Below are positions 1-64,000 of a stretch of 64,000 bases of DNA, in pieces. Origin of the DNA: a virus; IMG/VR virus record IMGVR_UViG_3300031726_000433, positions 34,722 through 98,721 of that record; one strand, 5' to 3'. The notes below the pieces were generated by a model. It searched no databases and had not been told where the DNA came from. It saw only the letters and a program-made list of their open reading frames with translations. Positions within the stretch are counted from its first letter, which is position 1; every line of letters begins with the position of its first letter. The translations under genes were made by a program, and so were the position numbers.

Positions 1-1
1 G

Positions 2-2329
2 TCAGGATCTACTACTGATCAGATATCTGTTCCATTTAACGCCGGTGTCGCATCTTACTTTTGTTTTGCATATGATAGAAGCTCGACAAGTCCAGTGATG
101 AGTGTGTTCACCGGAAGCATCAGCACATTCCCTGTTCTTGCATCTTCAGTTACTGGAACGATTGCCGGAGCAATTTCTGCAGGATCTGGAAAGTTATATA
201 TTGGATCAGGATCATTAATTTCCAAGGTCGTAAGACCTCTGACTGGATCTCTTGATGAATTAAGATTGTGGAAGTCAGCAAGAACAGTATCAGACATAAG
301 TTCTAGTTTCAATGCAAAGATTTATGCACAAGATAATTTGTATGCTCTGTGGAGTTTCAACGAATCGGGATCTCTTGCATCTGGCGAAAACGTTCTTGTA
401 AAAGATGTGTCTGGTCATAGGCTAAACGGATCTATACAAAACTATTTCTCAGCTCTCAGAGGATCAGGTTCAATACTTCCATATGACATAGAAGATAAGA
501 TTCTTTCCTTAAATTCTCCAGAGGTAGCTTCTTACATTTCAGAACAGCAAGCGTCTGGATCTTTATACGACAGGTATAATGACAACATTATCACGAGAAT
601 GCTACCCGAACAATTCTTTCTTCTAGAAGAGTTTAAGAATACTGAGGTGCTCAAGAATTTTCTATATGTGCTCGGAAGATACTTCGATCAGATCAAAGTG
701 TCAATAGATCAATTCATTCACGTGACTAAAACAAATTACGGAAGATTTAATCAAACTCCCGATGCTTTATTACAAGACGTAGCTAAGATGTTTGGATGGG
801 AATTTACAGGAAACTTCCTAGATGCAGATGTTGTTCAATATCTCCTGGGAAAGCAAGTTCTAACGAATACTCAGAGTAACAAGGCTCTTGATGTAAAGCT
901 TTATGAAATTAAGAATGAGTTTTGGAAAAGAACTCTTATAAATTTGATGCATCTCTATAAGACAAAGGGAACAAAGGAAAGTGTCGAATCTCTTTTGAGA
1001 ATTTATGGTCTTAATAGAAACTTTGTAAGACTTAAGGAATTCGGTTACAAACCAGATTCTGGAATAGAGACTCACAGAATAGCTGCTGAAAAAAGTGTCG
1101 CTGCATTAACATTTGGAAGTGGATCTGCGACGAGTACAAACAGAGTGTTCTCGAAGAATTTCGTCAGGTCATATGATTCAGCAATAGAAACTCGTGTGTG
1201 TTTCCCAACTCAGATAAGTTCTAATTTGACATCAAGCATCTCAACTGGATCTATCTGGACGATGATGTCATCTTCAAAACTTCATCAGTTATATTTCACG
1301 AAGTCATCGGCAACATCTCAGACAGGCAGTCTCATATACACAGGTTCAGAGGGGTCTCTCTCACTCTCGAATGTACCAATTTTTGATAATAGGTGGTGTA
1401 ATGTAACTGTCCTAAGAAGTGCTACGTCGTCATCTATTGTGATTGATGTGCGTATATTGGACGATGACGAAATCACGTATCATCAATCGGCTAGTATGAC
1501 TGCTTCTCTTGCATTTACAACACCAAACAACTCGTTTTGGTTAGGATCATCTGGAACAATGGGCAGTCAAGTATGGATGCAGGAAGCAAGAGTTTGGAAT
1601 GGAACTTTAAGTGACAGCGAAATGAATGATCATGCTTTGAATTACCAAAGCTTCGGATCTGATAACTCAAACGGTGCTTCAAATTTATTGCTACATTGGA
1701 GATTGAATGAGAATGTTTCTGCAAATTCTGGCGGTTTGCTGTACAATCAGATTTACGATTTCTCTGGACAGAATGTATCAGGATCAGGAATTGGCTTTAC
1801 AGCAAGTGTAAATCCATATAAGAAATTTCTAAATTCTTATAACTACGTCGCATCTCCAGAGTATGGGTGGAACGAAGAAAAGATTAGAAGCTTAGACACA
1901 TCGACAGTTCTTCCAGCCGATGCGTTTATAGACAATCCAATGATAGCTTTAGAGTTCAATCTTGTAGATGCTCTCAATGAAGATATCTCACAAATACTAT
2001 CAACACTAGATAATTTCAACGAGTTTATTGGTGCTCCTGTCAATAGATACAGAGACACATATCCCGATCTTGATATTCTTAGGACAAACTACTTCAAGAG
2101 ATTGAATGGGTCTATAAACTTTAGATTGTTTGCTGATCTTTTGGAATTCTTTGATAGATCATTTATCGGTATGATACGTCGACTTATTCCAGCTAGAGCA
2201 GTATTTATAGGTGATGAATTTGTTGTAGAGAGTCATATGCTTGAAAGACCAAAGGTTCAATGGAATTATAGAAGAAGAGAAAAGGAACTCGATCTTGAAG
2301 GTGTGATCAGAGTTTATATTAGATCATGA
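2..2329 (+). CDS. Virion protein with two LamG-like domains and a tail-protein-I-like segment (5' partial)
   Basis: The frame is open from base 2, so the true start lies upstream; the first internal ATG is at 95. Two concanavalin/LamG-like jelly-rolls are suggested: one near the visible N terminus (LDELRLWKSARTVSDI followed by LYALWSFNES) and one at about nt 1550-1800 (QEARVWNGTLSD, LLLHWRLNEN). Between them, about nt 600-1040, lies a helical segment with LYKTKGTKESVESLLRIYGL. That resembles the KGT...ALxxLG signature of the P2 gpI baseplate family (my recollection of the family, not a search). The C terminus is basic and Arg-rich. LamG modules usually bind glycans, so a baseplate or fibre-attachment role is inferred. 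The next gene follows 11 bases later. Virion protein is fairly sure; exact role is not. Confidence 0.7.
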   Translation, partial: SGSTTDQISVPFNAGVASYFCFAYDRSSTSPVMSVFTGSISTFPVLASSVTGTIAGAISAGSGKLYIGSGSLISKVVRPLTGSLDELRLWKSARTVSDISSSFNAKIYAQDNLYALWSFNESGSLASGENVLVKDVSGHRLNGSIQNYFSALRGSGSILPYDIEDKILSLNSPEVASYISEQQASGSLYDRYNDNIITRMLPEQFFLLEEFKNTEVLKNFLYVLGRYFDQIKVSIDQFIHVTKTNYGRFNQTPDALLQDVAKMFGWEFTGNFLDADVVQYLLGKQVLTNTQSNKALDVKLYEIKNEFWKRTLINLMHLYKTKGTKESVESLLRIYGLNRNFVRLKEFGYKPDSGIETHRIAAEKSVAALTFGSGSATSTNRVFSKNFVRSYDSAIETRVCFPTQISSNLTSSISTGSIWTMMSSSKLHQLYFTKSSATSQTGSLIYTGSEGSLSLSNVPIFDNRWCNVTVLRSATSSSIVIDVRILDDDEITYHQSASMTASLAFTTPNNSFWLGSSGTMGSQVWMQEARVWNGTLSDSEMNDHALNYQSFGSDNSNGASNLLLHWRLNENVSANSGGLLYNQIYDFSGQNVSGSGIGFTASVNPYKKFLNSYNYVASPEYGWNEEKIRSLDTSTVLPADAFIDNPMIALEFNLVDALNEDISQILSTLDNFNEFIGAPVNRYRDTYPDLDILRTNYFKRLNGSINFRLFADLLEFFDRSFIGMIRRLIPARAVFIGDEFVVESHMLERPKVQWNYRRREKELDLEGVIRVYIRS

Positions 2330-2340
2330 TGGAGATTTGA

Positions 2341-3375
2341 ATGTCTAGAAATAGGGTTTGGTATACAGACATGAACGTACTCGCTGTTGATGTTTCAACA
2401 GCATTCAGAGCTACATGCAGCTCGGCATGGGCATACAAAGAATTCCTAAAGGGAACAATGACTGGCTCAAATGGACCAGAGGGTCCTCCTCTATCAAGTT
2501 CATTTTGGGTTGTAGCTGGTTCTGGAGACGGTGTTACATCCGCCATGGATGGTATCGACCGCACAGGAACAGGATCATTTGATGCGTCTAAGTGGGTTAG
2601 AGGTGCTGCTCATACAAACGTACATACTTGGGTAGCATTAAGAAATCAAAGTAGTTCAATGCACGTTCTGTTGTCTATAGTTGGAGCAACTGATGCTTCA
2701 TGTATTTCAATATATGGAGCGACAACAGCCTTTACGACAACGAATACTGGATCAAATGCTCGTCCAACATCAACAACGGAATGGGTCGGGTTCGGAAGAG
2801 ATGCTGTAACTAACGGTGCACCAACTGATATAAATCAATTCACTGACGGTCTTGCAGTACCATATAGATTTCATATGTGTAGAGATGCAAATGGAGAACA
2901 TTACTTTGCCGCCAGTAAAAATAGTTCCAACATATTTCAAACATTATATATGTTTGCTAGTAGAATTAAGGCTCCAGTTTCAGATCTAGCAAAATATTCA
3001 ATTGTCTGGGCATATTCTTCAACTGGAGTTGTTGGTACTGGTGCCACGTCATTTGCTGGAAGTGCTCCAATGGGTCGTAACATAGGTAATAGTGCGCAGG
3101 AAAAGCAGGTTATTCCGTTATTCTCAGTCGGTGGCAGCGGTAACAACTCAGTTTTTAATAACTCATTCGCCACCGTCGATGCTGACGGTAAGGCTAATTT
3201 GTTTGAAGTGCCAGTGCTTGCGTTATCGTCCTTCGCGTATCGCGGTATTCTTCCAGATGTTCATGTAGTTATTCCGTATGTTACTGCCGGATTAACAATA
3301 CCAGCTACTGGAAGCGTCGAGAGGGTCGGGTTCTCTGGTTGGACAGCACCCTTTTCTGTTGCGCCATTATTGTAA
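2341..3375 (+). CDS. Hypothetical virion protein, 344 aa
   Basis: Unrecognised protein rich in Ser, Thr, Gly and Ala with few charged residues, as is usual for beta-rich phage appendage proteins. No signal peptide, membrane segment or catalytic motif is visible. The ATG at 2341 is preceded by GGAGA at about 2331-2335, a good ribosome site, and sits 11 bases after the previous stop. It belongs to a run of large structural genes (1-23 kb) read in one direction, so a tail, baseplate or fibre role is inferred from context only. Confidence 0.6.
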   Translation: MSRNRVWYTDMNVLAVDVSTAFRATCSSAWAYKEFLKGTMTGSNGPEGPPLSSSFWVVAGSGDGVTSAMDGIDRTGTGSFDASKWVRGAAHTNVHTWVALRNQSSSMHVLLSIVGATDASCISIYGATTAFTTTNTGSNARPTSTTEWVGFGRDAVTNGAPTDINQFTDGLAVPYRFHMCRDANGEHYFAASKNSSNIFQTLYMFASRIKAPVSDLAKYSIVWAYSSTGVVGTGATSFAGSAPMGRNIGNSAQEKQVIPLFSVGGSGNNSVFNNSFATVDADGKANLFEVPVLALSSFAYRGILPDVHVVIPYVTAGLTIPATGSVERVGFSGWTAPFSVAPLL

Positions 3376-3384
3376 GGAGATATC

Positions 3385-3897
3385 GTGACGGCATATAACG
3401 TCACAGCTGAAATTGTTTCTGGAGATGTTTCAGCATCTAGTCCAGACGGGATATCTAATTGGACTCACCCGTTCTTCGGCACCAATATCCAGGGCGAAGC
3501 TCAAATAAGCGTCGTTCTCTCAGAATCAATTTCATACGTCCTTTCTCAATCAATCACATACGTATATGTTACTGCGTCTGTTGGTTCTGCTCCAGTCGTA
3601 AGCAATATTCTTCCAACTCCTGGTTCCAATATTCAAGAAACAAACATTCTATCTTTTGACATAACTGATGATTCTGGACAATTCAAGAGGATTATCATTC
3701 ATGCCTACTTTCCAACTCTGAGGATAAAAGAGGTAGTTCACGACGGCGGCTTCGGTCCAACGTATACAGATTCAGCCAATATCGTTACAGTAATATCAGG
3801 TGGGTATAACTACGCCCTTCGTAGAGATGGTGGATGGCCTTCTAACCCGACAATCATACCTTATGTAATAGACATAAGCGGTTCAGAGAATTCATAG
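3385..3897 (+). CDS. Hypothetical small virion protein, GTG start, 170 aa
   Basis: Starts at GTG 3385 with AAGGAGA just upstream (3374-3380), directly after the TAA of the previous gene. The protein is beta-rich, with alternating hydrophobic, Ser and Thr residues, and has the look of an Ig-like or small fibre domain (VSNILPTPGSNIQETNILSFDI resembles the start of a bacterial Ig-like repeat). No catalytic motif is seen. Probably an accessory structural protein co-translated with its neighbours. Confidence 0.55.
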   Translation: MTAYNVTAEIVSGDVSASSPDGISNWTHPFFGTNIQGEAQISVVLSESISYVLSQSITYVYVTASVGSAPVVSNILPTPGSNIQETNILSFDITDDSGQFKRIIIHAYFPTLRIKEVVHDGGFGPTYTDSANIVTVISGGYNYALRRDGGWPSNPTIIPYVIDISGSENS

Positions 3898-3905
3898 AGT
3901 AGACT

Positions 3906-3916
3906 CTATTTATAAG
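3906..3916 (+). promoter_or_regulatory. Candidate late-promoter motif CTATTTATAAG
   Basis: The CTATTTA core lies 20 bases before the GTG of the Kelch/LamG gene. It overlaps the 3' arm of a small hairpin (ATAGAG, TAGA, CTCTAT; 3894-3909) that also spans the upstream stop codon. It matches the motif found ahead of other structural genes (10010, 29565, 34188, 39032, 43301, 50803). Promoter function is inferred from recurrence. Confidence 0.35.
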
Positions 3917-3932
3917 TTGAGGAACAATTTAA

Positions 3933-6248
3933 GTGCCTACTTCATATTCTTGGGAAATAATCTCAGCACCTCTAAGCGGATCATCTCCTGGTCCAGGCGT
4001 CTATGTTCCGCAACAAGCTATTTTTGGAACTGATCCGAGAAAGAAACAATTTGAAAGAGGAATAAAGTTTGCAAATGCTCCTGGAAATAGAGCAGACATG
4101 GTTGTTCATGGTGGACCAAGAGTCCAACATATCAACAGCTTAGATGCTGCTCATATGAACCCAATGAAATCCATTCCAAGAGATGGAACATATTCTGGGG
4201 CTATGAAGTTTAGATTTAGAAGTTATAGAAACTTTGGCGTACCTTCGAGTGTAAATAAGGTTGAGTATAGATCTAGTGATAGATATACAAACCCAATTCT
4301 AGATGGAACCGGAGTTTATCAAGCTGATCATGTGTGGTTTACAACTGGCTCAGTGACATTCTCGACTAATCAGATGGCTCATGCAAGAACAGTTGCGACA
4401 GCAAACAGACTCAACGATTCGAGGATTATTGTTATTGGTGGTAATGAATCATCAAGTTTGGGGTTTGCAACGACACCATCGGCGTCAATTTTCGCGTCAG
4501 GAACAACAGGATCTTGGACACAGATAGCGTCAATGCCAACACCAAAGCAATATCATGCAGCTGTTACGTTATCTGGTTCTGGAGATGTTGTGGTTTTCGG
4601 TGGAGTAAATGACATCGAAACTTTAACAGAGGAAGTAAGAGCATACAGATACGTAACTACTTCAGGAACATGGATAGCGACATCAGCTTCTTCGTCTATT
4701 CCTAGATTAGATTTTCAAGTAGTACAATTACAAGACGGTACTGTGTTTTTGCCAGGAGGAAGAAAAACTGGCCTCACTCCAACTGGAATAACAGTTAACG
4801 GAAGTTCAAACACAAAAGCTTATTGGAACATGGATAGTCTAGGTTATTCTTCTGATAGTGATGGCGCCACTGACATGTATTTGCTGACAGTTGGTGCTAC
4901 TGCTTCTATTGTTCCTGGGATTTTAGGAAATGCTTTGCAAACAAGTGCTAGTGGGACGATATACGCAGTTGATGCAGCTGGAAAACTTCCAGGTATACTT
5001 TCTGGAAATTGCACGGTTGAGTTTTGGATGAATATTCTCTCAAGTTCAACAGCATCTCCATATGTTCAAGATCAAGGTGTCTTTGCGTACAGTGGAATTT
5101 TTTGGGATGATACGGGATTACAAACGACGAGACCGATGTTCCACATTCAATGGTCAAACTCTACAAGAAAGTTAAGTTTCTACATGAGCCACATGACTAA
5201 TGGGGTGTGGACAACACCAACACCTGTTTACAGTGCTGGGACAGCTTCTCTTGATACATGGCAGCATATAGCAATAACAAAAGAACATACAGGCGTATCT
5301 TTAGATGGATCTGTAAAATATTCAACTATAAAAATGTACATAAATGGAGTTCTTGATTCTACACACGTATCACAAGAAATGTCTACCATCCTCGGAGTAG
5401 CTGGAGAATACGTTTTGTTCGGAACGTCTCCGTCTCCAAGTAATGGTTTTGGTAGTTTAATTAACCTAACTGCCGCAAAATTTGATGACGTTTGTATAAG
5501 TTCAATAACGAAGACGGCATCTCAGGTAAGAACAACATATTTGAATGGAATTGGATATATTGAACGCTCAGAGATTTTTAACACTGGCTCTAATACATTC
5601 TCACTTGTCAATCCATTTCCGATAGAGCCTCTTTCGCGTCAAGGTTACACAACAACACTACTTGATGATGGGACAGTACTTGTGTGTGGAGGCTTAGAAT
5701 CAGGCGTCGCAACGTCCGCTTATAGTCACGCAATGAGATACTATCCAACACAACAAAGTTGGTCTCTTGAACCATCCATGTCTCTACCAAGAACATCTCA
5801 TGAAGCTGTACTGGTTGGAGGCGAAGTATATGTCATGGGTGGACAGTCGTCAATATCTCCAACTGTAATAGAAAATTCAGCTGAGGTTTATAATCCAGTG
5901 ACAAGAACATGGAGAAGATTAGCTGACATGAATGAACGACGCGTGAGATTTACTGCTCACGGATATAATAAGGAACAGGGTTCAAGAGTTATTGTCTTTG
6001 GTGGCAGAACAACGCTAGCTGGTGCTTTAAGTAAGACTGTAGAGGTCTTTGTTCCATCCGATTCAGATCCACTTGGGAGATGGTATTACATGCCATCTCT
6101 AGACTTTGAAGTAGCATATCAACGCGGAGCGTGTCTTAATCCAGGAGACACAGGATCAGTGTTCAAGTTCTTGATTCCGGGTGGTACAATGACATTAGGA
6201 CCAACAACTCTAACAACATCGTCTCAACTCTATACAACCACAGGATGA
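3933..6248 (+). CDS. Kelch-repeat protein with an inserted LamG domain, 771 aa
   Basis: GTG start at 3933. Kelch-type beta-propeller blades (paired Gly, then Tyr and Trp) occur at about residues 140-290 (RIIVIGGNESS, GDVVVFGGVND) and again at about 545-760 (TVLVCGGLESG, EVYVMGGQSS, YNPVTRTWRRLADM, VIVFGGRTT). Between them, about residues 325-540, is a LamG-type jelly-roll (CTVEFWMNILSS, LDTWQHIAITKEH, IKMYINGVLDSTH). A single propeller interrupted by a lectin-like domain is the simplest reading. Such folds bind proteins or glycans, so a host-recognition or fibre-scaffold role is inferred. A promoter-like motif precedes it. The fold call is firm; the function is not. Confidence 0.7.
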   Translation: MPTSYSWEIISAPLSGSSPGPGVYVPQQAIFGTDPRKKQFERGIKFANAPGNRADMVVHGGPRVQHINSLDAAHMNPMKSIPRDGTYSGAMKFRFRSYRNFGVPSSVNKVEYRSSDRYTNPILDGTGVYQADHVWFTTGSVTFSTNQMAHARTVATANRLNDSRIIVIGGNESSSLGFATTPSASIFASGTTGSWTQIASMPTPKQYHAAVTLSGSGDVVVFGGVNDIETLTEEVRAYRYVTTSGTWIATSASSSIPRLDFQVVQLQDGTVFLPGGRKTGLTPTGITVNGSSNTKAYWNMDSLGYSSDSDGATDMYLLTVGATASIVPGILGNALQTSASGTIYAVDAAGKLPGILSGNCTVEFWMNILSSSTASPYVQDQGVFAYSGIFWDDTGLQTTRPMFHIQWSNSTRKLSFYMSHMTNGVWTTPTPVYSAGTASLDTWQHIAITKEHTGVSLDGSVKYSTIKMYINGVLDSTHVSQEMSTILGVAGEYVLFGTSPSPSNGFGSLINLTAAKFDDVCISSITKTASQVRTTYLNGIGYIERSEIFNTGSNTFSLVNPFPIEPLSRQGYTTTLLDDGTVLVCGGLESGVATSAYSHAMRYYPTQQSWSLEPSMSLPRTSHEAVLVGGEVYVMGGQSSISPTVIENSAEVYNPVTRTWRRLADMNERRVRFTAHGYNKEQGSRVIVFGGRTTLAGALSKTVEVFVPSDSDPLGRWYYMPSLDFEVAYQRGACLNPGDTGSVFKFLIPGGTMTLGPTTLTTSSQLYTTTG

Positions 6249-6263
6249 GGCATATTTATAGAC

Positions 6264-9200
6264 ATGGCTGATGACTTCGGCGTATACAACATAACTGGTA
6301 AACTTGAACCAACTGTGAGTGCTTCACTTAGTACAGCTCTGCAAGTTTCCGGAAATTTGAACATTAAGAGAAGACCAACAAGAATAACGAGAGACTACAA
6401 CGAAGTTCAGACTGCGAGATCATCTTCTACAAAGCTAATGAACACTTTCGTGATCCCAGAGATTTCATCATCTCACTATGAATCGACATCATTAAATGCT
6501 TATCTAAGTGGAACGCAGAAACTAGAGAGTACAGCTGTTCCAGCGTCTGGAGCGTTCTACTACTCAAAGCAGAATAAACTTGTCAAGTACACGTTTGCAG
6601 TTACTGCCTCAAGTCAACTGGCGACTTCTATAGGTACTCAAGACACAAGTCCTGCGACAGATGAATATGCTGCCAGAGCTACTTACCTTGCGCTTTCTGG
6701 AACATATATCAACTCAGACATGTTTACCCCAGCAGTTATAAATTTCACAGTTCCAAATCATGGAAAGATCAGAGACATTAAGGTGTGGTTGGAATTTATC
6801 AACGATCATCGCGGCGGCCCAGGTCAAACATACACAGGTAGCCCATTCAAGGCTGGGGGCGCTGGAGATTCTGTAAACAACATGCAACAGGGACTACAAG
6901 GAGTTCAGGTAGCGCTGAGAAGTCCGAATGTTTCATTTGAAAATGCTCATCCTTTATGGAACGATCCAACAGTGAGGAATTTTCAAAAGTGGCCGACTGG
7001 TACAGATAGAGTAAGTTCTCAATTTACATATGTTCCAGAACTCTTGAAGAATTCTTATCCATTATGGGCGGGACATAAATGTGAAGATGATCTTGGAGAT
7101 GTTCTTGGATATCATACAGGATCAGTTTCTGCATCTTTCTCTATAAGAAGAATAAACAGTTCTTCATTTGGTCCTGGTATATTAGGAACAGAATTTGCAG
7201 ATCAAACGATTCTGAATGCTTATCCACACGATTTAGTAATGTCTGCATTTAGAACGATAGATGTCATATCTACGCAAAGAACATTGAATGACGTGAATGA
7301 TCAAACTTCTCTGTACTCACCAGGTGCATCAGTATTATATCTCACAACGACAGGAACATTGAACACAGCTGGTGCTTCTTACACAAACATAGATGGGAAT
7401 GGCAACTTAAATAATTCATACACTGGATATTACGTGATGAGTAGTTCACTACCACAGTCTGGAACAATTCAAGTAATGATGAATTATAACGACAATGGCA
7501 CGTACACGAATGCAAATGTTTCTCAATTCGCATCAGGATCATTACAGTTTTTTTCTAGTTCTTTGTCTTTTAACTTTAACGGCATGACGAGCGGAAAATA
7601 TGTATATAGAGCTCCCTTCTCTATGCATAGTCCAAGAATAAGACAACAAAGAAATTCACAATACTTACATGCAATTTGTTGTGATTACTCGTATGGTATA
7701 GTTTACGGAATAAGAATAGCTGGTTCGAATAATTATTCTCCGTGGAGATTAAAGTCTCCGATAATTTCATATAACGGTGGACAAGCATTCGCATCTCCAT
7801 GGGGACCAAATCAAGAAATTCTACCTGGTCCATTTGTAGATTTTGCTCTTGATTCAAGAGGTAAACCACATTTCATATTTAGTTCTGTAAATCTTAATAC
7901 AATTACATCTCAACTCGAATATGCTTTTTTCTCTGGATCGACAGCTGTTTACGAATCAACTCCTCCAAATTCACTTCCAGTTACTAATACAAGCGACACA
8001 ATATATCCAAAACATTATGAATATTACACAGGATCAATACCAGGATTCACAAACGCGTCCTCATTCTATTGGCCTGATTTCATGGTCGGTGTGCTAGATA
8101 ATCCACAATTGAATCCTATCAAGGATAGTAAGAATCCTCAATCGTCAGCCGGACCATATTGTAGAATTGAAATTGATACAAGTGATATGATTCATGTCGT
8201 TTACGCCGATGTCATCAATAAATCTGTCAAATATGCGAAGAAACAAGTTGCATATACACAATGGTCTGGATCATGGGACTTTAATCTAGTTTTTAAACAC
8301 TCTGGTTCATCTGTATTTCCAACGTACATTTCTCTAGACATAGATAAAAATAATAAACCACATATTGCTTATGCTTTATCTGATGTGTCGGCTAATAGCA
8401 GCAGCATTTACTACGCTAAGTCAGGATCATCAGGATGGGAGACCAATCTTGTATCTTCAACACGCGGTGTTAAATTCGGAACAAACATAAAACTTGATAA
8501 CGATGATAACCCTGTGATAATTACGACTGCACAAAATTTTGATGGAAATAACAAATCAGCTCTTTTAATGTTCACATCCAATTCAAGTGGTTGGGATTTC
8601 ATAACACTCAATATGTCAAGCAGTAATGATCCAAGGACTACTTCGCTGATGTTCGACAGGAATAATAAGAAAAGAATTTACACGGGTGGAGAGGACTTGA
8701 CAGCGATATGGGAACTTTCATCTTCTCAAGATGCAACTCATACGTCATATGACACAGATATTGACATGAGAACTATTTTTACTGATAGCTCGAAGAATCT
8801 TAATCCAAGGAATCTCTCTTCGTTATATGACAGCTTGTCTGATATATCTCCTGGAGATTCAAAACGACCTTATCTTAGATTCTTTGATGGAAGAGCTTAC
8901 CCAAGTCCCTTTTCTGCATCATTGCCAATCCTTCAAGCTTTTGGTGTATGGGGATTAGTTTCAGCATCTCACTTGTTTGATCCACCAAAAGGTCAATCAA
9001 CTGCTCTCTCTGGAGCAAATATTCCATGGATGTTAGATCCTAGAATCCCACCAGGAATATTTCACGGTTTAAATTATCAACCAACGACAACATCTTCAAT
9101 CGGTTGGTCTCCTCCTACAGGCTGGCTAACTGGACCTGGAGGAACTGCAAATGTAAATGAGTTCCCAACGACTGGTTCAAATCTTGGTCCAGTTGACTTA

Positions 9201-9977
9201 CAACCAGTGTATCCATTACTAGATGACATTTACGTTGAAAAGATATGGGATCAAGAATCTCTTACTTCAAATCCAACAGTTCTACCGACAACGAGAGGCA
9301 AGATAGTAGGATTTAGACCAGGGCTTCGCGGAACAGATATCAATGGAACTTGGAAATTAATGATTGGAATGGCAGGAGCTCCTGTCGCAAATGTTCCAAC
9401 TGCAGGTGGAAGAAATGGAATTTGGTTCCGTCAAGCTCGTATAGAGTTTACAGTTGATGAAGGAGAAGGAACAAGAGCAACATATGATAGCAAGAAGCTG
9501 AGATTCAAGAAATCTGGAACTCCACAAAAGCCAGGTAAGAGACGCGTAGCTGTTATGTCTGGTAGTTCTGAATGGGACATCGGAATTAGCTACGTGTTTG
9601 TCGAGCAACAAGCAGACTACGGCAGAAGCTATGGAATTACAAGTCAAACAGACTCAAATCAATTTGCTGTCTTCTCTCAGTTGACGGGAACGTTCGTGGA
9701 CATACTGTCAGGTTCTGGTGATCTTGAATCAGTTCAGTCAACATATCTTACAAATGAGTTTGGAACTCCATATATTCCACTTTCAGCAGGATCAGCTGAG
9801 CCTCCTTCATTCGATGTCTTTAGTACAGAAGAGGTTAAGAAGTCAAGAGATTTGTTCACTACCACGTTGAATCCTAGCACACTGATTCCAAGAGACAATA
9901 CTCTAAGATCTGCTCTTGCAAGAGCAGACGTCATAAAGTCTACTAGAGATACAATCATATCTAAACTTAAGCCTTAA
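6264..9977 (+). CDS. Large virion protein with beta-propeller-like core and P-domain-like flanks, 1237 aa
   Basis: ATG at 6264, 15 bases after the previous stop. Residues about 520-820 hold repeated blades of the type D-x-x-x-KPHIAYA (LDSRGKPHFIF, TSDMIHVVYAD, DKNNKPHIAYA, DNDDNPVIITT), as in BNR or sialidase-like propellers. On either side are stretches resembling the two ends of a proprotein-convertase P-domain: residues about 160-220 (IRDIKVWLEFINDHRGG, VQVALRSPN) and about 1020-1065 (DINGTWKLMIG, IWFRQARIEFTVD). No catalytic sialidase residues are evident. It is probably an appendage or baseplate-attached fibre protein; the P-domain reading is tentative. Confidence 0.65.
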   Translation: MADDFGVYNITGKLEPTVSASLSTALQVSGNLNIKRRPTRITRDYNEVQTARSSSTKLMNTFVIPEISSSHYESTSLNAYLSGTQKLESTAVPASGAFYYSKQNKLVKYTFAVTASSQLATSIGTQDTSPATDEYAARATYLALSGTYINSDMFTPAVINFTVPNHGKIRDIKVWLEFINDHRGGPGQTYTGSPFKAGGAGDSVNNMQQGLQGVQVALRSPNVSFENAHPLWNDPTVRNFQKWPTGTDRVSSQFTYVPELLKNSYPLWAGHKCEDDLGDVLGYHTGSVSASFSIRRINSSSFGPGILGTEFADQTILNAYPHDLVMSAFRTIDVISTQRTLNDVNDQTSLYSPGASVLYLTTTGTLNTAGASYTNIDGNGNLNNSYTGYYVMSSSLPQSGTIQVMMNYNDNGTYTNANVSQFASGSLQFFSSSLSFNFNGMTSGKYVYRAPFSMHSPRIRQQRNSQYLHAICCDYSYGIVYGIRIAGSNNYSPWRLKSPIISYNGGQAFASPWGPNQEILPGPFVDFALDSRGKPHFIFSSVNLNTITSQLEYAFFSGSTAVYESTPPNSLPVTNTSDTIYPKHYEYYTGSIPGFTNASSFYWPDFMVGVLDNPQLNPIKDSKNPQSSAGPYCRIEIDTSDMIHVVYADVINKSVKYAKKQVAYTQWSGSWDFNLVFKHSGSSVFPTYISLDIDKNNKPHIAYALSDVSANSSSIYYAKSGSSGWETNLVSSTRGVKFGTNIKLDNDDNPVIITTAQNFDGNNKSALLMFTSNSSGWDFITLNMSSSNDPRTTSLMFDRNNKKRIYTGGEDLTAIWELSSSQDATHTSYDTDIDMRTIFTDSSKNLNPRNLSSLYDSLSDISPGDSKRPYLRFFDGRAYPSPFSASLPILQAFGVWGLVSASHLFDPPKGQSTALSGANIPWMLDPRIPPGIFHGLNYQPTTTSSIGWSPPTGWLTGPGGTANVNEFPTTGSNLGPVDLQPVYPLLDDIYVEKIWDQESLTSNPTVLPTTRGKIVGFRPGLRGTDINGTWKLMIGMAGAPVANVPTAGGRNGIWFRQARIEFTVDEGEGTRATYDSKKLRFKKSGTPQKPGKRRVAVMSGSSEWDIGISYVFVEQQADYGRSYGITSQTDSNQFAVFSQLTGTFVDILSGSGDLESVQSTYLTNEFGTPYIPLSAGSAEPPSFDVFSTEEVKKSRDLFTTTLNPSTLIPRDNTLRSALARADVIKSTRDTIISKLKP

Positions 9978-10009
9978 GATTTCTAATTAATAGATTGTCA
10001 AAAGACTTA

Positions 10010-10020
10010 CTATTTAGAAG
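10010..10020 (+). promoter_or_regulatory. Candidate late-promoter motif CTATTTAGAAG
   Basis: Lies in the 57-base gap before the gene at 10035, directly followed by the ribosome site GTGGAGG. A second core match, CTAATTA, is at 9983-9989. The downstream half (TTAGAAGTGG) is shared with the site at 29565. Function is inferred from recurrence. Confidence 0.4.
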
Positions 10021-10034
10021 TGGAGGTTCTCTGA

Positions 10035-10688
10035 ATGGCTGGATTCTTAGATAGAAATACACGAATTGTAGACATGGTTCTCACAAACAATGGGAAACGT
10101 TTACTTTCTAAGGGAGCTCTTCATTTTTGCTATTGGTCTCCATTTGATGACGAAATAGAGTATTCTCCAATCATAGCTGAAAGTGCTTCATTGACTCCAG
10201 TACAACTTAGTTCGTCGATCTACCAGTCAATAGAAACAACTCCAATTAGAGAAGCGACAACTGGATATAGAAATTTCAATGGTTTAGGTGAAGATACAAC
10301 CAACGTAATTCGTCCTTTATTTACAATGGCACAAGGACAGAGAATTCTTCCAAGGACACTATTCCCAGATAATTCTGCGAGAACGATTAAAACAAAACAA
10401 AGGAAAGTACAAAGAGTTTACATCCAGAATGGAAAGAGAGAGAAGTTTCTAAATCCAATAGAACCAGTAGATCTTGGAATGGAAAGATATGCATCAACAG
10501 CTGTCACTCTTGACTTTTCATATTCGAAAGATAGTTTTCCAACTGATTTTCAACCAGATGGATTTCACATGAAGATTCTAAGAAGCGGATCTCAGGGATG
10601 GACAGAGATTAATCCAAAGCGTGATATGAGTAATGATCTTTCATATCACAATGATATAAGGATTTTCACAGGTCGTAAGGGACGTTAA
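10035..10688 (+). CDS. Hypothetical virion protein, paralogue of the gene at 18875
   Basis: The 217-aa product has no known domain that I recognise. Its first 45 residues (FLDRNTRIVDMVLTNNGKRL ... DDEIEY) align with those of the gene at 18875 (FQDNSGEIFIDAVLTDEGRERL ... DDEIDY), so the two share an N-terminal module, perhaps for docking to the same virion site. The ATG at 10035 has GGAGG at 10022-10026. The C terminus is basic. It sits at the head of a gene run with the FnIII-like proteins, so a linked structural role is likely. Confidence 0.65.
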   Translation: MAGFLDRNTRIVDMVLTNNGKRLLSKGALHFCYWSPFDDEIEYSPIIAESASLTPVQLSSSIYQSIETTPIREATTGYRNFNGLGEDTTNVIRPLFTMAQGQRILPRTLFPDNSARTIKTKQRKVQRVYIQNGKREKFLNPIEPVDLGMERYASTAVTLDFSYSKDSFPTDFQPDGFHMKILRSGSQGWTEINPKRDMSNDLSYHNDIRIFTGRKGR

Positions 10689-10690
10689 AC

Positions 10691-13600
10691 ATGCCTCTAT
10701 TTTTTGACAGAAGTTCTCCAGGCACGTCGGTGAACATAGACTCTGACGTCGCTAAACGTTCTAACACAACTTTCACTTCTGCTCGCAAATTCTCTGCTCC
10801 AAACTCTGAAGAACAAGAAACAAAAGGTTCTCAGGTAATATCGAATGACGAACATCTCATAGAACAAGCTGCTACTCTCAAGGGCGTAGCTATAGCGGCT
10901 GAACAGATTGCACTTGTTGCTCGTGGTAATCTAGCGACCGTTAGAGATCAGATAAACTCTACTCAGAGTTCTCAACAGCAGGATTCTAGATCAATTGCTC
11001 CAGCTGTCATGCAATCAGATGTCGCAAATACATCTGATGCTAATTCTAAAAATCTATTCGATTATCTCCAAACAAGAGTTCCTCTTCTTGAAACAAGTGC
11101 TATAGCAGATGACCTACATAAGAACATAACAGAGACTGTTTTCAAGAATAAGACAGATGTTCCTGCTCCATCTGCATTTAATCAGAATGTTCCACAACTT
11201 GTGAGTATCACAGTAGACATGGCAAAGAACAGAGGAACTGTAGATTGCTTCTTCTCTCACTTGAGATTCAATCTTCCACTTTCACAGGTCTGGAACAAGA
11301 ATGTAAAAGCTGTAAGAATATTCAGATCCACTATCCTAAATCCAACTCTTAAGAGAGGAACGATGCCAGTTCTAACGATGAGAGGAATGGAAAGACTATC
11401 AACTCTTAAGTCTAGATCTAGAGCAAAGGGTGGAGATCAACTCGGTCCAATGGAAATCAGATATAGAGAAGCCGGAGTTATGACAGCAACTTCTATACTC
11501 AATCCAATAGATCCGGCAACAAATGCAAGAATTTCTACCAACATGTATGATGGCGTTATAGGATCAAAAGATTCATCAACGACTCCAGCTTCAGATACTC
11601 AAAGCACACAGACAGATATATCATCATTTCTTGATGCTTCAAGATTTTCTGGAATAGATGCAGGTGTAGCTCAGAATCTAAATGTTCTTAGAAATATCAA
11701 AATGCAGGATCCATCATCTGCTCACCTTGATATACCTCAGCAATTCACCTTGAACACTGCAGAGGCCCGCCAGAAGGGACTTCTTAATACCGGCCAGGTA
11801 ACTAGCCTGGCTAGTGATATAACATCACAGATCGTCATCGACAAGAATAACACATCTGAGTTTAGAGAAATAGCATTTATGTCTTTGGACAAGTTGAAGT
11901 CAACAATAACTGGAGATGTTGTAGAATATGACTTTGTAGATGAATCTGTAGGATTTGGAAGAGGATACAGTTATTACATTGTTTCTATAGACCATAACAT
12001 GATGGAGAGTATAAGATCTCAGATTGTTGATGTTACTATCGAAGGGATAAGGGTACCGGAGCGTCCAAAGAGAGTGTTCTCGTATAAGGTAAACAATGCG
12101 ATTGCTCTAAACATACTCGTAGATGATCAACTTGTAGAAAAGTTTGAAATCCATAAAAGAGAAGCAGATTCATCTCTTATCAAAGATAATAGTTTGATAG
12201 TGAGAAATTTCTCTGATGTTAAGGGTTTTAATGTAAATGCAAGTATTGTGAAAAGAAGCTCCAACATGTTCATAAAGGCTGGAGAATGTCTAAACGGCTC
12301 TAAGGGATCCGGAGCAACATTCTACGATAGAGATACTATCACCGGTCGCAAGTACATGTATAGAGTGTATTCTGTTGACGTTTTTGGAAACAAGTCAGAA
12401 AGTCCATACGAAGTAGAAATGTTCTTGCAAGATTCCTCAAGACCAAATGAGTTGATTAAGCCAACACTGTCTGCTGAAATGGACGCAAAGACAGGAAAAT
12501 CAAGAATAGTATTCAAGTGCACAGATAAAAGAGTCAGAATGTTGTTCTTGGCCAGAAGAGATTTGACAGTTGGACAGAGCGCGTTTACAACACCAAGTCA
12601 GGTTAATATGATAAAGTTCGGTACTCCTAAGTCTGGCGAGGGTTCTAAACATTTTGAAGACATTGTGCTACGTGGCGAGAATAAAGACTATTCTTGGACA
12701 GGCATGTTTCAGAATTCGCTAGAAGAGACGACATTCATAGATAAGACAGTTTCGCTAGATCACATATATCAATACAGTATTTATGGTGTTGATGTCTTCG
12801 GCAATGAAACATCTCATGAAATTTCAAAACCTTTCATGATTATAAGAAGACCAATGATAAATGCTCCCGTGAACTTAACTGCTGAGGTCACACAGGGTCC
12901 AGGTTTTACTGTTGGTGGTGTGAGATTGGAATGGCAAGACGGTGACAATGATACTTCGTCAGAAGATAGATTGGGTAATAGAGCTTCGTTGGCTGACTCA
13001 TCAGTTAGAACGTTATACCAGATAGAGAGAAGAAAGGTTGGAGATGAACGTTGGGAAGAATTCCCAATGATAGAAAATAGGATTCTCTTCGATCCAGCTC
13101 CATCTGTTGGTATTCCTGGGAAAAAACGCACGTTCATCGACGAGCCAGGAGTGAACAGACCCAAGTTTAGGCCGACATACATAGAGACCAATCAGACATA
13201 TGTATATCGTGTAAAGGCTGTACAGACAGGATCGTACGTCAGCAATTACAGTAATTACGCTGAGGTATTTGCTGCCCTGAAAATCTCTGAACCAAAGAAT
13301 TTTAGAGTGAGAGCAAGTGACGTGAAGGTTAAACCATTCTACATCGTTCTTAATTGGGATACATCAAATGACTCTGGTGTGGTTGATAAGTGGGAAATAG
13401 AAAGAGCAGATGTCAATAACTTTGCTGCTGCAAGGTTGAATCTTAAAAATCCAAGTGACTTTCAAACGCTAAACTTTAAGACGTTTAGAACAGTTTTTAG
13501 AGAATCTAGCAGATTCCGCTCTCAGGGAATGGATGAGACACTAGTTGTAAGCAATCAAAAGGCAAAGGTGTTTAACCAAACAAATCTTCAAAGCATAGAC

Positions 13601-14050
13601 AAGAATGCTTTTACTGGAACACACCAGTTTCAAGACACTTCAATATCATTTGGAAATACGTACTTCTATAGAATAAGAGCTGTGGGAGTAGATGGAACGT
13701 TATCTGCATGGGTTTACAGAGGAATGAAAGTTGCTGAGCAACATACCGATAAGATGATAAGAGATATGTTGACACCAGATATCAAGAAGAGTTTGTCTGA
13801 TAACAAGATTCCTATGATTGTTCCTGGAATTGGCGGAAGAAGCAGAGCTGAAACGAGTCTATCATTGCAACCTCAGTTCTCTAAGCCAGCAGACATTGCA
13901 CAGGTTAGAGTTGGTGTACCTCCTCCAGTTCAGTTAACTGTACAAAATCCATCTACTCTAGCTACTTATAATTTACAGACAGTGTCTGTGAAGCCAACTG
14001 TACCGAGTTCAACAACAGTAAGAGCTCAGCTTCTAGGTCTAGGAAAGTAA
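10691..14050 (+). CDS. Large virion protein with several fibronectin-III-like domains, 1119 aa
   Basis: ATG at 10691, two bases after the previous stop. The N-terminal 200 residues are Gln, Ser and Asn-rich and probably helical. From about residue 450 onward at least four fibronectin-III-like domains can be seen by the recurrent 'Y-x-Y-R-V/I-x-A/S-V' strand G/F pattern: YMYRVYSVDVFGNKS, YQYSIYGVDVFGNET, YVYRVKAVQTGSY and YFYRIRAVGVDGT, each preceded by a W- or I-containing strand (VLNWDTSNDSG, VRLEWQDGD). FnIII arrays act as spacers or adhesive modules in phage tails. Domain type is inferred by eye. Neighbours at 14053 and 16353 carry the same kind of domain. Confidence 0.7.
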   Translation: MPLFFDRSSPGTSVNIDSDVAKRSNTTFTSARKFSAPNSEEQETKGSQVISNDEHLIEQAATLKGVAIAAEQIALVARGNLATVRDQINSTQSSQQQDSRSIAPAVMQSDVANTSDANSKNLFDYLQTRVPLLETSAIADDLHKNITETVFKNKTDVPAPSAFNQNVPQLVSITVDMAKNRGTVDCFFSHLRFNLPLSQVWNKNVKAVRIFRSTILNPTLKRGTMPVLTMRGMERLSTLKSRSRAKGGDQLGPMEIRYREAGVMTATSILNPIDPATNARISTNMYDGVIGSKDSSTTPASDTQSTQTDISSFLDASRFSGIDAGVAQNLNVLRNIKMQDPSSAHLDIPQQFTLNTAEARQKGLLNTGQVTSLASDITSQIVIDKNNTSEFREIAFMSLDKLKSTITGDVVEYDFVDESVGFGRGYSYYIVSIDHNMMESIRSQIVDVTIEGIRVPERPKRVFSYKVNNAIALNILVDDQLVEKFEIHKREADSSLIKDNSLIVRNFSDVKGFNVNASIVKRSSNMFIKAGECLNGSKGSGATFYDRDTITGRKYMYRVYSVDVFGNKSESPYEVEMFLQDSSRPNELIKPTLSAEMDAKTGKSRIVFKCTDKRVRMLFLARRDLTVGQSAFTTPSQVNMIKFGTPKSGEGSKHFEDIVLRGENKDYSWTGMFQNSLEETTFIDKTVSLDHIYQYSIYGVDVFGNETSHEISKPFMIIRRPMINAPVNLTAEVTQGPGFTVGGVRLEWQDGDNDTSSEDRLGNRASLADSSVRTLYQIERRKVGDERWEEFPMIENRILFDPAPSVGIPGKKRTFIDEPGVNRPKFRPTYIETNQTYVYRVKAVQTGSYVSNYSNYAEVFAALKISEPKNFRVRASDVKVKPFYIVLNWDTSNDSGVVDKWEIERADVNNFAAARLNLKNPSDFQTLNFKTFRTVFRESSRFRSQGMDETLVVSNQKAKVFNQTNLQSIDKNAFTGTHQFQDTSISFGNTYFYRIRAVGVDGTLSAWVYRGMKVAEQHTDKMIRDMLTPDIKKSLSDNKIPMIVPGIGGRSRAETSLSLQPQFSKPADIAQVRVGVPPPVQLTVQNPSTLATYNLQTVSVKPTVPSSTTVRAQLLGLGK

Positions 14051-14052
14051 AA

Positions 14053-16356
14053 ATGCCAATTCCTGTAAACGAAATATCTGACATATTCCACCCTCAACCA
14101 AGTATTTCTCAAGCATTAACTCCATCTTCAAATGGTCCAGCTACAGATTTGCTCGGTCACAACAGTGGTCCATATGGTATTTCATCTCTAGTTGATCAAG
14201 TAACAGACATAGCATATCCAACAACGAATGGAAGAGAAACAAATGGTGCAGACATCAACGCTGCAATAGACATCATCGATTGTCTAAACAGACCACCACC
14301 CCAGATCACAGCAATTTATATGTCAATAATAGAAAGAGTATCTTCTATGCTTGGATTTAAGGCTGTAGATGCATCGTCAATGAGAACTACTGGTGCAAGA
14401 CCAGCTTGGACTCAATCACAATTTCCAGAACACCTGAACACAAATAGCAATACAAGTTTGATAAATCCACAAATCATAGGTGATATGCCTGATTCACAGG
14501 ATAAGCTTAGAAATCAAGTCAATAAATCAAGAAATGACATCTACGCTGTTATCAACAAGGTTAACTCATTTATCGCTAGAGCAAAGAACGCTGGATTTGT
14601 TCCTCCTGAGAATCCATTTGCTTTAGCAATGTCGTTCAATGTTGGGCGCATAGGATTTACAAGAGTTACTCCTCCACCTAACATTGCATCCAAAATAGTT
14701 GGAAATATAAAGTCGTATATCACACTACTAGATGCTGAGAGTTCAGGTAAACTAAACTTAGATACAAATGTGAACTTGGCTGCACAACTATCTTCGGCAA
14801 CTCTCTCACTTGATGGATTTGGAGGCTCTGGTAATACTTCCGTAGATCTTGCTAAGTTGCTACCAGACGCAGATGAGGTAAAAGCTCAAAAGGCATTTGA
14901 GTCTCTTTCTGTATTTGATTTTACAAAGAGAATTCCAAAGTTGATTTTCACATCCTTTTACGCGCCAGATGGAACACCAAAGGGTGTAATAATTGGTTGG
15001 AAGAAAGTCCAGGATGCATCTGGATACGTAATAAAGAGAAAGAATATATTCGACGGAACTGAAGTAACATATACGGTAGATAACGATCATGCGAAGGAAG
15101 ATACGGGAAGACTCAGGGAATATGTGAAGGCGTGGGTTCTATCTTTCTATGACAATATGAACCACGATCTAGTGTACACGTTCTTGGATTCAGATGTTCC
15201 TCCACATGGATATTACTACTATACTTTGAAGGCGTATCAACTACAGAACAACATTCCAGGTTCGTTATTTTCTACTGAGACATCTCCTGTATTCCTATCA
15301 TCTATTCAAAAGGAAAGCATGAGAAAGCAGATTGAGCAACTTGATCCAGGTGCAGGACCTGACACAATAAGTCCATACCCAATTCTTTCTCACGTGTTAT
15401 TCGGTGATAGTAAATTTGACTGGATTCTTGCTGCAATTAATGTTAGAAGTTCTATCAACAGGGGAGATCCGAGGTCGACAACAAGAAAGTATTCGTATCT
15501 ATCAGCACAGTTGGATTTCTTGTTTTCGCAATCAGATAACGGTTTGTTGATTGCTCCGAAGGGAAAAGACGTCTCTAAGGTGATGAACAACATAGAGACA
15601 TCCATATCAAAATTTGGAGTGAATCAGGTGTTGAAGGACGTGCTACAGGAGACTGGTGCTCTCTATCACTTCGACGGCAAGGACGCGAATGACAGTACTA
15701 TTTTCAGTAGTGTTGATTCTGGTAACTCACAGGATAATGGATTGATATCGATAGTGGCAGCATCAATAGATCCAGAAACAGCAACAATGAATCTTAAAAC
15801 TCTCTCAACAAACTTACCACTTCTTTTGTCTGGTGAATTCGTAAGTATCAAGGAGTCTCTAAAATCTGACGGGAGAAAATCATCAATTACATCTGTCCCA
15901 GCAGAGATAGAGTTTCCAAAAGAATTTGATAACACCACACAGACAAATGCAGAAGACGAAATACAGTATTTACAGAAGCTTGGCAATCTTGCAGATGGAG
16001 TCATTGATCTAACTACAGCTAATGGTATAGCTTCATTCATGAGAACTGTCAGAATATTCTCCGACATCGGTCCAGGAAGAGGTGCTCCGATTGCATCCAC
16101 TCCACAAGTTGTTGTTCCAGATCCAGCAACTCCAATGACAATGCCATACGCAAACAACGGTCCGATACAGCCATTTACTCCTCCACCACTACAAGCAACA
16201 ACACAGACTCAAGTAACACAGGAACCATTCAACGAAGGACCTGGCACATCTAATTCAGTTCCTCAAACGACAGGCACAGACCCGACTGTCGGAGATGGAA
16301 GAAATGGTGGAAAGAAACCAAATAAGCCAGGTGGAAATAACGGGAGTGCATTATGA
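14053..16356 (+). CDS. Virion protein with one FnIII-like domain and Pro/Gly-rich tail, 767 aa
   Basis: ATG at 14053, two bases after the previous stop. Residues about 290-425 resemble a fibronectin-III domain (GVIIGWKKVQDASGYVIKRK, then GYYYYTLKAYQLQNN). The last 100 residues are low-complexity, rich in Pro, Thr, Gln and Gly, and end in a Lys/Gly-rich stretch, which is probably disordered. No enzyme motif is visible. It shares its domain type and tight spacing with the genes on either side, so the three are probably parts of one assembly in the tail or baseplate. Confidence 0.65.
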   Translation: MPIPVNEISDIFHPQPSISQALTPSSNGPATDLLGHNSGPYGISSLVDQVTDIAYPTTNGRETNGADINAAIDIIDCLNRPPPQITAIYMSIIERVSSMLGFKAVDASSMRTTGARPAWTQSQFPEHLNTNSNTSLINPQIIGDMPDSQDKLRNQVNKSRNDIYAVINKVNSFIARAKNAGFVPPENPFALAMSFNVGRIGFTRVTPPPNIASKIVGNIKSYITLLDAESSGKLNLDTNVNLAAQLSSATLSLDGFGGSGNTSVDLAKLLPDADEVKAQKAFESLSVFDFTKRIPKLIFTSFYAPDGTPKGVIIGWKKVQDASGYVIKRKNIFDGTEVTYTVDNDHAKEDTGRLREYVKAWVLSFYDNMNHDLVYTFLDSDVPPHGYYYYTLKAYQLQNNIPGSLFSTETSPVFLSSIQKESMRKQIEQLDPGAGPDTISPYPILSHVLFGDSKFDWILAAINVRSSINRGDPRSTTRKYSYLSAQLDFLFSQSDNGLLIAPKGKDVSKVMNNIETSISKFGVNQVLKDVLQETGALYHFDGKDANDSTIFSSVDSGNSQDNGLISIVAASIDPETATMNLKTLSTNLPLLLSGEFVSIKESLKSDGRKSSITSVPAEIEFPKEFDNTTQTNAEDEIQYLQKLGNLADGVIDLTTANGIASFMRTVRIFSDIGPGRGAPIASTPQVVVPDPATPMTMPYANNGPIQPFTPPPLQATTQTQVTQEPFNEGPGTSNSVPQTTGTDPTVGDGRNGGKKPNKPGGNNGSAL

Positions 16357-18812
16357 TTAAGCTATTTGGTAAAGGACTCGGGCTGCTCGATCATCCATTT
16401 GATATCTCTAGCCCTGTAAAGATAAGTTCAACTGGATTACCGGGAAGAATAATAAGCGATACAAGTTCCAAGACTGATTCAACAAAAAGCAGTCTCAATA
16501 TAGATGGGTTATATTCTCATGTTCAAGTTCCAAATTCTGATCTGAGAAAAAATAAAGACGAAACAACGATAGCTAGACAAATCATAGACCACGGAATCAA
16601 ACCTCAGGTCTTTTCAGCTGAATCTGGTAGAGCTCCATTCGAGACCTTGTTTCATGATTTCAATCTTGAAGCTTACCCGTTCTATAATTTTTGGGCTCCT
16701 GATGAACTTACAAATGAAAATGATGTTAGAGGAGATAGAAAGCTTGAAGATCTGCCTCGATTTATCAAAGTCATATGGAATATAGCTCCTGATTTGAAGG
16801 ATCCTGAAGAAAAAGCTAAACCAAAAACAGTTGATAGTCGTCATATCAATCCTGTGATATTTTCTAGAGAATTAGAAAGACCAGTTACACACACGACCAG
16901 AGGGATCACGTTCACTCCAGATCACTTGCAGATCACTGGCTTTAGTTCCATAAAGTCAATGATAGCAAATGGTCATATGTCACCTGGTGTGCTCGAGACC
17001 ATTGTTGAGATGCCACTACACAACACAGGTGTCGAATCCAGTAGAGCTCATGCTGGAACAGATCCAATAAACATGGTCGATGAAGATGCATTCTTGACGG
17101 ACACTGGGATGAATGGAATTTCAATTCACGAACTCCAGGGACAGATAAGCCAAGTAACAAATGGAATCGCCAGCATGAATTCTATAGCTTCTGATGGCGT
17201 GTCTTCAAATATGACGCAGGTCAAGGAAACTTTAGTCGACGGAAAGACGATGATATCAAAGTCAATTCAGAGAGGAGGGTTCGCACAAATATCAAGTATT
17301 CATCCCTCATCTCCAACGTTGAGTTTGCAGTCAAGAACAGCAACACCAGCAAGACCGGCAATTTCAGATCCAGTTGTCGACATGACACAAAGGATATCTC
17401 AACCAGAACAAGTAACTGATGTACAATCAACAGCTCAGGTAAAAGTTAAGTTCTTTAATCCAGCAATCGGTGGACTAATTTCTAAGGACAAGGTTAACTT
17501 CATGAGTGAACCACATCATGTAGAGACGTTGTCGGCTATAGCGCCTTCACTTCACAGTCTTGAAGTTCTTTCTCGCACTGATATATTTGAGAAGCCAAGA
17601 CACATTACAATCCCTTCTCTTCCTTCTCCAAAGCTTAAGCCACTTGAATACACTGGATATATTATTGAAAAGTATAAGAGACAAAAGTCTGGAGCATTTA
17701 CAAAGGTTGAAGAGATTGATATACCAAGCAGAGAAGTAAATTTGTATATTGACACAAAGATTTTGTACGGAGAAGTGTACAGATACAGAATAAAGGCTGT
17801 GTTAAGGTGGACGAGACCTGGACACTGGGGAATTGATGGACCAGATCCACTTACGCAAACAACATTTGGTTCACACACTGCTAATTTCAGCGACCACAAG
17901 AGTTCATACTTCGTAAGTGAGTGGAGTCATAAATGGGCATATGGTACATGCATCGATGATCAGCCACCTGGTCCTCCTGATGAACTAACTGTAAGACCAG
18001 AGTCTCACAAGAAGAGAATTGTTGTAACGTTCAAGTTGCCAGAGAATAGCCAGAAAGATATTCTAAAGATGAGACTGTTCAGAAAGTTCCAAGATGAAAA
18101 TGGAAGAGATATATCTCACTGGCAACAAATAAAGGAATCGTGGTCGTCAGATAAGAACGTCGACTTTGCTCCAAACAATGTTATCTTCTTCGATGAAGAT
18201 GTAGAGTTCTTCCAGAAACATAAGACAAAGCACGTATATGCAGCTCAATGCATTTCTAGACACGGAGAAGATTCTGTTCTTTCAGAACAGCTTGCAACTC
18301 GTTTGAATGAAGAGTATTTCACAAGAGGTGAGTTTCCAGTTGACTTTGTCTCATCTGCTGGTGTTCGCTTAGACTACTATGGTGCGTTCGGAACTATTCC
18401 GAACAGAGTGACAAAGACAGAAGTGGTTGTTTCGCCTGCTCCAACGAGGAATGGAAAACCTCCAGGAATCACATCTTTAGTAATTGCTGGAAGAAATACG
18501 ATAGGAAATGCAAGTTTGAGTGATGCGAACTACCTCTGCAGGGTTCAATCTCTAGATACTGGCGAATCTATAGACATTCCAATCAATCTTTCTATTTTGA
18601 GCATGCAACCAAGGCAAACTGTGTCTAAGTTCGACTTCTTTATTCCACAACATTCAATTTCTAATAAGAATTCCAATAACTTTGATAGCGAGAGTGACGC
18701 AAGACTCAATGAAGAGCTCAAGAAACTTCAAGATGCAGCTCTCGTAGATGATAGAGACGAGGAAAATGAAGTACTTGTCTATGATAGATCTTCACCTGGT
18801 GAGAGATGGTGA
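16353..18812 (+). CDS. Virion protein with two FnIII-like domains, 819 aa
   Basis: The ATG at 16353 overlaps the upstream TGA (ATGA), implying translational coupling. Two FnIII-like domains sit at about residues 425-525 (YTGYIIEKYKRQ, YRYRIKAVLRWTRP) and about 530-645 (PPDELTVRPESHKKRIVVTF, HVYAAQCISRHGEDS). The first 400 residues are low in order-promoting motifs. The C terminus is acidic with mixed charge (RDEENEVLVYDRS). No catalytic motif is seen. It is the third of three adjacent FnIII-type structural genes, and a joint structural role is inferred. Confidence 0.65.
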   Translation: MIKLFGKGLGLLDHPFDISSPVKISSTGLPGRIISDTSSKTDSTKSSLNIDGLYSHVQVPNSDLRKNKDETTIARQIIDHGIKPQVFSAESGRAPFETLFHDFNLEAYPFYNFWAPDELTNENDVRGDRKLEDLPRFIKVIWNIAPDLKDPEEKAKPKTVDSRHINPVIFSRELERPVTHTTRGITFTPDHLQITGFSSIKSMIANGHMSPGVLETIVEMPLHNTGVESSRAHAGTDPINMVDEDAFLTDTGMNGISIHELQGQISQVTNGIASMNSIASDGVSSNMTQVKETLVDGKTMISKSIQRGGFAQISSIHPSSPTLSLQSRTATPARPAISDPVVDMTQRISQPEQVTDVQSTAQVKVKFFNPAIGGLISKDKVNFMSEPHHVETLSAIAPSLHSLEVLSRTDIFEKPRHITIPSLPSPKLKPLEYTGYIIEKYKRQKSGAFTKVEEIDIPSREVNLYIDTKILYGEVYRYRIKAVLRWTRPGHWGIDGPDPLTQTTFGSHTANFSDHKSSYFVSEWSHKWAYGTCIDDQPPGPPDELTVRPESHKKRIVVTFKLPENSQKDILKMRLFRKFQDENGRDISHWQQIKESWSSDKNVDFAPNNVIFFDEDVEFFQKHKTKHVYAAQCISRHGEDSVLSEQLATRLNEEYFTRGEFPVDFVSSAGVRLDYYGAFGTIPNRVTKTEVVVSPAPTRNGKPPGITSLVIAGRNTIGNASLSDANYLCRVQSLDTGESIDIPINLSILSMQPRQTVSKFDFFIPQHSISNKNSNNFDSESDARLNEELKKLQDAALVDDRDEENEVLVYDRSSPGERW

Positions 18813-18816
18813 TGAG

Positions 18817-18850
18817 TTTTAGAAGCTAAATCTGAGATAGATTACTATCT
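18817..18850 (+). promoter_or_regulatory. Promoter-like TTTTAGAAG and small hairpin before the gene at 18875
   Basis: TTTTAGAAG (18817-18825) resembles the downstream half of the recurrent motif but lacks the CTA core. A perfect 6-bp hairpin AGATAG, ATTA, CTATCT follows at 18835-18850, with the ribosome site GAGGAG about 10 bases further on. It could be a weak promoter with a structured leader. Evidence is slight. Confidence 0.25.
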
Positions 18851-18874
18851 ATCTACAGTGAGGAGAATAACGAC

Positions 18875-19591
18875 ATGGGCTTTCAGGACAACTCGGGCGA
18901 AATTTTCATAGACGCCGTTCTAACAGATGAAGGACGTGAACGTCTGGCAAGAAACGATGGAAGTTTCTCCATTGTTCGTTTTAGATTGGGCGACGATGAG
19001 ATAGATTACAGATTCTGGAATGAATTGACAGGATCTGACTCTAAGGATAGAAAGATTCTCGATACTCCAGTCTTTGAAGCCTTCACGAATGAAGTCGTTG
19101 CTCTTCGTTTCCCACTGGTAACTGTGAGAAATGCAAGACTCCAGTTCCTTCCAACAATGACAGCCAAGCCAGATTCTGTAACATTGAAGGAACAGAATGA
19201 CTCAGTTGGCGGCGGAACAGACGTCACGGTAAGTCAAGAGATTGCAAGGTCACAGACTATCCTCCCATCAGAGATTATCGATGTCAACTACTCGGTTGAA
19301 GTTGACAACGATCTAATCTTTATTTCTGGAGAGACTCCAATCGCTATCACTCCATTTGGAACTGCGAGATATGTTATCCCAGCCGCTGCAGGAAGACAAA
19401 CATCTGCTGGTGGAACTGAATGCAAGTTCAATGTTAGAGTCCAGACACTCACAACTGAAGCTTTCGACACTCTCGTTGGTGCCAATGTAACTAGGCCAAG
19501 AACAATAGACACAACGATCGTCGTAACCGGTCAACAGTCTGGCATGAATGTCCAGATTCCGGTCTCAATAGTAGAATTTGCAACAACCTAA
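18875..19591 (+). CDS. Hypothetical virion protein, paralogue of the gene at 10035
   Basis: The 238-aa product shares the N-terminal module IFIDAVLTDEGRERLARN ... FRLGDDEIDY with the gene at 10035, but the remainder differs and is beta-rich (valine, threonine, isoleucine). The ATG at 18875 has a strong GAGGAG site at 18860-18865. The shared N terminus suggests that both attach to the same partner, with different distal parts. A tail or fibre accessory role is inferred. Its stop is one base away from the ATG of the following homing endonuclease. Confidence 0.65.
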   Translation: MGFQDNSGEIFIDAVLTDEGRERLARNDGSFSIVRFRLGDDEIDYRFWNELTGSDSKDRKILDTPVFEAFTNEVVALRFPLVTVRNARLQFLPTMTAKPDSVTLKEQNDSVGGGTDVTVSQEIARSQTILPSEIIDVNYSVEVDNDLIFISGETPIAITPFGTARYVIPAAAGRQTSAGGTECKFNVRVQTLTTEAFDTLVGANVTRPRTIDTTIVVTGQQSGMNVQIPVSIVEFATT

Positions 19592-19592
19592 T

Positions 19593-20342
19593 ATGAAAAT
19601 CTTGCTCCCAAAAAAGATTTGTAGAAATTGTGGAATTGAATATCCACGATCTGGAGCAAAGTTCTCATGTTCTACTAAGTGTCGTGATGAATACACGATG
19701 AAGAATTCTAGAGAAAGCATATCATGCGGAATATGCGAAAACATATTCGTAAAGATGAAGGTAGAAAAGAGAAAATTTTGCTCAATGAAGTGTGTTGGAG
19801 AGAACAACAGAAGATTAATTTCTGGAAAAAGAGATGAAAGTAAGCATGAAAACTTCAATTGCAAAACATGTGGAAAAGAATGTGACAGATTGAAGGGTGG
19901 TCAAGGTGGAAGTATTAAGCAATTCTGCAGCAGAGCTTGCAGGTCTAAATTTGTATGGACAGAAAAAAAACTTTCTGACAAAATGAGATCTAAAACATAT
20001 CTTGTCACTCTCAAGAATGGAAATGATTTAAAGGTTCGTTCTCGATGGGAAGCTGCTTTTATAAAGGACTATCTTGAAAAAGAAAATATAAACTTTGATT
20101 ATGAACCGACAATTAGATTACTGGACGGAAGCAGCTACACTCCAGATTTCTATTTAAATGAAAAAGATACATTCGTTGAGATAAAAGGATTTGAAAGAGG
20201 TCCTTCCTTAAAGAAGGTTAATTCTCTTCGAAACATGGGACGTACCGTTGTATATGCGACTGGGGAAGTACTGGAGAGAGATTTTGGGCTCAATCTCAAA
20301 ACAGATTATCTTAAAAGCATAACTCGGGAATACAATAAGTAA
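19593..20342 (+). CDS. Zinc-finger PD-(D/E)XK homing endonuclease, 249 aa
   Basis: Three Cys4 knuckles come first: C10-C13-C26-C30, C45-C48-C63-C67 and C90-C93-C112-C116. They are followed by a restriction-like nuclease fold with E153 (SRWEAA), D185 (YTPDFYL) and E196-x-K198 (FVEIKGF), the PD-(D/E)XK core seen in Vsr-like and phage homing enzymes. I chose ATG 19593, one base after the upstream stop; a TTG 15 bases earlier is in frame but would overlap the previous gene. No good ribosome site is visible, which is common for such mobile genes. It is inserted between structural genes and is probably a selfish free-standing endonuclease cutting a related phage's DNA. Nuclease class is firm; the homing role is inferred. 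Confidence 0.8.
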   Translation: MKILLPKKICRNCGIEYPRSGAKFSCSTKCRDEYTMKNSRESISCGICENIFVKMKVEKRKFCSMKCVGENNRRLISGKRDESKHENFNCKTCGKECDRLKGGQGGSIKQFCSRACRSKFVWTEKKLSDKMRSKTYLVTLKNGNDLKVRSRWEAAFIKDYLEKENINFDYEPTIRLLDGSSYTPDFYLNEKDTFVEIKGFERGPSLKKVNSLRNMGRTVVYATGEVLERDFGLNLKTDYLKSITREYNK

Positions 20343-20368
20343 TGTGTTAAGCCTAGGAGATTATTAAT

Positions 20369-21364
20369 ATTTCATTCAAAACTTTCGATTTGAGCCATGA
20401 CGTGGCGTCCATTGTATCCTCTATAAATGAGGTCGTCTCTGTATCAAGTTCTATATTCTACTTTGATCAGAACACAAAGAAGTATTCAAACATCGCCTCT
20501 TCATCTGCAGGAGCAGATCTTGGTGGCTATTTCCAGACCATATTCGATTCCTCTCCAACGAGTTCACTAAGTACTGCTCTCATGGATGTCACTTATGGTT
20601 ATGCAACCACATCATCGTTCAATCTTCCAGTAACAGCAACAGCTTCTCAGAACGAAAAGATTAAGATTTATAGAATGATGGCTTCTTCATTACTCGGGAG
20701 TCCAGATTCGCTCTTTACAGTCAACAGCGTTCAGCAACCAGAGTGCTTCTTCATCATGCTGAAGAGAGGAATTCAGAAGGACGAGATCAAGAAAGGTAGT
20801 ACGTCTCTTATCATCAATCAGACAAGCGCGCAAATAACTGCGTCTGACGATGGAGCAACGTCAAACTTCAAGCAGACTGTTGGTGGAGACTATGCTCCGT
20901 TGAAGTACAATGGAACGGGAAGTGAAATTGGGCAGGTGTGGTACAACGCCGGTGTGATTGTTATTCCAGATAGTACGGCCTGGGTAGCTGGCACGACGTT
21001 CTGGTCTGGAAGCAAGACGCTAGAGAACCTTCAATCGTCAGGAACTATCAATCAGTTGGCTGATGGTCTTAGAACTCACCTAGAAAAGATTAACATTCAC
21101 AACCAGACAAACTTGTACTCAACGATCTATTTCTGCAGAGCAACGAACTCTGAATTCAACTACTCAAGCAATCCAACGTTTGTTGATTCCAATAAGAGAA
21201 TCAGAGTAACATCAGGTAGCAACATCCTACAGACCAGATCCTATGTCACAACAGTTGGTCTATACGATGCAAATGACAACCTATTGGCAGTTGCTAAGGT
21301 CAACAAGCCTATAACCAAGTCACCTGATAGTGAAGCGATCTTCAGAATCAGACTCGACTACTAA
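20369..21364 (+). CDS. Virion protein, probable ATT start, 331 aa
   Basis: The frame from TTG 20390 lacks a ribosome site. The same frame runs upstream to ATT 20369, with AGGAGA at 20355-20360 and an 8-base spacer. That start gives the N terminus (M)SFKTFDLSHDV, which resembles the MSVFRKFDRNDI start of the next gene. The C-terminal half also matches that gene: GVIVIPDSTAW against GLIVFTDKTIV, IYFCRATNSEFNYSSNPTF against FNCRLSTAQANASNNPTF, and VGLYDANDNLLAVAKV against VGLYNEDRQLVAVAKL. The two are paralogues and probably form related virion parts. Function is unknown. Start assignment is moderate; the gene itself is firm. Confidence 0.75.
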   Translation: MSFKTFDLSHDVASIVSSINEVVSVSSSIFYFDQNTKKYSNIASSSAGADLGGYFQTIFDSSPTSSLSTALMDVTYGYATTSSFNLPVTATASQNEKIKIYRMMASSLLGSPDSLFTVNSVQQPECFFIMLKRGIQKDEIKKGSTSLIINQTSAQITASDDGATSNFKQTVGGDYAPLKYNGTGSEIGQVWYNAGVIVIPDSTAWVAGTTFWSGSKTLENLQSSGTINQLADGLRTHLEKINIHNQTNLYSTIYFCRATNSEFNYSSNPTFVDSNKRIRVTSGSNILQTRSYVTTVGLYDANDNLLAVAKVNKPITKSPDSEAIFRIRLDY

Positions 21365-21381
21365 GTTTATATCGAGAATAC

Positions 21382-23274
21382 ATGAGTGTCTTTAGAAAAT
21401 TCGACAGAAATGACATTCTTTTCTCTACTGTTCACACTAGACCTAAGGTGTCTGTTGGATTAAGAAGAAACCAAGATGGTGTAACTTGGGATTGGTTTGG
21501 TTCAACTGGTGCTTCTGGATCATTAAGTTTATACGGTGGAATTAGATCAAGATACAATGTAAAATCAAGTGACTTTAGTTCATCTGGTATAGCGATATAT
21601 CCACTTGATCCACTTGATACTCATAGTATAGATAAAGTTGTTTTTGTCTCTGGATCTTATCCGTCGACAGGTTCGATACGTCTCGTCACATGCGATAATA
21701 CTCCATACTCATCTTTTCTAGATGTCACGGACACACAGTGGTATGACGAGCATTTTAGTCCAATAGAATTGTTATTCGATCATTACTCAAAGTTTGATTC
21801 AAATTATTTTCTTGGTTCTCACGATTTTTATGTTCTTCACTCAAATCTCTGGTATCCATCTTCCGGATGGGGACAAAGCGTCGTGTTTTCAGGAGCGCTA
21901 TCTTCTCACCCAATAACATCAACCTCTTCATTTACTGCCGAAGCATGGATAAAACCAACGTCGCAGGTTATGACAAATCAATTCATAATTGGACAATCTG
22001 GATTGTGGAGAGTAGCATTAACGAGTTCAAACGGATCATCTGCAGATTTAGTTTTAAGTATCACAAGTGGATCAACTGTTGCAACAACTGGATCGAATAA
22101 TTTTGATGTTCAACCTGGAGTGTGGTCACATGTTGCTGTGGCTGTAAGTGGTGGTGTATCTGCGAGTTTTTATGTCAATGGACAATTGAAGTCTAATCTT
22201 CAAGTTCCTCTTACGATTCAAAGTGGTTCTTCTACAAAACCGTTGCTGTTGGTATCAGATGTATCATCTTCTGCTCCTGTATTAAGTCCTCTTCCGTCAA
22301 CGGGACTCATAGGCGGGCTGAATGGATATATTTTTGAAACAAGACTGTGGAATTCTGTCAGAACAGCAGCTGAGATCTCATCTAGTTTTTGTTCAACGCT
22401 TATAGCTTCTTCATCTTCTAATCTTTTACATTATGCAAGATTAAATGATGGAGCTTTTTCTTCATTACATGGCTTTAATCATGGCGAAGGTGTTTTTGAT
22501 TATAGCGCAAATGCAAATCACGGATACTTCCTCTTATCTTCTTCAATTGGGATCGGTTTCGAGTGGGAAAGAAATGATCATCCAACATTCAAAACAAGAT
22601 ATCAAATCGTAGATACTGATATAAACAGAGTTAAACTTTTCCACATTCCAAGCATGTTCTATGGAAGACAAATAGAACCAGGATCAGTAAAGATAGTAGA
22701 TAATTCAAGAAATGATTGGCAGCCTGGTTCTGGCATTACATTTTATTCAGGAATTAAAAAGGTATATATTGACGACGGAAAAGGTACGTTGTTCTTATCT
22801 GGATCAGTTTCAAGACAAATATCAAATGAAGACTATACGGGAAATACAAGGTGCAAAGTAGGAAATGTGTTTTATTCTGAGGGTTTGATAGTTTTCACAG
22901 ACAAGACGATAGTACAGACGTTTGTAGATAAGGAATCAACTCGTGCTCAAGTGTTTGATGCAGATGTACTTCCAGCTTTTACTCTAGAATTTAGAGGTAA
23001 TGCAAGAATCCATACCAAGACATTCAATTGCAGACTGTCGACGGCGCAGGCGAATGCATCCAATAATCCAACATTCAGCTACCTTGATGATAATGGCACC
23101 GAAGCCACGGATGATGATCGTATGGTGGTTGAGAGGGTGGATGGGATCACATATATTACAGCTGTCGGTCTATACAATGAGGATAGACAACTTGTAGCTG
23201 TCGCGAAGTTAGCTCAACCAATAAGAAAGAGAGAGAAGGACAAGATAAATATTAGATTGAAGATGGATTTCTAA
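21382..23274 (+). CDS. Virion protein with LamG domain, paralogue of the gene at 20369
   Basis: The 630-aa product has the same C-terminal module as its upstream neighbour (last 200 residues, ending NIRLKMDF) and a similar start. It carries in addition a LamG/concanavalin-like jelly-roll at about residues 165-390: FTAEAWIKPTSQ, GVWSHVAVAVSGGVSASFYVNGQ and GYIFETRLWNSVRTAAEI. The LamG domain resembles those in the first gene of the window. This looks like duplication followed by insertion of a lectin-like domain, giving a possible glycan-binding appendage protein. ATG at 21382; the stop is followed by the ribosome site of the resolvase gene. Confidence 0.7.
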   Translation: MSVFRKFDRNDILFSTVHTRPKVSVGLRRNQDGVTWDWFGSTGASGSLSLYGGIRSRYNVKSSDFSSSGIAIYPLDPLDTHSIDKVVFVSGSYPSTGSIRLVTCDNTPYSSFLDVTDTQWYDEHFSPIELLFDHYSKFDSNYFLGSHDFYVLHSNLWYPSSGWGQSVVFSGALSSHPITSTSSFTAEAWIKPTSQVMTNQFIIGQSGLWRVALTSSNGSSADLVLSITSGSTVATTGSNNFDVQPGVWSHVAVAVSGGVSASFYVNGQLKSNLQVPLTIQSGSSTKPLLLVSDVSSSAPVLSPLPSTGLIGGLNGYIFETRLWNSVRTAAEISSSFCSTLIASSSSNLLHYARLNDGAFSSLHGFNHGEGVFDYSANANHGYFLLSSSIGIGFEWERNDHPTFKTRYQIVDTDINRVKLFHIPSMFYGRQIEPGSVKIVDNSRNDWQPGSGITFYSGIKKVYIDDGKGTLFLSGSVSRQISNEDYTGNTRCKVGNVFYSEGLIVFTDKTIVQTFVDKESTRAQVFDADVLPAFTLEFRGNARIHTKTFNCRLSTAQANASNNPTFSYLDDNGTEATDDDRMVVERVDGITYITAVGLYNEDRQLVAVAKLAQPIRKREKDKINIRLKMDF

Positions 23275-23283
23275 GGAGATCTA

Positions 23284-23907
23284 ATGTTATTCGGTTGGGA
23301 CATCTCTACGTCAGTTATCGGTTTTACCGTCTTGGATGATTCTGGTAAATGGGTAAAGTCTGACTACTTTGATTTCAAGAAGTTAGATGCCAAGTCTCTG
23401 CACGATAAAATGGATGAATGTACTTGGTGGGTTCATGATCAACTAGAATCTTATTCTTCTGGTTCTCACCATCATTACTTTGAAGACAAGCTTGGAAATT
23501 TTGCATTTGGAAAGACTCAGATGCAAACATTGATGAAGCTTGCAGCATTCAATACTTTATTCTCATACGAAGTTATTAGAATTCACAACGAGATTTGTAC
23601 ATTCGAAGCTGGTGGATTAGGGATGGGATCAACTCATATTCATCCGTCTACTGTTAAGTCAATCATGAAACGAGAAGGTCTGATAATTCCAAAGGGATCT
23701 AAAGAAAAGAAGAAGATAACATTAGACTTTGTGATGAAAAAGCTTCCTGAATTTCCCATTGTGTATAACAGAAATGATAAACCACAGCCATTTTGCTTCG
23801 ATATGGCTGACAGTTTCATCACAGTTAGGGCTGGTTATTTGAGATCCTATTTATTAGGTGACTCCTCAACAAAAACTACAAGCGATTCGGAAGACTCTGA
23901 ATCATGA
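23284..23907 (+). CDS. RuvC-like Holliday junction resolvase (RNase H fold), 207 aa
   Basis: Acidic residues sit where a RuvC-type nuclease needs them: D6 in LFGWDISTS (strand 1), E67 in HYFEDKLG, and D173 and D176 in FCFDMADSF. The HPSTVKSIM segment corresponds to the DNA-binding part of the family. The expected job is cutting branched DNA made by recombination or replication, for resolution before packaging. ATG 23284 has AAGGAGA just before it. Its 3' end overlaps the primase start by 50 bases, and the Mre11-Rad50 fusion follows, forming a recombination and replication island. The C-terminal 20 residues are Ser/Thr/acidic and probably a tail. Length is typical of phage RuvC-like enzymes. 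Confidence 0.8.
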   Translation: MLFGWDISTSVIGFTVLDDSGKWVKSDYFDFKKLDAKSLHDKMDECTWWVHDQLESYSSGSHHHYFEDKLGNFAFGKTQMQTLMKLAAFNTLFSYEVIRIHNEICTFEAGGLGMGSTHIHPSTVKSIMKREGLIIPKGSKEKKKITLDFVMKKLPEFPIVYNRNDKPQPFCFDMADSFITVRAGYLRSYLLGDSSTKTTSDSEDSES

Positions 23908-24778
23908 GCAGATAACGAAGGGTGACGAAGTAGTATTCTTCTGTCCTCGTTGCAATCATCATAAGCCAAAACTCAGTGTAAATCTACTAACTGAGATATT
24001 TCATTGTTGGATATGCGATTGGAAGGGCAAAAACATTGCACCTCTTCTTGAAAAGAACTCAAAAGAGAAACAGGAGTACATCGAAGAGTTAAAAGAAAAG
24101 TCGCTAACTCCAGTTGCAAAGCAGGAGAAGAAGTATGATCCACTTGTACTTCCAATAGAATTTAAAACACTTTCAAAAGAATGGTCAGGACCCTATTATA
24201 AAGCAGCAGTTAGATATCTCTCTGAAAGAGGAATCGAAAGAGAAGATATTCTTAAGTGGAAACTTGGGTATTGTGAAGATGGTGATTACAAATACAGGAT
24301 CATTATTCCGTCGTTCGACGATTATGGACATCTAAACTTCTTTACTGGTAGAGCTTTTTACGATAACAATCCCAAGAAGTATAAGAATGGAAATTTTTGT
24401 AAGGACATCATCTTTAATGACTATCTTATTGATTGGAATAAGCCAATTACAATTACTGAAGGTCCATTCGATGCTTTCAAGATAAGCAAGAACGCCATAG
24501 CACTCCAAGGAAGCACACTTAGTTATAGGTCAAAGTTGTTCTCAAAAATAGTTCTGTCTGGAGTAGATGTTCACTTCGCCATGGATACAGATGCTTTTGA
24601 AAAGCAATTAGACATTATTGACAATTTTCTATCGTACGGTGTAACATGTCATTACGTAAATCTCAATGGCAAGAAAGACGTCGGAGAAATGACGAAGAGT
24701 GAATTTGACACTGTTGCATCAAGATCAATCGAAATAAAATCGGATCTAGATATTCTTAGAATGAGGGCCAGAGTTTGA
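23858..24778 (+). CDS. DNA primase with zinc finger and TOPRIM domain, 306 aa
   Basis: An N-terminal zinc ribbon uses C29, C32, C50 and C53 (CPRCNHHKPKLS ... FHCWICDWKG), as in CHC2-type primases. TOPRIM motifs follow at about residues 197-207 (ITEGPFDAFK, glutamate motif) and 238-244 (FAMDTDAF, DxD). This is the architecture of primases that lay RNA primers at the fork, comparable in role to T4 gp61. GTG 23858 is the only plausible start ahead of the zinc finger and makes a 50-base overlap with the resolvase gene. The stop overlaps the TTG start of the next gene, implying coupling. No helicase domain is present, so it should act with a separate helicase. Confidence 0.85.
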   Translation: MTPQQKLQAIRKTLNHEQITKGDEVVFFCPRCNHHKPKLSVNLLTEIFHCWICDWKGKNIAPLLEKNSKEKQEYIEELKEKSLTPVAKQEKKYDPLVLPIEFKTLSKEWSGPYYKAAVRYLSERGIEREDILKWKLGYCEDGDYKYRIIIPSFDDYGHLNFFTGRAFYDNNPKKYKNGNFCKDIIFNDYLIDWNKPITITEGPFDAFKISKNAIALQGSTLSYRSKLFSKIVLSGVDVHFAMDTDAFEKQLDIIDNFLSYGVTCHYVNLNGKKDVGEMTKSEFDTVASRSIEIKSDLDILRMRARV

Positions 24779-27700
24779 AAATAGTACACATAAGCGATAT
24801 CCACATCAGAAATTTGAAGTATCACTCTGAGTACAAGAGAGTTTTTGAAAACTTGTATAAGAAGCTTGATCAAATTAAACCAGACTTGATAATCAACACT
24901 GGAGATACGGCTCATACAAAGACTCAGATTAGTCCCGAATTCGTAGAGATGGCATCGGAGCATATGAGAAGAGCCAGTGAGTATGCTCCTTATCACATGA
25001 TTCTTGGAAATCATGATATGAATATGATGAATGCAGATCGCCAGGATGCGATCACACCAATCATTGACAGCATTAAGAGCGATAAGATTTTCCTGCATAA
25101 GAAGTCAGGATTGTCATTTACTTTCAAGAGTGGTGGAGTAAACTACAATTTCTGGACTTTCTCACTAGCAGATAGAGAACGATATCCAATCCCATCAGAT
25201 TGGGCTAAGCTAAAGGATGATGTTAACATAGGGTTATTCCATGGTTCTGTTACTCACTGTGTAACAGATATGAATTGGAGAATGACTCAGGTAGAACATG
25301 ATCTGACAATATTCGACGGTTTAGACTTCGCTTTCCTTGGTGATATTCACAAACAACAATTCTTTAGAGAAAGAACAATAGCATATCCAGGTTCTTTGAT
25401 TCAGCAAAACTTTGGAGAAGAGCTTGAAAAAGGGTTTCTGTTGTGGGAACTGAATGGGAAATCAAAGTATAACGTTACTTCACATATCCTTGATGGAAGC
25501 AGAAAGTTCCATACAATAAGATTGAATACAGATCTCTCAATTCCAGACTTGAAAATTGAAGAGGGTTCAAGAATAAGAATAAGCCCTCCCGTAACAATAA
25601 CGTTGGCACAGCAGAAGGAAATTGAGAAGAAGGTAAAGCTTCAGTTCAAGCCTTATGATGTAATTACATTGTCTGCTGTTGATATGGGAATGCAGAAGGC
25701 CACATCTGGTAAGGACACAGCATCAATAGAAAATTTGCGTGAGCTTAATGCACAAGAAAAGCTCATACGTGAATATCTTAAGCCAAAGAATCTAAGTGAA
25801 AAGATTCTGCAAAAGGTTCTAGATCTTAATAGGAAGTATCAGATACATGTAGAACAGGATGATGATACAACAAGAAATATCCAGTGGAAAGTTAACAAAC
25901 TATTGTGGTCCAACTTCTTTAACTACGGTGAAAATAATCTAATTGACTTCTCTCAAATTCCAGGGTTGAGTGGTATCTTTGCACCGAACGCATCAGGAAA
26001 GTCTAACTTTATAGACATACTGTTAGAGACGTGTTTCGATGCTACAACTAAGGGTGTGAACAAGAACATTTATCTGATCAACGATAACAAGGATAATGCT
26101 ACAGCAATCGCTGATATCACAGTGAATGATCAGAATTACATGATCGAGAGAACTGTTGAAAGAATAAAGTATGGCACAAGAAAGCTGGAAGAGTCGAAGG
26201 AGTGGGGAAAGACATCTGTAAACTTTTCAATGTTGGACGGCCTTGGTGGAACAGAATCATTAGAAGGAACTCTTAGACCAGAGACTGAAAGAAACATAAG
26301 ACAGCGTCTCGGGACGTTCGATGACTTCATGCTCACTTCACTCTCAGCTCAGTGGAATCCGATGGACGTTATTGGAGTCAAAGAAACTAAGAGAAAGGAA
26401 ATCTTCTACAAGTTCTTTGACCTCGATATTTTTGCTCAGAAGGGATTGTTGGCTAAGGACGAGAGCAAGGAATTCTTTGGTAGATTACATGAACTTGAGG
26501 AAAGTGGTATTGAGGATGCAATTAAACAATATACATTCAAGATAAAGCAGAGAGAGGAAGCAATTGCTGAAATCAATAAGTTGATAACCACTAACACAGA
26601 CGCTCTCGAGATGATAGACGCAAATATTCTTCATTATACATCACTGAAGAAAAATGTAGACATATCTTGGAAGGACCTTGGTGACTGGGCAGGAAGAATC
26701 AAGAAAGCTGATCTTTCGATAGAGTCAAATGAGATTAAGTTAAAAGAGCTTGTAGAGAGACTGGCTGCTGTCGATATGGATCTCGCAAAGGTTCTTAAGT
26801 TAGAGCAGCGCTTTGATCTCGAAAAGTTCGAAGTTGCCGAAAAGAGAATAGAAGAGATTTTCGGGATCATAAGTGAAATCAAGATAAGAGCAAATGAAAA
26901 GACAGGCAATCTTAACTACCACAAGGAGAATGTCAAATTACTTGGTCAGGTACCATGTGGTGATAAATTTCCATCATGTAAGTTCTTGGTTAACGCATTT
27001 GATTCTAAGAATAAGATAACTGAAATAGAACTAGAGTTAGAGGATCTTTCTAAGAGAAACTTGACGCTTTATAATGAGCGTGAAGAATTGTGGCCGTTAA
27101 AGAACAAGCTTGATGCATACAGAGAATTTACAGGCGAGAAAGAATCACTAACATCTCGAAGTGATAATCTTAAACTTCAAATAGAGAATATGAAGTTAAA
27201 GATTGAAAGTCTGCAGTCTGAAAAGGAACAGGCTGTGGCCGACAAGGAGAAGTACGAAAAGGCAGAAGGCGATCTCGAAAACAATAAGATGTACGATCAG
27301 ATGATTAGCAATTGCCAGAATAACAAGATTGGAGTCGTAAAATCTTTGGAAGAACTGCAAAAAGATCTCTCGACTAATGATAGACTACTTGGAGCCGACC
27401 AGGGTATTCTAGAAAAGCTCTCTTCTCAAATATCAGAGCTTGAAGATCTTCGTGATATGTGCACGGCATTTGAAGTCTATGGCCAGGCTATGGGCAAGGA
27501 TGGAATCGCTTACCAGATTCTTGCGCAGAAGATTCCAATGATCAATGAAGAGATTAACAAGATTCTCTCCAACTCTGCAGACTTCAATGTTCACATAGAA
27601 CATGATCCGGAAGAACAATCCATCAGATTCTTTATTCAGTACGGTCAATACAAGAGTAGACTCTTGGAGTTGGGATCCGGAGCAGAGAAATTCTTAGGTT

Positions 27701-27954
27701 CTCTTGCTATCAGAGTTGGACTTCTAAACATGTCCAATCTTCCCAAGACAAACATGTTCATTATAGACGAAGGATTCGGTAAGCTTGATCCTAAGAATCT
27801 AGAGAGCATTCAGAGAATGTTTGACTACTTAAGAACAGTGTTTGAACATATCATCGTTATCAGTCACCTCGATACAATGAAGGACATGGTTGATAACATC
27901 ATAGAGATTACAACTGACGATGAAGGTTATGCTCATCTAAATGTTGGAGGATAA
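24775..27954 (+). CDS. Fused Mre11-like nuclease and Rad50-like SMC ATPase (gp47-gp46 type), 1059 aa
   Basis: TTG start at 24775 overlaps the primase stop. Residues 1-370 hold calcineurin-type phosphoesterase motifs: SDIH (D8, H10), NTGD (D44), GNHD (79-81), LFHGSVTH and FLGDIHKQQ, as in SbcD, Mre11 and T4 gp47. Residues about 380-1059 are the SMC-type ATPase: Walker A FAPNASGKSN (about 403-412), long coiled coils around a C728-x6-C735 pair at the hook position, signature ELGSGAEKF (about 965), Walker B MFIIDEGFGKLD (about 993) and switch ISHLD. The family resects DNA ends for recombination-dependent replication. In T4 and bacteria these are two proteins; here they are continuous with no stop. 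Identification is firm. Confidence 0.92.
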   Translation: MKIVHISDIHIRNLKYHSEYKRVFENLYKKLDQIKPDLIINTGDTAHTKTQISPEFVEMASEHMRRASEYAPYHMILGNHDMNMMNADRQDAITPIIDSIKSDKIFLHKKSGLSFTFKSGGVNYNFWTFSLADRERYPIPSDWAKLKDDVNIGLFHGSVTHCVTDMNWRMTQVEHDLTIFDGLDFAFLGDIHKQQFFRERTIAYPGSLIQQNFGEELEKGFLLWELNGKSKYNVTSHILDGSRKFHTIRLNTDLSIPDLKIEEGSRIRISPPVTITLAQQKEIEKKVKLQFKPYDVITLSAVDMGMQKATSGKDTASIENLRELNAQEKLIREYLKPKNLSEKILQKVLDLNRKYQIHVEQDDDTTRNIQWKVNKLLWSNFFNYGENNLIDFSQIPGLSGIFAPNASGKSNFIDILLETCFDATTKGVNKNIYLINDNKDNATAIADITVNDQNYMIERTVERIKYGTRKLEESKEWGKTSVNFSMLDGLGGTESLEGTLRPETERNIRQRLGTFDDFMLTSLSAQWNPMDVIGVKETKRKEIFYKFFDLDIFAQKGLLAKDESKEFFGRLHELEESGIEDAIKQYTFKIKQREEAIAEINKLITTNTDALEMIDANILHYTSLKKNVDISWKDLGDWAGRIKKADLSIESNEIKLKELVERLAAVDMDLAKVLKLEQRFDLEKFEVAEKRIEEIFGIISEIKIRANEKTGNLNYHKENVKLLGQVPCGDKFPSCKFLVNAFDSKNKITEIELELEDLSKRNLTLYNEREELWPLKNKLDAYREFTGEKESLTSRSDNLKLQIENMKLKIESLQSEKEQAVADKEKYEKAEGDLENNKMYDQMISNCQNNKIGVVKSLEELQKDLSTNDRLLGADQGILEKLSSQISELEDLRDMCTAFEVYGQAMGKDGIAYQILAQKIPMINEEINKILSNSADFNVHIEHDPEEQSIRFFIQYGQYKSRLLELGSGAEKFLGSLAIRVGLLNMSNLPKTNMFIIDEGFGKLDPKNLESIQRMFDYLRTVFEHIIVISHLDTMKDMVDNIIEITTDDEGYAHLNVGG

Positions 27955-27957
27955 AAT

Positions 27958-28200
27958 ATGTGGATTAAGAATACTGACGGAAAGAAAGATGCAGTTCTAA
28001 CAATGGCTACGCTTGGATTTGCTGTGGTGCTCATAAAGGTGCTTCTAGGGGGTTCTCACTTCCACATAGGTAACCAGGAGGTTGTCATAGGAGTAATTGA
28101 CGGCAGTGTGATCGGCGCCCTTCTGACCCCAACCTTGGGAGCATATGTGGCCCGCAGGTACACAGACAAGAAGCTTCCTCCGCCAGCGGAACAGAAGTGA
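27958..28200 (+). CDS. Small membrane protein with two predicted helices, holin-like, 80 aa
   Basis: Two hydrophobic stretches (about residues 14-31, LTMATLGFAVVLIKVLL, and 43-64, VIGVIDGSVIGALLTPTLGAYV) are joined by a short loop, with a charged C terminus (RRYTDKKLPPPAEQK). ATG 27958 is preceded by GGAGG at the end of the previous gene. Size and topology fit a class II holin, but also many small phage membrane proteins. It sits directly before another membrane-anchored gene. No endolysin is present nearby, so a lysis role is only a possibility. Confidence 0.55.
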   Translation: MWIKNTDGKKDAVLTMATLGFAVVLIKVLLGGSHFHIGNQEVVIGVIDGSVIGALLTPTLGAYVARRYTDKKLPPPAEQK

Positions 28201-28206
28201 GGATAT

Positions 28207-29016
28207 ATGGAAATTCCAGATAAAGTTGTCAAGATTACTTTACTTGTTTTTGTAGCTTTACTTCTTTCTGCTGTGATAATTGTTGGTGTAGTAAAGAAAG
28301 TCAATGATGATAAGGTAATTGAACTTCAAAACCAGATTGCGTCAAAGGATACTACGATAGAGACGCAGAAAGGTTTGTACGAAAAGTTATCATTGCAATC
28401 TGATGATCTTAAGGATCTACTTGACAAGAGTGACGCTCAAAATAAGACGCTCATCAAGGCTCTAGAAGCAAATAGAGAAGAGCTTTTAACTGCGAATTCA
28501 CTTGTAATTAAGTGGAAGCATGCATATGAAGCTGAAGTTGCTGGTCACCAGACTGAAATTCCTCCCGTTAATCCTGGAGGAGTTGCACGCAAGAAGGTAG
28601 AATTCGATAAAGACTTTGGTTATCTTGTAGTTCACGGATATACTTTAACAGATCCTCCACAAGCATACATCAATGTTTCACAGGGTAGACCTCTAAAGTT
28701 AACGATTGCAGTTTCTCAGGATAAAAACGGAGTGTGGCGATCAAGAACTACATCATCTGAAGAAAACATGCAAGTTGAAATAGCTCTAGCTTCAGTTAAT
28801 CCATTCATGTTAGAATCTCGTTGGTATGAGAATATTGGTGTTGGTGCAGATCTTGCCGGTGGTCAAGCTGGAACTGGATTCGGAATTTTAGCTGGAGTAG
28901 GTGCAAGTTATAAGATTGGCAAGTTCGAAGTTGGACCTCATGTCTGGATAGGTATCTCTGATAGAATTGATAAATATCTTGGCGTTCAATTCATTTGGCA
29001 TCCTTTTGCGAGGTAA
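28207..29016 (+). CDS. Membrane-anchored coiled-coil protein with beta-rich C terminus, 269 aa
   Basis: A single N-terminal transmembrane helix (about residues 9-30, ITLLVFVALLLSAVIIVG) is followed by a coiled coil (about 35-115) with heptad-like Leu, Ile and Glu spacing. A Pro/Gly linker comes next, then a C-terminal half of alternating strands ending GVGASYKIGKFEVGPHVWIG and WHPFAR, which looks like outer-membrane beta-hairpins. This layout would span a periplasm, as spanins do, but no known family is recognised. The gene follows the small two-helix membrane protein with 6 bases between them. Envelope location is fairly likely; role unknown. Confidence 0.55.
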   Translation: MEIPDKVVKITLLVFVALLLSAVIIVGVVKKVNDDKVIELQNQIASKDTTIETQKGLYEKLSLQSDDLKDLLDKSDAQNKTLIKALEANREELLTANSLVIKWKHAYEAEVAGHQTEIPPVNPGGVARKKVEFDKDFGYLVVHGYTLTDPPQAYINVSQGRPLKLTIAVSQDKNGVWRSRTTSSEENMQVEIALASVNPFMLESRWYENIGVGADLAGGQAGTGFGILAGVGASYKIGKFEVGPHVWIGISDRIDKYLGVQFIWHPFAR

Positions 29017-29018
29017 TT

Positions 29019-29327
29019 GTGCAATCAAAACAAAAGTTTGTACTCTATAATCTCCGCGAAACATATCATGAACTAGGGAATTACGAGTTCAAAATAGTTC
29101 TAGATCCAAGATCTTTTAAAAACGGACATCTTTCAGAACTTCTATGTTTAGATTCAGATGGTAAACCCATGAAGTTTGAATATGAAAAATGGGGAAGAAA
29201 GATAAACTGTAAGTTTCTAATAGACAAGAGTGTAGCAGACGGAGTTTCTACTATCAAAATGAACTTAAAAGATGATAGTGGACATCAACATGAGGGTAGA
29301 GCCTCATTCTGGATTATAAAGCCTTGA
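29019..29327 (+). CDS. Hypothetical protein, GTG start, 102 aa
   Basis: I place the start at GTG 29019, two bases after the previous stop with GAGG at 29010-29013. An in-frame TTG at 28995 would overlap the upstream gene and has no ribosome site. The product is mixed alpha/beta with alternating charged and hydrophobic residues, without membrane segments or Cys clusters. It is not recognised. It is followed at once by the zinc-ribbon gene, probably in the same transcript. Confidence 0.5.
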   Translation: MQSKQKFVLYNLRETYHELGNYEFKIVLDPRSFKNGHLSELLCLDSDGKPMKFEYEKWGRKINCKFLIDKSVADGVSTIKMNLKDDSGHQHEGRASFWIIKP

Positions 29328-29328
29328 T

Positions 29329-29535
29329 ATGACTAATGAATATAGAGTTCCAACATTCTGCCCTCAATGTGAATTTTTAATGAAAGGTAAGTCAACGTAC
29401 ACTTACATGGATCATGGTGTCTGCGTGAATTGTTTTATTCAATTTGTGGAAGGTAGAGAAGAAAGATGGAAGTCTGGATGGAGGCCATCGCCTGAACAAC
29501 TTGAAGCTTTTAAGAAATCTATTTCAAGTTATTGA
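29329..29535 (+). CDS. Small zinc-ribbon protein, 68 aa
   Basis: Two CxxC pairs, C11-C14 (FCPQCEF) and C32-C35 (VCVNCFI), are spaced as in a zinc ribbon. The rest is a basic, aromatic-rich helix (EERWKSGWRPSPEQL). Small zinc proteins of this kind are common in T4-like phages, where some bind nucleic acid or host RNA polymerase; no specific role can be read here. ATG 29329 lies one base after the previous stop. Confidence 0.6.
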   Translation: MTNEYRVPTFCPQCEFLMKGKSTYTYMDHGVCVNCFIQFVEGREERWKSGWRPSPEQLEAFKKSISSY

Positions 29536-29564
29536 TATCTACGTCACTTTTCCACAGCTAGCCT

Positions 29565-29575
29565 CTAGTTAGAAG
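29565..29575 (+). promoter_or_regulatory. Candidate late-promoter motif CTAGTTAGAAG
   Basis: Core CTAGTTA lies 33 bases before ATG 29605. TTAGAAGTGG is identical to the site at 10010. It sits just before the gene pair ending in the large terminase. Confidence 0.4.
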
Positions 29576-29604
29576 TGGGAAACTTTCTTTTCGGAGCACC
29601 CAAA

Positions 29605-29997
29605 ATGGATAAAAAGCCTGAGAGTTTTGAAATGACTGAATACGGTGAAGAGCACCGTCATTTAGATAAGACACTTTCTGTTATAACTGAGATAGTAAGA
29701 GATCAAGTTCATGATTCTCCAGCTGTTAATGTGAGGGTTACATTTACTGGAAACCTCATGAAGTTGACATATCATTGCTATGAAATGCACCTTCCAGTTA
29801 GAATGAGAGATGTTGAAGAGACTGCTAGAAAAGCACTAACAGAAACTGTAAAGAACATCAAGAAGGAATTTAAGTCTCGTACAAAGGAAACACTAGATCT
29901 TTCTGAAAAGAAGGAGATGGAGAATTACTCTGTACAGAAGGTTAGCTTGAATGAACGTTACATGTATGCTTCGTGGCGTTTCTTTGAGATTGGATAA
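29605..29997 (+). CDS. Hypothetical protein upstream of terminase, 130 aa
   Basis: An in-frame GTG at 29575 exists, but it overlaps the promoter-like motif. ATG 29605 has GGAG at 29593-29596 with an 8-base spacer and is preferred. The product is mixed alpha/beta, with a helix rich in Lys/Glu (about residues 80-105) and no catalytic motif. It ends directly at the terminase ATG. The position, just before the large terminase, is where small terminase subunits occur, but no helix-turn-helix or T4 gp16 likeness is visible, so I leave it unnamed. Confidence 0.6.
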   Translation: MDKKPESFEMTEYGEEHRHLDKTLSVITEIVRDQVHDSPAVNVRVTFTGNLMKLTYHCYEMHLPVRMRDVEETARKALTETVKNIKKEFKSRTKETLDLSEKKEMENYSVQKVSLNERYMYASWRFFEIG

Positions 29998-31683
29998 ATG
30001 AACAAATCAATTCTGCGCAATGAAATCATCATGTGCGGAAAGGATCCTTGTTACTTCATACGAAAGTATGTTAAGATCAAGCATCCTGTAAGGGGGCTCA
30101 TACCCTTTACAATGTTTGACTATCAAGAAGAACTAGTTCAAGACTACGTTAAGCACCGTTTTAACGTAGTCTTAAAAGCAAGACAACTTGGTATATCTGA
30201 AGTCACTGCTGCATATGCAACGTGGCTGATGTTATTCCACAGAGAAAAGAATATCATTGTAATGGCGTCCAAGGCAGATACTGCCAAGAACATTATTCGT
30301 AAGGTTGCCACAGCTCTAAAGAAACTTCCGAAGTGGTTGATGTTGGCAGATGTTACAACCGATAATAAGTTGTCAATAGAACTAAGTAACGGATCAAGAA
30401 TAGCTGCGATTGCAACGTCAGAAGATGCAGGACGTTCAGAAGCTGTTTCATTTCTTATCATCGACGAAGCTGCATTCGTCCAAAGATTCGATGAGTTGTG
30501 GACAGGACTTTATCCTACAGTTGCTGCTGGTGGTAGAGCTGTCGTGTTGTCTACTCCAAATGGCGTAGGAAACAAATTCCATCAGATTTATTCAGAGGCA
30601 GAAGAGGGTACCAACGACTTTAAGCCTCATGTGTTTATGTGGTGGAGGCATCCTGAAAGAATCTCTGACTTAAGAGACGATCCAGATAGAAAGGGTTTCA
30701 AGACATCGACGTGGCTTGTTAATGAAATCAAAGCAGCAAACATGTCTCCAAGAGACGTCGCTCAGGAACTTGAATGCAACTTTAATGCGTCTGGTGATAC
30801 TGTCATAACGACAGAAGCAATGAATTGGTTGAGAGATGGAACGATGCAGCCAGCAGAGAGAGCTCACTGGGATAGGAATCTTTTTCGTTGGTTTCAAGCT
30901 CACGGAAAGGCAAGATACGTAATATCGGCAGACGTTGCCAGAGGCGATGGAAGAGACCACTCTGCTGCACACGTATGGGATGCTCAATCAATGTCTCAGT
31001 GCGCAGAGTATTATGGAAAGGTTCCAGTCGAAGAGTTTGCTAAAATCCTATGTGATCTTGGACATGAATACAATAATGCGTTGCTTGTTGTTGAAAATAC
31101 GTCTATAGGTTTGGCTTGTATCGAACATATAAAACTTCTCAACTATGAGAATGTGTACTTCTCTAGAAGAGGAGATCAGAGACCAGGTGAAGCTGTTAAT
31201 ATGTATTGGGGACCAAACACTGAAGATCTTGTTCCTGGGTTCACAACTTCTCAAAAGAATAGATCGTTGATGATAGCAAAGCTAGAAGAGTATATAAGAA
31301 ATAAAATCATCACGATAAGATCTGAAAGATTCACGGAAGAATTAAGAACATTCATCTGGAATAACGGTAGACCTGAAGCTATGAAAGGTTATAACGACGA
31401 CCTTATAATGGCTGCCGCCATTGGTGTCTGGATTAGAGATACGTATCTATCACCGTCCTTTGCTTCTTCAGACATACAAGGCAAATTGCTTGGTGGAATA
31501 GAGATGGATAGGACATACAATAGTCAAATAAAAGGTGCCTCGAAGGATCCTCGTGCTTCTGCAAGCAATTCTCCAGCGCAGAGGGGTAATTATAAGGGTA
31601 GTATTGGAGCGAGAGTAAGACTACCAAATGGCATAACTGAAGATTTTAGTTGGTTGGTAGATGGTATCATAAGTAAGGGGTAA
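29998..31683 (+). CDS. 17: Terminase large subunit (T4 gp17-like), 561 aa
   Basis: DNA-packaging motor ATPase and headful nuclease. The N-terminal ATPase shows the adenine-binding DYQ (Q43), a Walker A-like segment KARQLGISE (60-68), Walker B FLIIDEAAF (152-160) and the coupling motif LSTPNG. The C-terminal RNase H-like nuclease has SADVARGDGRDHS (about 312), LLVVENTSIG and the final acidic pair in GYNDDLIMAA. Length is close to that of T4 gp17 (610 aa). Walker A lacks the usual GKT/S, the lysine lying ahead of the loop, a variant known in several terminases. ATG 29998 follows the previous stop with no gap. The product should dock on the portal protein encoded at 32295. Confidence 0.93.
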   Translation: MNKSILRNEIIMCGKDPCYFIRKYVKIKHPVRGLIPFTMFDYQEELVQDYVKHRFNVVLKARQLGISEVTAAYATWLMLFHREKNIIVMASKADTAKNIIRKVATALKKLPKWLMLADVTTDNKLSIELSNGSRIAAIATSEDAGRSEAVSFLIIDEAAFVQRFDELWTGLYPTVAAGGRAVVLSTPNGVGNKFHQIYSEAEEGTNDFKPHVFMWWRHPERISDLRDDPDRKGFKTSTWLVNEIKAANMSPRDVAQELECNFNASGDTVITTEAMNWLRDGTMQPAERAHWDRNLFRWFQAHGKARYVISADVARGDGRDHSAAHVWDAQSMSQCAEYYGKVPVEEFAKILCDLGHEYNNALLVVENTSIGLACIEHIKLLNYENVYFSRRGDQRPGEAVNMYWGPNTEDLVPGFTTSQKNRSLMIAKLEEYIRNKIITIRSERFTEELRTFIWNNGRPEAMKGYNDDLIMAAAIGVWIRDTYLSPSFASSDIQGKLLGGIEMDRTYNSQIKGASKDPRASASNSPAQRGNYKGSIGARVRLPNGITEDFSWLVDGIISKG

Positions 31684-31685
31684 AA

Positions 31686-32291
31686 ATGTTTGTATATGGA
31701 TTGATTGACCCATTTTCAAAACAACTTCGTTACGTTGGTAAAACGGAAGTTGGAGCTTCAAGGCCTAAGGCTCACTGGACAAGTCACAAAAATAGAAATG
31801 ACCGCTGTCATACGTGGGTACGATCTATTCTAAATAAAGAATCAATTCCGGAAGTAGAAATTTTGCAAAGTTGTAATAATAGAAATGAATTAAATGACGC
31901 TGAAATGTTTTGGATTGGATATCTAAAGATGACAGGGTGCAGATTAACAAATATGACTCCTGGTGGAGATGGTGTCGCGAAAGGGAATACACCCTGGAAC
32001 AAAGGAGCGACGTACTCAAGTCCAGCTATTTCAAAAGCAAAAAGAGGAGTCAAAACACGCCCATGCTCAGACGAAGTAAAAAGAAAAATATCTGAGAGTC
32101 TCAAAGGTAGAACACACTCTGCTGAGAGAGTAGAAAAGATCGCTGCAGCTCACAGAGGAAAGAAGCAAAGCAAAGAGCAAGTTGAAAAATTTACAAAGTC
32201 AATCAGGTCCTACTGGGATAGCTCTGAATCAGCCGAACATCGTCAAATCTTATCTGACAATATGAAAAAGATGAGAGTGACAAAGGGATAA
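31686..32291 (+). CDS. GIY-YIG homing endonuclease with NUMOD3-like repeats, 201 aa
   Basis: The N-terminal 85 residues show a GIY-YIG core in variant form: FVYGL (2-6), RYVGKT (15-20), catalytic R26 in SRPKAHW and E73 in LNDAEMFW. The second half has NUMOD3-like DNA-binding segments (SDEVKRKISESLKGR, SAERVEKIAAAHRGK), basic and repetitive. It begins 2 bases after the terminase stop and ends 3 bases before the portal ATG, with AAGGGG as ribosome site. It is a free-standing homing endonuclease placed between two essential genes, likely to cut the equivalent junction in related phages. The class is well supported; the target is unknown. Confidence 0.88.
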   Translation: MFVYGLIDPFSKQLRYVGKTEVGASRPKAHWTSHKNRNDRCHTWVRSILNKESIPEVEILQSCNNRNELNDAEMFWIGYLKMTGCRLTNMTPGGDGVAKGNTPWNKGATYSSPAISKAKRGVKTRPCSDEVKRKISESLKGRTHSAERVEKIAAAHRGKKQSKEQVEKFTKSIRSYWDSSESAEHRQILSDNMKKMRVTKG

Positions 32292-32294
32292 AGC

Positions 32295-34160
32295 ATGCCA
32301 GATCTAATTCAAAACAAAGAAAGCGTTTGGAAGAGACTTACAAGACTTTTTAGAAGTGGTCCTGTAGTTCGTCACAAGATTGCGTCTGGTGAAAAGTTTG
32401 CTGAACCCGAAGGAACAGCACAGGCATACAAGAGAGAACTATCACATCTTTATGTTCACTCATTAGCTTCATATGGACAGTATGAAAGAATGTCAAGATA
32501 TGCAGACTATAGTGAGATGGAATTCACACCAGAAATCGCATCAGCTCTTGACATTTATTCAGATGAAACAACGACATACAATGAAAAGGGTGGAATTCTA
32601 GAAGTTAATAGCAAGAATGCTGAGATAAAGCAAGTTCTTGAAACGTTGTTTTATGACGTTTTAAATATCGAATTTAATATCTGGAGCTGGACGCGTAACC
32701 TCTGCAAGTACGGTGACTTCCTTTTGTTCGTTGATGCAAATGAGACGAACGGAATTCTTAACCTTCTACCAATTCCAATCAACGAAATTGAAAGAGAAGA
32801 GGGATATGATAAACAGGATCCATTTGCCGTTCGTTTCCGCTGGCTAACTCAGGGAAACTCGATTCTTGAAAATTGGCAAATCGTCCATTTTAGACTTCTT
32901 GGAAATGATAGCTTCCTTCCATATGGTCAAAGCATCATAGAACCAGCTCGACGCATCTGGAGACAGTTGATTCTCATTGAGGATGCCATGTTGGTTTACC
33001 GCATTGTTCGTTCTCCTGAACGTAGAGTGTTCTACATTGACGTTGGAAACGTTGCTCCTGATCAAATTGACACATTCATGGAGCAGATCAAGACTAGACT
33101 GCGTAGAAATCAGATCATTGATCCTACAACTGGAAGAGTCGATCTTCGCTACAATCCTTTGTCTGTTGATGAAGACTACTTCATTCCTATTCGTGGAGAG
33201 AAGAGTTCAAAGATTGAAAATCTTCCAGGTGGACAGTTTACTGGAGATATCGAAGACGTTCAATACATTCAGAACAAGTTGTTCGCAGCACTCAAGGTTC
33301 CCAAGGCGTATCTTGGATATGAGTCTGATTTGGGTTCAAAGGCAACTCTTGCTCAGCAGGACGTAAGATTTGCAAGAACAATCGAAAGAATTCAGAAGAT
33401 ACTTGTTGCCGAATTGAATAAGATTGCAATCATTCACCTATTCCTTCTAGGTTACAACGGAACTGATTTAGCAGACTTCGAACTTAAGTTAGCAACATCT
33501 TCAACTGTTCATGAGCAGCAGAAATTGGAGTTGTGGAGAATGAGATTCGAAATCGCTTCAGCTGCAACCGAAGGCGTTCTCGATCGTGAATCAATATACA
33601 AGAAGATCTTTAGTCTATCTGATGAAGAGATTGAAAAGGTTCGTGAAGGAAAGAAGCTTGATAAACTAGAAGATCTTGTACTTGAACAAATGCAAGCACC
33701 TCCTCAGCCAGGAGAAGCAGAAGCTCCAGCTGCAGAACCAGTCTCTGGAGAAGAGAATCTTCCAGATACTCTAGGCGGCGAAGCTCAAGCGGAGACTCCG
33801 CCAGCTGAAACGCCTCCTGAAACGACTCCAGAATCAGTTATCCATGAAGAAGAGGAAATGGAATTAGAAAAGAAGAACATGGGAAGTACAGGAAACGACG
33901 CGTCAAGGGGTGACGGAAAAGGAAAGGATCTTTTCTCTACTGGAGAAGATCTACACCAGATGGTTTTCGGAACGAAGAAGCAGACAGGATCTGACCCTAA
34001 TGATTTTAGATCGTTGCGAAGATTGGTGACACGTCCGTTCTCAGAAGTTAAAACAAAAGAAGAAAAAGCACTAAATGAACAACTTGAAAGAGATTCCAAG
34101 AGAATAAATGAAATAGATAAAGATCTTAAATCTTTACTTAGAACGCTTAAGAAACGCTAA
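32295..34160 (+). CDS. 20: Portal protein (T4 gp20-like), 621 aa
   Basis: Forms the ring at the special head vertex through which DNA enters. The T4-type portal pattern is clear: EFTPEIASALDIYSDE near residue 75, the AMLVYRIVRSPERRVFYIDVG wing/stem region (about 235-255), SKIENLPGGQ, and LKVPKAYLGYE in the clip region (about 335). The C terminus is unusual for its Pro/Glu/Ala-rich, acidic linker (about 470-530) followed by a charged helical end; T4 gp20 is shorter (524 aa). ATG 32295 is separated from the terminase only by the homing endonuclease gene. Confidence 0.93.
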   Translation: MPDLIQNKESVWKRLTRLFRSGPVVRHKIASGEKFAEPEGTAQAYKRELSHLYVHSLASYGQYERMSRYADYSEMEFTPEIASALDIYSDETTTYNEKGGILEVNSKNAEIKQVLETLFYDVLNIEFNIWSWTRNLCKYGDFLLFVDANETNGILNLLPIPINEIEREEGYDKQDPFAVRFRWLTQGNSILENWQIVHFRLLGNDSFLPYGQSIIEPARRIWRQLILIEDAMLVYRIVRSPERRVFYIDVGNVAPDQIDTFMEQIKTRLRRNQIIDPTTGRVDLRYNPLSVDEDYFIPIRGEKSSKIENLPGGQFTGDIEDVQYIQNKLFAALKVPKAYLGYESDLGSKATLAQQDVRFARTIERIQKILVAELNKIAIIHLFLLGYNGTDLADFELKLATSSTVHEQQKLELWRMRFEIASAATEGVLDRESIYKKIFSLSDEEIEKVREGKKLDKLEDLVLEQMQAPPQPGEAEAPAAEPVSGEENLPDTLGGEAQAETPPAETPPETTPESVIHEEEEMELEKKNMGSTGNDASRGDGKGKDLFSTGEDLHQMVFGTKKQTGSDPNDFRSLRRLVTRPFSEVKTKEEKALNEQLERDSKRINEIDKDLKSLLRTLKKR

Positions 34161-34187
34161 GATCTTAGCCGGAACGTCTTTCAACGG

Positions 34188-34194
34188 CTATTTA
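34188..34194 (+). promoter_or_regulatory. Candidate late-promoter motif CTATTTA
   Basis: Core CTATTTA lies 30 bases before ATG 34225. It overlaps the right arm of an inverted repeat, TAGCCG ... CGGCTA (34166-34190), which may weakly end the portal transcript. Inferred from recurrence of the motif. Confidence 0.35.
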
Positions 34195-34224
34195 CGGTAA
34201 GACAAAGACTGGAGCCATTATAAA

Positions 34225-35088
34225 ATGTCTTCTACATTTCGACACAACAAAAAGCGTAACACTGGGCTTGTCTACGAGCAGCTTGTGAGACGCATGGCTT
34301 TAAGCATGGTTGACCGTGATCCGGAGAACTATCTTAAGGCTCTATCAATCGTCAAGAAGTATTACTCTCCTGGCCAACCGCTAGCTAAAGAACGTGAGAT
34401 CTTTGAAGTCATTTCGAAGAGTCATGGATTATCTGAACAAGTCGCTAGAAAGGTTCTTAGTGAGATTGTCAAATATGCGTCGTCAATAGACGAAGCAAAG
34501 ATTGATATTAAGAAGAGCAATCTGATCAAGGACATACACCACACTTTCGGGCAGGACTTTTTCAACGTTCACAGAGTTTCTGAGTATAGATTGTTAGCCT
34601 CCGTACAACTCCTCATCGAACAAAGTAGAAATAAGAAACAGAATATTTCAGAAGGCGTCCAGAAAATTCAACTTGAAGAGTCGCTCATCAAGTACATGAC
34701 TGTCCCTCTACAGGAGAATTCCTCAAAGAATAGAGGAGAGAAGGTTGATGGTCTTGTTGCAGCTCTAGCAATGAAGAAATTCGAACAGAGATACTCTGGA
34801 TCACTTAATGAAAGTCAAAAGAAAACAATTCGTAGATTTATGAATTATTCAATGACTGGCAACAAAGATCAATTTAAACGTGAGATGGAAGAGGAAAGAA
34901 AAGGACTTCTAGAGAAGCTCGAGGCTTCAAGAGGGATGAAGTGCTTTAAGGATGATAATGTCATGGGGCAGAGGTTGAATGAAGCTCTCGACTCATTGAG
35001 AGCCCTTTCTGACGTATCCTCTGAGAAGGCCGTGCAGGAACTTCTCCTATTCCATAAACTTACTGCGGAGATTGACAGTGAAGAATGA
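34225..35088 (+). CDS. Hypothetical head-module protein, 287 aa
   Basis: Largely helical, charged protein (many Lys, Glu, Arg) with no recognised domain; the N terminus is basic (FRHNKKRNTG). It follows the portal gene in the place where T4 has the small prohead-core genes 67 and 68, so a part in prohead assembly is inferred from position. The first ATG is used; a promoter-like motif precedes it. Its stop overlaps the start region of the next gene. Confidence 0.6.
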   Translation: MSSTFRHNKKRNTGLVYEQLVRRMALSMVDRDPENYLKALSIVKKYYSPGQPLAKEREIFEVISKSHGLSEQVARKVLSEIVKYASSIDEAKIDIKKSNLIKDIHHTFGQDFFNVHRVSEYRLLASVQLLIEQSRNKKQNISEGVQKIQLEESLIKYMTVPLQENSSKNRGEKVDGLVAALAMKKFEQRYSGSLNESQKKTIRRFMNYSMTGNKDQFKREMEEERKGLLEKLEASRGMKCFKDDNVMGQRLNEALDSLRALSDVSSEKAVQELLLFHKLTAEIDSEE

Positions 35089-36610
35089 AATGAACGCAGG
35101 TGGAGTTGCTGGTTTTCAAGTTCCAACCGGCATCAAAAAGCGCAAGACAAAAGTAGATGAACTTCTAGCTAAACACAAAGATTTAGATGAAGGCATGGCT
35201 CTTTCTTACTTTTCTTCATTGTCTGAAGAACAAGGCGAAGAAATAGGAGTACAACTTGATGGGATGCCAGATGAAGTCGCTCAGTTAATGCGTATGTTCA
35301 TGGCAAGAGAGCTAATCAAACACAAAGTAAAGGAAGTAGTTAGAAAGAAGGCTGGTGGCGGTGGCTACAATCTTTATGCTCCAAATCCTGGGAAGAAAGG
35401 AACTTCTAAGTCTGTTGGATCTTTCCCAACAAAATTGGGAGCCAAGAGAGCTGAACTTGCGAGGTTCCCTCCAAAAGAGCCAGGAAAGCTACAACGTCTA
35501 AGAAAGGAAGTAGACAAACTACAGAAGGATCCAAAGAAAGCAGCAGAGAAGGAGAAAGCTGCATCTAAGAAAAAAGGAACAGACAAGGGTCATAAGAAGG
35601 AGAGCGTCGTATTCGAAGCAACTCCATTCCAGACATCTGCATCTCCGATGGCCTCTACGTCTTCGTCTACACAAGCGAAGACTAGTAATGATGCTAAGAG
35701 TTTCATGACAGGGTTGAAGAGTCTACAAAAGGGTACAGATCAATATAACAATTATGTAAATGATCATGCGAAGTTATTAAGTCCAGCGGCGCAAGATAAC
35801 CCGTTCAGAAGAGATGTACAAAAACTTGATAAAACTCTTGCCGCGTCAGGAAAACCAACACTAACATCCATGCTAACAAAAATGGGTGATACGAAGTCAA
35901 ATGCTGGTTTTAAACCTGGACAGACAAAGACAACCGTTGGAACTCAATCTGCTCTGAGCAACATGCCAAGGGAAAATATCGAACGCAGAATTGAATTCAT
36001 GCATCGTACTGTATTATCAAAGATCATAACGAGAGATCTTACAGAATCTCTATTCCGTGAAGAAAGAACTGAAAGCGAATGGGATGATTATATCTCAAAG
36101 CTTTCAAAGAATGCATTGGCTGGTGATTCAAAGTTTCAAAGCCTTCAAAAGAATATCTCAAAGAAGACTGAGGGTATTCTTGATGATGCGTTCAATACAA
36201 TAAGAAAGGCCGTGGGAAAGGGTATCAAACTAAAGAGCTTCGGTGTGAAGCATGATGCCGACTCTGGCAAGACGTATCTAGCTTTCAGCGCATCGTTTAA
36301 TGATGTCACAGCGGAGCCAATTTACATTCATGTAGATGGCGGAGTACCAAAGATTCACCTTTCACAGAATGCAAAGGTATCTCTTACCAAGACTGACCCT
36401 GGCCAAGCCAAGTTATTCAGAGCAGAGCTTGTAACTGTTCAGGAAAGAGTTCTTGACAATATGGATGATCTTTCAAGAGCTATCGGTGCAAGAGATAAGT
36501 ATCTAACAAAACTTGAGAATGAAGTCGACTCTCACGTTGCAAGCATGTCGCCCTTACAGATTTCATTGTTGAAGCAATTGCTTGTTAAAAAATACAGGAA
36601 GGTAAGCTAA
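35078..36610 (+). CDS. Hypothetical head-module protein, basic and low-complexity N-terminal half, 510 aa
   Basis: I prefer GTG 35078 (GGAG at 35067-35070, 7-base spacer); ATG 35090 and TTG 35072 are in-frame alternatives. Residues about 85-180 are rich in Lys, Gly and Pro and contain YNLYAPNPGKKG and FPTKLGAKRAELARFPPK, probably DNA- or protein-binding. The C-terminal 200 residues look folded (alpha/beta). Unrecognised. Its place between portal and prohead protease suggests a capsid-internal or core protein. The ATG of the next gene overlaps its stop (TAATG). Confidence 0.55.
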   Translation: MKNEMNAGGVAGFQVPTGIKKRKTKVDELLAKHKDLDEGMALSYFSSLSEEQGEEIGVQLDGMPDEVAQLMRMFMARELIKHKVKEVVRKKAGGGGYNLYAPNPGKKGTSKSVGSFPTKLGAKRAELARFPPKEPGKLQRLRKEVDKLQKDPKKAAEKEKAASKKKGTDKGHKKESVVFEATPFQTSASPMASTSSSTQAKTSNDAKSFMTGLKSLQKGTDQYNNYVNDHAKLLSPAAQDNPFRRDVQKLDKTLAASGKPTLTSMLTKMGDTKSNAGFKPGQTKTTVGTQSALSNMPRENIERRIEFMHRTVLSKIITRDLTESLFREERTESEWDDYISKLSKNALAGDSKFQSLQKNISKKTEGILDDAFNTIRKAVGKGIKLKSFGVKHDADSGKTYLAFSASFNDVTAEPIYIHVDGGVPKIHLSQNAKVSLTKTDPGQAKLFRAELVTVQERVLDNMDDLSRAIGARDKYLTKLENEVDSHVASMSPLQISLLKQLLVKKYRKVS

Positions 36611-36927
36611 TGAATCCATGGAAACTTGCAGAAGCTAAAATTGAAGAAGGCGATGTCGTCGACTTTCAAAAAGCAAAGTCAAAGAAGTCACAAACACCTC
36701 CTGCACCTCCAACAGGTGGCACGTCAAGTGGAAGCTGCGCTACGGCAGTTAAACAGTTGATGGGCGGCAGAGCAGGTGGGCTTGTCGATAAGAACATGCT
36801 TCAATCATTAAAGCAACTCGCCACAGGGCTTGACAGTCTTGCAGGTGCATCTGACAATGGTAAAATGCTGCAAAAGTCATGGTCTGCATTCATAGGTGAA
36901 CTCGCCGAGGCCGTCAATTCACAATGA
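36610..36927 (+). CDS. Hypothetical small head-module protein, 105 aa
   Basis: Starts at ATG 36610, overlapping the previous TAA by one base. It has a Lys/Pro/Gly-rich linker (about residues 22-45) followed by a helical region (about 48-103). No known domain. Placed between portal and protease genes, where T4 encodes small prohead-core proteins, so a core or scaffold role is possible. Overlaps the next gene by ATGA, implying coupled translation. Confidence 0.55.
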   Translation: MNPWKLAEAKIEEGDVVDFQKAKSKKSQTPPAPPTGGTSSGSCATAVKQLMGGRAGGLVDKNMLQSLKQLATGLDSLAGASDNGKMLQKSWSAFIGELAEAVNSQ

Positions 36928-37094
36928 GTGCCTGGGATATTCTTCAGAAAAAGATTGATGAAGCTTTCATAAGAGATCTTGTTAAGAGATATATCAAGGA
37001 ACAAGAAATAAAAGAGTCTCCAGTTGGTGGTGGAGCAGCTGAAGACGGAGAAGGTGGAGCTCCTGTTGAAACTGAAGTAGAGGAAACATACTAA
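36924..37094 (+). CDS. Very small acidic protein before protease, 56 aa
   Basis: ATG 36924 overlaps the previous TGA (ATGA), and its TAA overlaps the protease ATG by one base (TAATG), so coupling at both ends supports a real gene. The N-terminal 30 residues form a likely amphipathic helix (WDILQKKIDEAFIRDLVKRY); the rest is Gly- and Glu-rich. T4 gp67, a small acidic prohead-core protein, has a similar position and charge, but sequence likeness is too weak to name it. Confidence 0.6.
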   Translation: MSAWDILQKKIDEAFIRDLVKRYIKEQEIKESPVGGGAAEDGEGGAPVETEVEETY

Positions 37095-37690
37095 TGGAAA
37101 AGAAACAGATCCTTAGAGAATGGCTGCAACTTGACTACAAGCCTGAAGTCATTAAGGAGTCTCGTGAGAAGAATGGTGGAAAGATTATTCTCAAGGGAAT
37201 CATCCAGAAAGCTGATACCAAGAATCAGAATAAGAGAATTTATCCAAGAGATATTCTTGATCGTGAGATTGAGAATTACCAGAAGGCTGTTCGTGAGAAT
37301 AGAGCCGTTGGTGAACTTGATCATCCAGAAACATCCTCTGTTTCGCTTAAGAATGTTTCTCATATTATTAGAGAAATGTGGTGGGATGGCAGTGATGTCT
37401 GTGGAAAGGTTGAAGTTCTTCCAACCCCACAAGGAAAGATCCTTGAGCAGCTTCTCGAAAGTGGAGTTATGATTGGTATTTCAAGTCGTGGCGTTGGCTC
37501 TACCGAACAGACAAACGAAGGAACAAATGTTGTTCAACAGGACTTCCAGATCATTTGCTTCGACATTGTTTCGGAACCATCTACTCCGGGAGCATATCTA
37601 TTTGGAGAAAGCAAGAAGATTGAAACAGATGTAAGATTCGAAAAGGCAGATAGGATCTACAGAGCTCTAAATGATATCGTGAGGAAGTAA
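37094..37690 (+). CDS. 21: Prohead core protease (T4 gp21-like), 198 aa
   Basis: Serine protease that matures the prohead by cleaving scaffold and capsid proteins. Family motifs visible: NKRIYPRDIL (47-55), catalytic His in GELDHPE (H77), WWDGSDVCGKVEVL (96-109) and catalytic Ser in GISSRGVGS (S130/S131), then FDIVSEPSTPGAYLF. Length matches T4 gp21 (about 212 aa). ATG 37094 overlaps the upstream stop. Placement ahead of scaffold (39756) and capsid (40957) matches T4 order, with four small genes between. Confidence 0.92.
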   Translation: MEKKQILREWLQLDYKPEVIKESREKNGGKIILKGIIQKADTKNQNKRIYPRDILDREIENYQKAVRENRAVGELDHPETSSVSLKNVSHIIREMWWDGSDVCGKVEVLPTPQGKILEQLLESGVMIGISSRGVGSTEQTNEGTNVVQQDFQIICFDIVSEPSTPGAYLFGESKKIETDVRFEKADRIYRALNDIVRK

Positions 37691-37734
37691 AGTGAAGACT
37701 CTTAAAGAAATCTTTGTTCTAAGGGTAGGTTAAA

Positions 37735-38289
37735 ATGAAAGTCAAAGCAAACGATCTTTTTGAAGTTGTTCGTCAAGTTGTTAGAGACGAGCTTAAAAAA
37801 GCTTTACCCGAAATGATTCAGAGACATTTGACAGAAGGTTATCTGAAGAAGATGGTTGCAGAAACTGTCAAGACAAATAAGAAAAACGTTTCAGAGCTTC
37901 TGACAGTTGTTGATAATACAGATGAAGAAGCAATTCCAGAACCGCAGCAAAATTCAGATAAGGGAATTTACAACAATAGCGACGACATGTTAAAGAAGGA
38001 AAGCGTAGCTTCTAGAATTATGTCAAAGAAAAAGAATCCTCTTCTATCAAGTGAAAATCCACTTTCATTTGTATATGAGAATGTAAAGATTCCCGGTGAA
38101 GATGAAGTGGCACCATCTGTACCACTTGATAATATCATGCCAGATTTTTCAAAGATGAATTCAATATTGGAAGCAACAGGAACAACAAGTAGAAAGCCAA
38201 TGCAACAATCTCCCGAAGCAAAGATGAGAGAGTTAGAACAACGTAGAAAGGCTTTAGACGTTCCAATCCAAGGAAATATTTATAAATGA
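37735..38289 (+). CDS. Hypothetical head-module protein, 184 aa
   Basis: The N-terminal 60 residues form a charged helix (ANDLFEVVRQVVRDELKKAL); the rest is polar and probably disordered, with a short ordered stretch NPLSFVYENVKIPGED (about residues 106-121). Unrecognised. Lies between protease and scaffold genes and may be a core or minor capsid protein. ATG 37735, with AGGGTAGG upstream as a weak ribosome site. Its stop overlaps the next start (ATGA). Confidence 0.55.
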   Translation: MKVKANDLFEVVRQVVRDELKKALPEMIQRHLTEGYLKKMVAETVKTNKKNVSELLTVVDNTDEEAIPEPQQNSDKGIYNNSDDMLKKESVASRIMSKKKNPLLSSENPLSFVYENVKIPGEDEVAPSVPLDNIMPDFSKMNSILEATGTTSRKPMQQSPEAKMRELEQRRKALDVPIQGNIYK

Positions 38290-39005
38290 AAGTAAGTCGT
38301 CTACTTGAAATACTTCTTGAGTTTGACCGTCTCGGATTCGGCGGACACCCAGATGACTCTGGAATCAGAGGTAAAGGCGCAAACCGTAAGCCAGATCGTA
38401 GACTTCAAAATTTTCCATACGACAGAGATATATTTTACGGTCAACCAACTGCATATGATCGAGGATCAAGTGCGACTGGCCCTTTGAGTAAACCACTGAC
38501 GCCAAAAGATGATCTTCACTATTCTCTTAAACTTCTTGGAATAGAATTACCAGATGAAGTTGAAGAAGCAATGGGAACTCCAACAAACTTTGGAATAAGT
38601 GGTAAGAGTAATATGGGAAGCACAGTCCCTGGAGTTGGATCTGGATGGGCCACAAACCCTCCACGAAGCTGGGATAAGAGTGACATTGATGATGAGATGG
38701 ACGAAGGTCCCTTGAATATCGACACCAGTCCTCCCGAGACTGAAGAGATTCCATCAATGCAAGCTCCAGATTTTAGATTTCAGACAGATGATGATCTAGA
38801 AACTAGACTTAATAGAATCTGGGGAAAGGATAGCAACATGAATTTTGTTAATCCTAAAGATTTTGCAAACCCTGATTTTCATTTGATTAATAAGGATCCG
38901 CTTGGTCAAATCATGGCGCATTTGACAAACAGGGGAACTTTTGGACTTATGCCAAAAGAATCTGCATGGGATAGAGTTACTGGGCAGTCAAGAAATAAAA
39001 GATAA
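38286..39005 (+). CDS. Hypothetical head-module protein, 239 aa
   Basis: Starts at ATG 38286 in an ATGA overlap with the previous gene. The product is Gly, Asp and Pro-rich and mostly polar, with few predicted strands or helices; the middle is acidic (about residues 135-180). No domain recognised. By position it is a head accessory or core protein. No signal peptide or membrane segment. Confidence 0.5.
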   Translation: MKVSRLLEILLEFDRLGFGGHPDDSGIRGKGANRKPDRRLQNFPYDRDIFYGQPTAYDRGSSATGPLSKPLTPKDDLHYSLKLLGIELPDEVEEAMGTPTNFGISGKSNMGSTVPGVGSGWATNPPRSWDKSDIDDEMDEGPLNIDTSPPETEEIPSMQAPDFRFQTDDDLETRLNRIWGKDSNMNFVNPKDFANPDFHLINKDPLGQIMAHLTNRGTFGLMPKESAWDRVTGQSRNKR

Positions 39006-39031
39006 AATTCTAACAAAGATTGTCTGTAATT

Positions 39032-39038
39032 CTATTTA
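39032..39038 (+). promoter_or_regulatory. Candidate late-promoter motif CTATTTA
   Basis: CTATTTA followed by ACGAAGAGG lies 16 bases before ATG 39055. It matches the recurrent core; function inferred. Confidence 0.35.
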
Positions 39039-39054
39039 ACGAAGAGGCAACGAG

Positions 39055-39462
39055 ATGAAAACATCACTTTATGAAATCAAGAAGCTAGTTTCAGAGGTTC
39101 TACTTTCTGAGGCGAAGAAGAAGAAAGAGAAGGCTGAGAAGCTTAAGTATGCCGCTAAGCCAGGTGCTTATAGCTACGATGAGTCATTTGATTTCTCTGC
39201 TGCTCTTGGTGCATACAATCTTTATAGAAGTCAAGGTGCTACAAACTGGGGCCCAATGACTGGTCCTGGAACAAAGATTGACGATCGCATTCTTGGACAG
39301 AGAGCTTCTTCAGAAGCTGCTCTTAGAGGTGTAGTAAAGGAAGCTATCAGAGAACAAGTAAAGGGAAATCCATCTCCCTGGGTGAAGGCAAATCAAATGG
39401 TTGAGCAGAAGCTATCAGAAAATGTCTGGGAAGCGGCTCTTCAAGTATTGGGGAAAAAGTGA
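39055..39462 (+). CDS. Hypothetical head-module protein, 135 aa
   Basis: Lys-rich N-terminal helix (SEAKKKKEKAEKLKYA, residues about 19-34), then an aromatic/Gly middle (SFDFSAALGAYNLYRSQGATNW) and a C-terminal helix. No known domain. It is translated just ahead of the bS21 homologue, whose GTG overlaps its stop. Structural role inferred from context. Confidence 0.55.
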   Translation: MKTSLYEIKKLVSEVLLSEAKKKKEKAEKLKYAAKPGAYSYDESFDFSAALGAYNLYRSQGATNWGPMTGPGTKIDDRILGQRASSEAALRGVVKEAIREQVKGNPSPWVKANQMVEQKLSENVWEAALQVLGKK

Positions 39463-39686
39463 CAAAGAATTCTAAACGAGATTCATTGACTGTATCATTC
39501 GCTAAAGGCGAAGATCCGGAGCAGCTAATAAGAAGATTCACGAAGAAGGTAAGGAATAGTGGTCTTGTTCAAGATCTTCTTCAACGTAGATTTTATGAAA
39601 AGCCTTCAATAAAAAGAAAGAAGAAACATATCAGGGCCATTCATTCTCTAAGAAGTGAAGATCTAGAGAGCGAAAAAGAAGATTGA
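39459..39686 (+). CDS. rpsU: Ribosomal protein bS21 homologue, 75 aa
   Basis: The stretch VSFAKGEDPEQLIRRFTKK, then NSGLVQDLLQRRFYEKPSIK, follows the bS21 pattern (ExxxxALRRFKR ... GVLxEVRRREFYEKP), and RRFYEKP (43-49) is the hallmark. Length is close to that of E. coli bS21 (71 aa), and the basic C terminus is present. bS21 helps the 30S subunit select mRNAs through the anti-Shine-Dalgarno region; phage copies are known and are thought to steer ribosomes to phage messages. GTG 39459 overlaps the previous stop (GTGA) and has GGGG at 39450-39453. It sits inside the late head module, just before the scaffold gene. Identity is well supported; function in infection is inferred. Confidence 0.85.
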   Translation: MTKNSKRDSLTVSFAKGEDPEQLIRRFTKKVRNSGLVQDLLQRRFYEKPSIKRKKKHIRAIHSLRSEDLESEKED

Positions 39687-39690
39687 AAAA

Positions 39691-39711
39691 AAATTTTCCG
39701 GCAGAAAATTT
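39691..39711 (+). other. A/T-rich perfect hairpin between bS21 and scaffold genes
   Basis: AAATTTTC, loop CGGCA, GAAAATTT: an 8-bp perfect stem preceded by a run of A. There is no U-tract after it, so it is not a typical terminator on this strand. It could be a processing or mRNA-stability element. Confidence 0.4.
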
Positions 39712-39720
39712 ATTGGCCAT

Positions 39721-39731
39721 TTACTTAGAAG
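39721..39731 (+). promoter_or_regulatory. Promoter-like motif TTACTTAGAAG
   Basis: TTAGAAG at 39725-39731 matches the downstream half of the recurrent motif, 24 bases before the scaffold ATG 39756. The CTA core is imperfect (preceded by TTAC). Inferred. Confidence 0.3.
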
Positions 39732-39755
39732 TTAGAATCATTCAGGAGAATTAGA

Positions 39756-40916
39756 ATGAAAGAAGGAAGAGATTTAGTTAACGAAGCCGTAAATGATGCC
39801 AAGGCATTGAAGGAAGCTGCCTTGACTGCTGCAAAAAATGAGCTCCTGGATTCCATGGCACCTGCCATCAAGGAGCTTCTCGAAAAGAGCATTGGAAACG
39901 TCTTGGGTGAGAAGAGAGGCCTAACAGGACGAATTGGACAATCCCAAAGGGGAGATCATTTCAGTCCTCAAGCCCAGAAGTGGGAAGAGGATGCAGATAA
40001 AGGAGAAGCACAAATGGATAAGGAAGCACCAAAGAAGGATGATCAGGAACTCGATCTTGAGTCACTAGCAAGCTTTTTCCCAGCAATGTCTGAGGAACCA
40101 GAGGCTGTTCCTGGAGAAGAAGTCAAGGTGGAAGATCCGGGTGCTATGATGTCCGGAATCCCTACTCTCGGCGAAGCTGAAGAAGAGGAAGGAGAGGAAG
40201 TAAAGGAAGGAAAGAAGAAGAAGGAAGGCGAAGAAGAGGAAGAGGAGGAAGAAAAGATGGAAGAGACAATCGAGATCTCTGAGTCAGAACTCAAGAAGGT
40301 CTATGAGGCTGCTCTTGCAACTGAAGCTTCTGTTAAGAAGGGATTTGGTGATATGACCAAGGCAGGTGAGCTTGATCAGGTTGTTAAGGACACAGGCAAG
40401 GGTCTAAACCCAGAGAAGAAGGGCGAGAAGATGTGGGGAGAGAAGCCTGACTCTGAACTAGAGGCTCAGCAAGATTTCACTGTCAAGGAGATGATCCAGA
40501 AGGGAATGGCTGAAAATAAGTCTCTTCGTGAGAATCTTAAGAAGGCAGTTGACATCATCCGTACTCTTGGTGCTCGCCTCCACGAAGTCAACCTTTTCAA
40601 TGCAAAGGTTCTTCATGTTAATAGCGTGCTTAACAAGCACAATCGTCTAACTGCTGAACAGAAGCAGGTCGTTCTTGAGTCAATCGACAAGGCCAAGACC
40701 ATTGACGAAGTCAAGATGGTTTATGAAGCCATCACAAACAGCTTTGCAGCAGCAGGAAAGCTTACTGAGTCTAAAACTAATAAGCCAACTGCCAATGCAC
40801 AACGCGCTCGCTCTTCAGGAGCAGCGAACCAGAAGGTCCTCAGCGAATCTGTGGATCGCAACCAAAACGAAGGCTTCTCAAGGCTACAACAGCTTGCGGG
40901 TCTCGTAAGTAAGTAA
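39756..40916 (+). CDS. 22: Prohead scaffold/core protein (T4 gp22-like), 386 aa
   Basis: Highly charged, Glu/Lys-rich helical protein directly upstream of the major capsid gene and downstream of the protease, as gp22 is in T4. An acidic low-complexity run (Glu-rich, nt about 40180-40260) precedes a conserved-looking C-terminal helix region (SLRENLKKAVDIIRTLGARL, NVLNK-like VNSVLNKHNRL, LTAEQKQVVLESIDKA). Scaffold proteins of this type fill the prohead and are cleaved by the gp21 protease. ATG 39756 has AGGAG at 39744-39748. The assignment rests on position and character more than residue identity. Confidence 0.8.
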   Translation: MKEGRDLVNEAVNDAKALKEAALTAAKNELLDSMAPAIKELLEKSIGNVLGEKRGLTGRIGQSQRGDHFSPQAQKWEEDADKGEAQMDKEAPKKDDQELDLESLASFFPAMSEEPEAVPGEEVKVEDPGAMMSGIPTLGEAEEEEGEEVKEGKKKKEGEEEEEEEEKMEETIEISESELKKVYEAALATEASVKKGFGDMTKAGELDQVVKDTGKGLNPEKKGEKMWGEKPDSELEAQQDFTVKEMIQKGMAENKSLRENLKKAVDIIRTLGARLHEVNLFNAKVLHVNSVLNKHNRLTAEQKQVVLESIDKAKTIDEVKMVYEAITNSFAAAGKLTESKTNKPTANAQRARSSGAANQKVLSESVDRNQNEGFSRLQQLAGLVSK

Positions 40917-40956
40917 CGTCCACAACAGCCTATAAGGCAAAAGGAGAATCGTAAAA

Positions 40957-42636
40957 ATGGATTTAAATTCGATCATGACTGAGGGGATCACACAAGTTGA
41001 TCGTCAGAAGGAGACGACAAAGCTTGTTGGAAAGTGGGATAGGACAGGACTCCTAAAGGGTCTTCAGGATTCCAAGACGAACCCAATCAAGTCAAACATG
41101 GCTCGCCTCTTGGAAAACCAAGCTGGCCAGCTTCTTAGAGAATCTACTTCAACTGGAGATATTCAAGGGTTCCAGAACGTAGCATTCCCTATCGTACGTA
41201 GAGTGTTCGCTGGCTTGATTGCAAACGAACTCGTCTCCGTTCAGCCAATGAGCCTTCCATCTGGATTGCTCTTCTATCTAGATTACAGATATGACACAGT
41301 AAAGGCAGGTGATAAGGCGAAGGACTTCGCAGCGGGCGGTTCGTTGTTTGGCGATCGTAACTCACTCCAGGATTCTCAGGGCGCAGGTTCGTTGTACAAC
41401 CTTGCAACCTCATTCTCCCAGCGTGAAAAGATTGCAACTGGTTCATTCTCTGGTTCTCTTGCTACGGCATCTCTATCAGACATCAACTGGGATCCAGAAC
41501 TCTCTGCAAGCATTGGTGCCGGTACACTTAAGGCATTCACTGTTACGAACGCATGGTCTGGTGTTGGATCACTCGGTGGCGCAATGACAGATACTGCTTC
41601 TCTTAAGCAGTGGGTCGTTGTTTCTGGTTCGTCAACTGTTTCTTCTGCAAGCACTGACGGTACTCCAGTACGCCTTGGTCTAGCAACCGTTGTTCGTCGT
41701 CACACTCGCAAGAGCGGAAACGACATCGTATTCATCCTTGATACTACGGATGGATTCCCAACTGCGATGGAAGCATGCAAGGTTTCATACCTTGTCGGTG
41801 CAACCCTCACTGGTGGAACTTCTGGTACTCTTACATCTCCAGACTTTGAATCTGACCTTGGTGCATCTCCAATGCCAGTTATTCCAGAGTTGGATATCAG
41901 AATCGAATCACAGGCCGTTACAGCATCAAGCCGCAAGCTACGCGCAAAGTGGACTCCTGAACTAGCGCAGGACCTCGCAGCTTACCAGAACTTGGACGCA
42001 GAAGTTGAGCTTACTCAGGTTCTTTCTGAGGCAATCGCCCTAGAAATCGACCGTGAAATTCTTGCGGACCTTCTCTACGGAGCAACCGGAGCTAACTACT
42101 TCTGGTCACGTATGCCAGGTAAGTTCCTTGATAAGACCAACGGTAACACTGTGTCGGGTGCTTCATTCACTGGTACGGTTCGTGAATGGTACGAAACCTT
42201 GATCGAAACGATCATCGACGTTGCCAACACAATCCACAGAAAGACACTACGTGGTGCTGCTAACTTCGTGGTTACTTCTCCAGACGTTGCAACTATTCTT
42301 GAGGCTTCAGTCCTCTACAAGCCAGTCCTTTCGATGGATCCACAGGAGACCATGTTCTCCGTTGGAACCGAGAAGGTCGGTACGTTGAACAGCCGCTTCA
42401 CGGTCTACAAGGATCCATACTTCCCAAGAAACAGAATCTTGGTTGGTTACAAGGGATCAAGCTTCTTGGAAACTGGATTCGTATATGCTCCTTACGTTCC
42501 ATTGATTGTAACTCCAACAATCTATGCTCCAGAAGACTTCACTCCACGTAAGGGTGTTATGACCAGGTACGCCAAAAAAATGGTCAGGTCAGATTTTTAC
42601 GGGACGGTCACCGTAATGGACATGAATGTAATCTAA
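40957..42636 (+). CDS. 23: Major capsid protein (T4 gp23-like), 559 aa
   Basis: Forms the hexamers of the head shell. T4-type gp23 features: N-terminal helical pro-region (MARLLENQAGQLL) ending near residue 65, then FQNVAFPIVRRVFAGLIANEL and VQPMSLPSGLLFYLDYRY, and in the C-terminal half ELTQVLSEAIALEIDREIL, TLRGAANFVVTSPDVA and the final FTPRKGVMTRYAKKMVR. The N-terminal part should be removed by the gp21-type protease. Length compares with 521 aa in T4. ATG 40957 has AGGAG at 40942-40946. A strong terminator follows. No gp24 vertex paralogue is in the window. Confidence 0.95.
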   Translation: MDLNSIMTEGITQVDRQKETTKLVGKWDRTGLLKGLQDSKTNPIKSNMARLLENQAGQLLRESTSTGDIQGFQNVAFPIVRRVFAGLIANELVSVQPMSLPSGLLFYLDYRYDTVKAGDKAKDFAAGGSLFGDRNSLQDSQGAGSLYNLATSFSQREKIATGSFSGSLATASLSDINWDPELSASIGAGTLKAFTVTNAWSGVGSLGGAMTDTASLKQWVVVSGSSTVSSASTDGTPVRLGLATVVRRHTRKSGNDIVFILDTTDGFPTAMEACKVSYLVGATLTGGTSGTLTSPDFESDLGASPMPVIPELDIRIESQAVTASSRKLRAKWTPELAQDLAAYQNLDAEVELTQVLSEAIALEIDREILADLLYGATGANYFWSRMPGKFLDKTNGNTVSGASFTGTVREWYETLIETIIDVANTIHRKTLRGAANFVVTSPDVATILEASVLYKPVLSMDPQETMFSVGTEKVGTLNSRFTVYKDPYFPRNRILVGYKGSSFLETGFVYAPYVPLIVTPTIYAPEDFTPRKGVMTRYAKKMVRSDFYGTVTVMDMNVI

Positions 42637-42657
42637 GTTCGTAGCTAGAAAAATGAT

Positions 42658-42691
42658 AAAGGCTCCCGTGAGTTTCCGGGAGCCTTTTTTA
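42658..42691 (+). terminator. Rho-independent terminator after the capsid gene
   Basis: AAAGGCTCCCG paired with CGGGAGCCTTT (11 bp; loop 42669-42676), followed by a T-run (42685-42690). It ends the head operon behind the major capsid gene. Confidence 0.92.
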
Positions 42692-42734
42692 TTTCATTTA
42701 ATGACTTTCCATAGAAGAAAGTATAGTTATTTTT

Positions 42735-43259
42735 ATGGAAAATAAAATCAATGAATGCTTAGAGTGTAAAGAACAAACTTCCGAAATAGCTTATCACGTG
42801 AAAGTTATTCACAAGATGAGTTACAACAATTACGTTTCAAAACATAACCTTCCTAGAGTATGTCATTGTGGAAAAGAGTTATCGATCCCGAAGAACACGA
42901 AGGTCGAATCTGGCCGCGGCGGCGGAAGAACTCGCCAACACTGTTCACCACTTTGTAATCAACATGCAAATACTTGGTGGAGAGTCTATGGTCTTGAGCC
43001 AAGTGACTATTGGGATACTTTAGAAAAACAGAATGGCGTTTGCGCCATTTGTCATCAACCACCAGAAGATGGAGATAGACAATTTGCAGTAGATCATGAG
43101 CATGTCGACGGATATGAGAATATGACTCCAGAAGAAAAGAAAAAGTATTTCAGAGGTTTGCTCTGCATCGTTTGTAACAGGTTCAGACTTGCAAAAATTG
43201 ATCTTGAAATTGCTCGCAAGATTGTCTCATATCTCGAGTCGTACCATTCTAAGATATAA
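42735..43259 (+). CDS. Endonuclease VII-type HNH homing endonuclease, 174 aa
   Basis: The C-terminal half has the treble-clef ββα-metal fold of T4 endonuclease VII: C103-x2-C106, D120-H121-x-H123 (FAVDHEHVDG), RGLLC (C144), C147 and N148. The N-terminal part carries further zinc-binding sites (C8-C11 with H21 and H26; C43, C45, C70, C74), probably for DNA recognition. True Endo VII resolvases lack such an N terminus, and a RuvC-like enzyme already exists at 23284, so a free-standing homing endonuclease is likelier. It sits alone just after the capsid-gene terminator, a usual site for such insertions. Confidence 0.82.
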   Translation: MENKINECLECKEQTSEIAYHVKVIHKMSYNNYVSKHNLPRVCHCGKELSIPKNTKVESGRGGGRTRQHCSPLCNQHANTWWRVYGLEPSDYWDTLEKQNGVCAICHQPPEDGDRQFAVDHEHVDGYENMTPEEKKKYFRGLLCIVCNRFRLAKIDLEIARKIVSYLESYHSKI

Positions 43260-43300
43260 CATTTCTTTTTTCTAAACATGTCTTTTCTTGAAACTCACAT

Positions 43301-43308
43301 CTAGTTAG
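43301..43308 (+). promoter_or_regulatory. Candidate late-promoter motif CTAGTTAG
   Basis: CTAGTTAG, followed by CTAGAGG, lies 15 bases before ATG 43324. Same core as the site at 29565. It would restart transcription after the capsid terminator and homing gene. Confidence 0.38.
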
Positions 43309-43323
43309 CTAGAGGCTTGTCAA

Positions 43324-44118
43324 ATGAAATCTATTCTGCTATTAATAGAAAAGTGGCATGATAAACTTCATGGCGGCGAAGCTGACAAAAAGAAACCGTC
43401 CGATTTTGATCCAGAGCAACTTAAGATTGGAATCAAATCAGAGATGGAACACACCAACGATAAGCACATCGCAGCTGAAATCGCAATGGATCATTTGAAG
43501 GAAGATCCAAATTACTATGAGAAACTTTCTAAGATCGAGAAAGAATCACGGGAGAATAAAATGAAATTGCCTAAACTTAACGAGGTTTTCGTAGCAAAAG
43601 AAGCCTGGCCACAGGATGATATGAAGGATGCTGAAGGACAGCCAATGGGCCAGAATCCATATGGTGTCTACGGGCCCAAGGCTGACGACGATAAGCGAAA
43701 GAATATGGACAAGGCTAAGCAATCAGGTAAGCGCTTTGACACACTCCAGAAGCGTCGAGCCAACACAGCTGCAAAGAAAGGAACAGCTCCAAAAGAACCT
43801 CAACAGATGGACCTTCCGGGGATGAAAGATGTCTTCTCTTCTAAGCCACAGTCAAAGGCGGCATTTGCTAAACAGAATGATGGTCGCCCTGCTCTTGATC
43901 AAGTTAAGGGAAAGTTTGTACATGTACCACAAGACAGTGGACTAGAACGTGGTTTCTCAAAGGATGCAGGTTACACATGGGAAACAATGCCAGGAAAGAT
44001 TGCTAAGCAACTTAAGCCAGATGACAAGCAAAAAGCTGCTTGGGGTCACGCAACATACAGAATTGAAGATGATGGAAGTTTCAAGATGGTAGATTCAAAT
44101 TGGGATTCAAGCGGGTGA
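43324..44118 (+). CDS. DUF5661-like protein joined to a second Lys-rich segment, 264 aa
   Basis: Residues 10-75 match the DUF5661 pattern as I recall it (HDKLHGGEADKKKPSDFDPE, GIKSEMEHTNDKHIAAEIAMDHLKEDPNYY), a small domain of unknown function. At codon 80 is an in-frame ATG (43561) with an ideal ribosome site, GGGAGA, 5 bases ahead. The second part (MKLPKLNEVFVAKEAWPQDD onward) is Lys/Gln-rich and looks like a separate protein. The bases that spell the ribosome site are read here as ESRENK, which suggests two genes fused by loss of a stop. Internal initiation is likely. Function unknown; late gene by position. Confidence 0.6.
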   Translation: MKSILLLIEKWHDKLHGGEADKKKPSDFDPEQLKIGIKSEMEHTNDKHIAAEIAMDHLKEDPNYYEKLSKIEKESRENKMKLPKLNEVFVAKEAWPQDDMKDAEGQPMGQNPYGVYGPKADDDKRKNMDKAKQSGKRFDTLQKRRANTAAKKGTAPKEPQQMDLPGMKDVFSSKPQSKAAFAKQNDGRPALDQVKGKFVHVPQDSGLERGFSKDAGYTWETMPGKIAKQLKPDDKQKAAWGHATYRIEDDGSFKMVDSNWDSSG

Positions 44119-44129
44119 GGAATTGATTA

Positions 44130-45275
44130 ATGGCATTTCAACCTGGCAATACGCCATTTGGTATATTCGATAACGATTCGCAGTTTCAGTTAGAAGCTGA
44201 TAGGATCGTAGAATTTACATTGCTTAAGCTGGGCGCGCCAGTTATGGCTGTCCACATGAGCTCGAGTCAGATCTATGCTTCATTTGAAGAAGCAGCGCTA
44301 GAGTACTCAGCAATCATCAATTCATATCAAGCAAAGTCTGTCATAACTTCATTCCTCGGAGCTCCAACTGGATCTCTATCTGGATCTGAACAGAAGTATG
44401 TTACACAGAATCTAGAGTTCCAGAAGAAGTTGGCAGAACCATATGGTGACTCTGGTCCTCTGATGGTCAACACGTCATTGCCTTTGTACAGTGGATCCAT
44501 CAATCTTCAGACAGGACAGCAGAAGTATAACCTCAACGGCTTGTTTGCATCTCAATTAACAGGATCGGGAAATACAAAGTTGGTCGTAAGACAGATTTAC
44601 CACTTCAGTCCAATGTCTGCTTACAGATTCTTTGGTACAACTTCTGCAATGAATTACTTGCATAATCAGTTTAACTTCGAATCATTCACACCAGAGACTA
44701 TCTTCTATCTTCTTCCAATCTGGGAAGACATTCTTCGCGGAATGCAGTTTGAAACTTCGAATAGAGTTCGTAGATCAAATTACAGCTATGAAATGCATAA
44801 CAATGAGTTAACTGTGTTTCCAGCTCCAGCGAACAATATGCCGTTGTGGATAACGTGGCAGTACCCACCAAATCCAACTCAACCAGCAGCTATAAACGGA
44901 TTAAGTGGGTCTGTTGATCAAAGTTTCTATGGCGTTTCTAATCTTTCAAATGTACCGTTTGGAAATATTGAATATTCAGGACTTAACTCAATTTCAAAAC
45001 AGTGGATAAGAAGATTTGCGTTTGCTCTTGCAAAGGAAATTGAAGGACAAATCAGATCTAAGATGTCTAGCATTCCAATTCCAAATGGTGATCTAAACCT
45101 AAATGGGCCAGAGCTTATTGCTGATGCAAGAGCAGAGCAGGATAGATTGAGAGAAGAATTGAAGGCAATGCTTGAAGACATGACATACGACAAGTTGGCA
45201 GCTCGTCAAGCAGAACAGGCGGCATCTCTTGAACAAGTTATCATGAGAATTCCACTGGGAATCTATATTGGATAA
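44130..45275 (+). CDS. Neck / head-completion protein (gp13-like), 381 aa
   Basis: The N terminus FGIFDNDSQFQLEADRIVEF and the following helix FEEAALEYSAIINSYQAKS fit the neck protein family found after gp23 in distant T4-like phages; the middle is beta-rich and the C terminus is helical (ADARAEQDRLREELKAMLED). In T4, gp13 and gp14 close the filled head and join it to the tail. The next gene overlaps by one base (TAATG), matching a gp13-gp14 pair. Assignment rests on context and general family likeness, hence moderate confidence; gp13 against another head-completion type is not settled. Confidence 0.55.
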   Translation: MAFQPGNTPFGIFDNDSQFQLEADRIVEFTLLKLGAPVMAVHMSSSQIYASFEEAALEYSAIINSYQAKSVITSFLGAPTGSLSGSEQKYVTQNLEFQKKLAEPYGDSGPLMVNTSLPLYSGSINLQTGQQKYNLNGLFASQLTGSGNTKLVVRQIYHFSPMSAYRFFGTTSAMNYLHNQFNFESFTPETIFYLLPIWEDILRGMQFETSNRVRRSNYSYEMHNNELTVFPAPANNMPLWITWQYPPNPTQPAAINGLSGSVDQSFYGVSNLSNVPFGNIEYSGLNSISKQWIRRFAFALAKEIEGQIRSKMSSIPIPNGDLNLNGPELIADARAEQDRLREELKAMLEDMTYDKLAARQAEQAASLEQVIMRIPLGIYIG

Positions 45276-46999
45276 TGTCAAGAAAATTCATAACAGATCG
45301 CGAAATTGCCTTTATCAATTCTATAAACAAGGAATTGATTCAGTCTGTCGTTGGACAGGAGATATCGTATTACTCAATTTCTCTTGAAAAGAGCAGAGCA
45401 AATAGACTTTATGACGAAGCCATAGAAAAGGTATGGGACCCACCAGTTCTAATAAATGCAAGAATAATGTGGGATAACACACAGTCTGCTTCTACGTCAT
45501 TCGGTGTAGACTCAAAATACTCACTGGAAGTTTACTTTCACAACAAAGAACTTGAAGAAAGAAATATACTTCCTAAGGAAGGCGACTTCATAGAGTTTGG
45601 AGAAGTCTTCTTTGAAATCACATCTGTCACACAACCACAGATAGTGTTCGGGCAAATCAACAATAAGATCATGACGAAGTGTGTTTGTGTTCCTTCACGC
45701 GAAGGTCAGTTTCAGGCTGGTGCCCGAGACAGCGAGGGAATTCAACATACACATCCAGTTGAACAGGTCATAGATCCAGATCTCGTAGATGTCCCACCAC
45801 AGATAACTTCACTAAGATTCACAGGAAACTATCCAGGATCCCAAACTGAATTGAAGGCCGGAGATACATTTCAGGTAACTGGAACGACGAACAAGGCGGC
45901 TGTAGGAGTTAGAGTTCTAGACTTCGGAGCAGCCACATTATCTGAGATAAGCTTCTCGTCAACCACGACATTCACAGTCACTGTAACAATAGCTGACAGA
46001 GGAACCACTACACAGAGTCTCACAGCCAAGCTTCAAGCAAGAAATAATAGAGGTTCATATGGTAATCCTGTTGCAACTTCAAACACTGTAGTTCTAAACA
46101 ACACTATCCCATCATTACAATTACTTTCAATAAGCTATCCAATAAATCAAATGGCACTGAAGAATTCAGAATCAGCTTTGGTGGACATTCTTATATCAGA
46201 TGCAGATACCATGTTGTTTGAAAGTCCAAACAACGAGTTGAGTGTGTTAGATCCGACAGTTATTGAAACACCAAAGACTGTTACAAGAATAGCTGGGACA
46301 TACAATATTTCAGCAACGAATTTCAGAGCAACAGCTAATAGAGCTGCAAATAATTCCCAGGCAGTTCTCAATACAAATGTTGCAATAGTGAATGTAGCTC
46401 CATCTGTTTCAGCTATACTTCCAGCAGCACGTCTAAGATCTGGTGGAAATGATGGTACAGTTGTTCAAGATCATGTGATAGCTCTATCTTCAGATCAACC
46501 ACTTTATGTTGTCCCTGTCATGGATGAAGCTATAGGTGGTGGTACGTTCCTTGCAGATTGGTCAGGGTTTGATGCGACGTGGACCAGAACACTTCAGGTT
46601 CATGATAATCAAACAAAGGGAATCTACAGTTGGAGAAACATGTCTTTCGTGGGGTTGTCAGGTTTGACAACAACTACGCTAAACTCTGGAACAACATATG
46701 AGCTTGGCGGATTTGTAGCAAGAACAATAACATTTGCACCATTCAGTCATACGGCAACTATAAATGTGGCAGTTTCTCAATATTCACTGTTGCAAGCTGG
46801 CGTATTTACGGCGACGAATCAACAGTCATTTCTTAATGTGACACAAGGAAATCACAGTAACATTGCAGATACGTTCACTGTTAATTCAGTTGGTTCAAAT
46901 CCAACAACTGTCTACTGGAATGATGATGCGGCTGCTGGATCTAACTCAAGTGGGTTAGCCCAACTTCTTAGCTTAGAAGAATTGATAACAAGTAATTAA
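45275..46999 (+). CDS. Neck protein (gp14-like) N terminus fused to Ig-like repeats, 574 aa
   Basis: Residues 1-150 resemble a head-closure/neck protein: YDEAIEKVWDPPVLINARIM, EVYFHNKELEERNILPKEGD, IEFGEVFFEITSVTQPQIVF. T4 gp14 has about 256 residues; here the chain goes on with about 400 residues of beta-rich Ig-like repeats (PPQITSLRFTGNYPG, IPSLQLLSISYPINQ, APSVSAILPAARL). The extra domains could project from the neck like whiskers or bind surfaces. ATG 45275 overlaps the previous stop. The neck assignment is moderate; the Ig-like repeats are clear by eye. Confidence 0.6.
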   Translation: MSRKFITDREIAFINSINKELIQSVVGQEISYYSISLEKSRANRLYDEAIEKVWDPPVLINARIMWDNTQSASTSFGVDSKYSLEVYFHNKELEERNILPKEGDFIEFGEVFFEITSVTQPQIVFGQINNKIMTKCVCVPSREGQFQAGARDSEGIQHTHPVEQVIDPDLVDVPPQITSLRFTGNYPGSQTELKAGDTFQVTGTTNKAAVGVRVLDFGAATLSEISFSSTTTFTVTVTIADRGTTTQSLTAKLQARNNRGSYGNPVATSNTVVLNNTIPSLQLLSISYPINQMALKNSESALVDILISDADTMLFESPNNELSVLDPTVIETPKTVTRIAGTYNISATNFRATANRAANNSQAVLNTNVAIVNVAPSVSAILPAARLRSGGNDGTVVQDHVIALSSDQPLYVVPVMDEAIGGGTFLADWSGFDATWTRTLQVHDNQTKGIYSWRNMSFVGLSGLTTTTLNSGTTYELGGFVARTITFAPFSHTATINVAVSQYSLLQAGVFTATNQQSFLNVTQGNHSNIADTFTVNSVGSNPTTVYWNDDAAAGSNSSGLAQLLSLEELITSN

Positions 47000-47010
47000 G
47001 AGGAATTTCG

Positions 47011-48744
47011 ATGAGTGCTTTTGAAACATACGTAAATACCGAACTTCCAAATAGACCAACTCTATTGACATATGAATTGACAAGTTATCAGGGAAATCCC
47101 AATAGCGGTAGCATTCCAGCTATCATGCAGAACTGTCCGAAGGGAACGCTATTTCTAAACAATATAGATTCAAGTCTGTGGAAGAAGCATAGTGCTGCTA
47201 CTGGATCTTGGGTAGAGATGATTGACAGTGGAGATCTTTATACAAGTGCAGTGCAGACTTATTACGTAGATCCTGTTTCTGGAAGTGATGCAAATACTGG
47301 AAGCGCTTCCAATCAAGCATTCCAGACGTTGACGAAGGCTTTGTCAGTCATACCACTGATTGTCAACCACGACCAGACCATTCAAATTGCGGCTGGGACC
47401 TTGGTGGATACGATACCAATCTATGTATCGCCGTTCGACTGTGTTTCGGGTTCAGTTATTGTCCAAGGAACCATGCAGGACGTTTTCCCTACCCAAGGGA
47501 TAGCTACCGGCACATTCGACGCTTCTTTTGCTGGTCAAACCTATGTGCAGACGGCCACCTGTGCGGGTGGTGGGTGGGCAGTTGATGCGCTCAGGGCTGG
47601 TACTTGGGTAGAACTGACCTCCGGTCCGGGTCTTGGAATGCGTTTTCCTATTTCGTCCAATACGGCAACTTCATTGGAAGTAGCCTGTCAAGTAAATAGC
47701 TCCACCGGAGGAGGTATTGATTTCCAAAATCAGACGTTTAAGTTTGTGCGTCCGGCAACAACCATAAGCACATCCGGCACTACGCCTTCAATGATTTTCC
47801 GTGGCGGGTCGAGCTATCACCTTGGTACACCATCTACACCTGCCATACCCGCAACCGGGGTGTTTGAAGCTCAGGTAAGCCTACGACAAATTTCTTTTAA
47901 AACCGCAGCGTCTAGTAGCGCAGCGTCCATATACACAACAGGTGGGGCTGGCATTCAGTTGGTAGACTGTGGGTTTTTGGACGCCAACGGAAATGGCGGA
48001 GTCGCAATAAACGCAGCCCCCGGAAACGGAGCGCTCAACATATTGCGCTGTCTTTTTAGTTGCAACAACTCAAATCGTCAGCACTGCTCATTTACGGGTC
48101 GTGTCGGCTTTGTTTACTACTCGTGCTTTGACAGAGGTTCATCGGGGGTATCGGCGACGGTGGGTTCGATTGTACAGATTGGAGCAATTTTTAACGGCCA
48201 AACTGTCGGTCTACTGTGCTTAGCAGCCTCAAGGGTGACGGGAACTTGGATATTGGTTAAGGGTTGTATTAACTCTGGCTGTCAAGTATATGGAAACTCG
48301 GTGATTTCCTTCACTGGGGCGGTTCCCGGCCGTGTTTATTTCGACGCCAACGCAACGGCCATAACGGCCGAGATTACCACATTGGCAAACCAGCGCGGCG
48401 GGAGGTCTTCTGTACAATTTAACGCATCTGTAGCTGGGGGTGTTGTCTTGAATGGTGGTACCACACTGATATCGCTCAACAACAACTCTGAACTTTTGAT
48501 TACCGGTACTGTGGCCGGAGGTGTATCTCTACTGAACGCTTCCGGATGGGCGGTCAACATGGCACCGACCCTTAGCGCAGTTTACAACACGGCACAGGCT
48601 TCGACTGGCCTCACTATGTCTGGCAACGTTTCCGGAGATTTCACCCTCGATGGCACAACCATTACCAGCTTGGCTTCGCTGAGGGCTTTGACTCCGAAGC
48701 GGATTGTAGACTTGACGAATTTTAACAGGTTGGTGGAGGTCTAA
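47011..48744 (+). CDS. Tail-spike-like protein with right-handed beta-helix, 577 aa
   Basis: After an 85-residue N terminus comes YYVDPVSGSDANTGS followed by AFQTLTKAL, the usual opening of a parallel beta-helix (pectate-lyase-like) domain, then long runs of short strands and Gly/Asn turns to about residue 520. Such helices form trimeric spikes that bind or cut host polysaccharide; no catalytic residues can be assigned by eye. The C terminus (TLDGTTITSLASLRALTPKR) resembles that of the next gene. From about 47.3 kb the DNA is visibly richer in G+C than its neighbours, suggesting recent acquisition. Lies inside the neck-to-tail gene run. Confidence 0.65.
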   Translation: MSAFETYVNTELPNRPTLLTYELTSYQGNPNSGSIPAIMQNCPKGTLFLNNIDSSLWKKHSAATGSWVEMIDSGDLYTSAVQTYYVDPVSGSDANTGSASNQAFQTLTKALSVIPLIVNHDQTIQIAAGTLVDTIPIYVSPFDCVSGSVIVQGTMQDVFPTQGIATGTFDASFAGQTYVQTATCAGGGWAVDALRAGTWVELTSGPGLGMRFPISSNTATSLEVACQVNSSTGGGIDFQNQTFKFVRPATTISTSGTTPSMIFRGGSSYHLGTPSTPAIPATGVFEAQVSLRQISFKTAASSSAASIYTTGGAGIQLVDCGFLDANGNGGVAINAAPGNGALNILRCLFSCNNSNRQHCSFTGRVGFVYYSCFDRGSSGVSATVGSIVQIGAIFNGQTVGLLCLAASRVTGTWILVKGCINSGCQVYGNSVISFTGAVPGRVYFDANATAITAEITTLANQRGGRSSVQFNASVAGGVVLNGGTTLISLNNNSELLITGTVAGGVSLLNASGWAVNMAPTLSAVYNTAQASTGLTMSGNVSGDFTLDGTTITSLASLRALTPKRIVDLTNFNRLVEV

Positions 48745-48745
48745 T

Positions 48746-49045
48746 ATGGGTTCTCAAATTCAGGGAAACACTTACGTTTCCAACATCCAGATGGTCAACA
48801 AAATCACAACCGATACGACCATTTATGTCACCACTACTGGAAACGACACGACTGGCGACGGAAGCGTTGGCAACACTAACGGCATTGTACTTAATAAGGG
48901 TGCAAAAGCGCAGATTGATGCAAACGCAATTTTAGGTGCGACTACTGATATCACCTACGACGGTGTGAACGCCACCCTAGCTTCCATGCGGTCAGCCTCA
49001 CCTAAGTTACTCACTAATGCCTATGGTACAATAATCTACGAATAG
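48746..49045 (+). CDS. Short relative of the beta-helix spike, helix deleted, 99 aa
   Basis: ATG 48746, one base after the spike stop. It contains TIYVTTTGNDTTGDGS, like the spike's helix opening YYVDPVSGSDANTGS, followed almost at once by a C-terminal module, ITYDGVNATLASMRSASPKL, like the spike's FTLDGTTITSLASLRALTPK. It therefore looks like a spike paralogue that has lost its beta-helix, either as decay or as a small capping subunit. It shares the G+C-rich composition of the spike gene. Confidence 0.55.
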   Translation: MGSQIQGNTYVSNIQMVNKITTDTTIYVTTTGNDTTGDGSVGNTNGIVLNKGAKAQIDANAILGATTDITYDGVNATLASMRSASPKLLTNAYGTIIYE

Positions 49046-49105
49046 AACATAAGAAGATATTTAGGCATTAAGCAAATTGTCGACCATAACTAGAATTAGG
49101 TGTCA

Positions 49106-49135
49106 TTTCAAAATGTATAATTTCAAAATGTATAA
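49106..49135 (+). repeat. Tandem 15-base repeat TTTCAAAATGTATAA, two copies
   Basis: Two perfect copies (49106-49120 and 49121-49135), each creating TATAAT with the next base. They lie directly before the ribosome site GGAG of the protease gene. They may act as duplicate -10 elements of a host-type promoter, though no good -35 is visible. Confidence 0.8.
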
Positions 49136-49145
49136 TGGAGCTTCT

Positions 49146-49916
49146 ATGCATAAACTAATTCTATCGATCTTGATGTCATTACTTCTTGTTTCATGTTCTT
49201 CATGTTTTAGAAGATATCCAGATCCATCTGGAAGAGATGCAAGAGAGATGATGTCACAGACTGTAAAGATAGACGTCACAGTACATGGAATGTCACTATC
49301 TTTAGATAAGGATGGTAACGTCATAAAGAAAGAAGATAAGGCTGAGTGGACCGGATCTGGTGTCGTTGTTGTCGTTGACCACGATTCAAATCTAAGTCTT
49401 GTCCTATCAGCTGATCACGTTGTCGATATTCCAAAGTTAATCGAGATGGAAGATGAAGAAGGCAATCCAAAGTTATTCTTTTCTAAGAGCGCTGTTATAA
49501 CTGTAGAAAGACTCAATGGATCAACTTGTAATGCAATTCCAGCTGAAATGGATCCAGATAATGATATCGGGACGATTGTAACAGATTGCATCGCTGGAGA
49601 GGCTGTTGTAATAGCTGACAGTCTTCCTCCAGTCGGATCTATAGTTACTGCTTCTGGAGCTCCACTTGGTATTCATCCAGCTGGAGTGTTCATCGTGACA
49701 GATGGTAGATACGTCGGTCTTGAAGAGAATGGCAAAGTAGTTGTTACACTTGCAACAACGTTTGGTGGTTCTGGTGGAGGAATCTTCTACAGAGGAAAGC
49801 TTTTTGGAATAGTTACGAATAAGGCTGGAAGATTTGAACATGCCAATACGGGGACATCTTTAGATCCAATCAAGAAAATAGTAAAGTCCGTCCTAGATAA
49901 AGCAAATGCCAATTGA
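49146..49916 (+). CDS. Lipoprotein trypsin-like serine protease, 256 aa
   Basis: ATG 49146 has GGAG at 49137-49140; an in-frame TTG at 49077 would read through the tandem repeat and is less likely. A lipoprotein signal peptide is clear (HKLILSILMSLLLVSC, lipidated Cys17). The mature part has a chymotrypsin/HtrA-type triad: H91 in LSADHVV, D140 in DNDIGTI and S209 in FGGSGGGIF, followed by the GIVTN strand. The product should be a membrane-anchored periplasmic protease. It may process envelope proteins, act in exclusion of other phages, or aid entry or lysis; none can be chosen from sequence. It lies between a spike gene and the sheath stabiliser and overlaps the latter by 11 bases. Confidence 0.8.
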   Translation: MHKLILSILMSLLLVSCSSCFRRYPDPSGRDAREMMSQTVKIDVTVHGMSLSLDKDGNVIKKEDKAEWTGSGVVVVVDHDSNLSLVLSADHVVDIPKLIEMEDEEGNPKLFFSKSAVITVERLNGSTCNAIPAEMDPDNDIGTIVTDCIAGEAVVIADSLPPVGSIVTASGAPLGIHPAGVFIVTDGRYVGLEENGKVVVTLATTFGGSGGGIFYRGKLFGIVTNKAGRFEHANTGTSLDPIKKIVKSVLDKANAN

Positions 49917-50763
49917 GCACTCAGAATACCAGAATGTCACATTCGAAACAATAGATCAGGCTGTAGTATCGTGGTTTGATCAGACAGTTGATGCTCATGT
50001 TCTACAACCAAATGGTGATAGAAAAAAGGTAGTTGTTAACTTTTCAGCTGGAGAGCGCTGGATCACCGCACGTGAGCGCCGAGGCCTCCGTGATAAAAAT
50101 GGTGTACTTATCCTTCCGCTCATCTCTTTGCGTCGTACGGGCATCGAGCCTTCTCCAACCATGTCTGCTTTAGGTACCGAGACAGCCACTCTACAGATAT
50201 CAAAGAGAATTTCACCAAAGACAAATGACATTCAAAATCTTTACAAGAATAGAGATCCTCAATTTAGAACTCCATCTAAACCAACAGTTTATGAAGTTAC
50301 AACAATTCCATTTCCAGATAGATCAATCATATCATATGAAGTTCAAATTCAGGCACAGTATATTACACAAATGAATACTATCCTTGAAAAGATGTTTCAT
50401 GAACTAGATCTTAATAAATCATTTGTCGCACCATTTGAGAATGAAGGAAGACATCCGCCAATCGGTGTTCCATTCGAAGAAAGAAAACTTCTAGATAAAA
50501 GCTATGTCGTAGGATTTTTTGATGCTTCTGTTACTGATGGTGGTAACTTCGAAGAGTTCACAGATCAAGAAAGAATTGTAAGATTCAATACTTCCATTAG
50601 AGTACCAGCTGTTCTTCAATTGGATCCAGAGGGTGAGAAGCCATCTGTTCAAGTTGAAAGAACAGCATTCAAACTAGGATTCGCAGAAGAAAAGATCAAG
50701 TTTGTAGATGATCCATACGAACTAGAACTTATCTTCGGAGATGGAAAAGTAAGAGAGAAATAA
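49906..50763 (+). CDS. 15: Tail sheath stabiliser / terminator (gp15-like), 285 aa
   Basis: ATG 49906 overlaps the protease gene by 11 bases. The N-terminal two-thirds matches the gp15 type: a strand like VVNFSAGERWITARERRGL (family SYGxxERWxxAR), LILPLISLRRTG, and the hydrophobic ISYEVQIQAQYITQMNTILEKMF. In T4, gp15 caps the tail at the sheath end and joins it to the neck. The gene lies just before the sheath gene, which fits. Length is close to T4 gp15 (272 aa). Identified by pattern and place rather than search. Confidence 0.6.
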   Translation: MPIEHSEYQNVTFETIDQAVVSWFDQTVDAHVLQPNGDRKKVVVNFSAGERWITARERRGLRDKNGVLILPLISLRRTGIEPSPTMSALGTETATLQISKRISPKTNDIQNLYKNRDPQFRTPSKPTVYEVTTIPFPDRSIISYEVQIQAQYITQMNTILEKMFHELDLNKSFVAPFENEGRHPPIGVPFEERKLLDKSYVVGFFDASVTDGGNFEEFTDQERIVRFNTSIRVPAVLQLDPEGEKPSVQVERTAFKLGFAEEKIKFVDDPYELELIFGDGKVREK

Positions 50764-50802
50764 GAGAAATTGCAAGAAACGGTCATTTGAACCGCGTCTT
50801 TG

Positions 50803-50812
50803 CTAATTAGAA
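50803..50812 (+). promoter_or_regulatory. Candidate late-promoter motif CTAATTAGAA
   Basis: Core CTAATTA lies in the 108-base gap before the sheath gene, 59 bases ahead of its ATG. Downstream is a small hairpin CACCT-TATATGT-AGGTG in the leader (about 50824-50840). Confidence 0.38.
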
Positions 50813-50871
50813 CGTGAAGGTGTCACCTTATATGTAGGTGCCCATCGTTAAATTTTCGGAGAGATAAAGAC

Positions 50872-53163
50872 ATGCAGAAATTTATGTCACCTGGGGTTTT
50901 TACCACTGAAGTTGATTTAAGCTTTCTGGCTCAAGGAGTTGCAGGAATCGGAGCCGTCCTCGTTGGTAGAACTCTGAAGGGACCAGCAATGGTTCCAATG
51001 TTTGTAAATGGTCTTGATTCATTTGCAAGTCTTTTTGGAGCTCCTACTCCAGGATACCAGCTTTCATATGCAGCCAAGAATTATCTAAAGAATTCAAATG
51101 CTTTGACTGTCGTAAGAGTTCTTGGACATGCTGATGGTACCACAACTACAAATGGATATACACTACCAGGAATTACAGGCATTTCAGACTCAGCTTCGGC
51201 TGGTCAACTTCTAGCAGTTCTTCACCACTCTGGTGCGGTATCTGTTGCTGGTGTTCCACTTGATGCAAACAACTTCATCGTTAGAGTTGGTTCAATCTTC
51301 GGTGCAACTGCTTCATTCCTCACATCTTCTGCGAACTACATCGAAAAGGTTCTTAACACAGACCCAACAAAGTTCTCTACATATGGTCACTATCTTTACC
51401 AGAACTTTAGCTATGTTACTCCAGCAGCTTCAGCTTCATGGGCTCCAGCCGGAGTAAGCGGCTCAACTCTTTCTTTTGCAAGAGACTTTACGCAAGGAAC
51501 TTCTGCCTGGACTACTTCACAACCAGTCGGTGGACAAGTATTCAATCTATTTAGATTCCACACATTGGCTCACGGTCGCGCAACAAATAATGATATCAAG
51601 GTGTTGATCGCGAATGTGAAGCCATCTCCAGCTCCAACAGCAACTCCGTTTGGAACATTCGATGTTATCGTAAGACAGTTCTCAGATACAGATCAAAGAG
51701 TTGTGACGCTCGAGACCTTTACAGGTTGCAACCTCGACCCATCTTCAAAGAACTTTATCTCTCGTGTAATCGGTGATCACCTAGAAGTATTCGATACAAC
51801 TCAGAGAAAGTTCCTAGGAAGCGGAGACTTCAACAGCAAGAGCAAGTTCGTCCGTGTAGAACTTGACACCTCAGTTAATGCCCCACTTGAAGCAATTCCA
51901 TTTGGACATAGAGGATACACTAAGGGACTCTTCTCTGGATCTGTCGCAACGATTCCAGATATGAAGTTGACACAGACTCAGTTCGATAGAGTTGGAAACC
52001 TTGATCAAAATATCTGCTGGGGAATTTCATTTGTATCTGGTGGAATCGAAGACAGAATGCGTGCAGATCCAAACAGCGCAGTTCTCTCTGCTGACTCTGA
52101 CTTCACGATGGCAAACTTGTCAGCCTCATGGCTAAATGGTAGACAGATTTGGACTCACGTTCCAAATCTTGCAGCAGCTTCACAGACAACTGCAATCTAC
52201 GCATCAGCTTCACTCTACAAGTTTAATCTTCCATTCCAGGGCGGGTTCGATGGTTGGGATCTTCGTGTGAATGATCCAACGTATCTATCAAACGTTTCAG
52301 ATGACACTGACATTGGCGTTCTATCTCTCAAGAGATCACTTGACACCATTGCAAATCCAGATGCATTCGATATGAATCTATTGGCGGTACCTGGTGTTCA
52401 CAACATCAAGGTAACAGATAAGGCTCGTGGAATCGTCAATGATCGTGGTGATGCTCTCTTTATCATGGACGTCACAGGATCGTCTGTATCAGAAGTTGTC
52501 GGTCAGTTGAAGGCTCGTGAAGTTGACGATAACTACACCGCATGCTACTACCCAGACATGAAGTTGAATGACAAGACAAATAACAGAATCATTAGAATTT
52601 CTCCGTCTGTCGCTGTTGTTGGTGCAATCGCATTCAGCGATAGAGTTGGACAAGTCTTCTTCGCTCCAGCTGGACTGAATCGTGGTGGACTTGGACAATT
52701 CGATATTGTCGACGTTGTCGATAGACTTACATTCCAGGACCGTAACGATCTATACGACAACAGAATCAATCCAATTGCGACATTCCCAAATGAAGGAATC
52801 GTTGTGTTTGGACAGAAGACACTTCAGATCAAGGCATCAGCCCTTGATAGAATCAATGTTCGTAGATTGTTGATCTATGCCAAGAAGACGATTGCTTCCG
52901 CAGCTAAGCTTCTTCTATTCGAGCCAAACAACTCTTCAACTTGGCAGCGTTTCTTGAACACAGTCAATCCTATCTTGGAAACTGTGCGTCAGAATCAAGG
53001 ACTTGAAAGATTCAAGGTTGTAATGGACACAACCACGAATACTCCAGACTTGATCGATAGAAACGTAATGACTGGAAAGATCTTCTTGCAACCAACGAAG
53101 GCAGCTGAATTCATCGACCTTTCATTCATCATCACAAATGCAGGTGTTGCATTCGGCGAATAA
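50872..53163 (+). CDS. 18: Tail sheath protein (T4 gp18-like), 763 aa
   Basis: Contractile sheath subunit. N-terminal MSPGVFTTEVDLS and GVAGIGAVLVGRTLKGPAMVP are typical of gp18 and related sheaths; the C-terminal domain shows GIVVFGQKTLQ, SALDRINVRRLLIYAKKTIA, LFEPNNSSTWQRF and the final FIDLSFIITNAGVAFGE, all sheath hallmarks. The length (659 aa in T4) reflects a larger outward-facing middle domain. ATG 50872 has CGGAGAG upstream. A strong terminator follows. The tube gene, next door in T4, is here 9.6 kb downstream. Confidence 0.95.
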   Translation: MQKFMSPGVFTTEVDLSFLAQGVAGIGAVLVGRTLKGPAMVPMFVNGLDSFASLFGAPTPGYQLSYAAKNYLKNSNALTVVRVLGHADGTTTTNGYTLPGITGISDSASAGQLLAVLHHSGAVSVAGVPLDANNFIVRVGSIFGATASFLTSSANYIEKVLNTDPTKFSTYGHYLYQNFSYVTPAASASWAPAGVSGSTLSFARDFTQGTSAWTTSQPVGGQVFNLFRFHTLAHGRATNNDIKVLIANVKPSPAPTATPFGTFDVIVRQFSDTDQRVVTLETFTGCNLDPSSKNFISRVIGDHLEVFDTTQRKFLGSGDFNSKSKFVRVELDTSVNAPLEAIPFGHRGYTKGLFSGSVATIPDMKLTQTQFDRVGNLDQNICWGISFVSGGIEDRMRADPNSAVLSADSDFTMANLSASWLNGRQIWTHVPNLAAASQTTAIYASASLYKFNLPFQGGFDGWDLRVNDPTYLSNVSDDTDIGVLSLKRSLDTIANPDAFDMNLLAVPGVHNIKVTDKARGIVNDRGDALFIMDVTGSSVSEVVGQLKAREVDDNYTACYYPDMKLNDKTNNRIIRISPSVAVVGAIAFSDRVGQVFFAPAGLNRGGLGQFDIVDVVDRLTFQDRNDLYDNRINPIATFPNEGIVVFGQKTLQIKASALDRINVRRLLIYAKKTIASAAKLLLFEPNNSSTWQRFLNTVNPILETVRQNQGLERFKVVMDTTTNTPDLIDRNVMTGKIFLQPTKAAEFIDLSFIITNAGVAFGE

Positions 53164-53184
53164 CAGAATTTGAATAACGTTTAC

Positions 53185-53223
53185 TTGGGGATTGGGGTCT
53201 AAAGTCCCAATCCCCAAATTTTT
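53185..53223 (+). terminator. Rho-independent terminator after the sheath gene
   Basis: TTGGGGATTGGG (53185-53196) pairs perfectly with CCCAATCCCCAA (53206-53217) across a 9-base loop, then a T-run to 53223. Confidence 0.93.
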
Positions 53224-53237
53224 AGGAGAATACAAAG

Positions 53238-53633
53238 ATGCCAGCAATAGGCGACGCAATGGTAGCTCTTCCGCTATCTTCATCATTCAACGATCCTTGG
53301 GTTCACCAAAGAACAGTTATGCACACGAGAACCGCGACTGTGACTGTTATAACTGGATCAACCTCAAGTCAGTTAGCTCTTCCAGCTAATGCAAGTCGTC
53401 TCGGATATATTTTAGTAAATGATTCTCCAAGTCTTGTATATATGAAGTATGGATCTGGGCCAGCAAATTCAAACGCATTCTCAGTTATTCTTCCGCCGAT
53501 TGATCTTGCAGCAACTGCGTGGAAGTCTGCAATAGAACATGAGAACGTTGGTGTGGGTGTGTTCACGGGACAAATTCATGTTGTATGGTCGAGCGGTTCA
53601 ACTGGAAGTTTGAGGATCACGGAATTCACATAA
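53238..53633 (+). CDS. Small virion protein, paralogue of the gene at 54546, 131 aa
   Basis: ATG 53238 has AGGAG at 53224-53228, right at the end of the terminator T-run. The beta-rich product has a core (LGYILVNDSPSLVYMKYGSG ... FSVILPP ... FTGQIHVVWSSGSTGSLRITEFT) matching the gene at 54546. Such small sandwich proteins often accompany tail fibres in large phages. Probably a fibre or baseplate accessory protein; function is not known. Confidence 0.6.
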   Translation: MPAIGDAMVALPLSSSFNDPWVHQRTVMHTRTATVTVITGSTSSQLALPANASRLGYILVNDSPSLVYMKYGSGPANSNAFSVILPPIDLAATAWKSAIEHENVGVGVFTGQIHVVWSSGSTGSLRITEFT

Positions 53634-53634
53634 T

Positions 53635-53949
53635 ATGTCATGGTTTCCAGATAGCATAGTTGGATATCCTGTAAGTGGCTCAGAGCTAGGATTAATTGTA
53701 CGTCCTATTGGAGCCGGAGTTAACGGAGCTGTTCCTGTTCAACTTGCGGGATCATCTGGAAGTGGATCACTTCAGGTATCTGGATCAGTTAGTGTTTCTA
53801 ATCTATCTGACATTAGAGATGTAAATGTCGGGTATCTACTTGGAAGCATACTTATGGAGTTGAGGTATGTTAACTTTCATCTTTCAAAGATGACTGGGAT
53901 AGAAGATGTAGAAAGTGAAATAGATGCAGAAGAAGATTCCGAGGAATAA
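53635..53949 (+). CDS. Hypothetical fibre-cassette protein, 104 aa
   Basis: ATG 53635, one base after the previous stop. The N-terminal half is Gly/Ser/Val-rich (LAGSSGSGSLQVSGSVSVSN), suggesting short beta-strands; a helix follows (GYLLGSILMELRYVNFHLSK) and an acidic tail. A short chain-tail or fibre-linker piece is inferred from context. Confidence 0.55.
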   Translation: MSWFPDSIVGYPVSGSELGLIVRPIGAGVNGAVPVQLAGSSGSGSLQVSGSVSVSNLSDIRDVNVGYLLGSILMELRYVNFHLSKMTGIEDVESEIDAEEDSEE

Positions 53950-53951
53950 AA

Positions 53952-54536
53952 ATGATTATTAAAGATCCATACACAGGTTTAGCTGCAAGAGTTGAAGAAG
54001 GTGGAAAACTCTTGACTGAATCTACAACAGAGTCTGAATTTCATGCTATATCCGAAGAAGGCGGAGGATATTCAGTAGGCCTTTATCAAACAGCTAATGC
54101 TTTTGTTGTTCCTCCAACTAGCGGATCTGCACTAATTTTTCTAAAAAACACGAGTGATAGTCAAGATATCATCTTAGAAAAGATCATGGTGTCTTCAAAT
54201 TCATCTCAACCAATAAGATTTGACGTAGAAGTTGGAAACACAATTGGTACAATTAGCAACGGTGCGGCTGTCGTACCAATCAACAACTCGACGCAACACT
54301 CTAATCAACCACCCGTTACATGCTACATTTGGGATGGCGTCAGTTCGATGAGTGGCATAAACGCAAATGGTGATAAGGTTTACAATTTTTATGCCGGTCC
54401 TGGACTTACACAATGCTCAACTGAATCTTCTAGATTCATAGGACCAAATAGCTCGTTTGTTATAAACGTGTATGGAGATGATGTGACGAAGATAACATTC
54501 TTTATATCATTTTATATGGAAGACATTTCGGAGTGA
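53952..54536 (+). CDS. Hypothetical fibre-cassette protein, 194 aa
   Basis: ATG 53952. The beta-rich product has a jelly-roll look (SALIFLKNTSDSQDIILEKI, FDVEVGNTIGTISNG, SSFVINVYGDDVTKI). No catalytic residues. It lies in the tight run leading to the repeat fibre and is probably a virion surface or fibre accessory protein. Confidence 0.55.
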   Translation: MIIKDPYTGLAARVEEGGKLLTESTTESEFHAISEEGGGYSVGLYQTANAFVVPPTSGSALIFLKNTSDSQDIILEKIMVSSNSSQPIRFDVEVGNTIGTISNGAAVVPINNSTQHSNQPPVTCYIWDGVSSMSGINANGDKVYNFYAGPGLTQCSTESSRFIGPNSSFVINVYGDDVTKITFFISFYMEDISE

Positions 54537-54545
54537 TAGAAAAGG

Positions 54546-54917
54546 ATGCCACTAGACATCCACATAATAGATCCAGGAACTGGAAATACAGCCAAGGTTA
54601 CAGATGGAGCCGTTCATGTAACTGGATCTGTAGTAACAGAGACGTGTCCCACATATGGATCATCAAGCTTAGCATATGCAACTTCTTCAAGTATTGCTCT
54701 TTTAGCTGCGAAAACAAGAGCTGGATTTTCTATTTATAATCATTCAATGGGTGTTTTGTATATCAAAATGGGAACAACAGTTTCGACTTCTTCATTTTCA
54801 GTAGCACTAGTTCCAAATGCATTCTATGAGTCTCAGAATGCATACTCAGGACAGGTATCTGGAATTTGGGAACCACCTTTGACAGGGAGCGCTCAGGTAA
54901 CTGAGTTTACTTGCTAA
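54546..54917 (+). CDS. Small virion protein, paralogue of the gene at 53238, 123 aa
   Basis: ATG 54546 with AAAAGG just ahead. The C-terminal 75 residues (AGFSIYNHSMGVLYIKMGTT, FSVALVPNAFYES, YSGQVSGIWEPP, AQVTEFT) align with the gene at 53238, sharing the final TEFT. Duplicate members of one beta-sandwich family in the fibre cassette. Its stop overlaps the repeat-fibre ATG (TAATG), implying coupled translation and perhaps a shared structure. Confidence 0.6.
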   Translation: MPLDIHIIDPGTGNTAKVTDGAVHVTGSVVTETCPTYGSSSLAYATSSSIALLAAKTRAGFSIYNHSMGVLYIKMGTTVSTSSFSVALVPNAFYESQNAYSGQVSGIWEPPLTGSAQVTEFTC

Positions 54918-57900
54918 TGCCATTATACTCTCCTGGACAACAGATTTCAATAAACCTTTCACAGACAGTGAATGGTGTAGCTTCTATTTCTGCAGGAACT
55001 GGTGGAGTAACAGGTCCCGCTGTTTCATTTGCAGATTCAAATGGTGTTTCGTTCGGAATAGTTACTGACTCGAATGGAGGAACCATCACTGCTTCCGCAG
55101 CTGGAGGAATAGGTGGATCTGGAAATAAGATTGCGGCAGGCACACAGACTGCTAATGGAACTGCCACTGTAGTATTCTCGAATAGCAACGGTTTGACGTT
55201 TGGTATGTCGAATCAGTCTGTCATTACAGCCTCATATACTCAGTCAACTCATTCACACTCGACAGCTCCAGCGGCCATCGGAGCAGGAACGACAAGAGGT
55301 ACGGCTGGAACGATTTCATTCTCAAATAGTAATAACATCACGTTTGGAATGAATGGAAATACAATTACGGCATCTGCTTCATATTCTCAATCAACCGCAC
55401 CAGGTGCTTTAGCTGCAGCTGGTTCAACGTTAACGAATGGAACGGCTGTATTTTCTAACTCTAACAATATAAGTTTCGGTCTAAATGGAAGCACGATCAC
55501 GGCTTCTGCTTCATACAGTCAATCTACGTCTCCTGGAGCAATAGCGGCAGGCACACAGACTGGAACATCTGGGACTGTGGTGTTCGCTGACTCAAATGGA
55601 ATAGCATTTGGTATGTCTGGTTCTAGCCAGATAACAGCTTCATACACTCAATCTACTCACTCACACTCAACAGCTCCAGCTGCAGTATCTGCAGGAACAA
55701 CATTGGCTACAAGTGGAACGATTTCATTTGCCGATGGAAACAATGTTTCATTTGGAATGGATGCTGGAACAATTACAGCTTCTGCATCATATAGTCAATC
55801 AACCCATTCACATTCTACAGCTCCAGGAGCTATAGCTGCAGGAACGCAGACTGCAACTTCTGGAACTATAGTCTTCGCAGATTCAAATGGGTTATCGTTT
55901 GGACTATCTGGTTCAAGTCAGATAACAGCATCTTACACTCAGTCTACACACTCTCATTCTACGGCTCCTGGAGCAATCGCAGCCGGAACAACGAATGCTA
56001 CGAGTGGGACAGTATCATTTGCAAATTCAAACGGTCTTGCGTTTGGCATGAATGCTGGAACGATAACTGGTTCTTACACTGTCCCAACACAGTCAGTACA
56101 GTCATACAATGTAAATGCGGCTGGTACACAGACCGCTAATACTACTGGAACTGTAGTGTTTAGTAATTCAAACAATATATCGTTTGGAATGACTAACAAT
56201 TCTATAATAACAGCGTCTGCTTCTTACTCACAGTCAACTGCGCCGGGTGGATTGGCTGCAGGAACTCAAACGGCAACGTCTGGTACAGTGGTGTTCGTCA
56301 ACTCAAATGATTTTACATTTGGTATGACGAACAGTTCTCAGATCACGGCTTCATTTTCTCAGTCAACACACTCACATTCGACAGCCCCTGCCGCTATAGC
56401 TGCTGGTGGGTCAACTGCGACGAATGGTACTATCGTTCTTTCTAACTCGAACAATGTATCATTTGGATTCAACGGTTCAACTATAACAGCGTCAGCTTCG
56501 TATAGTCAGTCTACATCACCGGCTGGCTTCGCAGTAAATGCATCCACTGAGACAAACGGAACAATCGTCTTCACGAATAGCAACAATGTTTCGTTCGGAT
56601 TCAATGGATCAACTGTCACTGCCTCTGCTTCATTCCCTGCTCAGACTGCTCAATCAGCTATCAGAGGTCTTGGCGTAAGCAACACTGGAACCACAGCTGG
56701 AAACACTGGAGTGTCGACCGGAGTCGATTGGGTAATTGCCGGCAGTGGTAACATTACAGCATCGCAGTCGACAGCTGCAGGTGGTCCGAACACAATCTGG
56801 TTGTCAGTACCAGCAGCTGGAGCATTTGGTGGAGTGGCAGCAGGTGGTTCCACTGAGACGAATGGCACAGTTGTATTCTCGAACTCAAATAACGTTAGCT
56901 TCGGATTCAATGGTTCTACGATAACAGCGACAGCTTCTTACTCTCAGTCTACTGCTCCAGCAGCAATTGCAGCAGCTGGTTCTACAACCACGAATGGAAC
57001 TGTCGTATTCTCGAACTCGAATAACGTTTCATTCGGAATGAATGGAAGCGTTATAACAGCAACTGTAACGATGACTCCAGGAGCCGGAGACGGATTCAAT
57101 AATATCGCAGCAGGTACTCAGACGGCAGGAACTTCTGGAACAGTTGCATTTTTGAATTCTAATAATGTGACATTTGGCATGACTAACAGCTCTCAAGTCA
57201 CAGCTTCATTCTCTTATAGTCAATCAACGGCTCCATCTGGTATCGCTGCATCAAATGCTTCTACCGTAACTAACGGTGTCGTCCAGTTCGCGAATGGAAA
57301 TAACGTAACATTCGGACTGAACGGTTCTACTATCACTGCTTCAGCTTCATACAGTCAATCTACACAACCAACGATCAAGGGTCTTGGTGCTTCCAATACT
57401 GGAAACACAGCTGGAAATACTGGAACATTCACTGGTGTAGACTGGGCTATAGCAGGATCTGGCGGAATTACAGCTTCTGGTTCTACCACGAACGCAACAG
57501 GTCCTCATACTCTATGGTTGTCAGTTCCAACAGGAGCTTCTGCGACAGGAAATCTTGGCGGAGTTGCTGGATCTGGAGCATCAACTGTAACGGGCGGGAC
57601 TGTTCAATTTGGAAATGCAAATGGTGTGTCATTCGGTCTAAACGGATCGACGATGACTGCTTCTTATACTCAGTCTACATCTCCTTCTGGCATTGCAGCA
57701 TCAAATGCTTCCACTGTCACGAATGGCACTGTACAATTCGCAAATGGAAATAACATAACATTCGGATTGAATGGAAGCACGATTACAGCATCGGCCTCTT
57801 ACTCACAGTCAACTGCACCAGGCGGATTTGCAGTCAACGCTTCCACAGAGACAAATGGCACGATCGTCTTCACCAACTCTAATAACGTAAGCTTCGGATT

Positions 57901-60900
57901 TAACGGTTCGACGGTGACGGCTTCAGCATCATTTGCTCAAACTAATCAATCTGCAATTAAGGGATTCGGTATTTCTAATACAGGAACAACTGCTGGAACA
58001 TCTGGCATGTTTACTGGTGTAGATTGGGTCCTTGCAGCTTCTGGAAACATTACGGCTTCTGGCTCTACAACGAATGCTACTGGTCCTCATACTCTATGGT
58101 TGTCAGTACCTGCACAATCAACTGTACCAGCTGCAGTTGCTGTAAACGGTTCAACTGTAACAAACGGAACTGTCGTATTCTCCAATAGCAACGGTGTTTC
58201 ATTCGGAATGAATGGATCTACTATCACCGTTACAGTTACTCCAGGTGCCGCTGCTGGAATCGCAGCTCAAGCAGCAGGAACTCAAACTGCAACGTCTGGA
58301 ACTGTAGTTTTTGCTAACTCTAACAACTTCACATTCGGGATGAGTGGAAGTTCTCAGATTACAGCATCATTCTCTGAATCTACTCACGGTCATACTTTCA
58401 ATCAGCTTGCAGCAGGTACTCAGACAGCTGCAAATGGAAGTACGGTTGTATTTTCAAATAGTAATAACTTTACATTCGGAATGACAAATAGCAGCATCAT
58501 TACTGCTTCATTCTCAGAATCTACTCACGGACACACGTTTAATCAATTGGCGGCTGGTACACAGACTGGCGCTAATTCAAGTACCGTAGTCTTCTCGAAC
58601 AGTAACAATGTAACGTTCGGCATGACAAATAGTTCTATTATTACAGCGTCCTTCTCATACACACAGTCTACTTCTCCAGCAGCACTTGCAGTTAATGCCG
58701 CAGGGTCTATAACTGGTGGTACAGCGGTCTTCTCAAACTCTAACAACGTGACGTTCGGTCTGAACGGTTCTACTGTAACTGCCTCAGCTTCATTTGCTGC
58801 CCAGACAACACAATCTGCAATCAAGGGTTTAGGTGTTTCAAATACAGGTACAACAGCTGGTAACACTGGAGTCTTTACTGGCGTAGACTGGGCAATCGCA
58901 GCGTCAGGAAATATCACAGCATCTGGTTCTACCACCAACGCGACTGGTCCTCACACACTCTGGCTTTCAGTTCCAGCTCAATCAACTGTTCCAGCTGGCT
59001 TTGCAGTTAACGCTTCGACCGAGACAAATGGAACCATTGTCTTTACAAATAGTAACAACGTTTCATTCGGTTTCAATGGATCTACCGTAACAGCTTCAGC
59101 TACATTCGCCCAAACAGCTCAGTCTGCGATTAGAGGTCTTGGAGTTTCTAACACTGGAAACACAGCTGGAAACACTGGTGTTTCAACAGGAATAGATTGG
59201 GTTATTGCTGGTTCGAATAACATAACTGTCTCACAGTCGACAGCTGTAGGTGGTCCGAATACGATTTGGATCAACCAGACTGGAGGCGGAGGCGCTGGCG
59301 ACGGGTACAATATTCTTGCAGCTGGTACTCAGACAGCAAATACGACAGGAACAGTTGTCTTTGTAAATAGTAATAACTTCACGTTCGGAATGTCTAATAA
59401 CTCTCAGATCACAGCTTCATTCTCTGAGTCAACGCACGGACATACATTCAACCAGGTCGCTGCAGGAACTCAAACTGGTGCAAATGGAAGTACTGTAGTC
59501 TTCTCGAACTCCAACAACGTGTCCTTTGGAATGACGAACAGCTCTATTGTTACTGCTTCGTTCTCATACACACAGTCTACGTCACCAGCTGGTATCGCAG
59601 GTTCTGGCGCATCGACCGTAACAAATGGAACAATTCAGTTTGCAAATTTGAACGGCATCTCGTTTGGACTAAATGGTAGTACCATGACAGCTTCTGTATT
59701 TCCACATGCTCATGCGGCAGGTGGAGTTACATTTACTGGTACTTCTGGTACAGTTGTATTCTCGAACTCAAATAACGTTTCATTCGGATTGGGCGGTGCT
59801 GGTAGCACCATAATGACAGCTTCTGCTTCGTTTGCTCAGACGACGCAGTCTGCAATTAGAGGTCTAGGTGTTTCTAATACTGGAACGACTGCTGGTAACA
59901 CTGGTATATCAACAGGTGTAGATTGGGTAATTGCAGGATCTGGAAATATTACAGCCTCACAATCTACCGCTGTTGGTGGACCAAATACAATTTGGTTGTC
60001 CGTCCCAACTGGCGGTGGTGGAGGTGCTGCAATTTCAGCCGCTGGTGGTTCTCAATCTACTGGAACTGTTATATTTTCTAACTCAAACGGTATATCGTTT
60101 GGATACAACGCTGGAACGATAACTGCTACAGTAACTCCAGGTGCCGCTGCTGGAATCGCCGCTATGGGTGCTGGAACACAGACAGTGACATCTGGAACAA
60201 TAATATTCGCTGACTCAAATGGAATTGCATTCGGTCTATCTGGCTCAAGTCAGATAACGGCATCATACAATGATGTAGATTTTAACTTTGCAGTTCCAGG
60301 AACAACTCTTGCGTCAAATGCTGGCGGCTCAATTGTATTCTCAAACTCAAACGGTGTTTCTTTCGGAATAAACGGTTCAACGATAACTGCGTCTGTAAAC
60401 GGATTCACGGCGTCAACTGCTCAAAATAGACAATTGGGAGCATCAACCACAATCGCCCCAGGACAAAGCAGTTTGTGGTTATCTCCAATTAGACTTCCAA
60501 ATCCTCTATCTGCTTCAACGATGATGATCATTCAGAGCTTTTCTGGCACAATAACATCTGCTGCAACTGCACAATTTGGACAGAGTTTGTTGATGGCTCT
60601 CTATTCTCAGAATGCAACCAATACTTCTAGATTCGATACATACTGGACTGGAGCAAAGAGCATGACGTTCTGGAACAGCGGAACTTCAAGTTACTCTTAT
60701 AGCTACGATACTTTTAGCAGTTCTAGCGCAGGAAGCAACATCGGAACTGCAAGCATCATGGGATTGAGAATGCACAACTTCACAATAGGATCAATAATTC
60801 CAGCTGGTTTGTATCTGGCTGCGTTTCTTCCAATAACATCTTCTGCTGGATATTCTGCTGCAATGTCAAGAGCTGTTATGGTATACGACGCACCAATTCC

Positions 60901-61063
60901 TCTTGGAATGGGAACGATAGGACAGGCAACGAACAATACGGTTGGATATGTTGATGGAGGAGTACTCAGCGCACAGACAGGGGCGTTACCAGCTTCTATA
61001 GCACTTGGCGACATTCGTCAGACATCAAACATAATGCCATACTTTAAGATTGGAGCAATTTAA
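54917..61063 (+). CDS. Giant repeat tail fibre, 2048 aa
   Basis: I prefer ATG 54917 (TAATG overlap) over an in-frame TTG at 54911. By my count the chain holds 32 copies of a short beta module of the form F(S/A)NSNN(V/I)(S/T)FG(M/L/F)NGSTITAS, separated by linkers. Six copies of a roughly 60-residue second module (GLGVSNTGTTAGNTG ... WVIAGSGNITAS ... TIWLSVP) are interspersed. Nine HxH motifs (THSHS, THGHT, PHAHA) recall the metal-binding HxH sites of T4 gp37 fibres. The last 220 residues are unique and probably form the receptor-binding tip. Fibre nature is strongly supported; the receptor is unknown. Confidence 0.85.
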   Translation: MPLYSPGQQISINLSQTVNGVASISAGTGGVTGPAVSFADSNGVSFGIVTDSNGGTITASAAGGIGGSGNKIAAGTQTANGTATVVFSNSNGLTFGMSNQSVITASYTQSTHSHSTAPAAIGAGTTRGTAGTISFSNSNNITFGMNGNTITASASYSQSTAPGALAAAGSTLTNGTAVFSNSNNISFGLNGSTITASASYSQSTSPGAIAAGTQTGTSGTVVFADSNGIAFGMSGSSQITASYTQSTHSHSTAPAAVSAGTTLATSGTISFADGNNVSFGMDAGTITASASYSQSTHSHSTAPGAIAAGTQTATSGTIVFADSNGLSFGLSGSSQITASYTQSTHSHSTAPGAIAAGTTNATSGTVSFANSNGLAFGMNAGTITGSYTVPTQSVQSYNVNAAGTQTANTTGTVVFSNSNNISFGMTNNSIITASASYSQSTAPGGLAAGTQTATSGTVVFVNSNDFTFGMTNSSQITASFSQSTHSHSTAPAAIAAGGSTATNGTIVLSNSNNVSFGFNGSTITASASYSQSTSPAGFAVNASTETNGTIVFTNSNNVSFGFNGSTVTASASFPAQTAQSAIRGLGVSNTGTTAGNTGVSTGVDWVIAGSGNITASQSTAAGGPNTIWLSVPAAGAFGGVAAGGSTETNGTVVFSNSNNVSFGFNGSTITATASYSQSTAPAAIAAAGSTTTNGTVVFSNSNNVSFGMNGSVITATVTMTPGAGDGFNNIAAGTQTAGTSGTVAFLNSNNVTFGMTNSSQVTASFSYSQSTAPSGIAASNASTVTNGVVQFANGNNVTFGLNGSTITASASYSQSTQPTIKGLGASNTGNTAGNTGTFTGVDWAIAGSGGITASGSTTNATGPHTLWLSVPTGASATGNLGGVAGSGASTVTGGTVQFGNANGVSFGLNGSTMTASYTQSTSPSGIAASNASTVTNGTVQFANGNNITFGLNGSTITASASYSQSTAPGGFAVNASTETNGTIVFTNSNNVSFGFNGSTVTASASFAQTNQSAIKGFGISNTGTTAGTSGMFTGVDWVLAASGNITASGSTTNATGPHTLWLSVPAQSTVPAAVAVNGSTVTNGTVVFSNSNGVSFGMNGSTITVTVTPGAAAGIAAQAAGTQTATSGTVVFANSNNFTFGMSGSSQITASFSESTHGHTFNQLAAGTQTAANGSTVVFSNSNNFTFGMTNSSIITASFSESTHGHTFNQLAAGTQTGANSSTVVFSNSNNVTFGMTNSSIITASFSYTQSTSPAALAVNAAGSITGGTAVFSNSNNVTFGLNGSTVTASASFAAQTTQSAIKGLGVSNTGTTAGNTGVFTGVDWAIAASGNITASGSTTNATGPHTLWLSVPAQSTVPAGFAVNASTETNGTIVFTNSNNVSFGFNGSTVTASATFAQTAQSAIRGLGVSNTGNTAGNTGVSTGIDWVIAGSNNITVSQSTAVGGPNTIWINQTGGGGAGDGYNILAAGTQTANTTGTVVFVNSNNFTFGMSNNSQITASFSESTHGHTFNQVAAGTQTGANGSTVVFSNSNNVSFGMTNSSIVTASFSYTQSTSPAGIAGSGASTVTNGTIQFANLNGISFGLNGSTMTASVFPHAHAAGGVTFTGTSGTVVFSNSNNVSFGLGGAGSTIMTASASFAQTTQSAIRGLGVSNTGTTAGNTGISTGVDWVIAGSGNITASQSTAVGGPNTIWLSVPTGGGGGAAISAAGGSQSTGTVIFSNSNGISFGYNAGTITATVTPGAAAGIAAMGAGTQTVTSGTIIFADSNGIAFGLSGSSQITASYNDVDFNFAVPGTTLASNAGGSIVFSNSNGVSFGINGSTITASVNGFTASTAQNRQLGASTTIAPGQSSLWLSPIRLPNPLSASTMMIIQSFSGTITSAATAQFGQSLLMALYSQNATNTSRFDTYWTGAKSMTFWNSGTSSYSYSYDTFSSSSAGSNIGTASIMGLRMHNFTIGSIIPAGLYLAAFLPITSSAGYSAAMSRAVMVYDAPIPLGMGTIGQATNNTVGYVDGGVLSAQTGALPASIALGDIRQTSNIMPYFKIGAI
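55130..60400 (+). repeat. Coding tandem-like repeats within the giant fibre gene
   Basis: Degenerate DNA repeats encode the F-S-N-S-N-N beta modules and the larger GLGVSNTG modules. Synonymous changes are frequent between copies, so the repetition is kept at protein level. Repeat unit length varies (roughly 35-60 codons including linkers). Confidence 0.85.
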
Positions 61064-61100
61064 AAATTTCTTTGTCATATGAAGTTGTAATTAAACACAT

Positions 61101-61844
61101 ATGACAGACAAAATTAACGTTGAAGATGTTGTCTCTGATTTTAAATCAAAGGGTTTCAAAAACGTAGAGTTGATAAGTGGAACAACCTACAAGGATAATT
61201 CTACAGTTGTTATAATCCCAACTAGAGGAACTATCAACTACAAGGTTGTTCAATCATGGCAGAATATGATTGCTCCTATGAATCAAAAGAGAGCTTTCAT
61301 ATTTGCTACAGGTCACGAAGTTGGTCAAGCATATAATGAAATGATTAAGAACATACTTCTTAATCCTGAACTTTCAAAGTGGAAGTATGTTCTAACTTTA
61401 GAAGATGACAACATACAACCATCCGACGCTCACATCAGACTTCTTGAAACAATAGAAACACATAAGTTTGATGCAGTATCTGGTCTATACTTCACAAAGG
61501 GTGAATATGGAATGCCAATGGCATATGGCGATCCTGATCAATATAAGCAGACTGGTGTTCTTGACTTTAAGCCACGTGATGTAAGAGATGCTATCAAGAA
61601 TGGTCACGTGATGCCAGTAAATGGAATTGCCATGGGATGCAGTCTTTACAGGATGGATCTATTCAGAGAGATTCCAGCTCCTTGGTTTGTAACTTTGAGC
61701 GACATAATTCCAGGGAAAGGTCCAGCTTGTTTCACACAAGATCTTTATTTCTGTGAAAGAGCAGTGAAGGCTGGTAAGAGATTCGCTGTAGACATGAGAG
61801 TAAGAGTAGGACACTTAGACATAAATTCAGGGGAAGTATACTAA
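61101..61844 (+). CDS. GT-A type glycosyltransferase, 247 aa
   Basis: N-terminal strand TVVIIPTRGTINY (35-47) and the metal/nucleotide-sugar site YVLTLEDDNIQPSDA (EDD 101-103) are GT2-like features; an acceptor-side segment VNGIAMGCSLYRMDLF and a late acidic motif FTQDLYFCERAVKAGKRF complete the GT-A plan. It should transfer sugar from a nucleotide sugar in the cytosol. It follows the giant fibre directly and precedes a methyltransferase, so fibre or virion glycosylation is a possible target; DNA or host glycan modification is an alternative. ATG 61101. Confidence 0.75.
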   Translation: MTDKINVEDVVSDFKSKGFKNVELISGTTYKDNSTVVIIPTRGTINYKVVQSWQNMIAPMNQKRAFIFATGHEVGQAYNEMIKNILLNPELSKWKYVLTLEDDNIQPSDAHIRLLETIETHKFDAVSGLYFTKGEYGMPMAYGDPDQYKQTGVLDFKPRDVRDAIKNGHVMPVNGIAMGCSLYRMDLFREIPAPWFVTLSDIIPGKGPACFTQDLYFCERAVKAGKRFAVDMRVRVGHLDINSGEVY

Positions 61845-61853
61845 GAGGAAAAT

Positions 61854-62489
61854 ATGGCAAAGAAAAAGAAGGTATCACCAGCGGTTGTTCCAGCAGCTCC
61901 AGTTCTTGCAAAACCAACGACACTTGTGAAGCTAGATCTCGCAGCAGGACAAAGACCGAGAGAAGGATTTGAAGGAGTCGATATCTGGCCTCAGTCAAAG
62001 CATGTTGTAGATTTGACCAAGTTCCCATGGCCATTTGAAGATAACTCAGTTGAGGAACTTCATTGTTCTCATTACGTAGAACATATCCCAGCAAGAGAGA
62101 TTGAAGCGAGAGATCTTGCTGATCCAAAGAGAACTGATCTTCTTGGCAAGGATCATCTTTTCGCATTCTTCGATGAGTGCTTTAGAATCTTGAAGCCAGG
62201 TGGAGATATGAGAGTGATTGTGCCAGCTCTAAGAAATAACAGAGCGTTTCAGGATCCAACTCATAGAAGATTCCTACCAGCTGAGACCTTCCTCTATTTG
62301 AACGCCGAGTGGAGAAAGATGAATATGCTTGATCACTATCGAGCTGATTGTAATTTCGGTGTGAATATCAATCCAACTGTTCCTGTCGAAATTAATCTTC
62401 TAAATCCAGAAACTGCCAATGTAAGGATGAACAATTACTGGAATGTCATCATTGACTGGGATGCGACATTGAAGTCATTAAAGACTTAG
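61854..62489 (+). CDS. SAM-dependent methyltransferase (type 11-like), 211 aa
   Basis: After a basic, Ala/Pro-rich N terminus come the class I motifs: LDLAAGQRP (27-35, SAM-binding loop), VDIWP (D43), DLTKFPWPFEDNS (53-65), LHCSHYVEHIP (69-79) and FRILKPGGDMRVIVPA (post-motif strands). HYVEHI-type enzymes act on small molecules or sugars rather than DNA in many cases. Pairing with the glycosyltransferase 9 bases upstream suggests a sugar-plus-methyl decoration. ATG 61854 with AGAGGA upstream. A terminator follows. Confidence 0.78.
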   Translation: MAKKKKVSPAVVPAAPVLAKPTTLVKLDLAAGQRPREGFEGVDIWPQSKHVVDLTKFPWPFEDNSVEELHCSHYVEHIPAREIEARDLADPKRTDLLGKDHLFAFFDECFRILKPGGDMRVIVPALRNNRAFQDPTHRRFLPAETFLYLNAEWRKMNMLDHYRADCNFGVNINPTVPVEINLLNPETANVRMNNYWNVIIDWDATLKSLKT

Positions 62490-62508
62490 ATTCCAATCAT
62501 ATTCTAAG

Positions 62509-62717
62509 TTTAGAAGACCCATCTTATGATGGGTTTTCTTTTTGTATAATATGCTCCTATTATATCATCTTGAACTTTTCTGTGACGATCTGGAGTGATT
62601 CTGACTGAAAGATGAATGCTTCCACCATTTTAAGGCAGATTCACACAGACGACCTCGAGATGATTTGATAGAGAATTTAGAAATTCTGTTAAAAAAGAAA
62701 TCTCATCAATAGTTAGA
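62509..62717 (-). pseudogene. Possible broken minus-strand gene remnant
   Basis: On the minus strand one frame reads protein-like codons for about 25 residues (DEISFLTEFLNSLSNHLEVV), then a single TAA (62626-62628), then about 38 more residues in the same frame (NGGSIHLSVRITPDRHRKVQ, then DDIIGAYY) to a TAA at 62509-62511. No start codon or ribosome site is seen at its 5' side. Codon choice matches the phage. It may be the remains of an old gene, or chance. It is the only minus-strand candidate in the window, and it overlaps the terminator and promoter-like sites. Confidence 0.3.
62512..62544 (+). terminator. Rho-independent terminator after the methyltransferase gene
   Basis: AGAAGACCCATC (62512-62523), loop TTAT, GATGGGTTTTCT (62528-62539), a 12-bp stem with one G-U pair, followed by a T-rich tract to 62543. 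It isolates the tail tube gene from the fibre operon. Confidence 0.9.
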
Positions 62718-62718
62718 A
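62709..62718 (+). promoter_or_regulatory. Candidate late-promoter motif ATAGTTAGAA
   Basis: One mismatch to the CTAGTTA core, followed by GAACC; 42 bases before the tail tube ATG and after the terminator, where a promoter is needed. Confidence 0.38.
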
Positions 62719-62760
62719 CCGAAGGCTTTGAAGTTTTATGCCTGGAAGGAGATCTAAGAG

Positions 62761-63249
62761 ATGAGTGAAACACTTGACATTGCGCAACTTTTGGCCAATA
62801 ATTATGAACCGAAACGCAAATTCAGATGGATACTTCAGATTGATGGCATTGATGCCTTCGTCTTGAAGACTGCTGCACGTCCACAGGCAACTTTTGAAGA
62901 AACAGTTATTGACTATATCAATGCTAAGCGCTATGTGTCTGGTAAGATGGCATGGAATCCTATTGCAATCACCACTCACGATCCAGTCGCTCCTTCTGCA
63001 GCTCAGAAGATCATGGACTGGCTTAGACTTGACTATGAGCCTCTAACTGGAAGAATGGGTTATGCTACGTTCTACAAGAAGGATATTTCATTGAAGCTCC
63101 TTGATCCTCAAGGAACTGTCGTTGAACTATGGGATATCAAGGGCGCCTGGCCTCAGGACGTCAACTTTGGCGATCTTGACTATGCTTCTTCTGACAACGT
63201 GGAAATTTCATTTACTCTACGTTTTGATAATGCAACTTTGCAGTACTGA
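62761..63249 (+). CDS. 19: Tail tube protein (T4 gp19-like), 162 aa
   Basis: Forms the inner tube rings of the contractile tail. Family pattern: FRWILQIDGIDAFVLKTAARP (21-41), TVIDYINAKRYVSGKMAWNPIAI-type region (48-70), then DPQGTVVELWDIKGAWPQDVNFG and the last strand ISFTLRFDNATL. Length equals that of T4 gp19 (163 aa). ATG 62761 has GAAGGAG upstream. It stands as the first gene after a terminator, far from the sheath gene at 50872. Confidence 0.93.
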   Translation: MSETLDIAQLLANNYEPKRKFRWILQIDGIDAFVLKTAARPQATFEETVIDYINAKRYVSGKMAWNPIAITTHDPVAPSAAQKIMDWLRLDYEPLTGRMGYATFYKKDISLKLLDPQGTVVELWDIKGAWPQDVNFGDLDYASSDNVEISFTLRFDNATLQY

Positions 63250-63257
63250 GGTGAATC

Positions 63258-63482
63258 ATGGTCAAGCTATCAAATGTATTTGTGTTGTCTGAGGGTCCAA
63301 TTCAACCTAATCAGAAAGTAGAAAAGCTGTTTGATAGTCCAGTGCTTTCGCAGTTCTCAGAACGTGATTGGCTAGATCTAGCTCTTTCTTCTTTAGATCA
63401 AGCTGGCATACCATCTTCCATTGTAAATAAAATACAGAAAATGGCAGAAGATAGTATGCCTAGCTTAGGTGACGGGCAATAA
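63258..63482 (+). CDS. Hypothetical small protein after tail tube, 74 aa
   Basis: ATG 63258, with GAGGTGA about 9 bases ahead. Mostly helical (WLDLALSSLDQAGIPSSIVNKI), acidic, no known domain. Immediately downstream of the tube gene and perhaps a tail assembly factor, on position alone. Confidence 0.5.
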   Translation: MVKLSNVFVLSEGPIQPNQKVEKLFDSPVLSQFSERDWLDLALSSLDQAGIPSSIVNKIQKMAEDSMPSLGDGQ

Positions 63483-63485
63483 TAC

Positions 63486-63686
63486 ATGATCTCAACAAAA
63501 ACCATAACAATTATAGTTGTTCTCGTTGCAATCGCCGTCGTGATTGCTTGGGATATCTTTGCCGTATCGAATCCTATTCCAGGTGACACAGTTTCAGAAA
63601 TGACGTTTAATGCAGCTAAAGCAAATCCTATTATCCCGTTCGCACTTGGTGTAGTATGTGGACATCTATTTTGGGGACAAACATGA
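63486..63686 (+). CDS. Small membrane protein, two predicted helices, 66 aa
   Basis: Residues 6-26 (TITIIVVLVAIAVVIAWDIFA) form a strong transmembrane helix; a second weaker one lies at about 49-64 (IIPFALGVVCGHLFWG). ATG 63486 follows the previous stop by 3 bases. It could be a holin-like or immunity protein; no motif decides. The next ATG overlaps its stop (ATGA). Confidence 0.5.
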   Translation: MISTKTITIIVVLVAIAVVIAWDIFAVSNPIPGDTVSEMTFNAAKANPIIPFALGVVCGHLFWGQT

Positions 63687-63922
63687 ATATCTGGGAAAGA
63701 GCATTAAGAGAAGCAGATGCAACGCCAAAGACTCCAAGCAACACATCTCAGGATTGGAAGCCAGAAGTTCCATCAAACTCAAGAACTGTTCTTGGTGATC
63801 TTAAGGATGACGAACTTCACGCTGTTCTTTCTGCTCTCTTTATGTTTAGAGATGATCAGGAAGTTCAGAAGAGTCAAAGAGATATCGTTGCAAAGGTATT
63901 GGCAAAAATTAGTGGTAAGTAG
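63683..63922 (+). CDS. Hypothetical small protein, 79 aa
   Basis: ATG 63683 in an ATGA overlap with the previous stop. Polar N-terminal half rich in Thr, Ser and Pro, then a helical C-terminal half (DDELHAVLSALFMFRDDQEVQ). Unrecognised. It is co-translated with the membrane protein before it. Confidence 0.5.
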   Translation: MNIWERALREADATPKTPSNTSQDWKPEVPSNSRTVLGDLKDDELHAVLSALFMFRDDQEVQKSQRDIVAKVLAKISGK

Positions 63923-64000
63923 TTCACTTTAACTTATAGAAAGATATATAATTTTATGAACGAACCAAACCATCACGAATCAAGCCATCACGGATTCTGA

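What the first reader, a model, noticed from the sequence alone, without database searches (positions are those of the whole stretch)
24775..27954. Mre11-like nuclease and Rad50-like ATPase fused in one 1059-residue protein
All phosphoesterase motifs (D8, H10, D44, GNHD 79-81) and all SMC ATPase motifs (Walker A at about 403, signature at about 965, Walker B at about 993) lie in one uninterrupted frame. T4 gp47/gp46, SbcD/SbcC and Mre11/Rad50 are normally two proteins. A fusion fixes the stoichiometry and gives a natural single-chain version of the complex.
Basis: partly seen in the sequence, partly recalled or inferred. Interest (0 to 1): 0.75.

Follow-up and report, generated by a model that had tools for sequence, protein, structure and literature searches.

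The report
Phage Mre11–Rad50 DNA-end nuclease fusion
A large uncultured tailed phage makes its DNA-end-processing nuclease and the ATP-driven motor that controls it as one protein instead of two; such fusions have been described since 2011 and prove to be very common in environmental phages, so this is a well-supported new example rather than a surprise.

Summary
Confirmed: window 24775-27954(+) is one open frame of 1059 aa with a complete Mre11/SbcD half (phosphoesterase, capping domain, Rad50-binding helix-loop-helix; residues 1-362) joined by about 8-9 residues to a complete Rad50/SbcC half (371-1059). It is not an artefact: 122 recovered single frames carry both halves (96 at <90% identity), catalytic residues and the join itself (R367, W371) are conserved, and the join evolves under purifying selection. 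The window has no SD-preceded internal start near the join. AlphaFold2 and Foldseek recover both halves. The fusion is a known kind: Yoshida, Claverie and Ogata (2011, PMC3175470) described Mre11/Rad50 fusions in Mimivirus R555, Bacillus phage 0305phi8-36, plasmids and eukaryotes, and abundant marine phage-like relatives beside primase genes, as here. The window protein shares two unusual active-site residues reported for R555 (H47, D190). Modest additions: all sampled phage fusions form one clade in separate trees of the nuclease and ATPase halves, suggesting one ancient fusion where the 2011 paper inferred several; and about half of them, the window's included, carry a CX6C-type motif instead of the CXXC zinc hook. 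Biochemical activity remains inferred.

The parts
24775..27954 (+). Mre11-Rad50 (SbcD-SbcC) fusion gene, 1059 aa
   Evidence: single ORF; Pfam/PHROG hits; 122 sequences in one frame
24775..25494 (+). calcineurin-like phosphoesterase (Mre11/SbcD nuclease) domain, about residues 1-240; D8, H10, D44, N79, H80, D81, H156, D190, H192
   Evidence: Pfam PF00149; residues invariant or nearly so in 65 sequences
25507..25668 (+). capping domain, about residues 245-298
   Evidence: AF2 secondary structure; domain name by analogy with Mre11; match to SbcD nuclease+capping domain 7dog
25678..25743 (+). flexible linker, about residues 302-323 (pLDDT below 50 over 302-317)
25744..25860 (+). helix-loop-helix, helices 324-338 and 342-362: likely Rad50-binding domain
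   Evidence: role by analogy with T. maritima Mre11 (PMC3175470)
25861..25884 (+). join, residues 363-370, R367 invariant
25885..26454 (+). Rad50 N-lobe of the ATPase head (about 371-560), Walker A 403-410
   Evidence: Foldseek, PHROG 77
26425..27492 (+). antiparallel coiled coil (about 551-906), apex near 726-738 with C728 and C735 (CX6C in place of CXXC)
27505..27951 (+). Rad50 C-lobe (about 911-1059): signature 967-972, Walker B 994-999, D-loop D1005, H1031
23858..24778 (+). DnaG-like primase (zinc ribbon plus catalytic core) whose stop overlaps the start of the fusion gene
   Evidence: conserved neighbour

Best explanation
The gene makes a single-chain Mre11-Rad50 nuclease. Two chains probably dimerise through the nuclease domains and the ATP-sandwiched heads, giving the usual M2R2 assembly from two polypeptides. 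The ATP state opens or closes access of DNA ends to the nuclease sites. The chain's own helix-loop-helix, about 9 residues before the canonical Rad50 start, probably holds the root of its own coiled coil, and the coiled coil tethers DNA ends. In the phage it most likely resects or cleans double-strand ends for recombination-dependent replication and repair, as gp46/gp47 do in T4, and is probably translated coupled to primase. Shown: one frame, both complete domain sets, conservation, predicted fold, gene order. Inferred: dimer, in-chain contact, activity, biological role.
For: Domains; AF2 model mean pLDDT 82.5 with nuclease, cap, helix-loop-helix and Rad50 head in order; Foldseek hits to Rad50/SbcC heads (7yzp, 3qku, 3av0) and Mre11/SbcD (7dog, 3thn). 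Catalytic and ATPase residues conserved in 65 sequences. Low nonsynonymous change across the join (pN 0.20 with synonymous sites saturated, residues 321-372 against L011). 89 of the first 100 loci in one frame, exceptions mostly contig ends. Primase upstream and terminase downstream conserved in many relatives. Precedent and geometry: PMC3175470.
Against: No protein, activity or phenotype was measured. Proteolytic separation after translation cannot be excluded from sequence. pTM is 0.54, so the relative placement of the domains is not established. GHxH is replaced by GDIH in the nuclease site, so specificity or rate may differ from canonical Mre11.
Confidence: 0.85

Rival explanations
1. Two products are made from the one gene by an internal start or by cleavage near residues 302-370, so the complex is in effect an ordinary two-subunit SbcCD.
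For: Residues 302-323 are predicted flexible; 12 of 65 aligned sequences have some SD-like in-frame start between residues 315 and 385.
Against: The window itself has none and positions are not shared among relatives; R367 and W371 on the join are invariant or nearly so, which a discarded spacer would not need.
Confidence: 0.06
2. The nuclease half has lost Mre11-type exonuclease activity and acts mainly as a structural or differently specific phosphoesterase, with the ATPase half as an SMC-like DNA tether.
For: GHxH is GDIH at motif V in all 65 sequences of alignment A2; CXXC hook replaced in part of the clade.
Against: All other metal ligands are invariant or nearly so, Asp can ligate metal, and the change is fixed rather than decaying.
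Confidence: 0.08
3. Assembly or sequencing artefact that joined two genes.
For: The window comes from a metagenomic virus record.
Against: Identical in a second contig (L007) and uninterrupted in isolates and in 96 sequences below 90% identity.
Confidence: 0.01

Closest known systems
Mimivirus R555 and R555-like phage/marine fusions (Yoshida, Claverie, Ogata 2011, PMC3175470)
   Same: Mre11-like N-terminus fused to Rad50-like C-terminus; GDxxH in place of GDxxD and Asp in place of P. furiosus Mre11 His206, both present here (H47, D190); phage primase genes nearby on marine scaffolds
   Different: R555 is 1351 aa with a longer coiled coil; here 1059 aa in a tailed phage. The R555 sequence itself was not compared directly here
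Microcystis phage Mel-JY01 WWT39521.1
   Same: 1066-aa fusion, 30% identity over 98% of the protein, primase-like gene close upstream
   Different: CXXC hook
Tenacibaculum phages pT24/PTm1, Chryseobacterium phage MA9V-1, Sphingomonas phage PAU 'metallo-phosphoesterase' proteins
   Same: single-chain fusion
   Different: about 1300 aa, deep sister clade, CXXC hook, different gene neighbourhood
T4-type gp47/gp46 and E. coli SbcD/SbcC
   Same: same two domain sets and probable function
   Different: two separate genes; CXXC hook; GHxH nuclease motif

Membership tests
Mre11/SbcD nuclease | calcineurin-like phosphoesterase fold with DxH, GDxx(D/H), GNHD | tested here: met
Mre11/SbcD nuclease | GHxH metal-binding motif V | tested here: not met
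   GDIH (D190) in the window and in all 65 aligned fused sequences; PAU has GHIH. R555 is reported to have the same change (PMC3175470)
Mre11/SbcD nuclease | capping domain and Rad50-binding helix-loop-helix | tested here: met
   AF2 secondary structure 245-298 and 324-362; assignment of roles by analogy
Rad50/SbcC ATPase | bipartite ABC head: Walker A, signature, Walker B, D-loop, around a long coiled coil | tested here: met
Rad50/SbcC ATPase | CXXC zinc hook at the coiled-coil apex | tested here: not met
   window has C728-X6-C735; of 96 dereplicated fusions 51 have CX5-7C, 42 CX2C, 3 neither
Mre11/Rad50 fusion proteins (as described in 2011) | both domain sets in one uninterrupted frame, nuclease first | tested here: met
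Mre11/Rad50 complex | Mn- and ATP-dependent end nuclease activity | not testable with these tools
   needs purified protein

The most novel reading that the evidence does not exclude
The phage fusions descend from one ancient fusion event in tailed phages (not repeated fusions), kept together ever since, and one large branch has rebuilt the zinc hook as a longer CX6C apex, that is, a new way of joining or tethering Rad50 coiled coils.
Probability: 0.4. Interest if true: 0.45.

Novelty: new member of a known kind. Interest (0 to 1): 0.27.

Why it matters
A natural single-chain Mre11-Rad50 of 1059 aa with fixed 1:1 stoichiometry and short coiled coils would be a convenient protein for structural and mechanistic work. 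The wide spread of the fusion in environmental phages shows that the two-gene arrangement of T4 is only one of two common phage solutions. The finding does not overturn an established view, since the fusion was already described.

Tried and rejected
Literature searches for later experimental work on the fusion found only the 2011 bioinformatic paper in the held library. Plasmids: only partial similarity to ordinary SbcC or phosphoesterases, no fusion covering 80% of the query. Defence-system library: only weak SMC/phosphoesterase matches (mad3, mad8, PDC-S10), rejected as shared folds. Search for split close relatives of the fused clade: none found, but the Moorella SbcC scan of viral contigs returned nothing, so absence is weak evidence. 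The RNase H/RuvC-like reading of 23284-23907 rests on eye only; no library or PDB match. Rfam scan of the insertion in L002 found no intron family.

Full report
What is there. The window is bases 34722-98721 of a 98,721-base IMG/VR virus record. It carries tailed-phage genes: terminase large subunit (29998-31683), major head protein (40957-42636) and tail sheath proteins, so the phage is a contractile-tailed one. The finding's ORF is 24775-27954 (+), 1059 aa. Its TTG start overlaps the TGA of the upstream DnaG-like primase gene and has GAGGG about 8 bases upstream; the close relatives L008, L009, L017 and L019 also appear to use TTG.

Both halves are real. Pfam finds Metallophos at 1-193 (E 6.5e-15); PHROG 77 (SbcC-like) covers 322-1051 (E 1.4e-40). 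A profile of 63 relatives finds solved SbcC, Rad50 and Mre11/SbcD chains. The AF2 model (mean pLDDT 82.5, pTM 0.54) gives, in order, the nuclease (1-240), capping domain (245-298), a disordered stretch (302-317), a helix-loop-helix (324-362), and the Rad50 head from 370 with a coiled coil (551-906). Foldseek matches the halves to Mre11/SbcD and Rad50/SbcC structures.

The join is real. The same frame is uninterrupted in an identical second contig, in contigs at 46-75% identity, and in isolates. In all, 122 single frames (the window included) carry both motif sets, 96 of them below 90% identity to each other. R367 is invariant and W371 nearly so in 65 sequences. Against L011 (75% identical) synonymous sites are saturated while pN over residues 321-372 is 0.20. 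No SD-preceded in-frame start occurs in the window near the join and none is positionally conserved. The exceptions do not point to a two-gene form of this clade: most are cut by contig ends; L002 has an inserted ORF inside the nuclease part; L134 has a frame change inside the nuclease part.

How it probably works. By established Mre11/Rad50 biology (T. maritima, E. coli, T4), two chains should pair through the nuclease domains and through ATP-bound heads. The 2011 paper estimated that 9-12 linker residues suffice to span from the Mre11 C-terminus to the Rad50 N-terminus in the T. maritima complex; here about 9 residues separate the last helix of the helix-loop-helix from the point matching the Rad50 start, so an in-chain contact is plausible. 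The overlap with primase and the recombination role of gp46/gp47 in T4 suggest end processing for recombination-dependent replication. Activity, oligomeric state and role are inferred, not shown.

What is known already. Yoshida, Claverie and Ogata (PMC3175470) described Mre11/Rad50 fusions in Mimivirus R555, Bacillus phage 0305phi8-36, plasmids, bacteria and eukaryotes, and found R555-like sequences abundant in marine viral fractions on scaffolds with phage primase genes. The window gene fits that description: primase immediately upstream, His at the GDxx(D/H) position, and Asp at the His206 position (GDIH). A primase homolog was detected in 77 of the 89 single-frame loci then in hand, a terminase homolog in 67. 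A jumbo-phage survey lists SbcC/SbcD as practically universal (PMC7824862).

Modest additions. With bacterial SbcC/SbcD as outgroup, 15 sampled fusions form one clade in the ATPase-lobe tree (support 95/93) and 14 in the nuclease tree (93/91), apart from eight (seven) two-gene phage systems. This favours one old fusion, while the 2011 paper inferred several; but sampling here was driven by similarity to fused queries, branches are long, and R555, 0305phi8-36 and cellular fusions were not included. Second, the apex motif is CX6C (PCGDKFPSC) in the window; of 96 dereplicated fusions 51 have CX5-7C, 42 CX2C and 3 neither, while ten of the eleven two-gene phage and bacterial comparators have CXXC (none was found in the Moorella phage). 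Whether this apex binds zinc is unknown.

Verdict. Observation confirmed and interpretation sound, but the phenomenon is a known kind. New member of a known kind, with two details worth testing.

Noticed in passing
26956-26979 (residues 728-735): CX6C (PCGDKFPSC) at the coiled-coil apex where two-gene phage and bacterial Rad50/SbcC proteins have CXXC; shared by about half of the dereplicated fused relatives.
   Followed up: partly
L002 6665-7582 (LR756508, 484-kb phage record): A zinc-finger/endonuclease-like ORF interrupts the fusion gene just after the GDIHK active-site motif; it looks like a homing-endonuclease or intron insertion. No Rfam match.
   Followed up: partly
L134 3304-6544: Fusion gene in two overlapping frames (3304-3975 and 3965-6544), broken inside the nuclease domain and not at the Mre11/Rad50 join; sequencing error or real frameshift unknown.
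   Followed up: no
L100 5992-6825: Stand-alone 277-aa relative of the nuclease half in a Bacteroidales MAG contig, without a Rad50 half next to it; keeps GHIH.
   Followed up: no
23284-31683: Gene order small protein (RNase H-like by eye only) - primase - fusion - terminase is kept in many environmental phage contigs.
   Followed up: partly
45275-46999 and 50872-53163: Two different genes both match tail sheath families.
   Followed up: no

What the first reader, a model, noticed from the sequence alone, without database searches (positions are those of the whole stretch)
39459..39686. Phage-encoded ribosomal protein bS21 inside the head operon
The RRFYEKP hallmark, the length and the basic C terminus identify bS21. 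Phage bS21 genes are known, but here the gene is wedged between late head genes and coupled to an upstream structural gene (GTGA overlap). That suggests translation control timed to virion production. The virion genes mostly have strong Shine-Dalgarno sites, the very interaction bS21 tunes.
Basis: partly seen in the sequence, partly recalled or inferred. Interest (0 to 1): 0.72.

Follow-up and report, generated by a model that had tools for sequence, protein, structure and literature searches.

The report
Phage ribosomal protein bS21 in head operon
A large tailed phage carries its own copy of the small ribosomal protein bS21 among its capsid genes, a real but already known arrangement that probably lets the phage alter the host's ribosomes while it is making virions.

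Summary
Window 39459-39686 (+) encodes a 75-aa bS21: Pfam Ribosomal_S21 E=1.2e-14, 54 bits against a cut-off of 27. It lies between the S77 prohead protease and the scaffold-like and gp23 capsid genes of a T4-like head module, overlapping the upstream gene by GTGA. The contig is a 98.7-kb virus record.

The arrangement is ordinary for this lineage. In all 21 contigs picked only by capsid similarity (43-47% identity) that span protease to capsid gene, a bS21 gene lies between them on the same strand. A cultured Microcystis phage, Mel-JY01, has annotated RpsU in the same slot. Chen et al. 2022 reported bS21 beside head genes and its late expression; Mizuno et al. 2019 showed that a phage bS21 enters 70S ribosomes.

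Corrections: the extreme C terminus is acidic (net -4), not basic; the GTGA overlap is one of several in this compact operon. Shine-Dalgarno sites are indeed enriched (63% against 15% at internal ATGs).

A small subclade including the window has an aromatic residue where Bacteroidia bS21 has the Tyr54 that occludes the anti-Shine-Dalgarno: curious in an SD-using phage, but untested. Host not determined. New member of a known kind.

The parts
39459..39686 (+). bS21 (rpsU-like) gene, 75 aa, GTG start
   Evidence: PF01165 E=1.2e-14, PHROG 21469, PDB bS21 chains, helical model resembling bS21 but with weak fold-search scores
39459..39462 (+). GTGA overlap of the upstream stop codon and the bS21 start codon
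   Evidence: sequence and junction check
39055..39462 (+). upstream gene, 135 aa, unassigned; homologue in L002 at the same place
   Evidence: ORF; no family match; BLAST match in L002
37094..37690 (+). prohead protease (Peptidase_S77, gp21-like)
   Evidence: PF03420 E=6.5e-34
39756..40916 (+). scaffold-like gene, assigned by position and acidic, lysine-rich composition
   Evidence: no significant family match; position just before gp23; homologues in relatives
40957..42636 (+). major capsid protein gp23
   Evidence: PF07068 E=5e-80
42658..42687 (+). terminator-like hairpin after the capsid gene, 11 pairs
   Evidence: consensus scan; not evidence of function by itself
32295..34160 (+). portal protein gp20
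   Evidence: PF07230 E=1.8e-73
29998..31683 (+). terminase large subunit
   Evidence: PF03237 E=1.9e-16

Best explanation
The gene is a genuine phage copy of ribosomal protein bS21, a long-standing resident of the head gene block of a large lineage of T4-like aquatic myoviruses. It is probably co-transcribed with the capsid genes and made late. The protein then most likely binds 30S subunits in place of the host bS21, next to the anti-Shine-Dalgarno, and keeps or biases initiation on the phage's SD-bearing late messages. Shown here: identity, location, synteny across relatives, purifying selection in near relatives, SD enrichment. Inferred: co-transcription, exchange into host ribosomes, translational bias.
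For: bS21 profile match; bS21 between protease and capsid gene on the same strand in 21 of 21 capsid-picked contigs; same slot in cultured phage Mel-JY01; dN/dS about 0.07-0.14 in three near relatives; SD enrichment; HTVC008M bS21 incorporated into 70S ribosomes (PMC6375957); late expression of bS21 with capsid genes in other phages (PMC9723584).
Against: Ribosomes with HTVC008M bS21 were about 5% active in E. coli in vitro translation (PMC6375957), so exchange could inhibit rather than redirect. The acidic tail of this copy is unlike its relatives. No expression data for this phage. No late promoter was identified. Some related phages do without bS21.
Confidence: 0.68

Rival explanations
1. 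The phage bS21 adjusts anti-Shine-Dalgarno access rather than merely replacing the host copy. An aromatic residue (His62) in the C-terminal helix sits where Tyr54 of Bacteroidia bS21 stacks on A1534, so the phage copy would change how far the ribosome uses SD pairing.
For: Ungapped alignment of His62 to Tyr54 of 7JIL bS21; Phe, His or Tyr at this position in the nearest phage relatives and mostly Arg, Lys or Ala elsewhere; the Y54A mutation changes SD use in F. johnsoniae (PMC9976891).
Against: The window and its relatives use SD sites, so occluding the anti-SD would seem harmful; Verrucomicrobiota copies also have Phe there; host and its 16S tail unknown.
Confidence: 0.12
2. The phage bS21 poisons host translation: ribosomes carrying it are poor at initiating host messages, and the phage gains by shutting down the host rather than by favouring its own messages.
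For: HTVC008M bS21 left E. coli ribosomes about 5% active in vitro (PMC6375957).
Against: Made with the capsid genes, when the phage itself needs translation (operon position); the in vitro result was in a foreign host and the authors offer incompatibility as a cause.
Confidence: 0.1
3. The protein is a virion or prohead component or an RNA-binding protein without ribosomal function, which would explain why it sits among head genes.
For: Strict placement between protease and capsid genes; acidic tail unlike ribosomal copies.
Against: The core keeps the bS21 signature and the full profile, and another phage bS21 enters ribosomes (PMC6375957).
Confidence: 0.05
4. A chance or recently captured host gene without function.
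For: None found beyond general plausibility.
Against: Conserved synteny in 21 of 21, purifying selection in near relatives, and grouping with phage rather than cell sequences (weak support).
Confidence: 0.03

Closest known systems
Microcystis phage Mel-JY01 (PP395634.1) rpsU in head module
   Same: Annotated RpsU between prohead protease and capsid gene, same strand, T4-like head block
   Different: Capsid protein only 37% identical; no 4-nt overlap at the bS21 start; two extra genes between bS21 and the last gene before the capsid gene
Uncultured phage contig L002 (IMGVR_UViG_3300037468_000662)
   Same: Nearly gene-for-gene the same head block with the same GTGA junction
   Different: bS21 51% identical in the core, Phe instead of His at the Tyr54 position, basic tail
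bS21 phages of Chen et al. 2022 (PMC9723584)
   Same: bS21 beside terminase, portal, protease and capsid genes; aromatic residue at the Tyr54 position; myoviruses
   Different: There bS21 is on the opposite strand and hosts are predicted Bacteroidetes; here it is on the same strand, inside the head block, and the phage uses SD sites
Pelagibacter phage HTVC008M bS21 (PMC6375957)
   Same: Phage-encoded bS21 in a myovirus, shown to enter 70S ribosomes
   Different: Gene lies between a CobS-like gene and hypothetical and Hsp20 genes, not in the head block; falls among cellular-type copies in the tree

Membership tests
Ribosomal protein bS21 (PF01165) | Profile match above the curated cut-off | tested here: met
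   54.2 bits against 27, E=1.2e-14, profile positions 2-52 of 55
Ribosomal protein bS21 (PF01165) | Helical fold as seen on the 30S subunit | tested here: inconclusive
   Model helices 20-34, 36-46, 51-74, mean pLDDT 81, pTM 0.43; bS21 chains are the top Foldseek hits but with E 0.2 or worse
Ribosomal protein bS21 (PF01165) | Association with 30S subunits | not testable with these tools
   Needs ribosome purification and mass spectrometry
Phage bS21 of T4-like head modules | Located between S77 protease and gp23 capsid gene on the same strand | tested here: met
Phage bS21 of T4-like head modules | Late expression together with capsid genes | not testable with these tools
   No transcript data for this contig; measured for other phages in PMC9723584
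Bacteroidetes-phage bS21 clades of Chen et al. 2022 | bS21 on the strand opposite to the head genes | tested here: not met
   All genes of the block are on the + strand
Bacteroidetes-phage bS21 clades of Chen et al. 2022 | Aromatic residue at the Tyr54 position | tested here: met
   His62; the paper lists Tyr, His and Phe
Bacteroidetes-phage bS21 clades of Chen et al. 2022 | Bacteroidetes host | tested here: inconclusive
   Host not resolved; SD use speaks against a Bacteroidia host

The most novel reading that the evidence does not exclude
A subclade of SD-using T4-like phages (window, L002, L122, L123, L127, L129) carries a bS21 with an aromatic residue at the position that occludes the anti-Shine-Dalgarno in Bacteroidia. 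It might tune SD use of host ribosomes during capsid synthesis, for example by opening or closing anti-SD access depending on the residue.
Probability: 0.1. Interest if true: 0.6.

Novelty: new member of a known kind. Interest (0 to 1): 0.25.

Why it matters
Phage bS21 is the commonest viral ribosomal protein, and whether it retunes host ribosomes is still open. The strict placement between protease and capsid genes in this lineage strengthens the link to late virion production, and the aromatic subclade offers a one-residue test of anti-Shine-Dalgarno control. The single gene itself adds little to what has been published.

Tried and rejected
Host prediction: the genome scan returned a mixture of Desulfuromonadales, Nitrospirota, Acidobacteriota, Gemmatimonadota and Bacillota at 34-54% identity (its search pattern requires YEKPS and so is biased against Bacteroidia), and the tree of 64 columns groups the window weakly (87/69) with phage copies only; rejected as uninformative. 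A first alignment was too loose for the genome scan. T4-type late promoter TATAAATA: 5 matches, all on the minus strand, against 1.95 expected, so not used. Hairpin between bS21 and the scaffold-like gene: no better than shuffles, z=0.43. GTGA overlap as a special feature: three 4-nt overlaps plus 1-nt overlaps occur among the head genes, so not special. Aromatic residue as proof of a Bacteroidota host: rejected because the phage uses SD and Verrucomicrobiota copies also have Phe there. Several automatic +12 residue calls are out of register (for example L085, L091, L100, L312), so the counts there are rough; only the hand-checked window subclade was used. Fold search gave bS21 chains on top but no significant E-value. 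A first attempt to hand in this report failed its schema check.

Full report
What was checked. The window is positions 34722-98721 of a 98,721-base virus record. The open reading frame at 39459-39686 on the + strand starts with GTG and encodes 75 residues. It matches Pfam Ribosomal_S21 with E=1.2e-14 and 54.2 bits against a cut-off of 27, over profile positions 2-52 of 55, PHROG 21469 'ribosomal protein S21', and bS21 chains in the PDB down to E=1.6e-9. It is the only bS21 match in the record.

Surroundings. The gene block runs TerL 29998, portal gp20 32295, S77 prohead protease 37094, three unassigned genes, bS21 39459, a scaffold-like gene 39756 and the gp23 capsid gene 40957. The upstream gene 39055-39462 has no family match; calling it structural rests on position. 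The same GTGA is present in relative L002, and ATGA overlaps in L009 and L049, but L282-L287 and L290 have short gaps instead. Other head genes in the window overlap in the same way, so the overlap reflects a compact operon. A consensus scan of 36900-42800 finds as many terminator-like sites as shuffles give; the one strong site on the + strand follows the capsid gene at 42658-42687.

Relatives. Eighty viral contigs were picked by capsid similarity at 43-47% identity. A profile built from bS21 sequences found a bS21 gene between the protease and the capsid gene, on the same strand, in every contig that spans both: 22 of 22, of which one (L002) had been picked by bS21, leaving 21 of 21 without that bias. 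These are the best-scoring capsid relatives, so they represent one lineage. Among records of named or cultured phages, Microcystis phage Mel-JY01 has annotated RpsU in this slot, an uncultured 484-kb phage has a match about 2 kb before its capsid gene, and Flavobacterium phage immuto and Rhodothermus phage RM378 have none. HTVC008M carries bS21 outside the head block. Among three near relatives dN/dS is about 0.07-0.14, so the protein is under purifying selection there; the window itself is too divergent to test directly.

The C-terminal 13 residues are acidic, net -4, whereas the corresponding tails in five relatives are +2 to +9; the basic stretch is internal. The SD statement holds: 63% of 54 predicted starts have good pairing against 15% of 367 internal ATGs. 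Location in the head block is the rule in this lineage. Chen et al. 2022 (PMC9723584) already reported bS21 beside terminase, portal, protease and capsid genes and its late expression, though on the opposite strand. Mizuno et al. 2019 (PMC6375957) showed incorporation of HTVC008M bS21 into 70S ribosomes, and also that such ribosomes were nearly inactive in vitro.

A curious residue. The PDB search aligns window residues 11-62 with residues 3-54 of Flavobacterium johnsoniae bS21 (7JIL; E=0.011), which puts His62 on Tyr54, the residue that helps sequester the anti-Shine-Dalgarno in Bacteroidia. The nearest phage relatives have Phe, His or Tyr there, while most others have Arg, Lys or Ala. Chen et al. 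found the same aromatic class in their Bacteroidetes phages. Here the phage uses SD sites, so the meaning is unclear. Two Verrucomicrobiota copies also have Phe, so I do not use it to name a host.

Mechanism. Most likely the protein is made late with the capsid proteins, exchanges with host bS21 on 30S subunits, and supports or biases initiation on phage messages. Identity, place, conservation and SD enrichment are shown here; co-transcription, exchange and bias are inferred from the literature on other phages.

Host. Not determined. Phylogeny of a 75-residue protein gives mostly unresolved forks, and the window falls among phage copies.

Verdict. A real and well-placed phage bS21, ordinary for its lineage, with one small feature worth an experiment.

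Noticed in passing
L357 (record positions 1-18000, outside the window): tmRNA at 1044-1414, nine tRNAs at 1423-5581: The same virus record encodes a tmRNA (Rfam RF00023, 114 bits; predicted tag VNDNVEVPAWMISANAAALQAAA) and nine tRNAs, so bS21 is one of several translation genes of this phage. tmRNAs have been reported in huge phages (PMC7162821).
   Followed up: partly
window 54911-61063: A 2050-aa ORF made of degenerate repeats (for example 'SNSNNVSFGMNGSTITASASYSQSTAP'), probably a tail fibre or other repetitive virion protein.
   Followed up: no
window 31686-32291 and 42735-43259: Probable homing-type endonuclease genes inserted in the head block: an ORF that looks GIY-YIG-like by eye between TerL and portal (family not tested), and an endonuclease VII-family ORF (PF02945, E=4.7e-14) after the capsid gene.
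   Followed up: partly
L357 7309 to L358 about 8506 (record about 7.3-26.5 kb, outside the window): A long run of ORFs that look by eye like glycosyltransferases, NAD-dependent epimerases, methyltransferases and nucleotide-sugar enzymes; families not tested.
   Followed up: no
L202 (Acidiferrobacteraceae MAG contig PBOB01000007.1): Its bS21 groups with phage copies, so this MAG contig may itself be a phage.
   Followed up: no
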